Part shown: piece after piece, positions 1-64,000 of the stretch
Layout: each line of letters starts with the position of its first letter
Position numbering within the stretch: the stretch's first letter is position 1
Notes under the pieces: model-generated
What the model was told of the DNA's origin: nothing
The model's database searches: none
Seen by the model: only the letters and a program-made list of their open reading frames with translations
Position numbers and translations under genes: made by a program
Origin: Entrophospora sp. SA101
Lineage: Eukaryota; Glomeromycota; Glomeromycetes; Entrophosporales; Entrophosporaceae
DNA length: 64,000 nt
Assembly: GCA_958430865.1 (NCBI GenBank)
Contig: CAUDNR010001068.1
Coordinates: 1-64,000, forward strand
Direction of reading: 5' to 3'

Positions 1-280
1 GCAATTTTGGTAAGATTTATGGTGGACAAATTGAGACCAAACATAGAATAATGATGATTTTTAAAAGCTCATAGCTCCATACAGAATGGGATTTTAAAAA
101 AAAACTCTTCATTTTTTGTTAATTCAAGCTTCAAACTAACTGATTATGAAAAGCTTTTTGATTTATTTTATTTGTTGACAGACTAGATAGAATTAAAAAA
201 TTTCATGTAAAAGTTGCCGGGACTAGACTAGATGCACCATACATAAATTATAACAATTACGATCTAAATCAATAAAAAAA

Positions 281-760
281 ATGGTAACGTACGAGAAAAT
301 CAAAGTGAATTGAACAAAGCAAGAGAAGATTATGTGAAAGCAGAGATGAAGTTGAAGGTGTGGGAAGAAGGAGAATATGAGGGAAGTGGCTGAAGTTGAG
401 GAGAAAGTTAGATGAAAAATGAAAGGATGAAGGACAGAAGAGAAAGTGGGAGATAGGGTAAAGAAGAAAAAGAAGAGCTAAAGAAAGTCAAAAACAATTG
501 GAAGGAGCAGGTGAGGGAATGGGAAAGGTTAAGAGAATTTGGTGGAGGGAAAGGTAATGAATAAATAAAAATGTACAAAAAACTATTTTCCATCTCGTTT
601 ATATTTATTTGAATGTATATTGCTTTATGTAACATCTCTTCGATTTATCTATCCTAATTTTTCCTCTTTGGGTTTAGGCAAAAGCGTTTAATGGATTCTG
701 AAGAAATTGATATAACTTCAAAAAAACTTAAAGCTATGTATGATGTATATACCTTCAAAT
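281..760 (+). pseudogene. Decayed coding fragment, charged coiled-coil-like
   Basis: A purine-rich stretch reads as charged helix in shifting frames: a run beginning ENQSELNKAREDYVKAE near 295, and after frame changes a run containing WKEQVREWERLREF up to about 553. A GTAATG donor-like site follows near 554 and a TTTAG acceptor precedes coding-like sequence (…LMDSEEIDITSKKL) near 690-730. Stops and frame shifts interrupt it, so I read it as a dead gene copy. The family is not recognised; charge pattern alone suggests a coiled coil. Confidence 0.35.
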
Positions 761-810
761 AGAATTTAATGTTAACATAACTTTATTATAATAGTACAAG
801 AAAAAATATA

Positions 811-1636
811 CAGTCGAACCTTCATTTTAACGGATTTTTGTTTCCACGGATTTTATATTTAAATCATGTTTCAATGGACAATGGATTTTTTGGTAGGATT
901 TTAGTAATAGTAATAGTAATAAGTACAACGGATTCACATGATATAGATTTTATAAAAAAAAAACAATTACTATGTTAAGATTAATTCATTGCTAAATAAT
1001 AATATAAACAAATTGAATAATTCTCAAAAATATCAATATGATTTTACAAGAATAATTCTTGCATTACTATTATTACTAAATAATAATATTAATCAAAATT
1101 TTCCATATTTCTAAATAATGATTTTACACGAATAATTAAACACACATCACTAAATAATAATATTAATCAAATTTTCCATATTTCTAAATTGATAATAAAT
1201 AAATATCTTCTAATAATTTACATAATCAACATTTTTTTTGATTTCTCTAAATTCTACGAAATTAAAATGTCTCAACAACTATCTTCTTCTTCCAAAAAAC
1301 GTGAAAAAGCCTTTGAAACTGCTTTTAATTTTCTTGAACAAAATAATACACAAGGATATTATAATGAGTTAAAAGCTTTAAAATCATTGAAAAAAAAAAT
1401 AAAATCATAGTATTCAAAATTCAATACAAACAAACATTACTAGTTTTTTCAGTAAATAATTGACTATTAATTAGCATTTTAATTCTTTGTAAATTTTACT
1501 GTATTATGTCAAGTATTGTTATATTTTAAATCATTAAACAAAATTAAAATTTTCCTGTTGGTCCTGTAGATCATTATCTCGTTTCAACGGATTTAGGTGG
1601 TCAGTCCCACAGATCCGTTGAAACGTGGTTTGACTG
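811..1636. mobile_element. TIR element flanked by TA (Tc1/mariner/pogo-like, non-autonomous)
   Basis: The left end CAGTCGAACC (811-820) and the right end GGTTTGACTG (1627-1636) are inverted repeats differing at one base, and each is bordered by TA (809-810 and 1637-1638), the usual Tc1/mariner/pogo target. A subterminal inverted repeat near the right end (TTTCAACGGAT and ATCCGTTGAAA) could form a hairpin. The 826-bp interior holds only a 47-codon open frame, so it is probably a deletion derivative. A 180-bp relative lies at 2220-2399. Confidence 0.6.
1267..1410 (+). CDS. Short 47-residue frame inside the TIR element
   Basis: The frame begins MSQQLSSSSKKREK and ends in a lysine-rich tail (LKSLKKKIKS). 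It lies wholly within the TA-flanked element at 811-1636. It could be the remnant of a transposase N-terminus, but no helix-turn-helix or catalytic motif is visible. An in-frame upstream extension is possible but AT-rich and unlikely. I do not recognise the protein and cannot say that it is expressed. Confidence 0.2.
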   Translation: MSQQLSSSSKKREKAFETAFNFLEQNNTQGYYNELKALKSLKKKIKS

Positions 1637-1779
1637 TATATATATGTGGTTATAGGTATATGGAGAAGAATAAAAAGTAATAAAAGGGCAATTAATTTTT
1701 TGGAAAATGGTCGTGTTTGTGGTTTCTCTTCAAGAATTCCCAAGGAAGAATTTGCATAATTACGCGAATCCCCCAAGCT

Positions 1780-2215
1780 CTTTCCAAATCAGAAAAGACA
1801 TATTTTTGATGGCACAAATCAAAGCAATGGATGGTGGGTCAATAAGCGCCAGCAGATGCCTTAAAAAGAAAGCCAGGTCTAACAAAAGAATATTCTATCA
1901 CTGAGATCATAATACATTACTTTGCCAAAAAACATGCAGAGAATTGGTAGAACTTTGAAAATATCAGAAACCATCTGATAGACAATGGTCTTCTAGCAAT
2001 AGTTGATGGTGATGTAAAGAAAATGCCCCAATGAAAACAAATTAACAAAAGTGTTGCTGATATTATAAAGAATTTTCTGGAAGATTATGTTGAAGTCCGT
2101 GGATTACCAAATCCAGGAACAAATGTCAATAGAATGACCCAATTAATTAATATTCTTACCAGCAGAAACAAGTTATAAACCATTGCACAGAGATTTTCTT
2201 GCTGGCTTGGAGGGA
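1780..2215 (+). pseudogene. Decayed coding relic, family unknown
   Basis: Fragments look coding in different frames: one reads VADIIKNFLEDYVEVRGLPN (around 2055-2115) and another, after a shift, LPAETSYKPLHRDFLAGLE (around 2157-2213). Stops and frame changes separate them. No domain is recognised. The relic abuts the MITE at 2220, which may have truncated it. Confidence 0.3.
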
Positions 2216-2219
2216 GATA

Positions 2220-2399
2220 CAGTCAAACCTTGTCACAGCGAACTATAATTAAATCCTTGTCATAACGGGATTTTAAATTTTTTGCTTCACATATTAATAT
2301 TAATATAAAAATACATAAAAATCCGTTGCAATATTACTAATCTTTCCACAACAGATTTTAAATAAAATTTTTATGTGCCCCGGTTCATAGGTTTGACTG
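2220..2399. mobile_element. 180-bp MITE with CAGTCAAACC termini
   Basis: CAGTCAAACC (2220-2229) and GGTTTGACTG (2390-2399) are perfect 10-bp terminal inverted repeats, flanked by TA at 2218-2219 and 2400-2401. The termini match the element at 811-1636 apart from one base, so the two are members of one Tc1/pogo-type family. There is no coding capacity. Confidence 0.7.
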
Positions 2400-2401
2400 T
2401 A

Positions 2402-2856
2402 CGTATAAAAACACATGACTTTTAAAAGCTAATTTTTCCAGATAAGCACTCAATATTACCTTATTAAGCTACAAAGTAAATTCCAAAAACTTTGTGTTAA
2501 ATTTGCACGCTTTATTCCCAACATTTCATACACACACCTTTATATCCCAGTCTACAAATTCAATAAATATTTTCATCAAGAACTATATAGGTAAATCTTT
2601 CTATTATCGTCATCAACATTCCCGTTGTATCTACACAATTAATAAAGCGCCAAAATTGTATGAATAATAAAAATCTCCAATTAATTTAATTGGTTGGTAC
2701 TAGTCATATATTATTACTGTGATAAAAAAGAAAAAAAGGGTATTATTGCTGCGTGCGTAGTTTATTTTTAGTAATAATAGGAGGAATTTAGGAATTCTTT
2801 ATTATCATCTTTGATTCCAATTATAAAAATTCATCATATTACAATTTTCAACGTCA
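2402..2856. other. 5' flank of the F-box gene
   Basis: AT-rich non-coding stretch between the MITE and the F-box start codon. It presumably carries the promoter and 5' UTR. I see no convincing core-promoter element. Confidence 0.4.
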
Positions 2857-4870
2857 ATGTCAACTTTTACAAAAGTTTTAATAGATTCTGATAAAGCAAA
2901 CATCAAACAATATGATTTTGCAATTAATATTTTTGTGTCTTTCTGCAAATATCTAGATCCTTATGAGCTGCTAAAATTGGAATGTGTTTGCAAGAAATTT
3001 TGTAATTATTTACGCTCGGAACATTCAGCTATTGCATCATTATGGAAGCATTCAAGAAATACTTATACACCTTTCAATGAATATGAAGTTTTGAGCGGGA
3101 TGTCAGAAAGAGATTATACTAAATTATTGTGTCTTAAAAATGGATGTCAACAATGTGGGGATGGTCGCTTTAATTATCATCATCAAGAACAACTACGACA
3201 ACAGCAGCATCATCATAATGTTTCTGTTTATTTTATACCAAGGGTACGTCTTTGTAAACCTTGTTTAGCTCAAAATGTACTCAGGTAAATTTATTAATTT
3301 ATTAATTCCATAATCATACATTACAACTATAATAATCCTTACTATTATTATTACCAATTTACTATTTTATTTTTTATATAGTGAAAAGAATTTCATTGAA
3401 AATTTAAATGCTTGTAAAGATGTTTTAAATGCAATTCCTACAGTATCTCATAAAGATCCTTGGGGAAAAGGTGAAAATCACTATTGGATAATTGATTATT
3501 ATAGAATGGAAGAGAAACTCGTTGGATTATCAGATGAAGAAAAATCTCAATTACTTGAGGAAAAAGAAGAAGAATCTAGATTGTTGATTAAAGATGACGA
3601 GAAAAGACATAAAATGATGATGGCGAACAGCAATGAAATTTTAAATTCGGTTGATGAAATAGAAGAAACCGAACAACTAATGTTAGAATTGGCCACCAGG
3701 TTTTCATTAGGTGAAACTGTGAATCATTATTTGTTCAGTGATATTGCATCGTTATCAAACAGAGATGACAATAATTTTTTTCTAAACAACAATAACAGCA
3801 ACTACAACGACAGTGGTGATTCTTCTTATTCAGAATTTGAATTTGTGTCTGGATCCGGAAATTCAAACCAAAATGGCGATAATGAAAATATATCTGAAAG
3901 TGACGATGAAAGTGACAATCTTGACTCTGATGATTCAGATTTTGATTCAGATTTAGAGTATGGATTTGAATTGGGTGTAGGTTTAAGAACAAGATGGGAT
4001 ATTATTAGAGAAGTTCGCGCACTCCAACTTTTTGATCAAGAGTCTGATTATGATGACGATGATGACGATGATTATTATGGTGATTATGATGATTATGGTG
4101 ATTATGAGTCAGAAAGCGATGATGATTTTAGAGCCGCGTCGTCGTTAAGATTCCTAAATACACATTTTCTTTCAAATCCATTTTGCAATTATTCAAATCT
4201 CGATTCTGATCTAACATCTGGATCATTTATTCCTGCATCACCATCACTGCCATTGCCATCATTAGATGATAATATCGATCTGATAGATCCATTATTACCA
4301 ATGCCGCCTTCGTTTTTTGGTGGATCAAGAGCACCATTGATTACACTTGATCTATTGTATAGAGAATTATCGCCTAGAAAACGTCGACAAAAGTTTATTT
4401 TGGTTTGTCTAAAAGATAGAACAAAAACGTATCAGCGATCACCACCAAATCCGATTGAGATATGGAATCCTATTTATGAATTTCTCGATTTGCTTCCTAC
4501 ATTTACGAATCCACCATTTTTCATAACCAATGACAAAGATTGGGTTAATAAACACGTTATACCTAAACTTTTACAAGAAACAACGAATGTACGACGAAAA
4601 GCCAAATTGGTTGGTGGCCCGGGTCATATTACAACCCTTAGAGGTGCTTTGAATCATGGATTAAAGGATTCTCCTGTATTCTTTTGTGTTTTGTGTAGAT
4701 TACATCATCTGAATAATTATGAAGCTATACAAAACCATTTAGCTGACAAGCACAATATCATTCACAATATTAATAATGAACATGATTATAATCTTGATGA
4801 TAATATACCATATAATGTAGGAGTAGATAGTGACGTTGTAGTTGATTATTTTGATGAGGCTTTCCTATAG
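2857..4870 (+). CDS. F-box protein with acidic centre and C-terminal zinc finger
   Basis: Two exons, 2857-3284 and 3382-4870, joined across a 97-bp GT-AG intron in phase (AG|T gives Ser143), encode 638 residues. Residues about 22-67 form an F-box (FVSFCKYLDPYELLKLECVC), which normally binds Skp1 so that the protein acts as substrate adaptor of an SCF ubiquitin ligase. Cys97-x2-Cys100 and Cys133-x2-Cys136 look like a zinc-binding pair after the F-box. Residues about 300-395 are an Asp/Glu/Ser-rich acidic, probably disordered stretch. Near residue 578 a CX2CX13HX4H pattern resembles a C2H2 finger. The start is the first in-frame ATG. The substrate is unknown. The gene converges on the WD40 gene downstream. 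Confidence 0.85.
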
Positions 4871-5696
4871 CATATTATTATTGTTGTTATTTTTATTAAT
4901 ATTAAAAAAAAAAATTAATTTTTTTTCTTCCAAATTTTTTTTATATGTATCATAGTAAATATTAATTGTCATATTTGATATTATATTAATATAATTTTCT
5001 TTTTTGTTCTCTTGCTTTTTTTTTGTTATTTATATTTTTTTCATATTATTATGTTTGGCAATAAAAAACATTTCTTTACAAAAAAATATTTATTGATTTT
5101 TTTTTTTAAAGTTGCCCACATTTCTACTGCTCTAATTAAATTATGACAAAGTTCAAGCAAGAACCAAAATTTAATAATACGAATTTGAATAATCTATTTA
5201 CAAAAAAAAATATATAAAATATAAATATAAAGATATAAATAAAAATATAAAATATAAAAATATATAAAAATTTTTTTAAAATATAAATAATCTCTATTTA
5301 CGCATCTTAATCTTATCTAATCGTTTTATTTTTAATCCCTATTATGATTATATAATTTTATCAAAAATGTCCACAAGTCAATAGATTTATCATATTTAGC
5401 AGTACAACCATACATAGCAGTATCATAACTTGTTGTCACCATAAGTTTACCCTAATAATGAATAAATGAGTGTGAATATATATAAAAATAACAGGGAACA
5501 GAATGTTTTTTGTATGTAATGATGCTTTGAAATCTTGATGATGATAATAAATAAATGATGATAATGATGATGATAAGAATGCCTGTAATAATATAATAAT
5601 ATAATATGATAATGTGATAGAGTATATAATATAGTATAACAATTAAGTGGGGAGCTAATATAAATAAGAAGTTGTTCAATATCGTGGCTTTTCTCC
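4871..5696. other. Convergent intergenic spacer, AT low complexity
   Basis: Lies between the 3' ends of the F-box gene (+) and the WD40 gene (-). It is nearly pure A/T with an ATATAAA-like simple-sequence tract at about 5205-5290. No gene is seen; open frames on the minus strand at 5436-5745 are low-complexity shadows. Confidence 0.5.
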
Positions 5697-7972
5697 TTAT
5701 ATTTTTAAAGCCTGTATGGTTTTTCCAAAAATTATAGATACCCATTCAGGATATTTTGTATTCCAGCTCAATTGGTTGACTTCGCTTGTTGCTCTATAGG
5801 CCAATAATGGATCCTGGTTGTATTTGGATATGGTAGAATTAGGTGTTGACAAGTCGCCAAGATCCCATACAATGGCATTACAATCATCGCCACCACTACA
5901 CAAAATATTTGATGAATTTGGTGACCAGTTAACACAATTCACAGGTGCATTATGTCCATTTAGTTCAGCCACCGGTAGCCCAGGAGCTCTAATATCCAAT
6001 ATTATAACCTCGGTAGAATTCATGTGAAAAGTGGCTATATAATATGGTGATATTTTATTAAAAGATAAACGAAGTAGTGGAGATTGTTGGTTTGAGGAGT
6101 TTGAGGAAGATCCAGTTTTTGAGGGTTGGGGCGGTGGTGTTTCATAAAGAATTGTAGAATGTTCCAATGATCTAAAATAATATGATTTAAAAATAATATG
6201 TATATAATATTATTATATTTTATAATTAAATTATTTTTCTTTTTGACTAAAAATCTCACCTACCTTAGATCAAATAACCTTACACTTCCATCGGCACCAA
6301 CGCTAGCAAAAGTGTCAACTTCGTTTGTAAAGAAAGCAACGTCGTAAACTTCTTTATCATGAGCTATCAATTGTGTTTTTGCTTGACCTGTTTCAACATT
6401 CCATACAGTACATGTTGTATCTATACTAGACGTAACTGCTAAACTGGAGTCCAATTGATTCCAATCAAAAGATGTTAGTGGCGCTTTGAAGTCTACCTTT
6501 TTGTTCTTTAATGTTTGTTTAGTAATAAGTTGTTGTCTCCTATTAAATACTGTTTTATTATTATTATGATTATTATTATTGTTATTATTATTATATCCAA
6601 TAGTATTACTTCCATTATTTGCTTCATCACTAACGATTTCCCACAATTTTAAATAATCACCAGTAGTTGCTAACAAATCTGACGTCTTTGATCCACCCTA
6701 TAAGACCATACAATTAATTAATTTCAATTATTAAATTAAAATAAATTGATTGATTTATAATCAAAAAGATACAAACTTTATATGGTTCCCATAATACTTT
6801 TGTTATGGGATAATGATGATCTGCTTCTGCTATTTTAACAAAATCTATATTCGAACGATGATAATAACTATCATCATCGTAAGTACTAGGCTCAGCCAGT
6901 GAAATTATTTCAAGCTTATTTATAAACAAGTTTTAAAAAAGTTATTTTTAATGTTGGTCTAAATCATATATAAAAAAAAGAAATCGGCATTGATATTTTA
7001 ATCATTAAAAACTAACCTTATTAGAATATTCTTCGATAAAACTTCCTACTGCTAATCGGAACGCCTTTTCGCCTGGTAGTTTTGACCAGTCCAATCCATA
7101 AACTGGCCATGGAGCCTTATATTCATAAACTTCTTTTTTTAATAGCCCTTTTGGCTCTTGACGTAAGCTTGAAACTTTAACACCACCACCACCGCCACCA
7201 ATATCATATGCATAAGGAGTTAAAGGGGGCGTAGTTTGTTGTTTTATAGTAATTGGTGGTGGAGGTGGAGGTGCCAGTGAAAGCGTTGGCTGTGGCGATG
7301 CATGTGAATGCGTTGGGTTTAATGATGCGTGTGAATGTGAATTAGGTGTGTATTGTGGTAAGCCTGATTGTTGATCAGATAGTAGTTGTGGTGGTTGATG
7401 TAAAGGAGGTGGATGTGGTGAAGAATGTTTTTGTTGATGTTGATTTGGCGATGAATGTTGTTGATGATTTGTTTGAAGAAGTGGTGATGAATGTGATTGA
7501 TGATGTGAAGTTAGATGTGGTTGATGATGTGAAGATAGATGTATTTGATGATGTGAGGATGGATGTGGCTTTTGCTGTAGCTGTTGCTGATGGTTATTAT
7601 TTTGTTGTTGCTGTTGATGATGAAGTGGAGAATGTGGAGATGTTTGTTGTTGATGGTGATAAAGTTGTTGGTGTTGCTGCTGTTGTTGTTGATGATGTTG
7701 ATGTTGATGATGTTGCTGCTGTTGTTGATGATGTTGCTGCTGTTGTTGATGATGGTATGAATTATTAATATTTATTGGAGGTGTTGTAGTTATCGATATG
7801 GGAGTAGTAGCAGTAGATGTAGGAAAAGCTCCGGGTAATGTTTGAGACTGTGAAGAAGGAGGTGGATGAATTTGTGGATGGTGGTGGTGAGAGGAAGAAG
7901 AGGAGGTGGCCGGTGCTGGCAGTGTCTCAGCGTAAAATGTAGTATTTGGTGGTTGTGGATAAGTGTTCCTCA
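5697..7972 (-). CDS. WD40 scaffold protein, WDR68/DCAF7 (HAN11/TTG1) type, with His/Gln/Pro-rich N-terminus
   Basis: Four exons splice in phase: 7972-7017, 6914-6777, 6697-6264 and 6171-5697. The last 340 or so residues follow the WDR68 family through its length: EVYEYKAPWPVYGLDWS, FRLAVGSFIEEYSNKL, DLLATTGDYLKLWE, APLTSFDWN, SSIDTTCTVWNVETG, LIAHDKEVYDVAFF, SVGADGSVRLFDLRSLEHST, then DPLLAYRA. This family is a seven-blade beta-propeller scaffold for DYRK-type kinases, CUL4-DDB1 and, in plants, MYB/bHLH complexes. About 270 residues rich in His, Gln, Pro and Ser precede it, and an Asn run interrupts exon 3. No in-frame ATG exists in the first exon given; it opens just after an AG, so the true start is upstream. 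A 13-nt exon at 8662-8650 (ATG…G, GTAAT donor) would join in phase, but this is weak. Confidence 0.85.
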
Positions 7973-8220
7973 CTATTGAAATGGGGATGAGTTATATTTT
8001 TGTCTAAAGTTCAAATCATGAAATTTATATAAAAAAAAATTTTTTAAAATTAAAATCAAGTTACTTTAATTATTATTATGATAGATAATAAGGGTTTTCT
8101 TCTTTTTTTTAAAAAAAAGGATTGGTTTTTAACAAAGAAATTGCTAGAAAAAATAAATGTTTATAAATATAAATATATAGATGAAGAATGTTAACTCTAA
8201 TATTAATAATTAAAACTTAC

Positions 8221-8259
8221 AATTTCTTCTATTAAATCAACTATTCGTTGAATCGTAAT
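8221..8259 (-). other. Possible 39-nt 5' exon of the WD40 gene
   Basis: On the minus strand this block sits between a TTTTTAG acceptor and a GTAAGT donor and is open in one frame (ITIQRIVDLIEEI). Its phase does not fit the coding exon that starts at 7972, so if it is an exon it is probably untranslated. Only transcript data can decide. Confidence 0.25.
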
Positions 8260-8749
8260 CTAAAAATAAATTATTTCTAATTGTTTGTTAATATTATTAT
8301 TTAGGATTTAATAAATATTTCTCGAGTATTTTATTTAATAAAGAAATGTTTTATTAAAAATAATTGTGAGAAAAATTTTTTTTGGGGAAATGAATTTATT
8401 AGTCGGCGGACACAAAGACGACGATCTCCGGTATTAACAGATTGGTATAGCCGCTGGCAGATTTTGAATTGTTTCAGCACCGGAAATCATGCTAACGAGA
8501 CAAATGTTTTATTGACAGCTTTAAATTATTGGCTTACAAGTTCAAACTATCTACTATCATACTTGAGACGTTTGACTTGCACGTTCGTATCGCTGTAGAA
8601 TAATTCGAATACCTTCATCAGGTTTTGAATTTGTGTTGGTTTGAATTACCTTGAAAATTCATCCTATTTGCATTGGAACTAGGGTTTCTATCTGTAATAA
8701 TCCAATTTCTTATCCAATGATTCATAATGGTAATAATAGTAATAGTAGT

Positions 8750-9131
8750 CAGGGTTGTGGAATTTCGCAGAATCTTCGTATATACGAACAACATACAATT
8801 GAGTTCGTACAACTTCGTTGTGGTCGTACACCTGTACGAGGAAATTTAGTACATCGTACATATATATGTACGTACGATGTACAATGGTTTTCTGCGATGA
8901 TAAAATATTATTTATTATATTAACAATAATATAAACCGTTAACCCTCCTACTACTGTTATTACTATTACTATAATTACCAAATTCATTATCAGAAAAAAC
9001 CTGATTATCTTATTTAAACCCTTTTTATTATCTTTATTATGTGAGATATTCTGTATAAATACATATTCCGTGATTTCTAAAATTTTTTAATAATGAATTA
9101 AAAAATTGCCTCTACATTCTTTTTTAATTAT
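8750..9131. repeat. Dispersed repeat, copy A
   Basis: This roughly 380-bp stretch is similar along its length to 42854-43240. Shared landmarks in order are CTTCGTTGTGGTCGTACACC, CTGTACGAG, GTACGATGTA, TTTTCTGCG, TATCAGAAAAAAC and TCTACATTCTT. It contains a nested palindrome of GTAC/CGTAC motifs at about 8850-8882. It lies upstream of the WD40 gene. Neither copy codes for protein; no terminal repeats were found. Confidence 0.65.
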
Positions 9132-9413
9132 ATTTTCAATCCAAAATAATCAATAGTAGTGTTAAAATCATAATCACGATCATATTTTCAAGCATATACA
9201 GTAGTTAATTCCACGTCTTTTATTCCGACGGTTAAAGCTTTGAAAGATTACATCATTAAAAATGATGAACTTTATAATTTAGATATCTAAAATATTGATC
9301 ATCCAGTGATAAGTCCTGATACAAAATGGAAACTAGAGATTATATTAAAAAACGATACTACATTGTCCTTTTTAATTTTCATATTAGTATGATACAGATC
9401 ATCTAAAGGCAAA
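9132..9413 (+). other. Possible coding relic, otherwise unassigned
   Basis: A short stretch near 9227-9360 reads KALKDYIIKNDELYNLDI and, after a stop, HPVISPDTKWKLEIILKND. It looks like decayed coding sequence but is too short to place. Confidence 0.2.
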
Positions 9414-9578
9414 AAAATCGTGCAATTCCAAACCACCAAGGTTTTTTTTCTCATTAATAAAATTGAAAAAAACTCTCTATTTCATTGTTACTTAGGTTCT
9501 AAATATTGCCAAAATAGAGAGTTTTTTTCAATTTTATTACTAAGAAAAAAGCCTTGGTGGTTTGAAGTTGCACGATTT
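9414..9578. mobile_element. Foldback (long inverted repeat) element
   Basis: Arms of about 65 bp (9414-9480 and 9514-9578) are near-perfect inverted repeats around a 33-bp loop. The left arm contains CCAAACCACCAAGG and AAAACTCTCTAT; the right arm contains the complements in reverse order. No open frame is meaningful. The structure fits a foldback MITE or a hairpin-forming transcript. The target duplication is not clear. Confidence 0.65.
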
Positions 9579-10058
9579 TACTATATATCAAAAGTGGGAT
9601 TTGGCATCCAATGATCCTCCTCCTATTTGAGAAAAGATCAACTTGACACGTGACCGAAACAAAAAAATTAGGAAAAAATATTTTTTATTGTTCATGCAAC
9701 AACTCTTTAATCATTAAAATAAAAAAATTTTTTGTTCAACAAATAAATAATAATAATATGATTGGCTAATTTTGATGCCCGAACGAATATTAGAGTTTCT
9801 ATTCGTAATACAAATTCTCATTTGAATTGTTCGTCTCTTCGAATTTTTCGTTTAATTTGTTTTATTATTATTATTATTCGTTTATTCAAATCATTTGTAT
9901 CATTTGTATCATTCGTATTCGAATTATTCATTTTATCGTTTTATTCGTTTTATTCGTTTATTCGAATAAACTTTCAATGTAATTAGAATACTCAAATTTA
10001 TAATAATAACGAACAAAACAAATAATTCGAATAAACCTTATTCCCTAATACTAATATG
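9579..10058. other. AT-rich spacer with TTCGTTTATT-type simple sequence
   Basis: Between about 9770 and 10035 the sequence is built from short variants of ATTCGTTTATTCGAATAA and TCATTTGTATCA. It is low complexity with several ATTCGAAT palindromes. No gene is seen. Confidence 0.4.
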
Positions 10059-10503
10059 GTTGGCTCGGTCTAAAGACCTTCTATTGCTGCGCCGCGCGCT
10101 CAAATTTCAAAAATTGCGATTTCGTGATTCGTTCAAAAATGCAATAAATTTTTTTTAAAAAAGGGTTACACGTGATTTTGGTTAAAAAACATTTTCCTTG
10201 CTGCCAAATTTAGATATGATGGTCGAGAGTATTAGGCTAAATTTAGGCATGATGATTAAAAACTAGTCTAAATTTAGCAATGATACTAGCACTCAAATTT
10301 CTCATAGTAAAGTATATACATGTTTTAAAAAAGAATAGAACTCTACAATAAATAATTTTTTGGGGAAAATCTCTTCATTACATTAAAAGTAGAAACCTAT
10401 TTTACCAACTAATGAGGCTATTTTTTTAAAAGGTAGGACAGAAAATGACTTCTATACTTTTAAAATTTGCCCAAAATTTAGTAGGTCTTTAGACCGAGCC
10501 AAC
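10059..10503. mobile_element. 445-bp MITE with GTTGGCTCGGTCTAAAGACC ends, copy 1
   Basis: GTTGGCTCGGTCTAAAGACC (10059 onward) and its perfect inverted copy ending at 10503 bound a non-coding 445-bp element. A second full-length copy with the same ends lies at 31851-32293, similar throughout the interior (for example GCTCAAATTTC, CACGTGATTTTGG, GGACAGAAAATGACTTCTAT). The first 40 bp contain an unusual GC-rich patch (GCGCCGCGCGCTC). Two copies with intact termini argue for transposition. Confidence 0.8.
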
Positions 10504-10910
10504 TATATGATAAATGTTGGAGTCATGTGATTTTATAATATTGTGACACTAAAGAATATCATTGCGATTTTTGGATTGAAAATAGGCACTCGGCGCAGCA
10601 TTTGAATACATCCAAAATAATTGGTCTTCTTAAACTTGACATGAGTTAAATTTTCATGTAACTTTTGAAAAAAAACAATGTAGATTGATTATTTAGTTAA
10701 AAGTTATTGAGCTATGTTGGAATTTTGTAAATAAGTTCAGTGCAACAAGAGTAATGTCAAGTTAAAGTTTGATGTATGTTGTAAAAATTTGAAATTGACC
10801 CTCTTATAATTCTGGCCAATTTTGTTTAATGCCAGTCCAAATTATGAAGTAAAATGTTAATTCATTTGTGAAAATTAAATCACAAAATATTTCTTTCCTA
10901 AAATATTATT
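10504..10910. other. Intergenic, nothing recognised
   Basis: AT-rich sequence between the MITE and the relic that follows. I see no gene, repeat or structured motif. Confidence 0.4.
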
Positions 10911-11870
10911 TTGCTTAGCCATTTGTACTTTAGTATCATTGACATAATTAAAGCTTCAATCACTTACTCCAGGACGTTATTCAAAAATATCTGGTCTGAC
11001 TTAATTATCAAGTTGGAAAAGGCTTTAATGGAACCTGTAGCAAACAAACAAACACTCATAGGGGACTATGTGAGTTCATTATTGGAAGACATATTAAGAT
11101 CATTATATAATTGGAAGAGATCATCATCTGGTCAGAATGAAGGCATATTTATTTGCTCACTTTTGATTCTATCTTTTCAAAAACCAGATTACATTGGATA
11201 GGCTATCAAATTTGAAAAAAAGAAGATATGTGAATCCTTGAGAACCAATGGAAGAAGAAGCCATTGAAGTTTGTTGAAATTTTGCAAGTATTTGTCAACC
11301 TTAGAAATTTCTTTGAGTTATTATATGACTATCATAATGGTTGTTAACATTTGAAATAGTAAAAATCAACTGAGAGATAACCAACTAGGATTAGGCAGAG
11401 GTCAAACCAAATACTACTATGTATATAATTAATTTTATCTCAATCATATTTCGGGCTCTTTTCAAAGAGCAATCTTGATTTAATTTAAGATGGTAATTTC
11501 ACATTATATCATTACTTTTTTAACTATTAAATCTATTTGATTTATGATTTTAATAGGGGAGAAGCCTCATCAATTTTAAAAAATGAATCATTGTTTGAAG
11601 ATGATTGCCAGAGCCCTGGGAACAAAATTGACATCATAATTGATATGTTAGTAGTTCCATTAGAAATCTCAATCATTGAGGTATCGGGATCTCCTTTGGA
11701 TCCAGATCACACTCACTATGTTAGAGGTTGAAAAAATAGCAAAAATAATGTTGAATTATATCAAGGAGTATCCTGGTAATCTTGACAAACTAAGAGGGAT
11801 AAAGTTATATGCAGCACAAATATATAGTAAGATTTGCAACTTGTAAAAATTTATCAAGCCCATCTTTTTC
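10911..11870 (+). pseudogene. Decayed gene of an unidentified family
   Basis: Three coding-like blocks lie in line: 10911-11201 (…EKALMEPVANKQTLIGDYVS…), 11537-11731 (KIDIIIDMLVVPLEISIIEV, then SGSPLDPDHTHYV) and, after a frameshift at about 11730, EKIAKIMLNYIKEYPGNLDK and LRGIKLYAAQIYSKI to about 11840. The EVSG…DH.HYV…KIAK pattern resembles a repeated hypothetical protein family I associate with Rhizophagus genomes, but that is memory, not proof. Stops and frame changes show that it is not functional as it stands. Confidence 0.4.
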
Positions 11871-12347
11871 AGAATACTAAAATAATTGATTTTATTTCCT
11901 ATTATATATAGATAACAAATTTCATGTATATTCATTAGACATGCCTTTTCATGTGATATACTATTACAAATTACAAATGCACAACAAATATAAGAACATT
12001 ATCACGTGAATTACACAAAAATTAAGATAAGTAAATTTTTTGAATTTTATTAAATCACAGGTTGTGTTTTCTACCATTAACAAATATTATTTCACTATCA
12101 CATCTAATAATTATTGGCATAAATAAGCATATTCGAAAAGTGATAAAATCAGACATCTAATTTACAAAATAATTGGTTCTTTTGTTTCTTTTCCTTTACT
12201 TTCATACACTGCTTTATTTATTATTAGAATAAATATTAAAATATAAAAAATTAAATCTATTAATTATTAAGCAAAATAATTTTCATAAAATATAGTGCAC
12301 AAAAAAAGTTTTTGGAATAAAATGTTTTCCAAATAAACAATTTCTTT
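11871..12347. other. Intergenic, nothing recognised
   Basis: AT-rich sequence with no supported gene or repeat. Confidence 0.4.
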
Positions 12348-12599
12348 TTGATTGATCAACATCATAAAACTGTAACTACTTTATGGGAAAATGGAATTCA
12401 CGATGCCTGTATTTTACATGAATTAACTTCTATTCCGCTTTCTATAATATACAATCATACTAAAAATCTTAGTAATGGGATTTCTTTAGATCCTGAGAAA
12501 TGCTCTGGGAGACCCAGAAATAAATTTTCTACATCCACCGAACTTGCAAATATTTTAAATAAATATCATTCTAATCTCAATATTAGTGGTTGTACATAA
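12348..12599 (+). pseudogene. Truncated Tc1-like transposase N-terminus (HTH region)
   Basis: The 83-codon frame has the layout of the DNA-binding half of a Tc1 transposase: a first helix-turn-helix (TVTTLWENGIHDACILHELT then SIIYNHTKNL), a linker with CSGRPR matching the GRPRK-type hook, and the start of a second helix (STSTELANILNKYHSNL). It stops before any DDE residue. It is related in layout, but not identical, to the transposase at 43408. A 42-bp tandem repeat follows directly. Confidence 0.55.
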
Positions 12600-12638
12600 G
12601 GCTCTGAACAGATCATATCAAAACCAGATCAAATTAGA

Positions 12639-12716
12639 TCCTATTAAATTTCAATCTGGTTTGAACCAGATCAGATCAGATCCTATTAAATTTCAATCTG
12701 GTTTGAACCAGATCAG
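12639..12716. repeat. Two-copy 42-bp tandem repeat
   Basis: The unit containing CCTATTAAATTTCAATCTGG then TTTGAACCAGATCAG occurs at 12639 and again at 12681, identical over about 36 bp. The surrounding sequence is rich in GATCA steps. It may be a satellite-like tail of the transposase relic. Confidence 0.7.
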
Positions 12717-12867
12717 TTCAGTTCAGTTCAAAGCTAGACCAGATCAGATCTTGATGATAATTACCCTAAAAAGATTATTTGCTCCGCTAAAAAAAACTAT
12801 TTTACTATTCATCAACCCGTCAAACCAATGGCTCCACCTCAAAACCAATGGGTTTTTGCTAGTATAA

Positions 12868-13099
12868 AGTATTCATAACGTTATGATCATACCGTACTGG
12901 ATTTTGGGGTTCAAACAAAATCAGCGCATATGCAATGCTGGTAATCAAATAACTGCAAAAAGGACTAGATTAAGTTCTGAAATTGTTGACCAAATTTTAT
13001 TTTTAAAAAGAAATGATTTTTATTGTAAATAAAAAATTAAATTTATGAAAATTTTATAATAGTTATTTTACTTTAACTAAATATGGCAATGGTAATTTT
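12868..13099. other. Spacer with a segment duplicated near 14.7 kb
   Basis: TTTACTTTAACTAAATATGG at about 13067-13086 recurs at about 14700-14720, and both are preceded by AGAAATGATTTT. The two copies lie about 1.64 kb apart and flank the material between, suggesting duplication or insertion. Confidence 0.4.
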
Positions 13100-13945
13100 G
13101 TAACCGGTTAAAAACAAGCTATAACTGGTCAACCGTTTTAACCACGGTTAACCGGTTAAAACGGTTAAACAGTGCCAACGTCAATATTGTATCAGTACAT
13201 TCAATAAAAAGATGAAGGAATTTGCTGAATTTAAAGTGCTATTATCTCCATCCAAAATATAGAGGTAATAAAGGTTTTAGTATTATAAATATTTTTATTA
13301 TTTGAATTTTAATATTTTAACCTAAAATTGTTAAATAATAAACTGCCCTGTTAATAATTACTGGGTGAAACTATTAAATTCATTACCAGTATAACTCGAA
13401 AGATGGAATTTACCAATAAATGAATTAATGAACTTTATACTCAGTTCAGGCAATATATATTGACGCTGATGTTGAGACGTTGGCGGCGAGAGGTTCATGT
13501 TGTAATTCTCGCGACGAAATACCATCATGATGGCCTTTAAAAGATACCGAATAAAGAACCTTTAGATACACCACTCGCTCGGTTGATATGATTTGATGAA
13601 GTTGATTATCTTCAAAATATTGCAATTAAAATCTTTTCTCTTTATTCTCATAATGTCAGTTGCAAAAGATTTTTTTCCCATATTTAGCCAACAGCAAAGT
13701 GGGTTAAATACTCAGTTGGTAGAAAACGTGGGTAAATCCACTCGTACTTTGTTTAAAATGCTAAAAAATTTTTGTCATGTTGGAACAGATTTATCAGAAG
13801 AAAAGTGAATAATATGAAGAATTTGATTTAACAATTTTAGAACTTGCCAATTCAATTCTATAGTAGTAGATTAGAGATTGGGCACCGTTAACCGTTTAAC
13901 CGGTTAAAATTTTGTTTTAACCGGTTTTGATAGGTTTTTTGCAGA
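13100..13945. repeat. Blocks of TTAACCGGTTAA-type palindromes in inverted arrangement
   Basis: Two blocks (about 13100-13175 and 13880-13940) are built from the palindrome TTAACCGGTT and variants, ending in CAGTGCC on one side and starting GGGCACCG on the other, so they are inverted to each other. The interior includes a 71-codon frame (13593-13808) beginning near MSVAKDFFPIFSQQQSG that I cannot assign. A non-autonomous TIR element is the likeliest reading. Confidence 0.4.
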
Positions 13946-15117
13946 CGTTACATGAAAATCGGGTAAAGACTTTTAATGGTGGTGACTATTTTGGGTATAA
14001 CAGGAAATTTTTATATCCAAAATCAGATAAAGCAATTTTTATGTCATATTAATATGAAATTACGGGTAAATATGCACCGTGTTATTTAATTTTTTTTTCC
14101 TTAATATGAAACTTGTAAATTTTAAAATTTCCCATCGATCTTTTTTTTTTTTGGATAAGAAAAAATTAATTAATTGTTAGTAATTAGTATATATATTGAT
14201 AGTGCAGGACATCTATAACTGTCAAGGATTATCACATGACTTTAAAAGTTTATAACTCCTTATAAAAAGAAAAAAATAAACCGATAGAATTAAAGCTAGA
14301 GACCCAAGCTTCATTTCCGTCGATTTACTTTTTCATTTTATTAGAAAGCTTTGAGTTATAAGGTTTCAAAGTTAGAACATTTATATGTGTCTATATAATA
14401 ATAATAATAATAAATTGTAAAATTTCGGAATCATCTTTTGTGTTGGTGACCCGGCTTAAAAAATCCCGTGATACAGAAAATCCTTCCAATAAAAGAAATA
14501 TGATTTATTTAAATTTTTTTTTAAATTTCGGGACTGACGCATTTTATAGTATTAATAGAATAATTAAGAAAAAAGTCATTATTAACTATTATGTAAATTT
14601 AATTAAAATAAATAAATATATTCATACTCCATTTAATATGATTTAGACAATTAATAAATCAACTGCAATTAAGTACTAAAAGAAATGATTTTAGTAATTT
14701 TTTTACTTTAACTAAATATGGCAATGTTCGAACCTTAAGATTTCGCTGATCCAAAACTGTCCTCCATATTACCAACCTCTAAGATATCCATTTGATATAA
14801 AATATTTTTTGAAAATCTTTCTTTTCGAAATATGCGCGAATCAGGTTATAAATAGTAAAAATATGGCTAATGTATGATATAATCAAAAAAGAAAAAAGGT
14901 TTCTTTTCTTTCACAATGAAGATTTTTCATTACTAAAGTCTTCACCCATCGGCAATTTCACCTATAAAAGCAATTAATTACTCAACAGACACCGGGAAAT
15001 TTTTTTTACAGGATTTACACAGATTGTGTTATATAATTATATTATTTTACATATTATGTTTATATTTTAATAATTTATAATTAATATTATTATAATATCT
15101 ATTGTTTATTTCTATTA
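13946..15117. other. Intergenic, short ATA microsatellite only
   Basis: AT-rich, without a supported gene. A short (ATA)n tract lies at about 14394-14413. The open frame at 14440-14646 is low complexity and not supported. Confidence 0.35.
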
Positions 15118-15985
15118 GTCGCGTGTCAATAATTCCTTTAACTATAGTAATAGATCTATTTTTGAAGAAGAAGAATGAGGGTTCCTTAGCAAAAACCGGT
15201 TCCGAGGTCCTCTGACCAAATTTAAGTCTCTTACATAATATTAATCTATAAGCTATAAGCTATACACATGTAAACTCGATAAGTCGGATGCTTGTTTAAA
15301 GTGCTCGATAATACATGTGTAATTGGTGAAAACATTAGACCCGTTTACTTAGTACAATAATGAAATACAAGGCTTGAAGTATTTACTTTATATATAAAAA
15401 ACATATGCGCAACATATTTGCAGAGATCGTCATCCAAAAATTTATAATGTTAACTAGAGAACCCCAAATATTGATACAATGTTATTATTATATACAATAA
15501 GAATTATCATTAGTAGTATGCGTAACGATGATTCGTTTAACCGTAGATCTATTTTTTTGAAGAAAGACAAATATTGACACAATGTTATTGTTAATAGTAC
15601 GCGTAACAATATTTCGTTTAACCATAAATCTATTTTTTTGGAAGATAAATATTGACACAGTATTATTTATATACAATAAGAATTATCATTAATAGTCGTA
15701 TCATTCATTCATGTTGGTTTTTCTTTGATGTCGCGTAACAATGATTCGTTTAATTTTTTGAAAAAGACAAATTTGTCATTAATGGGTAATGATCCATTCA
15801 TTACCTATTACCACTAGGTGTTTTTTTTTCTTTGATGGTCGCGTAACAATAATTTGTCGTTTAACCGTAGGAAGAAAACAAATATTAATATGCAATAGGA
15901 GTATGATGGTATTACCTATTACCATTCACATAACAATAATTTAACCATGTATTCATTTTTGAAGAAAGACATGTGTTATTTTAAT
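15118..15985. repeat. Degenerate tandem array, GCGTAACAAT units
   Basis: The motif GCGTAACAATnATTCGTTTA followed by an ACCGTAGATCTATTTTTTTG-like and GAAGAAAGACAAAT-like segment recurs, with decay, at about 15121, 15520, 15601, 15733, 15841 and 15931. Spacing varies from 80 to 130 bp apart from the first, more distant unit. The CG-containing core is conserved while spacers vary, so the core may be a binding site or simply an old satellite. Confidence 0.55.
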
Positions 15986-16049
15986 AAAATTCTTTTTTTT
16001 TTAATACATAATAGGTATAAATAAAATAAAATGAACAATTCTAACGGTA

Positions 16050-16270
16050 GGGAGAGACTCAATATGGTATAACTTTTGCAGAACGTATGGTATGGTATGG
16101 TATAGCCCATATTTTTCCATATCAAGTCACACAAAATTTTATTCTAAATCCTTTTTTGGTGGGGTGAAGGGAAGTATGTTAGATTTAAGCATTGGTATAC
16201 AATCATTTTATTACACTTATACAATACCATACCGTACGTTTTGCAAGAGTTATACCATACTGAATGTCCC
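16050..16270. mobile_element. 221-bp MITE with long inverted ends and TA flanks
   Basis: Left GGGAGAGACTCAATATGGTA… and right …TACCATACTGAATGTCCC are imperfect inverted repeats about 50 bp long, bordered by TA (16048-16049 and 16271-16272). Both arms contain a (GGTAT)n-like run (ATGGTATGGTATGGTATAG on the left). No coding content. Confidence 0.6.
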
Positions 16271-16272
16271 TA

Positions 16273-16730
16273 TACTCCAATTCTAAAATCGAATATCATT
16301 TCTTAATTAGGATAAATTTTGCGGTGATCCTATTTTATAATATCATGTGACTTTCGAGTGGTTGAAAATATTTGATCTATATTTTATCATATTTTTGTTT
16401 GTTTACCAAAGTTTTTGTATTCGTATTCAAAAATGAATCGATAAATAATTGGTAACTAAATTGTCATACAAATAACATAGCATACATATGATTTCAATTG
16501 TTTTTTTTTTTTCAAAAAAAAAAAAAACCTTCTGCTTTAAGAAATAATAAATATTACAATCTTCAATTCATATTCAGCCCAATTTTGAAAGTGTAATAAT
16601 CTTCATTTTTCATTTTTTTTTGGGTAAATTTGTATTTAACATTTTACTTTCCTTCAGTTATCATTCATCTATCGACCCAAAAATATATTTTATTTATTTA
16701 TTCTTCAGTTTTATTTTTTCTAAAAAAAAA
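16273..16730. other. 5' flank of the DOCK gene
   Basis: AT-rich with poly-T/poly-A runs at about 16500-16530 and 16610-16620. Probably promoter and 5' UTR; no specific element is supported. Confidence 0.35.
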
Positions 16731-19700
16731 ATGCCAATAATTACAACAAGCACATCCGCTGTTTCTGCTTGGACGCCTTTGACACAATTTGCTTATGGAT
16801 TTGCTATTTATCCTTTTACTCCTGGTGCGCAAAACAATTCTTCGTCAGATTCTATAAAAGATGCTCAAAGCATAAATGAATCAGTACCGATAGTTAATAA
16901 TAATAATAACAATAGTGATAATAATAATAACAAAAATAAAAATGAATCAGATGTTAATAAAAAGGTCGATGGTGTTGTTGATTTAAAATCTAATGAAAAA
17001 AATGATTTAATTTCTAAAAAAGATAATAAAATTGATTCTGATTCAAATTCAAATCATAAATTAGTAGATCATGATTCTCAACCTGACAATGAAAAGGTTT
17101 TAGATGAATCAGGGAATCATGAAAATAATATAAAAAAAGATAATGATGGTATTAGTAGTACTAGTGACAAAATTATTATTAATGCAAATAATAATGTCAT
17201 TTCTTCGGATTCAGCATCAATATCTTCAAAATCATATATAAGAAATTCACATGTAATATCATATCAAGTTGCACTTGAAGTTGGCGATGAAGTTTATGTT
17301 TTTGAAGAACAAGGTGCTTGGTATCGTGGTTATGTTGTCTCTAAATCATGTCAGACTGGAGAACCTCAGGTGTTTGTTGGAATTTTCCCAAAAAATCATG
17401 TATATATAAAAGAATATCTTGATGATGTCAAATTACAAGTTAACGAATCAACAAAATCTTTTAATGATGCTGCTTCACTTGATTCTACTACTCGTAATGA
17501 AAATGAAAAACCTGCTTCTATTAATGACAATGATGATAATGACAGGCCTCCTCCACCACTACCTTCACTTGAATGTGGTGATGATACAATAAGTGGAAAG
17601 AATGAACCTTTGATAGATGAAATTTCAAGCGCAGTCAGAGAATGGTGTAGTCTTTTACCTACTTATTTGGAAGAAAGAAGATACTCCATGTTTAGAACTG
17701 TTAAAGATCAAATAAATGATTTATTACAGGGTCGAAGGCAACTACTTGCTCAAACTTTATCTCAAGATGAACTGAGCAAGCTACGTAAAGAGCTTATCAA
17801 TAAACTTGTTTCTGGTAACATAATTCAAGATTTAGATATTATTGTCAGGCATCCCGAAAAAGGTTTTCTTGCTGATGAAACAAATGTATCAGCTATTCGT
17901 CTATATCAATTGCAAGGTCATTTATCAATTCTCAATGCAGAAAAATTAAAACATGATTCATCGTTACCTTTCAATAGCCCTACTATTTTAAATTCACCAT
18001 CAATAACATCACCGTCACTCCCCGCTATTTTACTGCAAAATAATTCCTCCTCTTACACAACAATACCAACAATTGCCACTAATGATAGTGTTAGTCACGC
18101 ACCAAAGTTTTACCATGTGTTTTTGGATTTAAAAGCTTGGGTTGCTTCAATTTCTGCTTTTGGTGAATACACTGAATTATATTTTTCTTTGTACACGAAA
18201 ACAGATTCAAGATTTATTACAGAAGAATATTGTATTATACTTAATCATAATGGTGTACCAAAGGATGAATCAAAAATTCAAAAAATCAGAACATTGTTTA
18301 CTGATCTTTCTCCTCATGACATTCAAGATCAAGTTTTTCTTATTTGTAGGATCATTCGTACAGGAAGCATGAAAATGGAAAACAAAGATAAAGACTTTTC
18401 AAAAGACAGCAACTCTGTAAAATCATCATCATCATCCTTTTCTTCGCAAAATAATTCCAATGGCAATAATAGTACCAATATAAGATTATCTCCACAAACT
18501 TTTCGTAGACCCTTTGGCTGTGCTATACTTGATATAACTCATTTGATCCAAGGAAAAGAAAAAGAATCTATGAGTGAACACGTAATGCAAATCTATGTGC
18601 CAACTCAAGGATCTACTTTCGCTATTTTGCATGAAGACATTATTTATAACCGTGTTAAAGAGTTTGAAAAATCTCCAAGAGCAGAGATGATCAGTGTATC
18701 AATTCGTTCATTTTATGGTGAAGCTACAACAATCATCAAGGAAAATACTGCTCTACTTCAAGATATCACTATTACATCTCGTCTTGGATTTGCTGATGTG
18801 GTATTTCCAGGTGATGTAAGGAACGAAATTTATCTTAAACTTTGGTCTGGTGATTTCACACAAGGTAGAACCACAACTGCTAGAAATATTCAAGTAACGG
18901 CAGAAGTTAGATTAAGTTCTGGCGAAGTTTTAAAAAATGCCATCTCTCAAGGATCTGGTGAACCACCTGTAACACAGTTTGAGTCAATTGTTTTCTATCA
19001 TTCAAACAATCCAACTTGGGGTGAATTTATAAAATTGACAATTCCATCTGCTTTATTTGAGCAAGCTCATGTTTTTTTAACTTTTAAACATAGAACAACA
19101 AAAGATAAAAAAGAAGATAAATTTTTTGCTTTTGGGTACTTGCCACTATTTCCTGAGAAAAGAGCTTTCATTAGTGATGGAAAACATACTTTGACTTTAT
19201 ACAAATATGATAAGCAACTAATAAATCCTCCATCTTATTTAAGTGTGCCCTGGTCATCACTAGCCACAATAGTTGATACAGCCTCTGTACATCTCACAAA
19301 TAATTCTCAAATGTCGTTACATAAATTGATCTCCCCATTAAAAGATACAGCTGTAATTTGGACTTATTTATGTTCTACAAAATATACACAGAATGAAGTA
19401 TTACTCAAGCTATTAAATTGGGAAAAACAATTATTATCAAATGAAAATGAGTTGAAGTCAGTTTTAAAAAAATTTACTTTTGTTAGTGAGGTGGAAATTG
19501 TTAAATTTCTTCAAGATATTTTTGATGCATTATTTGGTATTTTGGTATCAGCAAGGAACCAACAAGGAGAACTAGATGATTTGATATTTAATGCATTAGT
19601 AACTATTCTTGGAATAGTTTCTGACAGAAGATTTATGAATTTTAAGCCTGTACTTGATGTATATATTGAAAACCATTTTTCCTGCGCTGCTGCTTCATCT

Positions 19701-22700
19701 CATTTCATCAGATCAATGAACCATTTAGTCTCTAATCCAACCGGTGTAGAAACTGCAAAAAATCTACGTTCTGCTATCAAAGTTTGGCAATACATTTTCA
19801 AATTTATCATGAGATCCAGGGAACTGCAAAGAACAAAAGAAACAGATATGGGTCTGTCAGGAAATTATGTTGAAGAACAATTTAAAACTGATCTTTTCTC
19901 TTTATTTAAAAGTATAGACAAATTAATGTCAATTACCACACCACAATCAATAATTGGTACTCAGGCATTAGCCTTGCAACATTTTGGTTCTATTTTCACT
20001 GACCTTGGCAAATGTTTCTCATCTGATGACCTAATATTGATTGCAATACGATTTACTGAATCGGTTCGGTTGCCTAAAGGTAAACTTTTAGCTTATAAAC
20101 TTTTGGTGATTCTACAATTTTGTCGCGGTCCATTATTTGAAAATCCCGAGTCTAGAGCAACCCTAATACCTAGAGTGGTTGAATGGCTTTCTGATCATAT
20201 GGGTAGATGGGAAGTTACAAATAAACAAACTAATGATTACGAAGCTGCGAGATTACAATGGCAAGATGGTATTAGGCTGTGTGTGTCTATTTTGGCAGTT
20301 ATGTTGGAAATCCTACAGAATTCAATTGAAAAGGCTTCAAATGACAAAGAATCAACTAAAAGAGAAATTGAAAATGTGATGGTGCTTCTTCCATTGTTGA
20401 TGAAACTCTGTGAATCTTATCGAGAATTACATATTACTTCTTTTGATGAACATGAAAGTTTACATCATGAGCAAAATCCCTTGTCTTCTTCAAATTTAAC
20501 AAATAATTCAGGAACACCATCAACCATAAATTCATATAGATACTCAAAAGATTTTCCCTTTTTCCAATCGTCAAATAAAATGTCTAGTGGTTTGGGTGAA
20601 ATAGCAACAGTTTTATTACAAATAATATATTTAGTATCACAAAAAAACATGAAAGAGCATCTTCTATCAACTTATTATAGAGAAGGTCATGATTCTACAG
20701 CAGAATTTCTGATTATTCTGTTCCAAGTCGCACGATCAGTACTAATAAATGATGCATTTCCAAAATCATGGTTAAATATGAATATGATAGCTCATAAAAC
20801 CTTTTTAAAAGTCCTTGAACCAATATCAATAATGATGGAAAAAAATTATATACCAGATAAAGAAGCACCAAATTCATTTAATGAAGAACTTTGGAGAGAA
20901 TATTTCAATTGTCTTTTATGTCTGCTTACCAGTAGACATCTAGTGATTGAAGATTTCACGCCACAAAAACGTCGTGCAATATGGAGGTTGGCAGGTGATA
21001 TTCGTGGACAAGGAGCAAAATTATTATCAACATTATGGAATGCTATTGGATGGGAACAGGGTAAAGAAGGGAAAATGGGTGGTTATCAAGTTCGATTCAT
21101 AAACACATTATTAGGTCCAATGTTAGAATTGTGTCTGTCTCATCATGATGAGTTGCGTTCTGCTGCCACCACTGTTTTATTCAGCATGATAGTAACACAA
21201 TATATGCTAGAAAAAGATTTGAAACAAATTGAATCAGACATTATTGATATATTTGATAGACTTTTCATGTCTGAAACTAAAGGTGACGAAATGTCTTGCT
21301 CATATTTTATTGCACAATTGAAAGGATTATTTGAAGAATCTTTGGTCGATATGGATTTAAGAGACGCAATGATAAAGTTCTTGGATTCTTTGAATGAATT
21401 TTTAGAACTTTTACTTGGCGTTCGTGAATTACCCGAGGGTGAAGAATTCCAGGATGATCGAATTATGTGTACACTCAAACTTATGAAATTCATAAAAACT
21501 ATTGAAAGGAATCAGATTTATATCAAATATGTGCATCAGCTTGTTCAAATGCAAATCAACAGTCATAATTTTGTTGAGGCAGCATTAACACTAAAATTAC
21601 ATTCAGATTTATACAATTGGGATCCAAATATTGAAGTGGAAGCATTACCTGAATTAAATTTCCCTAAACAATCAGCTTTTGATAGAAAGGAAAGATTATA
21701 TATTCAAATATTGGGTTATTTTGTTAAGGGAAAGGCTTGGGAATATGGTATAGAAATATGCAAAGAGCTGGCCAAACAATTTGAGTGTACCACATTTGAA
21801 TATCAACGTTTAAGCAATATACTTAAACAACAAGCTGTACTTCATGAGAACATTATAATGAAGGAACGCTATTTCAGTGAGTACTTCAGAGTTGGATTTT
21901 ATGGTAGAGGATTTCCAGCTAGTTTACAAAATCGACAATTTATTTATCGTGGTTTTGAATGGGAAAAGATTGGTGCATTTTGCGAACGTATGCAGAACAA
22001 ACACACACAAGCTCAACTACTTAAATCAAATAGCCCTCCAACTGATGACATTCTTCATGGAGATGGTCAATTCCTTCAGGTGACAGCCGTAAAACCAGAG
22101 CCTAATAAAGATCTCCCTGTATTTAAAGGAGATGTTCCATCATCTATTCGCTCCTATTATGAGTATAATTCTGTAGACACATTTAGTTTCTCCAGACCTG
22201 TGAATAAGAATCCTAATGGCATTAAATCTGGCAATGAATTCTTGGATTTATGGACAGAAAAAACCATTTTAGTTTCTAAAGACCATTTTCCAACTGTTTT
22301 ACGACGATCTGAAGTGATCAAAATGACTGTGTTTGAAGTTTCACCAATTGAAAATGCAGTGACTACAATGAGATCCAAGAATAAAGAATTATTAATTTTA
22401 GAATCTAAATATAGAGCACTTCTTAATTCAAATAATGTGGGAACTGCCAAGGTCAACACTAATCCTTTAACAATGTCACTAAATGGAGCAGTGGATGCAC
22501 CTGTAAATGGTGGTGTGCCCATGTATAAAAAGGCATTTTTTGATCCTGAATTCATATCAACTAATCCTGATAAAGAATCACTAGTAAGAGATTTGAAAGA
22601 ATCAATTGATGAACAAGTTTGTAAAAAATTAATATTTATATATATTTGATTAATAAATCGTTCTTTTATTGAATAATATAATCTCATAATCATCATCACA

Positions 22701-23458
22701 ATTATTATTACAGGTTGAAATTATTTATAGATGTTTGCAAATACACGATTGCTTAGTGTCACATGACATGCGACCATTACACGAGACTCTGTTTAAATGT
22801 AACTAATAATAAGAAGTTTATTATCAATTATATATCTATTCAAATGTTTTTTTGAATAACATAATCTATAACATTTATTTTAGTTTTCCATAAAAATTTT
22901 GCTGAAGAAATTAAAAGATTAACAGAACGTAGAAAAGCAAAAGAAGGCGAAAAATCAAAACAAATAACAACAAATGATCATCAGGTTATATCAACAATTG
23001 TTTCGTCGCAAACTTCACCATTTTTCCTACCGCCATTAAATGTCAATAACCCTAATCGGATTCCATCATTTTACGCAATTTCACAACTAAATGGTGAACA
23101 AATATCACCTACATCACCAATTGGTACATCACCAATTGGTCCATCATCTTCATCATCAATAATTACTAGAGTTGCAGCAGCAAAAGCAAATTTTAATTCA
23201 TCTAGGTTTTCACCAATGCAATCTGGTTATAATAATAATAATAATAATAAAAAGACATCTGAGTCATCAACATCTGATGGTAGCAATGGTATTATTATCA
23301 ATTTACCAGATAGTCCTAATGGGCTTACACTTTCAGATGCTTTAATGATTGAAAAAAGAAAAGTCACACCAGAAAGGAAAAAATCGTTGATATCTGCTGA
23401 GAGAAGAATGACACTCAGAGGATGGTCGTTTAATAGGAATAGAAGTTCAACTAATTAA
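16731..23458 (+). CDS. DOCK-family Rho/Rac guanine nucleotide exchange factor (DOCK180/Dck1-like)
   Basis: Three exons (16731-22616, 22714-22798, 22884-23458) join in phase to give 2181 residues. An N-terminal SH3 fold is split: its start (FAYGFAIYPF) is near residue 20 and its remainder (LEVGDEVYVFEEQGAWYRGY, GIFPKNHVYI) at about 180-225, separated by an Asn/Asp/Ser-rich insert. A C2-like DHR-1 domain (phosphoinositide binding) starts near 660 (RLGFADVVFPGDVRNEIYLK). The catalytic DHR-2 domain spans about 1590-1990, with SPIENAVTTM and LNGAVDAPVNGG; Val1921 sits where the family's nucleotide-sensor valine lies. The tail (ERRKAKEGEKSK…) is basic and then disordered. Family members activate Rac with ELMO partners in actin polarity. 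The ATG at 16731 is chosen because the SH3 follows it; frame upstream lacks ATG. Confidence 0.92.
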
Positions 23459-24429
23459 TAATTGAATAATTTATAATACATAAAAAAATTTCCTGGTGTC
23501 AAATACAGAAATGTAACAACTTACTGAAGTTATGGTAAATTACCATATATAATCAGTGTATATATAGAATAATAATATTTATTGTAGTAGTAGAATTGTA
23601 GAAATTGTAAAAATCGAATTTAAATTTTCCTTTGTCAATATTAATATTAATAATTAATTTATTTAATTTTATTTAATTTATTTACTTTATATTTAAGAAA
23701 AATAAAACTAAAAAAAATCGCAATGAATTTTTACCTCAAGTTTAGTTACACTGGAAATACTATAAAATAATATGGTTATTGAGCATTGGGATTTAAAGAT
23801 TAGCTACGTATTTGGAAAAGAAAATCGCGGAATATCAAGGTTATGGTAAGAATGGGAGGCTCTTATAATAATTATGCGAGTTCCGAGAAGATGGGGAAGA
23901 GTATCAAGAAAGTTAGACTTGCCCTCAAAGAGATATAATAAATATATTGATAATTACATTTAATTGAGCGAGGAATCAGAAATCATAGTAATATATCTTT
24001 ATTGTTTACTTATTTTCACTGCCTGGAAGAACCTCATTTTTTATTAATTTTACACAATATTTATTATGCGCTCGTGCACCCGTTGACTGAATTTAGATTA
24101 TCTTTGATAAATGAATATTTTTATTACTATATTAATTTTCGCTCTCCTCAACTCAAGTTATACTGTATTAATTAATTCGTTATTTTCACTATCAATATCG
24201 ATATTATTATTATTATTATTTCATTTACTACTTATTTATTTATGTCACACACTCTTGGTAAATCAGTTCTCCCAATAAGTCACGACCGACTTATCGAGTT
24301 ACCTATGTACACCGATCGTGATAATTCAGGCCACGTTGATTTTGATTAGATTATTTTAAGGAATTAAAAATCTCGTACGAATATTTTTTTAAAAAAAAGC
24401 TTCATACATAAAAATAAATATATTTGACA
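23459..24429. other. Intergenic spacer, nothing recognised
   Basis: Lies between the 3' ends of the DOCK gene (+) and the Hsp70-like gene (-). AT-rich. It contains AAAAAAATTTCCTGGTG at about 23484-23500, a motif also seen near 40207 and (inverted) 42527, perhaps a repeat-end signature. No gene is seen. Confidence 0.35.
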
Positions 24430-26100
24430 TTAAAATTCTAATTCAAAATTACATTTACATTCTCTACCATTATGAGTCTTAGTAGTTGCAGTAATTTCAT
24501 CTTGATCAAAACAAAGTTCATATTCGGTACGTCTATTTTTTCCTAAATGAACATCAGGCACTTCTACTGTAAATTTTCCCAACTTGTAAACACCAGGCTC
24601 ATCACTATATGTTGTAATATTATCTGATATATACAAATCCACAATTACATGTGTTTGATATTCATGGGACATTCTAAAATATGTAGAAAATTTCTGACCA
24701 ACTTTAACTTGTTGACCTTTAGTAGCCATCCAACGCATTAATCTTACGTTTCCACATTCTTCACGCCTTGCAACCGGAAACTCACAAGTCCAAGGTTTTT
24801 TAACAACTATCCCATAATTATATTTCAACACCCTATTCTTTATCACATCTTTATTCAACCCATACTCGACTGCTCCTCTCACAATGGCACATGCTGGCTC
24901 AGAGGGTACCGAAACAATAGAAACATATTGTTTCTTTTTAAATTCTTCTTTAATTCTTTTTTTTAAGTAAAGTGATTCACTAAATCCACCAACCAAAAAT
25001 ATTGCTGAACAATCACCATTGCTTGCCTCTAATTGACTGCGTATCAATCTAATTATCCTGCCAATGACAGGATCAAAAAATGATTTGATAGTTTCATAAT
25101 CTAAGTTGATAAGCCATTCATCTTCTTTCAATTGATCCTTTTGTGAGTCTATTCATTTGTTTATATGTAAGTGTGTTTGGTTAAATTTAATGGAAAACTT
25201 TTTTTTTTTAAAAAAAAAGAATAAATTTACCAGCTATATAATCCTTAAGTGCAGGACAAATTTCTTCAATATCAAAATCATATTCAACATCCTCATCTCC
25301 ACCATCAAATTTAAACTTGACGTTGTCACAAAATCTTTGAATCATATATTGATATTGTCCATACTTTTTTTCTTTTAATGATTTTATTGCATTGACACCA
25401 ACCTTTCTACCAATATATTTAACAAATTCCAAATCAACAAACGATCCACCACACAAATCTCCAGAACATTCTGTAACTTCTCCAAGTCGATTTTTTGGTA
25501 ATAATTGACGCATGGTCAAATCAACTGTACCTCCACCACAATCAACAATTAAATATTTTTCTATAAAATTTATCAAGTATTTTTTTTCTTAAAAATTTAA
25601 TATACATGCATATGTATTATATATAAACTTTTTTTTACTTACTTCCAGTAATTCTAAAAAATTTCTTTCTCATTAATTTCCTACAATATATCGCTGCAGC
25701 TTCAGCTAAATTACCATATAAAATAAATGTTAAAAATTTAAATAAATAAGTAAATAATAATATATTTTTTTTAGATCTTACGTTCAGTGATAATTTGTAA
25801 ATGCGAAGAACTTTTAATGTTTGTTAATTTTGCATCATAAGCACACTTTCTCATTGTATGCTTTGCTTGTTCAGACCATTCAGATGGAACGGTGAGAATC
25901 AATAATACATTTTTCTTGAAATTTATACCAGGCCAACTAGTTTCAATTGTTTGTTTTGCATGCTAAAAATAAAATATATTTATATATTAAAAAACCAAAA
26001 TATCAAGTGTATATTATTGTTATACGACAATAATAATCATAACACATACCATGCCTTTCATATTAAAAACAAAATAAGTAATAATTTTTTAAATACAATA

Positions 26101-26131
<31 letters not shown>

Positions 26132-26700
26132 AAACAATAAATTTACCTACCAATGATATGAAGATAATCAGTGATTGCTTTAGTGGAATCTAACCCATCT
26201 GGTAATTTAGGTTGTTCTTCTACTGGTATCTTTTCACTTAAATGTAATTTAAATAATTCAACTATTTGATCTTCATCTTTGCTATCACTATTATCATCAA
26301 TTGTGTTGTTGCCAGATGGTTTCTTTGATAAAGCTTGGTGTCCCCAATATTTAACATTTTTAAAATTTTCATCATATTGCAATACTGTATTAATCTTGAA
26401 TTTTCCAATTAAACCTGGCCATGCAGAATTTGTAATGATTTGTGGATGTGTTTTATTTGAATATGCATATCCCTAAATGTATAAATTTGAACTTACTATA
26501 TATATGTATGATAAATAAAATTGTTATTTTTATTTATTGTGTAGTTAGTTACCGAATAAGTGCTACCAAAATCTATAAAATTAATTCATATTAATATTAT
26601 TAAAATCTTATCCTAGTACGGATATTTTTTATACAAATTTATGATAATAATAAATTTTACCTATAGAAACCACTACACGGATATCGTTTGAAGAAAACAT
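24430..26700 (-). CDS. Hsp70-like ATPase (HSPA12-type actin-fold protein)
   Basis: Seven exons: 26700-26661, 26572-26553, 26472-26147, 25936 (or 25962)-25782, 25705-25643, 25560-25231 and 25148-24430; about 550 residues. The nucleotide-binding signatures of the Hsp70 superfamily are in order: phosphate-1 VSIDFGSTYSGYAYSN, LILTVPSEWSEQAK, PEAAAIYC, phosphate-2 LIVDCGGGTVDL and adenosine motif IFLVGGFSES. The substrate-binding half is short and diverged, as in HSPA12-like proteins, which are expanded in arbuscular mycorrhizal fungi. At the exon 3/4 junction the best-looking acceptor (25962) breaks the frame; an acceptor 26 nt further in (25936) restores it but drops residues like KQTIETSW that the family usually keeps. 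It is therefore either functional with a shorter exon 4 or recently damaged. Substrate unknown. Confidence 0.8.
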
Positions 26701-27010
26701 TAATCAATTGTTTTTTTTTGAGAAAATAAAGCAGATAAAATTTAAAATAAATCATTTTTTAAAATGAAAACAGGTACATTGTTGATCCTATTTTAGATAA
26801 ATAAAATCTAATTTATATTGATCTACTATTTGTTTTTTATCTGTATTATTCACGATTGTTTTACTATGTATATGTATAGTAATAAAAATGTGAAAATTTC
26901 TCTTTATGACACTATTCAAAATGTCATCTGTTCCCATAACTGTCTCTTATCAATTCAGCTACTAGAAACTATGCTTTAAGTGGGATTCCACTTACAGGTG
27001 TGATGAGGAA
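26701..27010. other. 5' flank of the Hsp70-like gene
   Basis: AT-rich upstream sequence. No heat-shock element array that I can support. Confidence 0.3.
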
Positions 27011-27039
27011 TGAGCTCGTCAATTATTGTATCCACAAAC

Positions 27040-27440
27040 ATGTTTAATAATCAAATAATTGACGACAATAATGATAATTACACCAGTCTTCCAGGCTCTG
27101 TCATGACACAAGAAGGTGCCCGTGCAATGTATTTGGATAATAAAATATTAGAACATAATCTATGTAATGGAACACTTGGAGAGTAATCGCCAAAATTGTT
27201 GTTAGCAATGATAATGTTGAAGTCACTTTTCCTACAACTGATAATGTATTTAAAAATTAATATTCAAAAAACAATTTCATATTTCAATATCAATGAATAA
27301 ATATATCTAGGAATCAGCTCCCAATCCGAAATGTATTCGCACTGACCATTTACAAGATACAAGGCTTAACGCTAACTGTAGATGATAATATGCTTGCACC
27401 AGGTCAGATATATTTAGCATTAAGTAGAACTTCTTTTTGA
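27040..27440 (+). pseudogene. Pif1-type helicase relic (Helitron-derived)
   Basis: A terminal block at about 27317-27440 reads QLPIRNVFALTIYKIQGLTL followed by TVDDNMLAPGQIYLALSRTS, the motif V/VI region of Pif1-like helicases (…IHKxQGxTL…GQxYVALSR). Upstream, 27040-27185 contains LEHNLCNGT, like the LxNGT segment of the same family. Stops and missing motifs I-IV show that it is dead. Such helicases in fungal repeats are usually Helitron remnants. Confidence 0.6.
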
Positions 27441-29200
27441 TTCTGTAGATGTTGTAGATCAGTCAGAGAATAACGGGCACGGATAACAGTACACAAAATT
27501 CATGACCAAAAATTTGAGCAGAAAATAAAAATCCGTATGTTTTATAACGAATAAAATAAATGTATTCTTTATATGATCCCTCCCTTTCAATATTTTACAT
27601 ACTACGTACTTTATACGCGGAATCAAAACGTACTAGTACCTTTTTAGTATGTACAAATTTCGTGCTGATTACGTATCAATTCCGTATTTTGCACTAATAC
27701 TAATACTAATTGTACCAAATTTGAAAAGGGGAAATTTTTCAAACCGCATAAGAAATACGTTAATTCCGTATTTTTATTTTTCATAAGGAGTTTGGCCATT
27801 AAAAATATGTCTTGTTCTGATTTAGAAATGATTCATGTAATTCTGCAAATTCTCTTGGGAATTATTGAAGAGCAACCACAATCACAACCTTTTCTAAAAA
27901 ATCAATTGCCTTTTCATATTCATTAGAACCATTATATTTCTTACTTTTCATATACTTATATTCATATACAGTATATAGTTTTATCACTATTTCGCAAAGA
28001 GCTAGATTGTCAAGAAATTTTTAAATTTTGCTGGCAAAAATTAATTGGTTTATTAAACAACAGAGTTCATTATTACTATTTCAAAAATGATCGTTGAATT
28101 TTTAAAATAATAGATAACAAAATATTGCGTAGATGAGGCAGCTTATTACGAAGCTAAAAATTTTATTCTGTCTATTCGTCTAGTTCTATTATCAAGGAAT
28201 TTTTTTTAGTGATAATACCATAATTTCTAAAATAATGTGTAAAGAGTTAAAAGACCAAGAGGTTTGAAGGTTTAAGAGAAAAGATTTACACAGGACTGTT
28301 TGTCGATATTTAGTTGTTTATATAAGTGCAATAATGATGGATGTTATGACAAATGAATTTTATCATAAAATGTCACAAATGCACCAGAACATCATTGAAT
28401 GACAAGAATGCGATTAAAAACGACCAGAAAAAACCTTGTTATTACTCCTTAAACTGACAACTAATAAATTTTTTTTCTTCTCTAGTGATATGTTGACTTA
28501 GCAAATATTGCTCGTATTGTTTCTGAAAAAGTAAATAATAAAATATATATTTCAAATTTGCACCTTATATCAAAAGAAACTAAATTTTACCCTATGTAAG
28601 TTTTATTAAAATTAAAATTAAATTTTTTTAAGATGGGCAATATCTGCTTATAGCAGATGCAACTAATTTAAATGGTTCTTCGACCAAAAGACTTGATCCC
28701 AATATTTTTCATATATACACAATAGTTTTATTAAATAATAATTTATTATTGCTGGAATCTTTTATTACAATCTTTAACATTTCAAGTCAAATACTTAATA
28801 TACAAATATGAAATAACAGAAATTTATCTATGAGCAAGTTATTTCTATCTGCATCTTTTTCTGTGGAAGCTTTAACAAAGTAACAAATTTTTATAGTTAT
28901 TTTCAATAGTGATTTGAAGTTAATTTCAATTTATAATTTAATAATTTTTGTTATAAAAAATAAATAACATAACTAATTGTTGCTCAATTCAATTCAAAAC
29001 ACTTTGTCCTCATAGAATTAGTATGAAATACCTTGACTTCCAAAATCAGCTATTTAAAAATAAGCGTATAGTAAAAAACATTCGTGTAACGGATTTGTTA
29101 AACTAACCCCTAGATATTATTGTAAAGTTTCCCTATATTAATATTAATATTAATATATTAATATTATTATTATTATTATTACAAAAAAGTTTTTTAAAAA
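27441..29200. other. Long AT-rich spacer upstream of Ubc13
   Basis: No gene supported. Short coding-like fragments appear near 28240-28370 but are full of stops. An (ATT)n/(ATA)n tract at about 29135-29185 immediately precedes the Ubc13 start codon. Confidence 0.35.
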
Positions 29201-30107
<907 letters not shown>

Positions 30108-31030
30108 GCAAGTAAAGAAAATCAATAGAATGGTGTTATTATCAAATTTTTTTGAATATATATATTTTTAGTTTACATTGCTTAAAAAATAGAACATTTA
30201 TATACTATTCATAATTATATTTTAGGAAATGATCTTGATAATTTATTATCTTGAAAGATATTTATATAAAGAAAATTCAACAGCTAATTTTTTTATGTAA
30301 CAACAATAAAGATAATGATAATTTAATCAAACCAATAATTATAATTAATGATTGTTATTGTTATTAACTTATTTTGAATTTATTATCTTGTATTTATTTA
30401 TATTTTAAAATAAAAATTCAGTTCACAAGAGCCTTGGCTAAATAAATGATAAACTCTGCTTTATTATTTAAGAAATAAACAAATTAATTTCCATTGACAA
30501 TTCCCTAACTTCATCAATATTTAATTAACTTCACCAATCCTTATTTTGTTAATATGATGACTGTTAATAAAGGATAAATATCATATTAGTAATTAATTAA
30601 TAATTAGATTAATACCTCATTAGTTATTGATGGAATTTTAATTTACCTTATAAAAATTAGCTCTTCAGATAACAAAACAAAATCAAGATTGCTTAATGAA
30701 CTATCATTACTTTTCAAATTTTTACATTTGGTAATTTCATTATCTAATATTTTATCAAATTTTGTTGTGAATTGCTACTACTACCATCATGGTCATCATT
30801 ATTCCTATCATCATCACCACTAACACTGTTACCATTATTAAAATCAAATGTGTTTTTTTATGATTTAAATAATCTTTTAATCTTTTTTATTGGCATTTTT
30901 TTCCAACTTTATAAATATCTTCAACAGTTGTGCATAATTATCAGACAATATTGATAGTGAATGGCTTGCAAATATTTTCCACATAAGCATTCAACATTAT
31001 AAATATTTATTTCTTTTGTATTTTTTTTTT
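30108..31030. other. 3' flank of Ubc13, nothing recognised
   Basis: AT-rich, containing the probable Ubc13 3' UTR. The open frame at 30772-30954 is hydrophobic low complexity and not supported as a gene. Confidence 0.35.
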
Positions 31031-31033
31031 TTA

Positions 31034-31440
31034 CTAAGTAGCATTTAATGATTTATCACCAACTGACCCACATGATCCCAAATCTGTGTTATAACAATGA
31101 CCTTCTTCCATTAACATATTTCCAATATGTATGTAAATCATAGTAGATAAATTTTTTTTTATGTATATAATATAATGCATTGCATAAACATTTAAATATC
31201 TAACTTGAATTTTTTTTTTTAACCAGTCTCCTAAATTTCCTTCATTCATACAATTTAGAACAACTGCATAATTTCAATTATCTGAAAATTTAGTTATATC
31301 GTAACAAGGAGCATTCTTTAATACAAGTTCATATTGAATTTTTCTCCTAAATATTCCTTTTCACTTTTTGATAATTCCTTGTTTTCTTCAACTAATTGTA
31401 AAAACAATTACTCCGACTTTCTGTATCAGATATCCTAATA
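31034..31440 (-). pseudogene. Protein kinase relic
   Basis: Reading leftward, CMNEGNLGDWLKKK resembles the hinge/αD region of a protein kinase (…GGNLRxYL), and then IHIGNMLMEEGHCYNTDLGS resembles the catalytic-loop to DFG stretch (IHxGNxLxxxGxxxxxDLG) with the key Asp residues altered or lost. The Lys-binding N-lobe and C-lobe are missing or decayed. It looks like a dead member of the large kinase families found in arbuscular mycorrhizal fungi. Confidence 0.5.
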
Positions 31441-31850
31441 GTTAAACAGGCATCTTATTATTATTATTATAAGTTCAAATGACACTTTTAAAGAAAAAGA
31501 AATATATACTTTTTTTTTGATTTACACCGTTTTTATTGTCAAATTTTTGTATCACAGTAAAAAGTCAATGACCGACTTTGCTAATACTATTATTATTGTT
31601 TTTTACATGTATTTCTTTAAATCAATGATAACAACGGTGACACAATAATAGTAACAGCACTAGTGGTAACAGCATTGGTGGTGGTAATGGCGAGTTTAAA
31701 TTGTTCTGATTTGCATTAACAGAAACAAACCCTTCTTCCACCATTCAAATAACCAATAATAATAATAATGTTAATAGACAAGAAAAAAATTCACAACATT
31801 AATAATGATATAGTATTAATAACATCAATGACAACACAATTTCTTCTATG
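31441..31850. other. Intergenic, nothing recognised
   Basis: AT-rich sequence with short GTGGTAATGG-type simple repeats near 31650-31690. No gene supported. Confidence 0.3.
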
Positions 31851-32293
31851 GTTGGCTCAGTCTAAAGACCTCCTATTGCTGCACCGCACGCTCAAATTTC
31901 AAAAAATTGCGATTTCATTATTTGTTCAAAAATGCAATAAAATTTTTTTATAAAAAGGGTTTCACGTGATTTTGGCTAAATATTTTCCTTACTGCCAAAT
32001 TTAGATATGATGGTGAGTATTAGTCTAAATTTAGTAATGATAATCAAAAACTGGTCTAAATTTAGCAATGATCCTTGCGCTCAAATTTCTCATGGGCATA
32101 GTAAAGTACATGTTTTTAAAAAGAATAGAACTCTACAACAAATAATTTTTTTGAGAAAATCTCTTTATTACATTAAAACTAAATACATATTCTATCAACC
32201 AATAAAGCTATTTTTTTAAAAGATAGGACAGAAAATGACTTCTATACTTTTAAAATTTGCCCAAAATTTAGGAGGTCTTTAGACTGATCCAAC
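31851..32293. mobile_element. 443-bp MITE with GTTGGCTCAGTCTAAAGACC ends, copy 2
   Basis: A full-length relative of 10059-10503, with terminal inverted repeats GTTGGCTCAGTCTAAAGACC and AGGTCTTTAGACTGATCCAAC. It differs by scattered substitutions and small indels, so the two copies are not a recent duplication of the same locus. The interior has no coding content. Confidence 0.8.
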
Positions 32294-32389
32294 TATATAA
32301 TCATTGAGTCATAGGAAAAACATATAAGAGACAAATTAAAAATTGAGATTTTGGGAATCAAGTCAAAGCCAAATTTGTAAAATTTTTTA

Positions 32390-32577
32390 GGTTACACGAT
32401 TAACAATGCATAAAATCACGTGAAAGTCACGGGCGTGCATTTAGGGAGGGTGGTTTTATATAGTTGGGAATGAAAAAAGACAGGTATGGAGGGTGCACTT
32501 ATCTCTTAAGTCCTGAGCTTGGGAATGAGTGAAAGCATGCATTTAGAGAGTGTGTGCATTTATGGGGGAGTTGACTG
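32390..32577. mobile_element. Partial TIR element ending GTTGACTGTA
   Basis: The stretch contains repeated TGCATTTAGGGAG, TGCATTTAGAGAG and TGCATTTATGGGGG motifs and ends in GAGTTGACTG|TA, like the right ends of the CAGTCAAACC family. No matching left end was found. Probably a truncated Tc1/pogo-type MITE. Confidence 0.35.
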
Positions 32578-33027
32578 TATATATTATCTTCAATATTATA
32601 TAATTTTTATTTTTCTAACATTTTGGTCTTTTGTCATACAAATAGTTATGTTTTGATTGCTACATTTTGCATTTTAGTATTATCTATTTAGCTCACAAGA
32701 TTATCACTTCCATTTTTTACTTATATTTTCATGAAACAGAGGATGGAGGTAACTTACTAGATTCATTTGATTTTATATCTATATATTTACAATAACTCAA
32801 ATTATATGTTATTACTGGCAGTTCAAATAGTTAAATGTAGGAAATGGTACTATTACTCCAGAACAATACAATAAATACTTTGTTGTAGAACCAAAATTAG
32901 ATGAATTTATTGATAGGATTAAAGATGGTGAAGATTTACTACTATATGGGCCATGTGCATCAGGGAAGTCAACACATATCATGTATGCAATGCAAAAATT
33001 GCAAGAAGAGGGATATCATTGTATCTA

Positions 33028-33210
33028 CAGTTCACTCTCTCTATAACGAACCCTCTATCCCTATATGTATTTCTCTGCTTTTGGTCATTATAGAGAGAGA
33101 AATTAATTATAAAAAATTGAAATGGGGACAAAAGGGAAGTTCATTATAGAGAAGTTTTACTTAGTGGTCATTATAGAGAAGGTTGTTATTATTATAGAGA
33201 GAGTAGACTG
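33028..33210. mobile_element. 183-bp MITE with CTCTCTCTATAA inverted ends
   Basis: Left CAGTTCACTCTCTCTATAA and right TTATAGAGAGAGTAGACTG are near-perfect inverted repeats, flanked by TA (33026-33027 and 33211-33212). The interior repeats TCATTATAGAGA. It is inserted right where exon 1 of the ATPase relic would meet its intron. Confidence 0.7.
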
Positions 33211-33414
33211 TAATAAGTTTTACTTTGTATATTAATATATATATGATTCTCTTACAACATTTATTCTCATTGTTGTTTTGTTTTTCTTTTGTTATGCAAT
33301 GATCATTCCTTATGTTATAGCTTGGATTTTACAAAAACAAATCTTAATAATGATCTAAAAGCAATGTGGATATCACTTTATCAGTTACTGAAACCTCAAT
33401 ATCATGCATATACA

Positions 33415-34170
33415 TGCAGCCCAAAGTATTTTGACACTGTCATAAAGGGGTTACACATGTCATAAAGGGGTGTTACTAGGAATGGGTAAAATGCGAAATC
33501 CTTAGTTTATTGTGCACATAATGCCCATTATGTGCATTATGTGCATAGTAAATTATTAGTGATTTTAAAAAAAACATTCACCATAAAATTATCTTCATGG
33601 TTTTAGCTTAGATGTAATAAAACATATGTTTATTATGTTTATTGTTGTGATTAGAATACAAAATTTTATTATAAAAATTTATTATTTTACTAACTTAGTA
33701 AGTTACATCAGAATCATAAAAATCATCAGATTCTTGATTTCCTTTTTCATTTTCACTACTACCCTTGGAGAGTTGTTATACTTACTCTTGAACAAATTTT
33801 AAAATGCGCAACACATTTACCAACAGCAGCATTTATTTCATAATTACGATATTTGCATTGTGTGCAAGGTTGCTGAAAGCCTGATACTTGACCAAGTTTA
33901 TTGAAATGAATCCAAATGGGATTAGCTGTTGGAATTTAAAATTTTTATTTCATTTATTATTTACATCATGTAATACAAAAATTTTAAAAAAAAATTTTTT
34001 TTAAATTTTTTGGTGCGTAACACAGATTTATCTAATCTATTATGCGCATGGCACATCTCTAGGTGTTACACTTATGTTTTTAATAGTGAGTGCTGTAATC
34101 AATTTCTGCTTCTACCATCAAATTGAATAATTTGACCAAAAAAATCACCAAACCAATTTGGGCTGCATGT
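33415..34170. mobile_element. Inverted-repeat element (TGCAGCCCAAA ends)
   Basis: TACATGCAGCCCAAA at about 33411-33425 and its inverse TTTGGGCTGCATGTA at about 34157-34171 bracket some 0.73 kb. Just inside are TGTCATAAAGGGG direct repeats (33436 and 33459) and GTGCATTATGTGCAT runs. The element separates Walker A- and Walker B-bearing blocks of the ATPase relic. It carries no transposase. Confidence 0.55.
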
Positions 34171-35121
34171 ATGGTCATGCAGGAATTGTTAATAATGAAT
34201 TTAATCAGATGTTGGATTTTGTTGAGACATGTTATAAAGAGAAATGGGATCACAAAGTTATTTTATTTTTAGATGAATTTGATGAAATTTGTGATGACTG
34301 TTTAAATGCCATTTGTTCCTTAAAAAATGATAAAAGGTATTGTTACCAGAATTAGACAATGACAAAGATAATTTGGCCGAATCCTTTAATTTTGGGTCAA
34401 ATTAAATTTTATTTCTATTTCTATTTTTATTTTTATTATTATTTAATCTATTCTTATTTCATAATATACCAATTGCCAAAAAAAGAGAAGAGAAATGTAA
34501 AGAGATATTTAATATTATTATTAAAATGCATCAACAAATTGTGGTTTAAAAACAATATACTAAATATTAACTATAAATAAGTTTTGAATATTATGTGCAA
34601 TAGAAGTCAGGCTTTCTTTTGAATCTAAGATCACTCAATTCGATCAAGTACTTAGCAAGATACAAAAATAGGTAAAGAACTATTTAATATTAAATTTTTG
34701 AGTTATACATAGATACAAATTTGGTCAAAATTTTTCTGGAAATTTGATATGTTTTCTGTGTATTAATATTAATATTAATTTGTTTATCATGTCATGTAAT
34801 TATTTTGTAAAAGATCTGTGTATTTTCCATGTGTTTTCAATAAAAAAAATTCAGTAAAAATTCAGTAATTAAATGGTTAATAAAATGCACATAATACCCA
34901 ATGTCTGTCCAGGATCTGTCAGCAAATGGATGTTCAATGGATATTCTGACCATTCTTCCATTTTATCAATTCATGTTTCAGTGAAATCTCCAATTATAGA
35001 TTCTGTGAATATGGTGCCTTTATGGAAAAAACATGTAAATTTATATGGTGCAAGACACCTAGTCCCACAACTTTTTATTGGCTTTGTAGATCCTTCTCTA
35101 ACTTCAAAAATGGAAATGTAA

Positions 35122-36368
35122 CACCTAAAAAATAAGCCGTAATTTTGAAGCTAAGACCTTTCTCTACAAAGTTACGATTTCATTTTGTTGATATGCCACA
35201 GCATTGCGCAGTTAGAAGAGCCCAAAGTTACACAAGTTTACAATGTTCAGCCACTAATATAGTTACTAAATTTAGACTAGCATGTGATAATCATTTCTAA
35301 ATTTAGCAGTAATGAAAAGATGAATTATTCTTTTGAATAGTTGGATGCGGAACATCTTAGCATCCTTTTGCACAATGATGTAATTTTCATAAAATAGACT
35401 ATTTTGTGGCCAAATGTTACATTGATTGAGTAGTCTAATAAATTACTACAAAAACGTATAAATAGACCAAAAAATTGCAATGGTTGAGCAAGTAGTGCCA
35501 AATGGTATCTGTGATTTGATTTTTACAATGTAAATAAAGATATGTACATATGATTTATTAGATAATCAGATAGATAGTATAAGCATGTAACAATAATACA
35601 CTAGTTATATCAGAAAAAAGGAAAGATAAGAGATGACAATTAATCTATTTAATATGGAAAATTCATGGTGTCAAAAATTCTTTGAGGGCGAAGCTCCCAA
35701 ATAATGCTCTCCGCAGGAGCATTGGCTTCTTCACACGAAGAAGGAAAATTTTTTTTAGCAACGTTATAACATTATATATATATTAATATATATTAATATA
35801 TAAATATTTAAATGGAAATTTTTTTAAAAATTTGTATCACCATTAAGGTCACGTGATACAAAATTTTATTGTATTCTGAGATTTGATGATTTTTCCCAAA
35901 ATTGGTCACGAGGCGCAGTAGTTTGCGGGACTAGGTTGCACCATATTATTAATATAAACGGAAAAACACTGAGCATAATCATGGAATAAATTTTTTACAG
36001 GGTAGTATTACTAACAATCACACAATATAATTAATTTGTTATTTTCTAAAAGTTGAGGACAGTCAAAGACTGTTACAGAAATTATAAAAGTTCACCAAAT
36101 TTAGGAATCTGGTGGCACAAGTCTCGCACTACAGGTTATAAATGGTTTATTTCAAAATTGGCTGCTAAAAGAGATTTATAGGTTTATAAGGTACAATTAA
36201 TCCAAGTAGGAACCCGAAATGAACCAAAAGGTTATTTGCTATATATTTAATTAGACATGATAAATAAAGCTTCTTTTTCAGTAATATTTTGTTTTTTGTC
36301 TTCTTTTGGTTTGAATTCTTTATAATAATTATAATAACTTTTAGAGAACAAAAAATCATCCTTTTAAT
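35122..36368. other. Spacer with a triple-hairpin motif
   Basis: Mostly AT-rich, no gene. Three adjacent palindromes occur at 35685-35743: GGGCGAAGCTCCC, AATGCTCTCCGCAGGAGCATT arms and CTTCTTCACACGAAGAAG. They are more GC-rich than the surroundings and may be part of an uncharacterised small repeat. Confidence 0.4.
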
Positions 36369-37142
36369 TAGTGTTGTTAAATGGAGCATAATGTTCTGGC
36401 ATCAACCCAGGTTATGTATCACTCCATCATGGAGTGGGTTAAGATTTCTAATTTTTTGTACTAACCTGGAGCAAAATATTTTATTATAACCCAGGTTACT
36501 ATATAATTTTGCCCCGGGTTGCTCCAGATTACTCCAGATTGCTCCAAATTATTTTAGTAATTTGATTATTAATCAATTAATAAAATAATAATTTGTTAAT
36601 TTTGATTTCTTTGTTCGTGAATTTTATTATGAATAAAAAACTGAAAATTTATGAAAATTTATATGAAATACTTTCAGATAGTGAGCCTAAACCATCAGGT
36701 GAATCATTATTAAATATAAATAGAAAAGAAAGTGAGATTAATTTGATTTTTAATCAAGAAGATAATGAAAGTTTAATTACTACTCCTACAACTATAACTA
36801 CTACAAGTACAGTTACTACAAGTACAGTTACTACAAGTACAACTAGTACTATACAAAAAAATGAATCTAATTTATCAAACACTTCACGTGAAACTTTGTG
36901 AATTTTTTTCAAAAGAATATAATGATAAACAAGAAATTATTACATATATTTGTAAAAATTGATATAATTTTCTTTAAATGAGAATTATAATTATAATTAT
37001 TACTCCATGAAGCAACCCGGAGTAATCTGGAGTAACCCATGGAGTATTAACCCAGTACATTTAACCCAGTTGGGTTAGGTTAACCCTTGCTCCACTATAA
37101 TATGAATCCAACCCAACCCATTATGTTCCATTAACAACCCTA
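36369..37142. mobile_element. 774-bp hAT-like non-autonomous element with 8-bp target duplication
   Basis: Ends TAGTGTTGTTAAATGGAGCA and the inverse of CCATTAACAACCCTA are inverted repeats. The flanks CTTTTAAT (36361-36368) and CCTTTAAT (37143-37150) match at 7 of 8 positions, fitting a hAT-type target duplication. Internal sequence is dominated by AACCCAGG, ACTCCAGATTGCTCC and related repeats in inverted arrangement at the two sides. Confidence 0.6.
36629..36901 (+). CDS. 90-residue frame inside the hAT-like element
   Basis: Starts MNKKLKIYENLYEILSDSE and ends in a Thr/Ser-rich tract encoded by a 15-bp tandem repeat (AGTACAGTTACTACA, about 36805-36845). No BED finger or hAT dimerisation motif is visible. 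It may be the N-terminal stub of an accessory or transposase gene. Not recognised; expression unknown. Confidence 0.25.
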   Translation: MNKKLKIYENLYEILSDSEPKPSGESLLNINRKESEINLIFNQEDNESLITTPTTITTTSTVTTSTVTTSTTSTIQKNESNLSNTSRETL

Positions 37143-37746
37143 CCTTTAATTAAATTTTGTTGATCATTAACAAAATAGTACAAAGGAATTCCTTATCAGG
37201 GAACTATATGAGTGGACCTGTAAAACATATAAATAGCTTTAGAATTTTTCTTTCTTTTGACTATCATCTTTGAAAAAATTATCACATAGTGTCATCAATA
37301 TAATAACAATAATATAAATATAAAAACATGTTTTTAAGATGGTGCCAAAACTAGTCTTCATATTACTTATTTTCCTTTTCTTTTAGCTTAGCAAGGCTTG
37401 TCTATAGAAAAGTTATTGTAAAGAAATAGGTAGTAACTATAAAGTGACAGTCATAGTAAGCATATATTATATTACTGGAAACTTATCATTGTGACCTGGA
37501 CATGATCTCACAATAGGTAGAAGAAAGGTTTTCTTGTGAGATTAGCACTATAAATATAGGTGGTGGGTCATGGCTTAAAGTAGTTTATATTAAATTGAAG
37601 GTGATTTTTAAATAATGTATATTGTAAAGAAAATAAGGCATCAAAGAATATTTATTAATGTGTCTAACAATGCATTATGAATTTAGCCTATTCTATTTTA
37701 ATTCTTATCTAAATCTAAATAATAATATTAGCATAAAAAACTTTGA
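37143..37746. other. Intergenic, nothing recognised
   Basis: AT-rich 3' flank of the SUZ12-like gene. No supported gene. Confidence 0.35.
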
Positions 37747-39373
37747 CTAATTTTCTACAACATAATCATCAATAATCTTTAAACAATTAACTAGGCAATC
37801 TTTTTCAATAATTTCATCATCACAGAAATTAAGCAGTTGTCTTACAAAAATTTGTCTTAGTTCAAGTTTTACAATTTGTTCTGCATGTTTAGATGCAAAT
37901 TTTATACAAAGGTCTGGAAAACTAGAATCAGAAAGAGATCTACATATTTGAAATTTAAAATTCTTTTTTTTAATAGTTAAAAAGATTTCAGCTAAAGCAA
38001 GATATGTTAAGATACAATATTTTACCTTTTTTGTTCCATGGATCTATTCCACAATTTCATTAAAAGTTTTGCACCATCCACAATACCTTTTGTTCCATCT
38101 ATTTCCTAAAAAATATAAAGATGATTATTTTCATTTTTATTTTTATGGGAATAAATTTCAATTGATTTTTTCAAATATAATAATTGATTTTTTTTCAAAC
38201 CTCGTCATTTTGTTGTTGAATCCAATGTTCACAAGTATTATTTTCAGCAATTATATCAGAATTTGCAGTGAATGGAATAAATGAACGAGAGTTTACAAAA
38301 GTTCCTGAAGTAAATTTTTTTGAAGACAATGGTGATGGCAAAATACTCTTTTCTGGAATAGCAAATGATTTTGGAAAGCGAGTTCCATCAGCTTTAAACT
38401 CAAAAAATTCATGATTAGAATGTTCATCATTTATATGTACAGCAATTTCACAACTGGTTGTTTGTTTCCTTTGCTAAAAAAAAAAAGAATTGTTGTTTAA
38501 AAATTATTTAATCTTACAAATTTTTTTTTTATTCACTTACTTTTATTATATATTTAAAATGTTGATGAAAATTTTCTAAATGAATCATTAAACAATCAAT
38601 ATCTCTAAATACTAAAGTAACACACCATGCACATCTAGATCCCACAACTTTTTGGGACAATTCAGTACCACTAGCATGGAAGATGTAAATTGTTGTTGTT
38701 GACTGATCAGGGGCCTCCTTACTTTTTACAATAATAGGGTCTGACTGTTGTGTTTGACTTTTTTAAAAAAAAATTTTTAATTAATTAATTATCAATAAAT
38801 TAATAATTAAAATGGATAAATAATAAAAAACCTGGTAGCTAATAAGGATTCTGCTTTTGAGGATTCTTCTTTTAAGGCTTCCTCTTTTACACGACGTTGA
38901 AACAAATCATCCCAGCTGAATTTTTTCTTGGTTTCATTTTTTTTAGTTGACTTGCTTTTTGGCTTTCTTACATATGATAAATTCCTTTGAAGGATACGTC
39001 TCTTTGATTTAGTTTAATCATGGAGGAAAATGTTAATTATTTTATCATTAGTAAAAAAATAAATAAAATTACACAGATATTTATAATAAATTTTTCATTT
39101 GAGACACTTATTTAGTTAGACTCATTTAAATGTGTGATCTGTTATATAAATGTTATTAAATTTATAAAAACTTACAGATCTTTTTTTGTTAAGCCAATGG
39201 TATAAAGATGTCGGCCCTTTAAATGTGTTCAATGATTTATCAATTCAAAAATATTATATGAGTGATTAATTGGATGTATGATATTTATCATAATAATTAC
39301 CAGTAAAGATTTCACGAAAGGTCTCAGAAACCATGTTTTTTGCCACTATTTGTTTTATTGCCATAGCAACCAT
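37747..39373 (-). CDS. SUZ12-like VEFS-box protein (putative Polycomb PRC2 subunit)
   Basis: Seven small exons rebuilt from splice sites: 39373-39301, 39216-39176, 39001-38832, 38757-38541, 38471-38201, 38105-38026 and 37939-37747; about 347 residues. Exon 1-3 text (FREIFTGPTSLYHWL, then RRILQRNLSYV) parallels the SUZ12 segment containing FLQAFEKPTQIYRFL. A single C2H2 finger (CAWC…HLENFH; Cys137, Cys140, His154, His159) has the SUZ12 spacing CX2CX13HX4H. The last two exons (AKLLMKLWNRSM, PDLCIKFASKHAEQI, LRQIFVRQLLNF) fit the VEFS box that binds the EZH2-type methyltransferase. SUZ12 is the scaffold of PRC2, which places H3K27 methylation. All junctions keep phase except exon 4/5, where one base is in excess after the only good acceptor (see findings). 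No other PRC2 gene is in the window. Confidence 0.75.
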
Positions 39374-40919
39374 TTTGTTTATGTATTTATTTATTTAAAA
39401 AAATTTTTATTTGGAGTAAAAACAAAAGAAACAAGAGGGAATAGTAAAGGCGGTTTTTTTGTAAAAGAATTTTCTTTGGTAGGAATTGTTTTTAGTTTAC
39501 GTAGTACAGGGAATCTGGTCTACTAAATTATTTATGGTAAGAATTTATGTTCAGTTCAGTTCATAAATCTTGGGGGTGACGATGATGATGATGATCATCA
39601 CGTATCATCATCTCCCAAGATTAATATTGTGAGATTGAAATCCGCGTCTCACAGTAAATCATTTATACTAGTGCTTTAGTTATTTTGATACAACTGTAGC
39701 CGAGTGCTCCTTGGTAGGTTTTAATCCCAATTGCAATTACTTCTTTAATGTGCATGGTATTAATAGCTATTTGTCTATTAACCCATGGGGGTGATGTTTA
39801 TTCCCTCTGGTAACATTTTCTCGGTAGTTCTTTGTTATCTGCCTGAGCCGGCACGTCTCCAAGATATTTATAATCCTAAATATCTGCCTCGGTTCTTTAG
39901 GCTTTCTTATTACTTAGCCACGATTTATTGGGCCTTGTTCTGTTGTATTTTAGGTTCAGTGTTTGGACTGATCGCACCTAGCTAGGATTTGCTCTTCTTA
40001 GGTGTTGGCCTAAGCTAAATAAAAATAAAGAAAATAAAATAAAATTAAAAGAAATATATACAGCTATACTTATCAAATATGTCCCCTGGTAAGATAGTAA
40101 AACAATAATAATATAGTGTTGAATATAAAATGAGAGAATATGGTTAATGCACAGAATTAGTATGAATTCATTGTTTCGAAAATATAATATTCGAAGACAA
40201 CAGGCACCAGGAAATTTTTTAAGGGGATATATATCGATGAAAATCCATTTGAATAATAATAATAATCATCCTCGTCGATTATTTTCGATATAGATAAATG
40301 TGGATAAATTATCAAAATTTAATCACATCAAAATTTAGCAACATCGAAATTTAACATCATAGTTTAACAACATCATAATACATCGTTAATAATCACGCTC
40401 GTCAATTAAGTTCAATATAGATAAATATGGATAATTTATTGAATTTAACAAAATCGAAATTTAACTAAAATGATTAATATTGAGTAATATTTATTGCATT
40501 TACCAAGTTAGAGGGATAATATTGAATATAACATTCATAATAACATATAGCAATTGAATAACCCCCCCCCGTTGTTAATAATTAAATAAATACATTACGA
40601 ATTTTTGCATAGTTAAGAGGAAAAGCCATTGTGAATTGTTCCATGATCCTCTGATGGTTAGTGTTCTGGCCAACCTTTAATAATTAGTTAAGAACCCTCC
40701 GTTTGTTTTTTCTATGTTGCCTGTAGGGACGCCTCAAGTGGTATAGTTGTAAATATTTCTCGTCTATATATTTTTTGTTATTTTATCATCTTAGGCTGTG
40801 TGCTGGTGGTACTTAGTATTAGCACTACAGTAGGAATTGCGCAATAGAGTATTTTGAGAAGGCTTCTGAGCTGTGTGCAGAGACGAAGAAGCTATATAAT
40901 TATTGGATTTTATGCTTTA
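39374..40919. other. Repeat-rich non-coding stretch
   Basis: No protein gene. Two less AT-rich patches (about 39570-40020 and 40630-40900) stand out and may be pieces of an unidentified retroelement. A run of ten C lies at about 40562-40571. Between 40250 and 40500, variants of ATCGAAATTTAACA and ATATAGATAAATATGGATAA repeat irregularly. Confidence 0.35.

Positions 40920-40952
<33 letters not shown>
40920..40952. repeat. (TA)n microsatellite
   Basis: Uninterrupted or nearly uninterrupted TA dinucleotide tract about 30 bp long. Confidence 0.9.
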
Positions 40953-40954
<2 letters not shown>

Positions 40955-42853
40955 AACTGGACACGTCACGAGCTGGTAACTGGAATTTACTCGATCGCAT
41001 TTTGGCGACGACGACAGGACTATAATTTGAAACGGATCCTCATATCCTTTGCTGAAGAGATTATAGTCACGAACCTGTATATACATATATATTATTGGAA
41101 TTAAGTTTTCGGCTGAAAAGCTGAAGTTAAGATACATACTATTTTAAAGCGGAAGAAACGGGATACGTGATCAGAAAAACATTACCTGTGAAAACAAGGA
41201 TAAATACGAAAGGAAGCATTGCCAATGAATGAAAGGAAGAGTAAATACTATTACCACCGAAAGACACTATATGTTATTATCATATACTATATAATTAATG
41301 GCTGAAGAAACCTAGAAATAAAATTCTGGAGATAAAAAGCAAACGAAGTAAAACTGTACCTTGAGAATAACTAGTGATGGTAGTAAATGATAAGGGATAA
41401 GAGATCAAGAAAGGTTAGGACTAAAAATTATACTGTTTAGAATACAGAAACGTTACGAAGAAAATTATACTTTTAAAATCAACGAAGTGTTCAAGGAAGA
41501 CTATTACTAAAAAATATACTTTTAGAATCAAAGAAACTCTCAAGGAAGGCTATGACGAAAAATAGATCCTTAGAAACAAAGAAGCGTTAAAGAAAGGTTA
41601 TGACGAAAAATATATCGAAGAAATTATTTTTAAAAGTTTTAATAACATTCGAAAAGGTTAAAATTCAAAAAGATTAAAATTCAAAAATTCGAAAATTCAA
41701 AATTCGACCTTTTATACGGAAGAATTGATCAGGCACCCTGTCACGGAAAAAGTATCCTAGGAGAGAAGACGGAACACGAATAAACATGAAAATTCAATTA
41801 CCGAAATGTTCCACAAAGTCATTATGATTAGTAAAACAAAATATAAGCAAAGCATAAACGAACCAGAAAACCTGTTCAATTAAAATAGAATGAGTCTTCG
41901 GAAAATAGTTCAAAAAAAAAAAAAACGGGCCTGGACCTACGAAAATTTAAAAATAATACATTCGAAAAGTTGAAATAAAGAAAGAAATGGATACCGAAAG
42001 GATAGTAGGATCTTTGATGGAAGAACAATTGCAATAATGCAAGAAGAAAGAAACGCCAAAACAAGTGATCATTATAGGATCAAAGTTTTGCAAAACAAAG
42101 TCTAGAAAAAATTAAAAAAGAGACCGTTGTAAAGAAAAGAAAAATAAATTACAATTAATTAGGAATGTAAAATGCCGATAAGTAATTAAATAGCAAGAAG
42201 TTTAAGCATTAGTAGAACACCATGTTTGAATTAAAAAACGCTATTACTATATAGAAGAAACATAAATGAAATTCGTGTAACACCAAAATTTCTACTTGCG
42301 GGAACAAAACAATTTGTTATTAATCTCTATCGTTAATTATCTTAGTGATTTAATTTCGTATATAATCTTTATCGTTAATTACCTTGGTGATTAATTTCAT
42401 TATCTTGGTAATTAATTTCGATGATGCCAAATATCGTAAGTAATTATCGAAAATTATCTTATTTCGTTAATTTTCGGTTTTTTTATCGATAAATATTGAT
42501 AAATGATGTATCTCAATATTTATACCCTAAAAAAATTTCCTGATGAGGTCAAGGTCAAGGCCAAGGTTAGTGTTATTTATTAAACGGCAATTATTATGAT
42601 TAATTAATTAATTGATTAAAAATGATCTTAAGATGATACATGAAGTTAAGAAAATTACAATGTTATTTATACATGTTAAAGGTTCTATCATCTAGTTCTC
42701 CGATTTCTTTGAAATCCTAAATTATCCTAATTAAATGTATTACTTGAACCTTCTGTGTAGAATTACTTTCAAGTTATTTCTAAAATGATCCAATTATTTA
42801 AATTCTTTCGTTTAAATTAAATCTAAGGATTAAAGGTCTGTCACATATCAGAA
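40953..42853. other. Purine-rich non-coding stretch with 48-bp tandem repeat
   Basis: No gene is supported on either strand. A degenerate 48-49 bp tandem repeat lies at about 41419-41615. Near 42300-42480 short variants of TTATCGTTAATTAnCTTGGTGATTAATTTC repeat in tandem. The segment CCTAAAAAAATTTCCTGATG near 42527 is inverted relative to CCAGGAAATTTTTTAAGGGG at about 40207. Confidence 0.4.
41419..41615. repeat. Degenerate 48-bp tandem repeat, about four units
   Basis: Units begin TATACTTTTA (41466), TATACTTTTAGAATC (41515), TAGATCCTTAGAAAC (41563) and TATATCGAAG (41611), each followed by an AAAGAA…AAGGAAGGCTATGACGAAA-like body. Period 48-49 bp. Because 48 is a multiple of three it could be a coding repeat, but no long frame survives. 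Confidence 0.55.
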
Positions 42854-43240
42854 CAGGGTTTGCAATTTCGCTATACAAGATGAATTTTCATACCATTGAG
42901 TTTGTATAGTTTCGTTGTGGTCATACACCTGTACGAGTAAATTTTACATATTTACATATTGTACATATGAATGTACGATGTATCAGGAGTGATTTTCTGC
43001 GGTGACAAAATATTACTTTGTAAAATCCTATAATTATTAATCCTATTACTATAATTAATGGATTACCAGATGTTGTAACTGGGGTCGTAATACTACTTAT
43101 TATCAGAAAAAACTGATTATCATATTATACTTATATCATCCTATATGCATTATTATTATTATTACCATGATTCCTAAAAAATTTTTTCTTATTTATAATG
43201 AAATAATAAAAAAATTATCTCTACATTCTTGTTAATTATA
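42854..43240. repeat. Dispersed repeat, copy B
   Basis: Similar along its length to 8750-9131 in the same orientation (TTTCGTTGTGGTCATACACC, CTGTACGAG, GTACGATGTA, TTTTCTGCGGTGA, TATCAGAAAAAAC, TCTACATTCTT). Homology ends at TAATTATA, exactly where the Tc1 element begins, suggesting that the transposon landed in this repeat. Confidence 0.65.
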
Positions 43241-44510
43241 CAAAACTTTTTGGAAAATTTTCATGCATTTCAAACGTTAATAACATTCTGAAAATTAAAA
43301 ACTATTCGTATCATATTTTGAACACATGAACAATATGTACTAAACTAAATTAATACATGATTAGATCATTTGTTTTGATTTGATTTTGTTGTAAAATTGT
43401 TAACGTAATGTCATCTTCTGATAAAGATACTCAAAGAAAAAGTATATTACAATTGTGGTAGAATGGAATAACTTCTGCAAAAGAAATACATTCCAGAACT
43501 GGCATTACAATGTCTACTGTCTATTATAACCTTAAAAAATTGAATGAAAAAGGTGTTAATTCGAGAAAATCTGGAGGTGGTTGTCCCAAAAAAATTACTG
43601 TGCATGAATCAAGAGCGATCGGCCAATACTTGCACCATGATCCAAGACTTTCCACAAGAACTTTGTCAAACAAATTATCAAACAATATCACCAAAGTGTC
43701 TCATATGACTATTTCAAGACATTTGGCAAGTTTAGGCTACAAAAATAATTTGCCTTTAAAGACACCTATGCTTACTGTTGCCCATAAAGAAGCTCGTGTT
43801 GGTTGGGCAACAAGACATCTTGATGACAACTGGGAGACCACTTTATTTTCTGACGAAACTGCCTTTCAGTTGTTCAGAAACACAATAACTCAATGGTACA
43901 GAGGCGAAAGGCCAGTATGAAGAATCCCCAAAGATTGCACTAAAATCTTTGCATGGGGAGGTTTTTGTATGCAAGGAAAAAGCTCTCTTTTTTGCTTCAG
44001 GGGAATCATGAATGCAAATTTTTATGTTGATATTTTGCAAAGGCATAAACAGGAAATTAATAGATTACTTGGAAGCAATTGGCGCTCCCAACATGATAAT
44101 GATCCAAAGCACACAAGCAGGGTTTGTCAGACATTCCTCAATGAAAATTTTCCCGAAGTTATGGACTGGCCTTCCAATAGTCCAGACTTAAATCCAAACA
44201 AAAACCTTTGGGCTATTGTCAAAAGAAATCTAGAAATGCATATGCCTCAAAATCCTTCAGAATTAGAACAGTACATGACAGAAGAATGGGATAAAATCCC
44301 AAATAATATTCTAATCAACCTTGTCAGCTCAATGAGAAGGAGATGTGAGATGATAATTGAGAACAATGGTGAGAGAATAAACTATTAACTTTATATCAAT
44401 AAAAACTTCAGATTTTAAGCTTTATTTTGACATATTTTTCATTCATTTTTATGTGGTAACTTTTGAGCTATGGACAAATAAAAAATTCCAAAAAGTTTTG
44501 TTACACACTG
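43241..44510 (+). mobile_element. Tc1/mariner element, left end trimmed
   Basis: The right end is CAAAAAGTTTTGTTACACACTG followed by TA (44511-44512). The left end begins CAAAACTTTTTGGAA, matching the inner part of the inverse of the right end but lacking about ten terminal bases (CAGTGTGTAA). The element contains one transposase frame with two stops and a changed catalytic residue, so it cannot move by itself. Confidence 0.7.
43408..44388 (+). pseudogene. Tc1-type DD34E transposase with two stops and E-to-K change
   Basis: One reading frame of 326 codons is interrupted only by TAG at codon 18 (43459) and TGA at codon 171 (43918). The N-terminal half has paired helix-turn-helix regions (ITSAKEIHSRTGITMSTVYY; SHMTISRHLASLGY). 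The DDE triad is in place as Asp149 (LFSDET), Asp230 (QHDNDPKHTS) and position 265, 34 residues further on. Position 265 is Lys in SPDLNPNKNLW, where the family has Glu (PxENLW). The enzyme would cut and join transposon ends at TA sites; here it is inactive on three counts. Few lesions imply fairly recent death. Confidence 0.9.
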
Positions 44511-44512
44511 TA

Positions 44513-46639
44513 CATTGATTATTCTTTAGCCACTCTGATGTAAATCTATTTTATATTTTCACTATTATTAATAATACTATTGCTATTGCTAATCCTTCAT
44601 CTTCTATATCGTCATCTTTATATTATTCCATTCTTTATTAATTCCTTGTAAGGTTTTTAAATAGAATGCAATAATTATCCATCACATAATCCACATATTT
44701 CAGTTTTCATTTCACCAAATGAAAAATTTGGATTAAACTCAGTCTTTGTTAAACAATTGTTTGAAATCTTTTAAATTTCCCTTGGGTATTTTTGATCACC
44801 AGTTGGCTAGATTTATGTTTTTTTCTAGATCAATCTTTTGGTTGATATTATAGAGCTGATTTAATAGGTTTGATAATATAATGAAAGCCAATCAATCAAC
44901 AATCACAAAAAAAAACTCACTTGCATTTTTATTAAGTATTTGTAGTTTATTTTTTATATTGATAATAATTGATAAAGATTTGGTTTTTTATATATATTGA
45001 TTTTGATTTTGGGTTTTGTTTTACAATTGTAAAATACTAACAAGAATTATGGCTATGATTTTTTTAATATTATTAATAAAGGAAGAATCCAAGACAAGGA
45101 AGGGAACTAGGCATTCATTAACAAACATATTTAATTTTATCAAAAGTATTATTTGGTATGGTTGGTTCTGGAGATATGTTGTTTGTTAATAACCAGAGAT
45201 TCTCTTTTTGCATTGATACCTTATTTTTTTTTATTGACCAATAGCCCAAATACTGCATTGAAAGTCAAAACATAGAATGGAATTTGTCATGTTGTCCCCT
45301 TATATGGTGATAGGTATAAATTTTTTTAAACAATTGATCACTCTTCCCTTTTTTCATCGTTATTAGATAATTTCAGTGTTGAAAATTGTACTGCAGCTTA
45401 TTGAAAAGTTAAAATCACGTATTTATAACAGACACAACCTTGCAAATATTTTAAAGAAGCATTTATCAAGATGTTGAAGAAGTAATACACAAATTGATGC
45501 TATTTTAATTCACTTAATTTTAATTATTTATTTTTATGGTAAAATTTAATTAAAAAATTATTTACTATTTAAAAGCAATATATCCATCAGAAATAGTGAG
45601 GTTAATCCTGAGGATATTTGACAAGAAGTGGTATTTAACATCTATCTATACTCTAACCCCCTAGAATTGACCTCACTACTTCTGAAGGTCAAATGGTCAT
45701 TCATTATAAATGGCATGGGTCTGTATGGATGATAGAGTTTATTAGAAATCTATCATCATCATCTTCTTCTTCTTCATCATCTTCAACCTCATCATCAACA
45801 TCTTCAATCTTGTTGTTATCAATAAAAGAATTTTTATCATTATTGATAAAATGAACTGCAACAACACCACCATCTTCATTAGAAGTCATGAGTTAGATCA
45901 TTGTTATCATTAAAAGTGTGTGTTGAATCTTCTTCTTCTTCATCATTATTGATCAAAAAAGGGACTTTAATAATATCATCTCCCACTAAGTAAATAAAAT
46001 AAAGTTTATAAATAAATATTTAAATGGTTTCTAACATCATTACAAATATTGTCTTTTAAAAAACTAGAAAATCTCTTGAAATAATTACTCCAAGCATTTT
46101 TTTTCTCCTTTAATAATACTTACTAATTTTGTAATCCTCCTAAAATCTGATTTCTTTTTTTTTCATTTTTTATTTTTTAAAAAATTTATTTGTTGAGATG
46201 GTTACACATAAAATCAAAATATTATTAAGCAAGCATTGTACAGAGAAACCCTCAATTTTTTTTTATTGTTAGTAAACATGGAAGCATTATTTGGTATGGC
46301 TCTGAGGAAGATATGCTATTTGTTGATAATCAATGATTTATTTTTTTTGTATTAACACCATTTTTACTTATAAATAGTGAAGTGAGATCAAAACATGAAC
46401 GAAATCTGTTAGTTATGTCTTTTACATTATATAGCAATAGGTAATTATATAATATTCCTTATCGTGATAACCATTGAAGATAAATCACATACAATACGCA
46501 CATAAAACTGCTCTTAGACAGTTTGTGAACACTAAGAAACGATTCGATATGCAACATTTTATTGCTCGAATATTTAAAACATTCTCATCTTCCATATGTT
46601 ACAGTTAGGCTAATTTGACTTGGTTCCCGATGATATAAC
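44513..46639. other. Decayed DNA with two copies of one coding relic
   Basis: Two similar coding-like pieces lie about 1.1 kb apart: near 45148 (SIIWYG… GSGDMLFVNNQRFSF after a one-base shift) and near 46275 (SIIWYGSEEDMLFVDNQ then stop). Both are followed by a similar decayed tail. The family is unknown. On the minus strand 45704-45889 has an Asp/Glu-rich low-complexity frame not supported as a gene. Confidence 0.35.
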
Positions 46640-46933
46640 ATGAATCAAACTTCAGAGAGGGGGGGTGGGCCAGTCCTGGAGTTTATTAATTATATTGTTG
46701 TCAAGGAGAATGTTAAAGCCTCTCGCTTTTCTGAAACCTTCCAACTTGTAATTTGCCTTAACTCATGGATGATAATCGATAAGTTAAAGCCTAAACCTAA
46801 GTCCTGTTTAACAGAATTCGAGACAGATTCAGATCCCTCTGAATCAAGTAACTTCAATGCTTCATCTGATTCACCTGATCCAGCCAAGAAAGAGCCACTC
46901 CAACCAGAGGATCAATCTAAAACAGAAATATAG
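46640..46933 (+). CDS. Hypothetical 97-residue protein
   Basis: An ATG-started frame reads MNQTSERGGGPVLEFINYIV and ends in a Ser/Asp/Pro/Glu-rich tail (SDSPDPAKKEPLQPEDQSK). Base composition is less AT-biased than its surroundings, which favours coding. No domain is recognised and no introns are needed. It could equally be an exon of a decayed gene. Confidence 0.3.
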   Translation: MNQTSERGGGPVLEFINYIVVKENVKASRFSETFQLVICLNSWMIIDKLKPKPKSCLTEFETDSDPSESSNFNASSDSPDPAKKEPLQPEDQSKTEI

Positions 46934-47024
46934 TATAATTTCCAAAAAATAGTAAATATACACATTATTTATTAAATTTAAAGAAAAAAAAAGTAAATAT
47001 AAAATAAATTAACCTTTTCTACAT

Positions 47025-47780
47025 TCATAGTTGCTGTAATCTAAGGTCCCTTCCGTGTGTGTAATCACTTAAAAATATATAAATGTAAATAAAAGTTTTT
47101 TCAACATGCTGTGATATATTTTTTAATGATAAAAAGTTAAAATACAAATAAATACCTTGTCTTAATAAACCAATTAAAACATTAGTCTGTAGTGAACGTT
47201 CATGAGATTCGTTCATTACAACAGTATTATAATGATCAAGTTCTGATGCTTTAAATGATTCACACCATCAGTTATAAGAAATTAATTTTTGTCTTGTACA
47301 TTTTATCAGAGTACTTTCAGAAGTATGTCTTCAAAATCGAATTTCATAACCCACTGTTGTTCCAAGATTACACTAAATAAATTAAAAACTTCTTGATGGA
47401 TTTATTTATCAGTTACTAATAAATATTAAAAATTTTATTTGCATCCATTTCTTCACTACACGTTTAGCAACCAGCACATGTCAAGGTTGTGTACATCCAA
47501 TAATCCCATACTTGCTATAACCATTTTCATAAAGATATTATGTAAGATGCGTGGTTTTACCTGAATTTGTTTCTCCAACAATAATAAATAGATTAATCTT
47601 AGAAATTAAGGTATGTTACTATTTTTTATTTATTTATATGATTTGTCTATTTGTTTATATGCCCATCTAATAATTTTTAAAAGTTCTTCATGAGATGCAA
47701 AAGCTGGTAAAATTCTCTCTATTTTTGATCTTGCTTTCAAATGTGATGCAAATTGAGAATCACCCAATTTCATTATTTTG
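47025..47780 (-). pseudogene. PRP16/DHX38-type DEAH helicase relic
   Basis: Reading leftward the relic follows the PRP16 splicing helicase: DSQFASHLK, a piece like LPAFASHEELLKIIR, an apparent intron at about 47590-47650, motif I VGETNSGKTTHLT, YLYENGYSKYGIIGCTQP, AKRVVKKW, TVGYEIRF, and MNESHERSLQTNVLIGLLRQ, where motif II should read DEAH. Stops after HLT and in the CTQPRR motif, together with frame changes, show that it is dead. PRP16 itself remodels the spliceosome after the first step. Because an intron position seems kept, it is a duplicated gene fragment rather than a retrocopy. Confidence 0.6.
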
Positions 47781-47860
47781 TGCTATTTAAAAATTTTTTT
47801 TAAGAAAATATATTTATTATTATATTGCGAGTAATAAATGTCGCGCTACGTTCAAATTAA

Positions 47861-50800
47861 TTATCCCTTAAACGAAATTGCGTCCAAATCTGGACGCAAT
47901 TTACAATTGTGACTCAAAAATTATAAAAAAAGATATTTTCCTGCAGTCTCACCACAACCTTTCTTATTTCATAAATGATATTCAAAACCCTCTACTTCTA
48001 TTAAAAAATGTATTTTGGGGTTACATATTACAAATAAAGAAATAACATGTGTAAAACAAAAAAGTTTTCTTTGCTGATCATTTTATAATAAAATGAAATT
48101 CCGATGGAGTTTGAAATCCTATATGCAATACTAATTAAAGAATGTTTCTAAAACCATCGTTGTTAATTAACTGCTTGTGGGACTCATTATATTGATATTT
48201 TTGTGTTTTGGAAAATAGACATAATAAAATATGGAATATATTAATAGAAATAAATGTATTTTCGATTTCAATATTAATATTAATATTAGTAAATACATAC
48301 GGAAAAGACATTTATACTATTACTGTCTTAAATATGGAAATGGTAATGAAAAAGCATTCTCTCCTATGGGCGATCCCATATTAGTTATTAATTATGAGTA
48401 TTACTTGAAGGAATTAAATTCCTGAAAATTGTAAATAACTTTGATCTAAATTTTTTATAAATACCAGGACCTTCAGACAAATAAAATCCAACTCAAATTA
48501 TTTATTTGAAAATCAAACTCAATATTTGAATAAAAAATAAAACAATTTTTAACAATTTATTTTTAATCTTGAAATAATTGTTTTTAATAAAAGTCAAATT
48601 TTAATTTAACAATAAAAACTACTTTTAATAAAAATCAAAATGAATCCTGAACAAAATATTAATATTTTTGAAGATTCCAACGATCCCAGCAATGGATATT
48701 ATATTGCTAGTATTACAAGAAGGCTGGGTGGTTTTTATGATAATGAATTATCTGAAGATTTTAATGATCCAGAAACAATCAATGATAATGAAGATGGCGA
48801 GGATGATGAAGGTGAAACTTCAAGTTTTAGTAAAATTAGGAGCAGTAGAGAAATCAGAAGCAACCATGGAAGAAGAGAAGGAACTAGAGGTGGTAGAGAC
48901 ACACAACAAATTGATCTTCCAGATCCACCATATTTTAATCAATTTAATCATCAATTACCATTGCATGATTCTGAAACAAATTTGCCATACGAATTTAACA
49001 ATCTTGATCTTGTCAATCCTATCCAAATTTTTAAATTATTTTTTACAAATACTATTTTGAGGACAATTGTAAGCAATACCAATATCTATGGTAAAAGTAA
49101 AAACGGAAACTTATGGATAGACATTGACTTGTTTGACTTGCACATTTGGCTAGGAATAATCATTTATGCAGGTTTATTTAAAACACCATCAATTCGGGAC
49201 CTTTGGAATAAGGATATAAAAATGCCAATACACCCCATTGCATCATATATGCAGATTAGAAAATTTGAAAAAATAAAAAACTTCCTACATATTTCAAACA
49301 TAGAGGAGGCTCATCCATTTTGGTATTCTAAACTTGAACCATTAGCATCCCATATAAACACAATATCGCAATCCATTTTCACTCCATCATCTAATGTTTC
49401 TGTAGATGAAATGATTATAAAATTTTGTGGCAGAAGTGCACATACCTTTAGATTAAAAAATAAACCAACACCAGAAGGGTATAAAATCCTAGCTTTATGT
49501 GATGCAGGATACACTTTCTCTTTCATATTTACTTCTAGAACTGAAAAAGAAGGTGAAGTTCAATCAATTGGAAATCTTGGTAGAATAGGAAGTCAAGTTG
49601 CACATTTAGCTTCCAGATTACCATCACATAAAGCATTTAATATTTACATGGATAATTATTTCACAAGTATCCAGTTATTTAAATTTTTACGTGAAAAGGG
49701 GATTGGTGCATGTGGGACCGTTCGTACAAATTCTTCAAGATTCCCTCTGTTCTTAGAATAAAAAATAAAAAGTTAGATTGGGACACACTCTCTGGTGTTG
49801 TTATTGATAATGAAGTATTGGCAATATTGTGGATAGATAATGGTCCTGTTACAATGCTATCCACAATACACAATATTGTTGGTGATGAAAATAAAATAAA
49901 TAGAAACAGACGTCACCCACGTCTAACAAGTACCAATGCAGCCAAAGTAAACAAAGTCTTCGGTAACAGCACAAGAAAGATATTGTCAATCCCCAAAATA
50001 ATCAATGATTACAATCACCACATGGGTAGTGTGGACATTGCAGACCAGTTGAGGTGTTATTATTCAACGCAACAAAAAGTCAGAAGAACCTGGATGCCTA
50101 TATTTTTCTGGTTGTTGGATATTGTAATCATCAATTCTTATTTAATATATAAAAAACGGTATAATAATGAAATGACTCATAAAGAATTCAGTTTAAAACT
50201 TTCATGGGAATTAATTGAAGAAGGATTAGATAAAAACAATGAAAGAGAAACCCGCGGACATACCATACTTGAATCATCTTCATCTTCATCCAGAGCTTCC
50301 TACATTAAGCAAAGATCAGAATTAACCACAGAAAGGTTAGTGATTGAAAATAATCATCTTCCAGAATATAGAGAAAATAGAATTGCGTGTGAATGGTGCA
50401 AATTTGAGACCCAAAGGGACGAAGGAAAATCTCATAAGTCTCAAAATCGTTCTTATATTTATTGTACAGCATGTAATGTTGCATTGTGTTGTTCTCAAGC
50501 TAGAAACTGCTATATAGATTACCACACAGAGACAGATTGCTGGTCTTGTTTTTTTAATTTTATTATTTTATTATTTATTTTGGTTACACAATACTTGAAA
50601 ATCTATACGTAAGTTCTTTCTTTATATTTAAAAAAAAATCGTAGCCTAAATTAGCATCATTTTTCTAAATAAAGTTGTTAAATGGAACATGTATTATTAC
50701 ATATCTTACGGTTTTAGGCCTGGTTTCAAATGATGAAATTTTTTACTAATCGCAGCTTACAAAAAATCCAAAAATTAGTTTTTTTTTTAAAATGTGTTTA

Positions 50801-50999
50801 TTTTAGTATCAGTAAAACTTCTACAAAAAATTTTTTTTATTAAAAACGAATGTTTATACATAAATTTCATAACCTTTTCTATCGAAAAATCAAAAAAAAT
50901 TGGTATTAGTTAGTGATTTTTTTTGTCTAGTGGGGTCTACAATTTTTTGAAAATTGCGTCCAGATTTGGACGCAATTTCTGTTCGTTTAAGGGATAATA
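47861..50999 (+). mobile_element. piggyBac-type element with TTAA target duplication
   Basis: TTAA flanks both ends (47857-47860 and 51000-51003). Just inside, the left end TTATCCCTTAAACG and the right end CGTTTAAGGGATAA are inverted repeats, followed on each side by a perfect hairpin palindrome ATTGCGTCCA-n4-TGGACGCAAT (n4 is AATC on the left, GATT on the right). The 3.1-kb body carries one transposase with a single frameshift. TTAA targeting and the transposase family agree. Confidence 0.85.
48640..50612 (+). pseudogene. piggyBac transposase (DDE_Tnp_1_7 type), one frameshift
   Basis: The first frame (48640-49761) ends early; the second (from about 49740 to 50612) continues the protein. 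The switch lies near 49735-49750, between GACGTVRTNSSRFP and SVLRIKNKKLDW. An acidic N-terminus is followed by the catalytic core with Asp256 (SVDEMIIKF), Asp338 (YMDNYFTS) and a third Asp in HHMGSVDIADQLR; then the C-terminal Cys-rich zinc region (CEWCKFE, YCTACNVALC). These match the DDD triad and cysteine domain of piggyBac enzymes, which excise precisely at TTAA. Apart from the single shift all parts are intact, so it is a young element. An unrecognised intron at the shift is possible but no GT-AG pair fits. Confidence 0.85.
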
Positions 51000-51095
51000 T
51001 TAACTAAATTTTCTCCATTTTCACTCTTTTTTTAAAAAATATATATATTAATATATATATATATTATATAAGTTTTTTTTTAATTATAAAAAGCA

Positions 51096-51679
51096 ATGGC
51101 CTGTTGTCAAGCTTTTCAAAAGCGTGCTAGATTAGCATGTTTAAAATTAAGACCAACATGCTCAACTTTATGTTTGCCCTCCATAACAAAACTGTTATGT
51201 TACTTTACCATTATACCCCTTATATTTTTTTTTTACTACTCAATTTTAGAAAAGTATTTTGATAAATTATCACTTACTACTGAACCTCCTTACCATCAAT
51301 ATACTACAGGTTTGTTATTTTTACTTTTAATCTATCTATATACATACATGCATATTTAATTTTAACTTAATGATAACTAGAACCAGATGATTTGAGCGAG
51401 CATATTCACAATTATTAGACTTAAACTCTAGATGGAAACCTAGTCTACCCTCAAATTTAACTGTAGTTTCTATAATTAAAAATAATGACAATGTTGAATT
51501 ACAATTGAACTCTATATTTAGTCAAACAATTATGCCACAAGGCATGATTATAATTGCCTCCAAAAATACAGCTAAAAAAGTCAAACATGTCATTAAAGAG
51601 AATGATAAATACAGTGGTTTTGATGTATGGATACATGTTATGGAAACAAACAAATTTAGAATCATTGGTTGGTTAGAAG
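51096..51679 (+). pseudogene. Type II membrane glycosyltransferase-like relic, truncated
   Basis: Exon 1 (51096-51309) begins MACCQAFQKRARLAC and has one hydrophobic segment (LLCYFTIIPLIFFFYYSIL, residues about 33-51), the layout of a type II Golgi membrane protein. A GT-AG intron leads to exon 2 at 51381. After PDDLSEH the frame shifts, then LTVVSIIKNNDNVELQLNSI and FSQTIMPQGMIIIAS resemble the N-terminal Rossmann half of a family-2-type glycosyltransferase. The frame ends abruptly at 51680, where a MITE is inserted. The assignment rests on pattern only; no catalytic DxD is left. Confidence 0.4.
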
Positions 51680-51893
51680 CAGTGTTGTGCCATTTATGGT
51701 TCCAATAAAATTTCATTAGAGCATTCTAATAAATTCCAATTGGAATTGGAACATTCCAAATGTGGTTCCAATGAAGTTAACCAATGAAATTCAATTATAG
51801 TGTCATACACACGAATTTTATTGGTTAATATCAATTGAAGATCTACATTGGAACATTCCAATAGCGTTACAATATTCCAATTGCACAACACTG
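51680..51893. mobile_element. 214-bp MITE with CAGTGTTGTGC ends
   Basis: CAGTGTTGTGCCATTT and the inverse of TTGCACAACACTG form the ends. The interior consists of many ATTCCAATTGGAA and GTTCCAATG palindromic steps. It cuts the glycosyltransferase-like relic. A target duplication is not evident. Confidence 0.6.
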
Positions 51894-52069
51894 AAATAAT
51901 GTAATACAAAAATAAACATTGATTTTTTTGTTTTTAGAAATTTAATGAAGTCGATATGCTTATCTGAATAATATATAATTATTGGAAATTTACAGCATAA
52001 TTTTGGTTTTACAGAAAGCTACAATATGGACTAGTATAAAGTCAAGTAGTGTGAAAATGTTAATGTGCA

Positions 52070-52208
52070 ATTGGCAGAGCATCCTTATGCAGGATTTGTA
52101 CATGGGAACATGTATGCATGTAATATTTTAGGATTAGACCACAATGGAGTTCACACTAAGATAGTTAGCCTTGACTGGGCAGGTTGTGAAACGGCTATAA
52201 AGATATAA
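52070..52208 (+). pseudogene. Kinase-like relic with HGN…LDWAG motif
   Basis: The frame reads EHPYAGFVHGNMYACNILGL and then KIVSLDWAGCETA before a stop. This resembles the catalytic loop (HGDxxxxN) and metal-binding DFDWAG stretch of small kinase-like proteins common in these fungi, with the catalytic Asp changed to Asn. Only about 45 residues survive. Confidence 0.4.
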
Positions 52209-53744
52209 GTCAAATACCACTACGAATGCTACAACATTAACAACGCCATCTTCTTCTTCTAGTAGTGAGTATTAATTCATTCAAACATCCAGCTACACCA
52301 TCAAAATATTCGGACCACTGAGACTCCCACTTTGCAAGATCTCGCGGATATAATCGTGACGTTACCTGCTGAAGAGGATTGCTTCTGTTCCATTTACAAT
52401 AAAATTTATGTCTCATTTAAATGGTCATAAATTCCCAATCAAAAATTTAAAAAAAAAATAATTTAATAATAGTCGGCACATTTGTAAAAAAAATATTCTT
52501 TAAAAATATATATAAAGAAATTGTTTATTAAGAATTTTTAACATGAAACCTTAAAAATTGCTGATCTCTCTCAAGAGACATAATAGGTCTGATTGAAACG
52601 ACTCAAAACCATAAATGTCAAAAGAGGTAATTGGTACAAGTATCATCACAAAGAAACATGTTGTTTTGGTAATAATAATATCAATTTTAATTTATGTTTT
52701 TGTACGGACAGGGACCTGTTAAATATTAATGTGGGTAACCTGTTATTCCGAGACCTTTCTTTGCACATCACCCAAGTAACCAACTGAGCCTGTTTTATTA
52801 ATTGCAAGTAAATAATAAATAAAATTAATTTGGATGAGTGATGATTTTTTTGTGTTTGTTAATATAAAATCCAAAAACAAATTCGTCAAGTTCATTGTTG
52901 ATAAAATCATTTCGATTTTTTTTTCTGATAAATCTCTTCCATAATAATTGAATTTTTGACAAAGTTTCAACTGTTTTGGTTGTCAACTGCTTCTTCGTTG
53001 ACTATAGAACCCAGCGTAAAACGGAAAAAAGCCTTTGGCAGAAAAAAGCTTAGTTTCTAGTTTTTATAGGGGTGAAGGAATTATTGTGTATACTAACTCG
53101 TTAAAGAATATGAATTGACCAATTAAAACTCATCTAAAAAAGAGCCTTTTCGTTCTAATCTTTTTAATAATAGTAGTAATTATGATCAAGAAATGACACT
53201 TCTGTTGTAATGGTGAAGATATGATTAGAGAAGAAGCCATTCGATCAAGTGTTAATTTTATTTAGAAGAAGTCAGAAAATTATATTTATCACAAATAAAT
53301 TAGTGGCACTCTTACATTACATTTTTAACTAATTTTATTATTATTATTATTAACGCAGTTAATAATATTTATACATATAACATATTAGATTCTAATTAAA
53401 GAAAAGTCGATAAATATTTATAGATACAAAATATTAAATTCTAATTAAAGAAAATGAAAAATGAAAAATAAATTTTAATAACCAAATTTACAAATATAAA
53501 AACGAAAATAATTAAAAATAAATAGAATTTCTAAAAAAGTTGAAATTTTTTTATATATATAACAAGCTAAAGAAAAAGAAATATCCATTTTTAATTTTTT
53601 TTCAAAAATAAATATGAAATAATTGTTCAAATAATACAAATGAAAATTATTAATTATTGAAAATTATTATACAAATTGATTATAATTTTAATATTGTCTT
53701 GTTATTCTAATTATTGATAATAAACGTTATATATTTTTGAGGAT
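52209..53744. other. Intergenic, nothing recognised
   Basis: AT-rich 3' flank of the histidine kinase gene; no gene or clear repeat seen. Long A/T-only tracts occupy 53340-53720. Confidence 0.4.
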
Positions 53745-56700
53745 TCAACTTTCACATATTTGAAGAGCATTATTACGCTCATCAGGCGACGGTAACTCTT
53801 CATATTGATTTTTTACAGGAGGAAATTTATTTATTGTTGCAATGAGATCGTTCATCCCTATTAAAAAAAAAGAAAATAATATATAAATATATTATATAAT
53901 CTCTCGAATATATTATATATATAAAATTATTATTTACTTAATGGTTTAGTCACATATTCATCCATTCCTGAATAAAGGCATTTTTCTCGATCTCCTATCA
54001 TTGCATGAGCTGTTAATGCAATTATTGGAACATGACCACCATATTGAGATTCATAATCACGAATTTTTTGTGTTGCTTCAAAACCACCCATTATAGGCAT
54101 CTGAACATCCATTAAGATCTAAATTAAATAATATTAATTATCATAAATAATTATAATTAAAAAAAAAAACAATTTGACAATAACAATAACAACAAAATAA
54201 TAAATAATAATAATAAATTACCAAATCATATCTTTTATATTTAAAGGCTTCAACAGCCAATTGTCCATTAGCAACTATTTCTACTTTATGACCAAATTTC
54301 TCTAAAATTTTTACTGCTAATTTTTGATTTACTACATTATCTTCAGCCATTAAAATATCCAAAGGCTGTTGTCTTGTACAATCACTTGGTATTGAAGAGT
54401 TAGATTCAAGTGCAGGCAATAAAGCATTCATCAAATCAGGTAAAGTTGATGGTGTACTACTATATGAAGTAATTCCAAGATCTATACAACTCTTCATATT
54501 TAGTTCTGGTATTGTAGGTGCTAATAATACAATTGGAATATACCTGAGATATGTTATTTTTCGTAACCTTTCAACTATAGTTAAATCATCAACTATTACT
54601 GTATCAAACAAAGGTACATCTGATTTTCTAGATGCTGTGATAATAGCTGCTTCTTCAACAGAGTTTGCAATTTTTGGTTTAAGCCCTAATTTTTCAATCA
54701 TACCAACAATTCCTGTTTTGTCATGTAATGTATCAATAAATAATATATAACGTCCTTGCCATGGTAACATTTTTTGTTCAATTTGTTCTGGATTTGTTGT
54801 AGCAGGTGTGACTTTGACTGTGAAAAAGAATTCAGAACCTTTACCAAACTCACTCTTGACCCATAAATTACCACCCATCAAGTTAACTAAACGTTTGGAT
54901 ATTGAAAGTCCTAATCCAGTTCCCCCATATTTTCTTGTTGTAGATCCATCAGCTTGACAAAATGTGTCAAAAATCAGTCCAATTTTGTCTGCTTGAATTC
55001 CTATACCAGTATCTTTTACACAGAACGTCAAAAGTACTTGATCACCTTCTGTTTCTGATGTATCTACAGAAAGCATCACTTGTCCTTCATTTGTAAATTT
55101 CATTGCATTCCCTATAAGATTTGTTATGACTTGTCTCAAACGTAAGGGATCACCAATCAATTGATCAGGTATACCATTATTCACATCATATATAAGATCT
55201 AGTTTCTTTTGAGTTGCTTTAATGGCAAGAGTTTTTAAAACACCAAATACAGCAGAGCGAAGTGAAAATGAAATTTGTTCAATTGTCATACGTCCAGCCT
55301 CAACTATATGTATATAAATAATATATTAGTAAAATTACTCCTTTCTTTAAGATAATAACAATAACAATATAACAATAATCTTACTCTTTGAAATATCCAA
55401 AATATCATCAATAATTGTCAATAAAGAATTAGCTAAAGAACTAACTATTGTTAAATTTTCACGTTGTTGACGTGTTAACTCTGTTTCAAGTGTCAAGGTT
55501 GTCATCCCTATAATACCATTCATAGGGGTGCGAATCTCATGTGACATATTTGCCAAAAACTCACTCTTACTTCTATTAGCTAATTCAGCTGCTTCTCTTG
55601 CAGCAGTATTTTTTTGAATACTTTCTCTTAAATTATACACCATTTGATTTATTTTAGTTTTAAGAGAATCCATTTCACCAGATGCATCAACAGTAATAAA
55701 TTGAGTAAAATCTCCGTCAGTTGCAGCAGCAGAAATTTGTGCAAATGCACGTACTTGAGAAGTTAAATTTGCTGCCATGGTATTGACATTAGATGTGATT
55801 TCTTTCCAAGTTCCCCTTACATCCTTAACTTGGGCTTGAACACCTAATTTTCCTTCAGTTCCCACTTCTCTAGCTACTCTTGTTACTTCAGCAGCAAATG
55901 TAGATAACTAATAAATGGTTATTTAAAATATAAATAAAAATATAAATAAAAATATAATATAAATATTATATATAAAATAAAAGAATAATTGATCAAACTT
56001 ACTTGATCAACCATAGTATTAATTGTATTCTTTAATTCAAGGACCTCCCCCCTAACATCAACAGTGATTTTTTTACTTAAATCACCACGAGCAACAGCTT
56101 TTGAAACATTTGCAATATCACGCACTTGAGAAGTGAGATTTTCCGCCATAGTATTGACGTTGTCTGTTAATTCTTTCCAAGTACCACCCACATCTTTAAC
56201 TACAGCTTGACCACCAAGTCTTCCTTCAGTGCCCACTTCTCTAGCTACTCTGGATACTTCAGCAGCAAATGTATTGAGTTGATTAACCATAGAATTTACA
56301 GTGTTTTTAAGATCTAGTATTTCACCCTTGACATCAACGGTAATTTTCTTGCTCAGATCACCGCGGGCTACAGCAGTTGTAACTTCCGCAATAGAACGTA
56401 CTTGAGTTGTAAGATTTGCCGCCATTATATTTACATTATCGGTCAATTCTTTCCAAGTACCATCAACGTCTTTAACAACAGCTTGACCACCTAATTTACC
56501 CTCCGTTCCTACTTCCAAAGAGACTCTTGTTACTTCGGTGGCAAATATTTGCAATTGATCGACCATAGTATTTATTGTTTTCTTTAAATCAAGGACTTCA
56601 CCCCTGACATCAACAGTAATTTTTTTACTTAAATCACCACGAGCAACGGCTTTTGAAACATTAGCAATGTCACGCACTTGAGAAGTGAGATTTTCGGCCA

Positions 56701-58993
56701 TGGTGTTAACATTGTTCGTTAATTCTTTCCAAGTACCTCCAACATCTTTAACATCGGCTTGACCACCCAGAATACCTTCAGTACCTACTTCTCTGGCTAC
56801 TCTAGTTACCTCAGCAGCAAACATACGAAGTTGATCAACCATAGAATTTACAGTGTTTTTGAGTTCTAGTATTTCACCTTTGACATCAACGATAATTTTC
56901 TTACTCAGATCACCACGAGCTACAGCAGTCGTAACTTCCGCAATAGAACGTACTTGAGTTGTAAGATTTGCTGCCATTATATTTACATTATCGGTCAATT
57001 CTTTCCAAGTACCATCAACGTCTTTAACAACAGCTTGACCACCTAATTTACCCTCCGTTCCTACTTCCAAAGAGACTCTTGTTACTTCGGTGGCAAATAT
57101 TTGCAATTGATCGACCATAGTATTTATTGTTTTCTTTAAATCAAGGACTTCACCCCTGACATCAACAGTAATTTTTTTACTTAAATCACCACGAGCAACG
57201 GCTTTTGAAACATTAGCAATGTCACGCACTTGAGAAGTGAGATTTTCGGCCATGGTGTTAACATTGTCCGTTAACTCTTTCCATGTACCACCAACATCTT
57301 TAACTACAGCTTGACCACCCAGAATACCTTCAGTACCTACTTCTCTAGCTACTCTAGTTACCTCAGCAGCAAACATACGAAGTTGATCAACCATAGAATT
57401 TATAGTATTTTTGAGTTCTAATATTTCACCTTGCACAGGAACTTTTACTTTTCTGGACAAATCACCACGAGCTACAGCAGTCGTAACTTCAGCAATAGAA
57501 CGTACTTGAGTTGTGAGATTCGCTGCCATTAGATTCACATTGTCGGTAAGATCTTTCCATATTCCACCAACATTTTTAATGTTTGCTTGACCACCCAATT
57601 TCCCTTCAGTCCCTACTTCAAGTGATACCCTTGTTACTTCAGTTGCGAATGTTTGTAACTGTGTTAAACAGACAAAAAAGTGTGAATGTATGTATAAATA
57701 TATAAATGAAAATGTGTATATAAAAAAGAGATTTACCTGATCAACCATAGTATTTATGGTATTTTTTAAATCCAAAATTTCACCTCTTACATTAACAGTT
57801 ATTTTTTTACTAAGATCTCCTCTAGCAACAGCTTTCGACACATCAGCAATATCACGAACTTGAGCTGTTAAATTTGCAGCCATTGTATTTACATTATCAG
57901 TAAGCAATTTCCAAGTCCCACCAACACCTTGTACTTGAGCCCTTACCCCTAGTTTCCCTTCTGTACCTACTTCATGAGCAACACGGGTAACTTCTGATGC
58001 AAAAGAATTTAATTGATCAACTAAAAAAAATAAAAAAAATAAAATTCACATTAAAAATGAATAATAATAGTAAATAATATGATTCAATAACAGTAATAAT
58101 AATAATAAATTATTATTGAGATTCTTACCCATAGTATTTATAGTATTTTTTAGTACAAGGGTTTCACCTTTAACTTCAACGGTAATTTTTTTGCTTAAAT
58201 CACCATGTGCTACAGCCGTACATACTTCAGCAATATCTCTTACTTGTTCAGAATGATTACTAGCCATCATATTTAGATGTATCATCATTTCTTTCCAGTC
58301 ACCATCTAAATATTGATTTTTAGCTTGAATTCCTAATTTTCCTTCTTCACCAACTTCACGAGCAACTCGAATCAACTCAAAAGCCACATTGTCAAGTTTT
58401 TCAACCATGGTGTTGATTGCATTTTTTAAAGTAAGCATTGGACCTGATGAATAAGGACAAGTAACTCTTTTTTTGAAATCTCCAGAAGTGACGGCTGTGG
58501 CAACAGTGGTACATTGGTTAAGACATTCTAAACAAACACGGTCATCGTGAACCAAAGCAGGTGGTGTTGAAGGAGGACTTTCCTGACTTATATAATCACT
58601 GGTAGGTTTATTTGTAGAATCATTGACATAAGCATGTATAGAAGAAGATTTGTTGAAATCATCTGAAGGAGCGACCAACTGAACAGTGTTGGGATAATTG
58701 TCGCCATTAATAAGATTTTGCACTTCTAAACATTCATTTGGAGTGATAGGTAAAGAGGGATTTCCGCCGTTTATGATCACAATTGAATCAGACTCGCTGA
58801 GAAATGCTTGATATTGAGCGACTTGTTTTTCAAGTTGTAGGTGACGCTCTAATAGTTTTCTTAATACACAGTCCAACTTTACTGTATTTTCATTTTGTTG
58901 GCCTTGATATTGTAAATTCAAGCAATACTCTGTATTTCCATCATGAAGATTTTGAAGGACATCAGTAACATATCCAATAACATCCGTCGTCAT
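53745..58993 (-). CDS. Group III hybrid histidine kinase with ten HAMP units (Nik1/Os-1 type)
   Basis: Seven exons (58993-58129, 58020-57737, 57658-56003, 55907-55385, 55303-54222, 54118-53938, 53857-53745) join in phase to give 1567 residues. No membrane segment is seen, so the kinase is cytosolic. After a 170-residue leader come ten HAMP units of about 92 residues ([11 protein letters not shown]… core), then the dimerisation H-box [15 protein letters not shown] with His1058, N-box [16 protein letters not shown]-boxes DTGIGI and [10 protein letters not shown], and a receiver domain with [10 protein letters not shown], phospho-acceptor Asp1474 ([12 protein letters not shown]) and VTKPL. Such kinases control the HOG osmotic-stress relay through Ypd1 and are the target of phenylpyrrole fungicides. 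Filamentous-fungal members usually have fewer HAMP units. All catalytic residues are intact. Confidence 0.95.
56003..57658 (-). repeat. Triplicated 552-bp HAMP-pair unit (exon 3 of the kinase)
   Basis: Exon 3 is 1656 bp, exactly three units of 552 bp (184 residues, two HAMP units each). The middle and upstream units share an identical stretch of about 290 bp (from near 56440 and near 56992, period 552) and differ by only a few bases elsewhere, while the third is more diverged. This is recent unequal exchange or gene conversion within an exon that keeps the reading frame. Confidence 0.9.
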
Positions 58994-61098
58994 GTATAAA
59001 TATAGTTTAATTAAAAATTTAGAGGTTTTATTTTTTCTTTTTAGTTCTATTAATATTAAGAATTTTATATATTTATATATAAAAAAAGAAAGTATTAATT
59101 ATTTTTTTTTAGAAAATTAGAAAAACAATGAAAGAAAAAATTTTTAAACAAAAATTTATTTTAAAAAAGAAATTTAAAAAAAAAGGTTTTAAATTATGGA
59201 GAATTATTTAGAGGAATATATTTGTTATTGTTGGAGATTACACAAGGGATTAAGGAACATCGCCAACCTTTTTTGACATAAATTAAGCTAATATTCTTGA
59301 TTTAACTCGCTTCTGGGAATTTGTGTCACAAATAAAATAAATAATAAATAATGCAGACTATTGTTTCTTAATGATATTCTATTGATTGATCATAAAATTA
59401 TCAAATTTTGGAAATTTTAGAAGAAAAAAAAGCCACATGATACAAATCTGCGCGACAATGTCATCATACGTACTTTTTCTCAATTGAGGGTATTTTTTTA
59501 ATAAAAAAAACAAAAAAAAAAAACCAATTTGAAGAAGCAAAGAATACAAATAGGTTGATGAGAAATGAAACTTTAAATTAATTATTAATAATTAATTGTA
59601 TATCGGAAAATGTATTAAACTGCTATACAAAAACAGATAATGTTATATTATCCCCGAGTAATAATTAAAATATTTTGTAAATTGTCTCTATACTTATTAA
59701 GCATGACGAATCGGGATAGTTTATTATAGAAAAAAGGTACACAAAGGATCGGGACACAACAATCACACATATTATGAGTACACCATTTAAAAAAAATTCT
59801 GCGCAGCGTCATGAGCCAATAACATCGTAAAATAAATCATGTATTATTATTATATTGCTAGAGTAATAAAGATCCAGGACAAAAGAAAATCTCACTCCAA
59901 ATGTCATTTCAGCTTTCGCTCTTTTTATTATAATGATACATCAGATATTCATTAAACCATCGTTTGAAAAACTATTTAATTCTGTGGTTGTTGTACTTGA
60001 AATGTTTGCCTTGGTAGTTTAAAAAAAGAAATCTTTTTCTCGAGTATTTAAAAGTTAGGTAAAACAAATATAGAACACTTTCTAGAAGTGAATGTTTTTG
60101 AATGCACATTGAATTTTAAAAAACCAATTCGGCAACCAACTTTTAATGAAATAAAAATAAAAACTTATTATCCATCATCAAACCTAAATCTAATAACAGT
60201 TAAATTGCTTCATTTTCACTATCAGAAAAGTACTTGATTTGTCTTTACAGAATATAAAGCATGGACACCCACCGGTTAAAATCCTTTATGGTAAGCATCC
60301 AAGAATGGCTTGCATACTTACGTATTTGTTCTCTAATGATACAGATTCAAGTGCTTTCTGTAACTATTTTTTCCAGCCTTTAAAATGGGAATTTTTTGGT
60401 TGCTACTCGGATAAAGTTAAATTCAGTAAAAGTTGGCAGTGAATTCCGAAATCAGAAAATTAAATTGACCAATCAAAATTTAACGAAATATTAAGTTCAT
60501 ACTTACATAATAATGTTTACCTTTGTGAGCAAGTGCACTGAGTTATGTTACACGTATCAATGGCCTTTGAATAAAAACCATCTAGTAAAATGTATCCAAA
60601 GTAATAACAATTTTGAACTTCATATGACAAGGAAAAGTAGATGAGTAAATAAATCAACCACTCATTGAAGGTTATTTGATTACACGATCACGTGAATTCT
60701 ATTTTAGTATTTAGACCACGCGCCATTAATCTATTTTATTATAAAAAAATAAAGGGCTTTACTTTGGATCTTTTTTTTGTTATGAAATTTTATCACTTGA
60801 TTGGTTCATAGTAAATAGACAGATCAGCAACTAATTTTTAGCATATTTTTAATATATGTGTGAAAAAAAAAATCTTGATACACAGAATTTACTTGGAACT
60901 TTAAGGCCCAACCAATTTTTAGTTTAAGAAAAAAATTATCCAATAAATATCAAGGCTCATATATACATTCATTTTGAATTTGAATTTCGAATTAATTTCG
61001 ATTTTCCCGGCTTACATATCCAAAAGAAATTTATAAAAATTCACTATCTTTTGATTGAGACATATTTGTATAGCTCAATCATAATCAAAATCTTTCAT
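58994..61098. other. 5' flank of the kinase and AT-rich spacer
   Basis: The first few hundred bases presumably hold the promoter and 5' UTR of the histidine kinase. Beyond that nothing is recognised; the frame at 60239-60442 has no family resemblance and is not supported. Confidence 0.35.
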
Positions 61099-61240
61099 CT
61101 AACATTGACACGTGTAACATATCATTGTTAATTTATTGCGTAAATCTGTCTTGATAAGAGAAAAACCGCATTCACACTGGACAATAGGATTGAACCAATT
61201 ATATCAAATGAATTTGGAAACATGTGTGTATAATTTCATA
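61099..61240 (-). pseudogene. hAT transposase C-terminal relic
   Basis: The minus strand reads QCECGFSLIKTDLRNKLTM, close to the hAT dimerisation signature (SxCERxFS…IKxxxRNRL). Flanking codons fall into stops. It is a very short remnant. Confidence 0.4.
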
Positions 61241-63174
61241 GAGATGGTTCAATAAAAATATTCTTTACTATTGCAACAACGTCAGTTTCATTTTCATGGG
61301 TAGACCTGACAAAGAAAAATGAAAATGAAAAAGAAGGATTGGAATGTTTTATAAAAGAAATCCACAAATTAAATGTTTTTTTGGTAAATCTATTATTTTT
61401 ATTTTTAGGAATATTCATAACTCCTCGAACCTGATCGATAATATTTCAAATTTCAATAATGTAAACAAGTAGTTTGGATCCGATGAGTCGTTAATCACTT
61501 GGATCGATCAAAGCAAGATATTAAGGTTCCTACTTTAATAAGTAAAGACGATATGAGGTTTAATAATTTATTAATTACTCATTAATAATTTAGTTGTTTT
61601 TATAACAATTATATACGACAGGCTGGATAACGAATGGTTAACATTAAGTATATATACATTCTTGTATTTTTAATTTAAACGAGAAAAAAGAAGAAGGAAG
61701 AAAAGGATAGTAGAACAGGATTAAGTCAGGATAGTGAGCTCAATAAACAGTAAGCAAGCATATTAGAAAATGTCATTTTTCAATTATTGCCTTAAATGTT
61801 GAACAACTAGAAACAATTATTGTATTTTGTATTTACTTGGACAAATGAGTGATACTATTGCTACTACATCTGCAATGGCTATGAATCATCAGAGGCAAGT
61901 GAATCTGGAATTACTTAGAAGAAGATAAATTATGTTCTCTTTAAATGGGTATGACCAATTGTGTTGTTTTTAAATGAACTTGGATTTTTTTTATTCCATC
62001 ATAATAATATGTTTAAAAACTTCAGCAGCCTCGTAATTTGATAAACAAATTTAGTAATGTGGTAAATGATGATGATCTGAAAGATATCTTCAACATTGAG
62101 AGCTAGAAATGAAAACCAAGTTGAATCCCCACGATTTGGTATTGTAATTAATACATTTATTATTTTATTATAGGGTTTAATGATACGATTTGTGGATACA
62201 CATCCATCCGTTCATCTTCCATTTACCTCTAAAAATTCAATCCGTCAGATTCAACGGATTCAACGGATAATCCAGATAATCCAATAAAATGTGTAAGCCA
62301 AACGCAAAAGGATCATTTAAACGAGAAAAAGCTCAAAATGCCCAAGTTTAAAAGCAAAGTAAAGAAAGGATGAAAGAAAACGATTTCTAATTTGTTACTT
62401 TCACTCAATTGGAACAGGACCCCACAACTATATAGATAGGTTACATACAAAAAATCACGGTTTGATACGTATAGGGTTTGACCCACACTGTGATTGGCTT
62501 ATCGATGACAAGTATTTCCAAATTTGGTAATGTTCACCGAACATTGCATTTTCTATTAGTAAAATTTTTTAAGAATTACAAAAACCATTTTTATACTCAA
62601 AATTGCGACGCAATGATAGATATTGCAGTTTTTATAAGGAGAACTTTTTATTTAGCATGCAAGTCATGCATACCTGACTGTTTTTACAAAGTGCAAAAAA
62701 GTCAAATAGATTCAAAAGTATTTGACGGATGAACATATCAAGCTCTGCTAAAAATATTCGACTTCATCTCAAAACCAATGAGGGTTAATTATCATTCTAC
62801 TGACCAGTTTACACATTAAAATACTTGTGTTTAATTCCAAGTCACAAATATAAGGTTTGAAACAAAGGTCCAAATCAGCTGATATGCAAATAATAATAAT
62901 AAATAATAAATAATCAACAAACTTGTAAATTTATAATAATAATAAAATTAATAAGCCTTTTTAATTTAAATAATAATATGTTAGAAAATATCTTTTTCAG
63001 GACTTTTTAAAACTTTAAGTCCGGTATAAACGATATTTATTATACATTTTTGTTGTCATTGAAAACTTTTTTTCAGACAGGAGAAAACTTTTAAATAAGT
63101 TATTGTTATTTTGGCAAAGATAATAAATTTAAATGATAAGAAATCCAATAAATTATAAATAAAATATGCAAACT
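61241..63174. other. Intergenic, nothing firm recognised
   Basis: AT-rich. Short coding-like fragments occur near 61840-61930 and 62040-62110 without a clear frame. A repeated CAACGGAT motif lies near 62250-62265, similar to the interior of the TIR element at 811-1636. Confidence 0.3.
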
Positions 63175-63530
63175 CTAATCTTTCGAAAATTGTTTACATA
63201 ATTCTTGATCAAAAACAAGATTATTCTTTTGAGCATCCAAAAATTTACCATTATAATCGTCAATATAATTAGCAAATGATAGAACATTAATTATGGCACC
63301 ATATTCTGGTAAATTGATCTAGAGAATTGCCAGATAGTATTTAGTGATTTCCAAAATTTGTATCGATAAAACCAAGATGCACTGATACTGATGCAAGATC
63401 TGATTAAAAAAAGGCATAATTTGTGTTGTTAAATAATATAAATATATATATATATGAATTTACGAATGAAAACTTACTTGAATCTTTACATTGACGAGGC
63501 AATTCATTACTAAAACATTATTGTGAAATC
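63175..63530 (-). pseudogene. Two-exon coding relic of unknown family, one in-frame stop
   Basis: An exon at 63399-63175 (75 codons) and the end of an upstream exon at 63478 (CAA|GTAAGT donor) join in phase 0. The text reads LVMNCLVNVKIQ, then ILHQYQCILVLSIQILEITK, a TAG, then INLPEYGAIINVLSFANYID and DQELCKQFSKD before the final stop. Apart from the one TAG the frame is clean, so the copy is young or the TAG marks a missed splice. Function not recognised. Confidence 0.45.
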
Positions 63531-64000
63531 TTCAATTTCAATCAAAACTTTAACTGTTAAAATAATGGGTAGCCAAAAAAAAATTGACTTTACATTTAGT
63601 TTTTGCTTTGAATAAATGAGGGCTTATGTCTAGAGTTGTTAATCGAAAGGTATAGTTTCGACAAACATTTAGGCATTTCGACTGTCGAAATATATTCGAC
63701 AAGGTCACTTGATTTGCTGTAGTTCGTAAATATTTGTCTTTAATATTAAATTAATTATTAATGTCATTAGTATTAGTAAATTTGAGAATGGCGCCAATTT
63801 TTTTAATAATAATAAACTAGTAATTTTGATTAGCGACTTCATCGCCTGTTGGGGTGTGCGACATTTTAAGAAAATCAAACCAACAAATAAATTTTGTTAC
63901 ATAATATATAGAGAAAATATTCCAAGCCTTGTATCTCATTTTTCTACTATGCAAACCGGGTTCAATTTTTTCACCAATTATAAATTCTTGTGTTGAGATT
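63531..64000. other. Window end, possible start of a TIR element
   Basis: Near 63637-63710 there are GTTGTTAATCGAAAGG and several TTCGAC/GTCGAA steps, reminiscent of hAT-like ends (compare 36369). The rest of any such element lies beyond the window. No gene seen. Confidence 0.25.

Follow-up and report, generated by a model that had tools for sequence, protein, structure and literature searches.

An old nine-repeat HAMP array, probably rewritten in its middle from within, in a group III histidine kinase from an arbuscular mycorrhizal fungus

Overview

The window analysed here, a stretch of 64,000 nucleotides from the arbuscular mycorrhizal fungus Entrophospora sp. SA101, contains an intact gene with a complete open frame that, going by its sequence, codes for a hybrid histidine kinase of group III (Nik1/Os-1 type). 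Judged from protein sequences across genera, the number of nine repeats in its HAMP array is older than the split of several arbuscular mycorrhizal fungal families, and the likeness of its middle repeats to one another fits best with gene conversion, or with loss and re-duplication, in an old array. The reading that we favour, with somewhat better than even confidence, is that of an intact group III kinase whose old nine-repeat array would act as a relay and has been rewritten in its middle from within by conversion or unequal exchange. A second contig hints, without proof, at length variants.

Gene and protein architecture

The gene is made up of seven exons with GT-AG introns on the minus strand and encodes 1567 amino acids. 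Exon 1 (58129..58993), which runs from the ATG at 58993 to a GT donor, encodes the N-terminal region, the leading HAMP, repeat u1 and the start of the splice into u2, and exon 2 (57737..58020) carries u2 as far as ...MVDQ. Exon 3 (56003..57658) is 1656 bp long, has AG and GT borders with phase 0 at both ends, and covers most of u3 through u8. Exon 4 (55385..55907) encodes u9 and the beginning of the histidine-phosphoacceptor domain (Pfam HisKA on the public protein P0039), exon 5 (54222..55303) the remainder of HisKA, HATPase_c and the beginning of the receiver domain, exon 6 (53938..54118) the receiver domain (Pfam on P0039), whilst exon 7 (53745..53857) includes the stop codon. A preliminary description of this DNA gave the feature as 55919..57658; 57658 is indeed the end of exon 3, whereas 55919 falls inside the next intron.

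P0039, from Entrophospora sp. SA101, equals the window protein wherever the two align (0 substitutions over 1532 residues). HAMP, HAMP_2, HisKA, HATPase_c and Response_reg are all above their Pfam cut-offs on P0039, HAMP and HAMP_2 far above, and HisKA, HATPase_c and a C-terminal receiver are found in one chain. Together with the HAMP repeats, these domains confirm group III and bear out the earlier assignment to histidine kinases of the HAMP-array family. Among the matches listed, the nearest relatives are fungal histidine kinases built in the same way, including one at 98% identity from Entrophospora sp. SA101; in an NCBIfam search no model was above cut-off among the best 25 of 119 matches.

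The array consists of a leading HAMP and nine full 92-residue repeats. The kinase had been called a ten-HAMP protein, which is correct for the canonical motif (one per repeat plus the leading one) but leaves uncounted the second type in the array, HAMP_2 (Pfam); with two HAMP types in each of nine repeats and the leading HAMP, the array holds about 19 HAMPs.

Repeat relations within exon 3

Exon 3 is exactly 3 x 552 bp, as had been noted, with an in-frame 552-bp module. This higher-order period comprises one odd and one even repeat and sets the gene apart from the usual description of group III kinases; Tandem Repeats Finder reported the half unit (276 bp x 5.9). When exon 3 is compared with itself at a 552-bp shift, 108 of 1104 positions differ, and the longest stretch without a mismatch measures 295 bp, with 56973..57267 (end of u4, start of u5) identical to 56421..56715 (end of u6, start of u7). 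The tract spans 97 codons and about 65 synonymous sites with zero differences, in agreement with the roughly 290 bp of DNA identity, silent sites included, that had been described.

The near-identical modules are not successive thirds of the exon but u4+u5 (57391-56840) and u6+u7 (56839-56288), with 17 differences over 552 sites, 8 of them between u4 and u6 and 9 between u5 and u7. Repeat u4 (57116..57391) is a near-copy of u6 (56564..56839) with a dS of 0.09, and u5 (56840..57115) of u7 (56288..56563) with a dS of 0.12, whereas the remaining 34 of 36 repeat pairs have a dS of at least 0.54; silent divergence between the modules is thus not equal to that of the other units, a comparison that the preliminary description had called for.

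The placement of the mismatches is uneven. In 20,000 shuffles of the 108 mismatches, done separately for each codon-position class, the longest run obtained measured 131 bp, and no shuffle came to 295; in the 574-bp high-similarity block alone (18 mismatches), random placement reached 295 in 1 of 20,000. Within this block, the tract has 0 mismatches in 295 bp against 18 in 279 bp for the rest. A further low-difference patch is found in u3 (57538-57467), with 5 mismatches in 72 bp next to 10 in the adjoining 24 bp. A sharp-edged identical stretch, silent sites included, within a more diverged pair is the pattern looked for under gene conversion, and the tract shows it, whilst a recent duplication of the whole module would show identity over all 552 bp. 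The proposal that the module is "freshly duplicated" is not supported as worded: the module has the 17 differences listed above, only the 295-bp patch is recent, and nine repeats are present in other genera.

Age of the array

Nine repeats, either full or cut short by the gene model, are found in each of F. caledonium, F. geosporum, R. persica, R. fulgida and G. margarita. The Glomeromycota orthologues P0078, P0083, P0087, P0093 and P0123 have the same repeat number as the window protein; four of them, among the matches listed, are 80-83% identical to it over 99-100% of the query. The count of full repeats is seven in both Acaulospora morrowiae (P0125) and Diversispora epigaea (P0130). Comparison between genera of Glomeromycota was made at the protein level, and comparison of DNA within the Entrophospora assembly.

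Of 73 repeats, the 66 with at least 75 residues were placed in a tree built from few columns, in which Entrophospora u1, u2, u3 and u9 fall with their positional counterparts from other genera (100/100, 96/90, 95/99 and 100/100 respectively). In contrast to these, Entrophospora u4 joins u6 of the same gene (99/96) and u5, weakly, joins u7 of the same gene (81/77), whilst u4 and u5 of the other genera keep their positional forms and make up clades of their own without Entrophospora; u6 and u8 form no positional clades. By eye, one repeat of Acaulospora and Diversispora combines a u5-like head with a u6-like tail.

Origin of the likeness between middle repeats

We infer conversion as the mechanism from these relations among repeats. 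Along the Entrophospora lineage, the array's middle would have been rewritten internally, so that u4-u5 became like u6-u7 and u3 gained a patch of u5/u7-like sequence, and the 295-bp tract would have been homogenised last, through gene conversion or an unequal exchange of in-register repeats. Exchange in register at 552 bp would involve one odd and one even repeat; as it leaves the frame, the order of the coiled coil and the alternation of odd and even repeats intact, a working protein is to be expected. Homogenised repeats are ordinary for such arrays.

A possible but doubtful alternative is that u4-u5 disappeared in an Entrophospora ancestor and that a later tandem duplication of u6-u7 brought the number back, the copies having since diverged and received one conversion patch. 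It would account for the offset of exactly one 552-bp module with low dS in both repeats, and for Entrophospora u4 and u5, which cluster with u6/u7 and have none of the residues that mark u4 in other genera; a pseudogene on contig C1463 with only two modules in its exon-3 part also speaks for it. Against it, nine repeats in several other genera mean that two events are needed to restore nine, the divergence is patchy (the 0/295 and 18/279 given above), and u5 has kept a position-5 marker, KKII by eye, which Entrophospora shares with Funneliformis, Racocetra and Gigaspora, u7 having KKIT or KKIS. Loss of u4-u5 with re-duplication of u6-u7 explains the pairs almost as well as conversion does, and what favours an unbroken array over it is the patchiness and that one residue, read by eye. 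Of the readings considered, it comes closest to the preliminary description, although at a dS of about 0.1 the duplication would not be fresh.

The C1463 pseudogene was considered as an arbiter between conversion and re-duplication and proved equivocal. In favour of conversion, at the DNA level u3 of the window gene is 80.4% identical to its own u5 and 77.8% to u3 of the pseudogene, within which u3 and u5 are only 62.9% alike; u4 of the window gene is 87.7% identical to its own u8 and 81.8% to the pseudogene. Against it, at the 17 sites that separate the modules the pseudogene has mixed states, being u4-like at 4, u6-like at 2 and neither at 2, and u5-like at 5 and u7-like at 4.

The window sequence may be partly short-read based, and some of the 295-bp identity could represent assembly consensus. 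That the identity is altogether a product of short-read assembly or polishing, with near-identical copies merged into one consensus, seems improbable: an abrupt tract of 0/295 amid 6-7% divergence would be in keeping with it, but a second contig, C1509, has the tract once and agrees with both copies, P0039, from another record (21,627 bp), agrees with both at the protein level, and longer internal identities are found in many other fungi. Selection alone, to which the low dN (0.012 for u4-u6, 0.010 for u5-u7) might point, is contradicted by the identical synonymous sites in the tract and the strongly diverged silent sites of other pairs, and is hardly credible.

A shorter version of the locus

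Positions 1-17204 of C1509 and 54816-72573 of C931, the window contig, represent one locus and are nearly identical over 17.2 kb. Between them, 54816-56419 is free of differences, 56420 carries one silent SNP and 57348-72573 differs by 7 letters, and C1509 is without exactly one 552-bp module (u4 and u5), a clean in-frame difference. The public protein P0121, from a 17,204-bp record, corresponds to the C1509 version, with 0 substitutions and 184 residues missing. The junction falls in a perfect 55-bp repeat, S (57348..57402 and 56796..56850, minus strand), the missing 552 bp running from one point in the first copy to the same point in the second. The short form was considered as the two-module ancestor of a fresh duplication and rejected: 17 sites separate the missing module from the partner that C1509 retains, whilst the contig flanks are almost identical, which indicates that the short form derives from the long and not the reverse.

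C1509 is judged clearly likelier to be an artefact than a length allele. Template switching during amplification, or a jump in the assembly graph, probably dropped one module at the 55-bp repeat. The junction lies inside this repeat, 55 is a common k-mer size of SPAdes, and redundant contigs are present elsewhere in the assembly. Published SA101 genomes were assembled with SPAdes or MaSuRCA, merging across nuclei with duplicated genes, and scaffolded with nanopore reads (PMC6987183), methods that would favour such an error, but the window assembly (101.35 Mb, 2123 contigs) is not among the seven in Table 1 of that paper. The silent SNP at 56420 also stands against it: the C1509 allele (T, plus strand) occurs with u7-specific neighbours in a combination absent from C931, so that C1509 is not merely a path through C931 sequence.

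Real length alleles, with nuclei or haplotypes carrying nine and seven full repeats and C1509 made short by a 552-bp deletion between the S repeats, are rather unlikely; they are what the preliminary description had thought of interest. The near-identical flanks, the clean in-frame difference, the matching P0121 and the SNP allele all support them. On the other side, the overlap of C931 and C1509 coincides with a contig end, and the assembly is full of redundancy: one contig holds a perfect inverted repeat of 8.9 kb, and there are stretches of 4.4 kb and 8.3 kb at 100%, and 1.7 kb at 100% between the window start and C1402. The published SA101 genomes were made from amplified single nuclei, with short reads (PMC6987183), true exchange would be expected to fall in the 295-bp tract oftener than in a repeat of 55 bp, and little variation among nuclei is reported for R. 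irregularis (PMC11152072). The more specific proposal that nuclei sharing one cytoplasm carry nine- and seven-repeat alleles, made by exchange between repeats in register, is decidedly doubtful.

Possible signalling role

By analogy with yeast Nik1 proteins, from which its signalling role is inferred, the array may form a rigid relay that holds the cytosolic kinase in its basal state; osmotic or fungicide-type stress would switch the array, and the kinase would feed a Ypd1-Ssk1-Hog1 relay. A search of the assembly with the Hpt family gave 0 matches, which is uninformative for a small intron-split gene. Yeast Nik1 proteins from which HAMP repeats are deleted are reported to respond differently to osmotic stress and fungicides (PMC3848655, PMC5159414), so that an array in which sequence passes between repeats, and whose repeat number may change, offers a natural test of how repeat number and order set the signalling threshold. 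If the short contig is real, the locus would have a functional length polymorphism within one multinucleate isolate, and with nine- and seven-repeat alleles a single mycelium could combine osmosensing receptors whose set points differ; an artefactual contig would instead be a caution for genes with repeats in amplified single-nucleus assemblies.

Repeat number across the wider family

Group III kinases such as CaNik1, DhNik1 and TcsC/NikA share with the window protein N-terminal 92-residue HAMP repeats, HisKA, HATPase_c and one receiver, and none requires a predicted membrane part. The window protein has nine full repeats and a leading HAMP, compared to the five to six that PMC3848655 gives for group III. 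This difference is not treated as defining because repeat unit number varies between fungal species in group III kinases (PMC5159414) and full-repeat counts range from 3 to 24, odd as well as even, among 156 proteins, bacterial ones included. The comparison sets are biased towards long arrays, since the search behind them scored the 7997 candidates with most shared words and listed 120. Internal identities among the 156 proteins are commonest at offsets of one and two repeats (39/156 and 40/156). Change by whole HAMP pairs, which had been suggested, is unsupported as a rule, given these odd and even counts and the mixed repeat of Acaulospora and Diversispora. In the open-access literature, no work on HAMP repeat number in Glomeromycota was found by title or abstract opening; group III kinases are reported in early diverging fungi by PMC5285503, whose main text does not contain the word HAMP.

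Aer2 likewise has concatenated HAMPs of two alternating kinds, although with three N-terminal HAMPs (PMC3570549), unlike the window protein. The alternation, seen in the window protein at the level of sequence, is also common to 9trk and 9trj, solved fungal-type poly-HAMP fusions, of which 9trk_A matches residues 610-882 of P0039 (E 8.8e-83).

The kinase gene and its HAMP array

The window, from an arbuscular mycorrhizal fungus of the order Entrophosporales, carries a complete group III (Nik1/Os-1 type) hybrid histidine kinase gene at 58993-53745 on the minus strand, with seven exons (58993-58129, 58020-57737, 57658-56003, 55907-55385, 55303-54222, 54118-53938 and 53857-53745), six introns, all GT-AG, and a single open frame of 1567 residues. 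All residues of P0039, a public Entrophospora sp. SA101 protein of 1532 residues, match the window protein, which has 9 and 26 extra residues at gene-model differences. The Pfam models HAMP, HAMP_2, HisKA, HATPase_c and Response_reg all score above cut-off on P0039.

A profile built from the protein's own repeats resolves the array into a leading HAMP and nine full 92-residue repeats (u1 to u9). The ten HAMPs of the preliminary description correspond to these ten elements, but for CaNik1 one 92-residue repeat is reported to be a HAMP pair (PMC3848655), and two Pfam HAMP models individually recognise 7 and 9 stretches; counting two per repeat, the array holds about 19. Because odd repeats are unlike even ones, the exon period is 552 bp, a module of two repeats (four HAMPs on the pair-per-repeat count), and exon 3 comprises exactly three such periods, as first described. 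The introns flanking exon 3 (borders 57659 and 56002) cut the repeat at one same place, MVDQ/L, and the border at 58021 between exons 1 and 2 cuts M/VDQL, at or adjoining this position; the six repeats inside exon 3 are free of introns.

Two layers of similarity

Synonymous divergence is 0.09 for u4-u6 and 0.12 for u5-u7, compared with 0.54 to 2.89 for the remaining 34 of 36 repeat pairs. The modules u4-u5 and u6-u7 share an identical tract of 295 bp (56421-56715 and 56973-57267) that includes about 65 synonymous sites, bearing out the identity over some 290 bp, silent sites included, that had been described; with zero differences, the upper 95% bound on its silent divergence is 0.045. The rest of the high-similarity block (279 bp) contains 18 differences, and in a random-placement test of 20,000 trials a comparable run arose once within the block and never over exon 3. 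The pattern of synonymous divergence and the clean 295 bp against 18 differences in 279 bp therefore define two layers: an older likeness between the modules u4-u5 and u6-u7, and the 295-bp tract, which is younger and has sharp borders.

Age of the repeats and probable exchange between them

F. caledonium, F. geosporum, R. persica, R. fulgida and G. margarita each have nine full repeats, although gene models shorten some of these; an N-terminally incomplete Cetraspora pellucida record also shows nine, and Acaulospora morrowiae and Diversispora epigaea have seven each. Of 73 repeats, 66 entered a tree built on few columns (7 under 75 residues were left out), in which positions 1, 2, 3 and 9 cluster across every sampled genus, Entrophospora included. 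The other genera form positional clades for u4, u5 and u7, and none for u6 and u8; in Entrophospora, u4 pairs with u6 of the same protein (99/96) and u5 likewise with u7 (81/77). The sharing of nine repeats across genera, together with this tree, indicates that the repeat number is old and that the change in Entrophospora concerns the content of the middle repeats, so that the earlier term "freshly duplicated" over-read the cause.

A decayed paralogue lies on contig C1463 of the same assembly (locus 139000-148000, matches at 141973-144543). It has 81% DNA identity in exon 3, where it retains two modules, and carries stops and frameshifts; a match to the kinase catalytic part was searched for in this locus and not found. 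Window u3 scores 80.4% to its own u5 versus 77.8% to the paralogue's u3, and u4 scores 87.7% to its own u8 versus 81.8% to the paralogue; this greater likeness within the gene is concerted evolution. Since similarity along exon 3 is also patchy, repeated conversion is favoured as the process behind the homogenised middle repeats. Loss followed by re-duplication is a less likely source of the u4-u5/u6-u7 likeness. The 17 module-separating sites count against conversion, being mixed in the paralogue: the u4/u6 part has four u4-like, two u6-like and two sites like neither, and the u5/u7 part five u5-like and four u7-like.

A shorter copy of the locus

Contig C1509 carries a second copy of the kinase locus, and its positions 1-17204 align end to end with 54816-72573 of C931, the contig of the window. 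There are no differences over 54816-56419, a single silent SNP at 56420 (GCG/GCA, alanine) and seven differing letters over 57348-72573, five of them, plus a gap, within 64630-64676 and one at 59511. Between the SNP side and 57348, C1509 is without 552 bp present in C931; the switch point falls within a 55-bp exact repeat (56796-56850 and 57348-57402), and the product reads u3-u6-u7-u8-u9 with the frame kept. P0121, a partial Entrophospora sp. SA101 protein, is exactly this short form, and its record of 17,204 bp has the length of the aligned part; the P0039 record measures 21,627 bp versus 72,605 bp for C931. Just past an N run, and on the opposite strand, C1509:25769-25855 holds the end of a receiver domain from another kinase, similar to P0135, the body of which is unreadable here.

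The length alleles that had been hoped for would have a counterpart in this in-frame difference of exactly 552 bp, but the short form is probably an amplification or assembly artefact. Redundant stretches are common in this assembly: among six comparisons, of stretches picked because one search had matched them twice, were a perfect inverted repeat of 8,897 bp within C1435, 4,357 bp at 100% within C1761 and 8,255 bp shared at 100% by C1706 and C879. In the published work on SA101, 24 single nuclei were amplified, sequencing used both Illumina and nanopore, assembly was by MaSuRCA or SPAdes and merging by Lingon, with more duplicated genes as nuclei are merged (PMC6987183). These methods point the same way, on the presumption that they apply to this assembly, whose size agrees with none of the seven rows in Table 1 of that paper. 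A real length allele is the less likely explanation, even though both contigs represent one locus, the difference is clean and in frame, and no path through C931 explains the SNP at 56420. Window positions 1276-3000 also equal C1402:15098-16822 at 100%, a further sign of assembly redundancy or recent duplication.

Poly-HAMP arrays and function

In a set of 156 proteins, skewed to long arrays and including bacteria, 22 have an internal identical stretch longer than the 124 residues of the window kinase (20 with fungal names, two with none; the longest 507 residues); a homogenised tract is ordinary for such arrays. Full-repeat numbers in this set run from 3 to 24, both odd and even, and do not bear out the proposed change by whole HAMP pairs as a rule for the family; variation in repeat number among fungal species is already published (PMC5159414). 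The kinase belongs to an already known kind, and the preliminary observation was good while its account of the identity went too far.

By analogy with its family, the protein would act as a cytosolic dimeric relay, in which the HAMP chain keeps the kinase basal and switches it under stress. Removing all HAMPs from CaNik1 reportedly activates Hog1 and removing single pairs lowers fungicide susceptibility (PMC3848655), and in DhNik1 repeat order and the contact between repeats 4 and 5 matter (PMC5159414). Exchange in 552-bp steps would keep both the frame and the odd/even order, and such changes could therefore survive.

Four public paralogues of 900-942 residues, P0133 and P0135 from Entrophospora sp. 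SA101 and P0134 and P0138 from E. candida, have three full repeats and a leading HAMP. In its C-terminal half P0134 looks the same by eye as the long kinase, which may reflect chimeric assembly or conversion.

Other repeats in the window

Positions 47861-50999 hold a young element, about 3.1 kb long, whose ends are imperfect inverted repeats of some 50 bp. It has at least five further near-full-length copies in the assembly at 99-100%, and the 7.9 kb around it (44000-51866) equal C424 at 100%. A 5.0-kb stretch (5491-10518) has 99% identity with C471, and 37 or more further sites match its end (about 10052-10518) at 88-95%.
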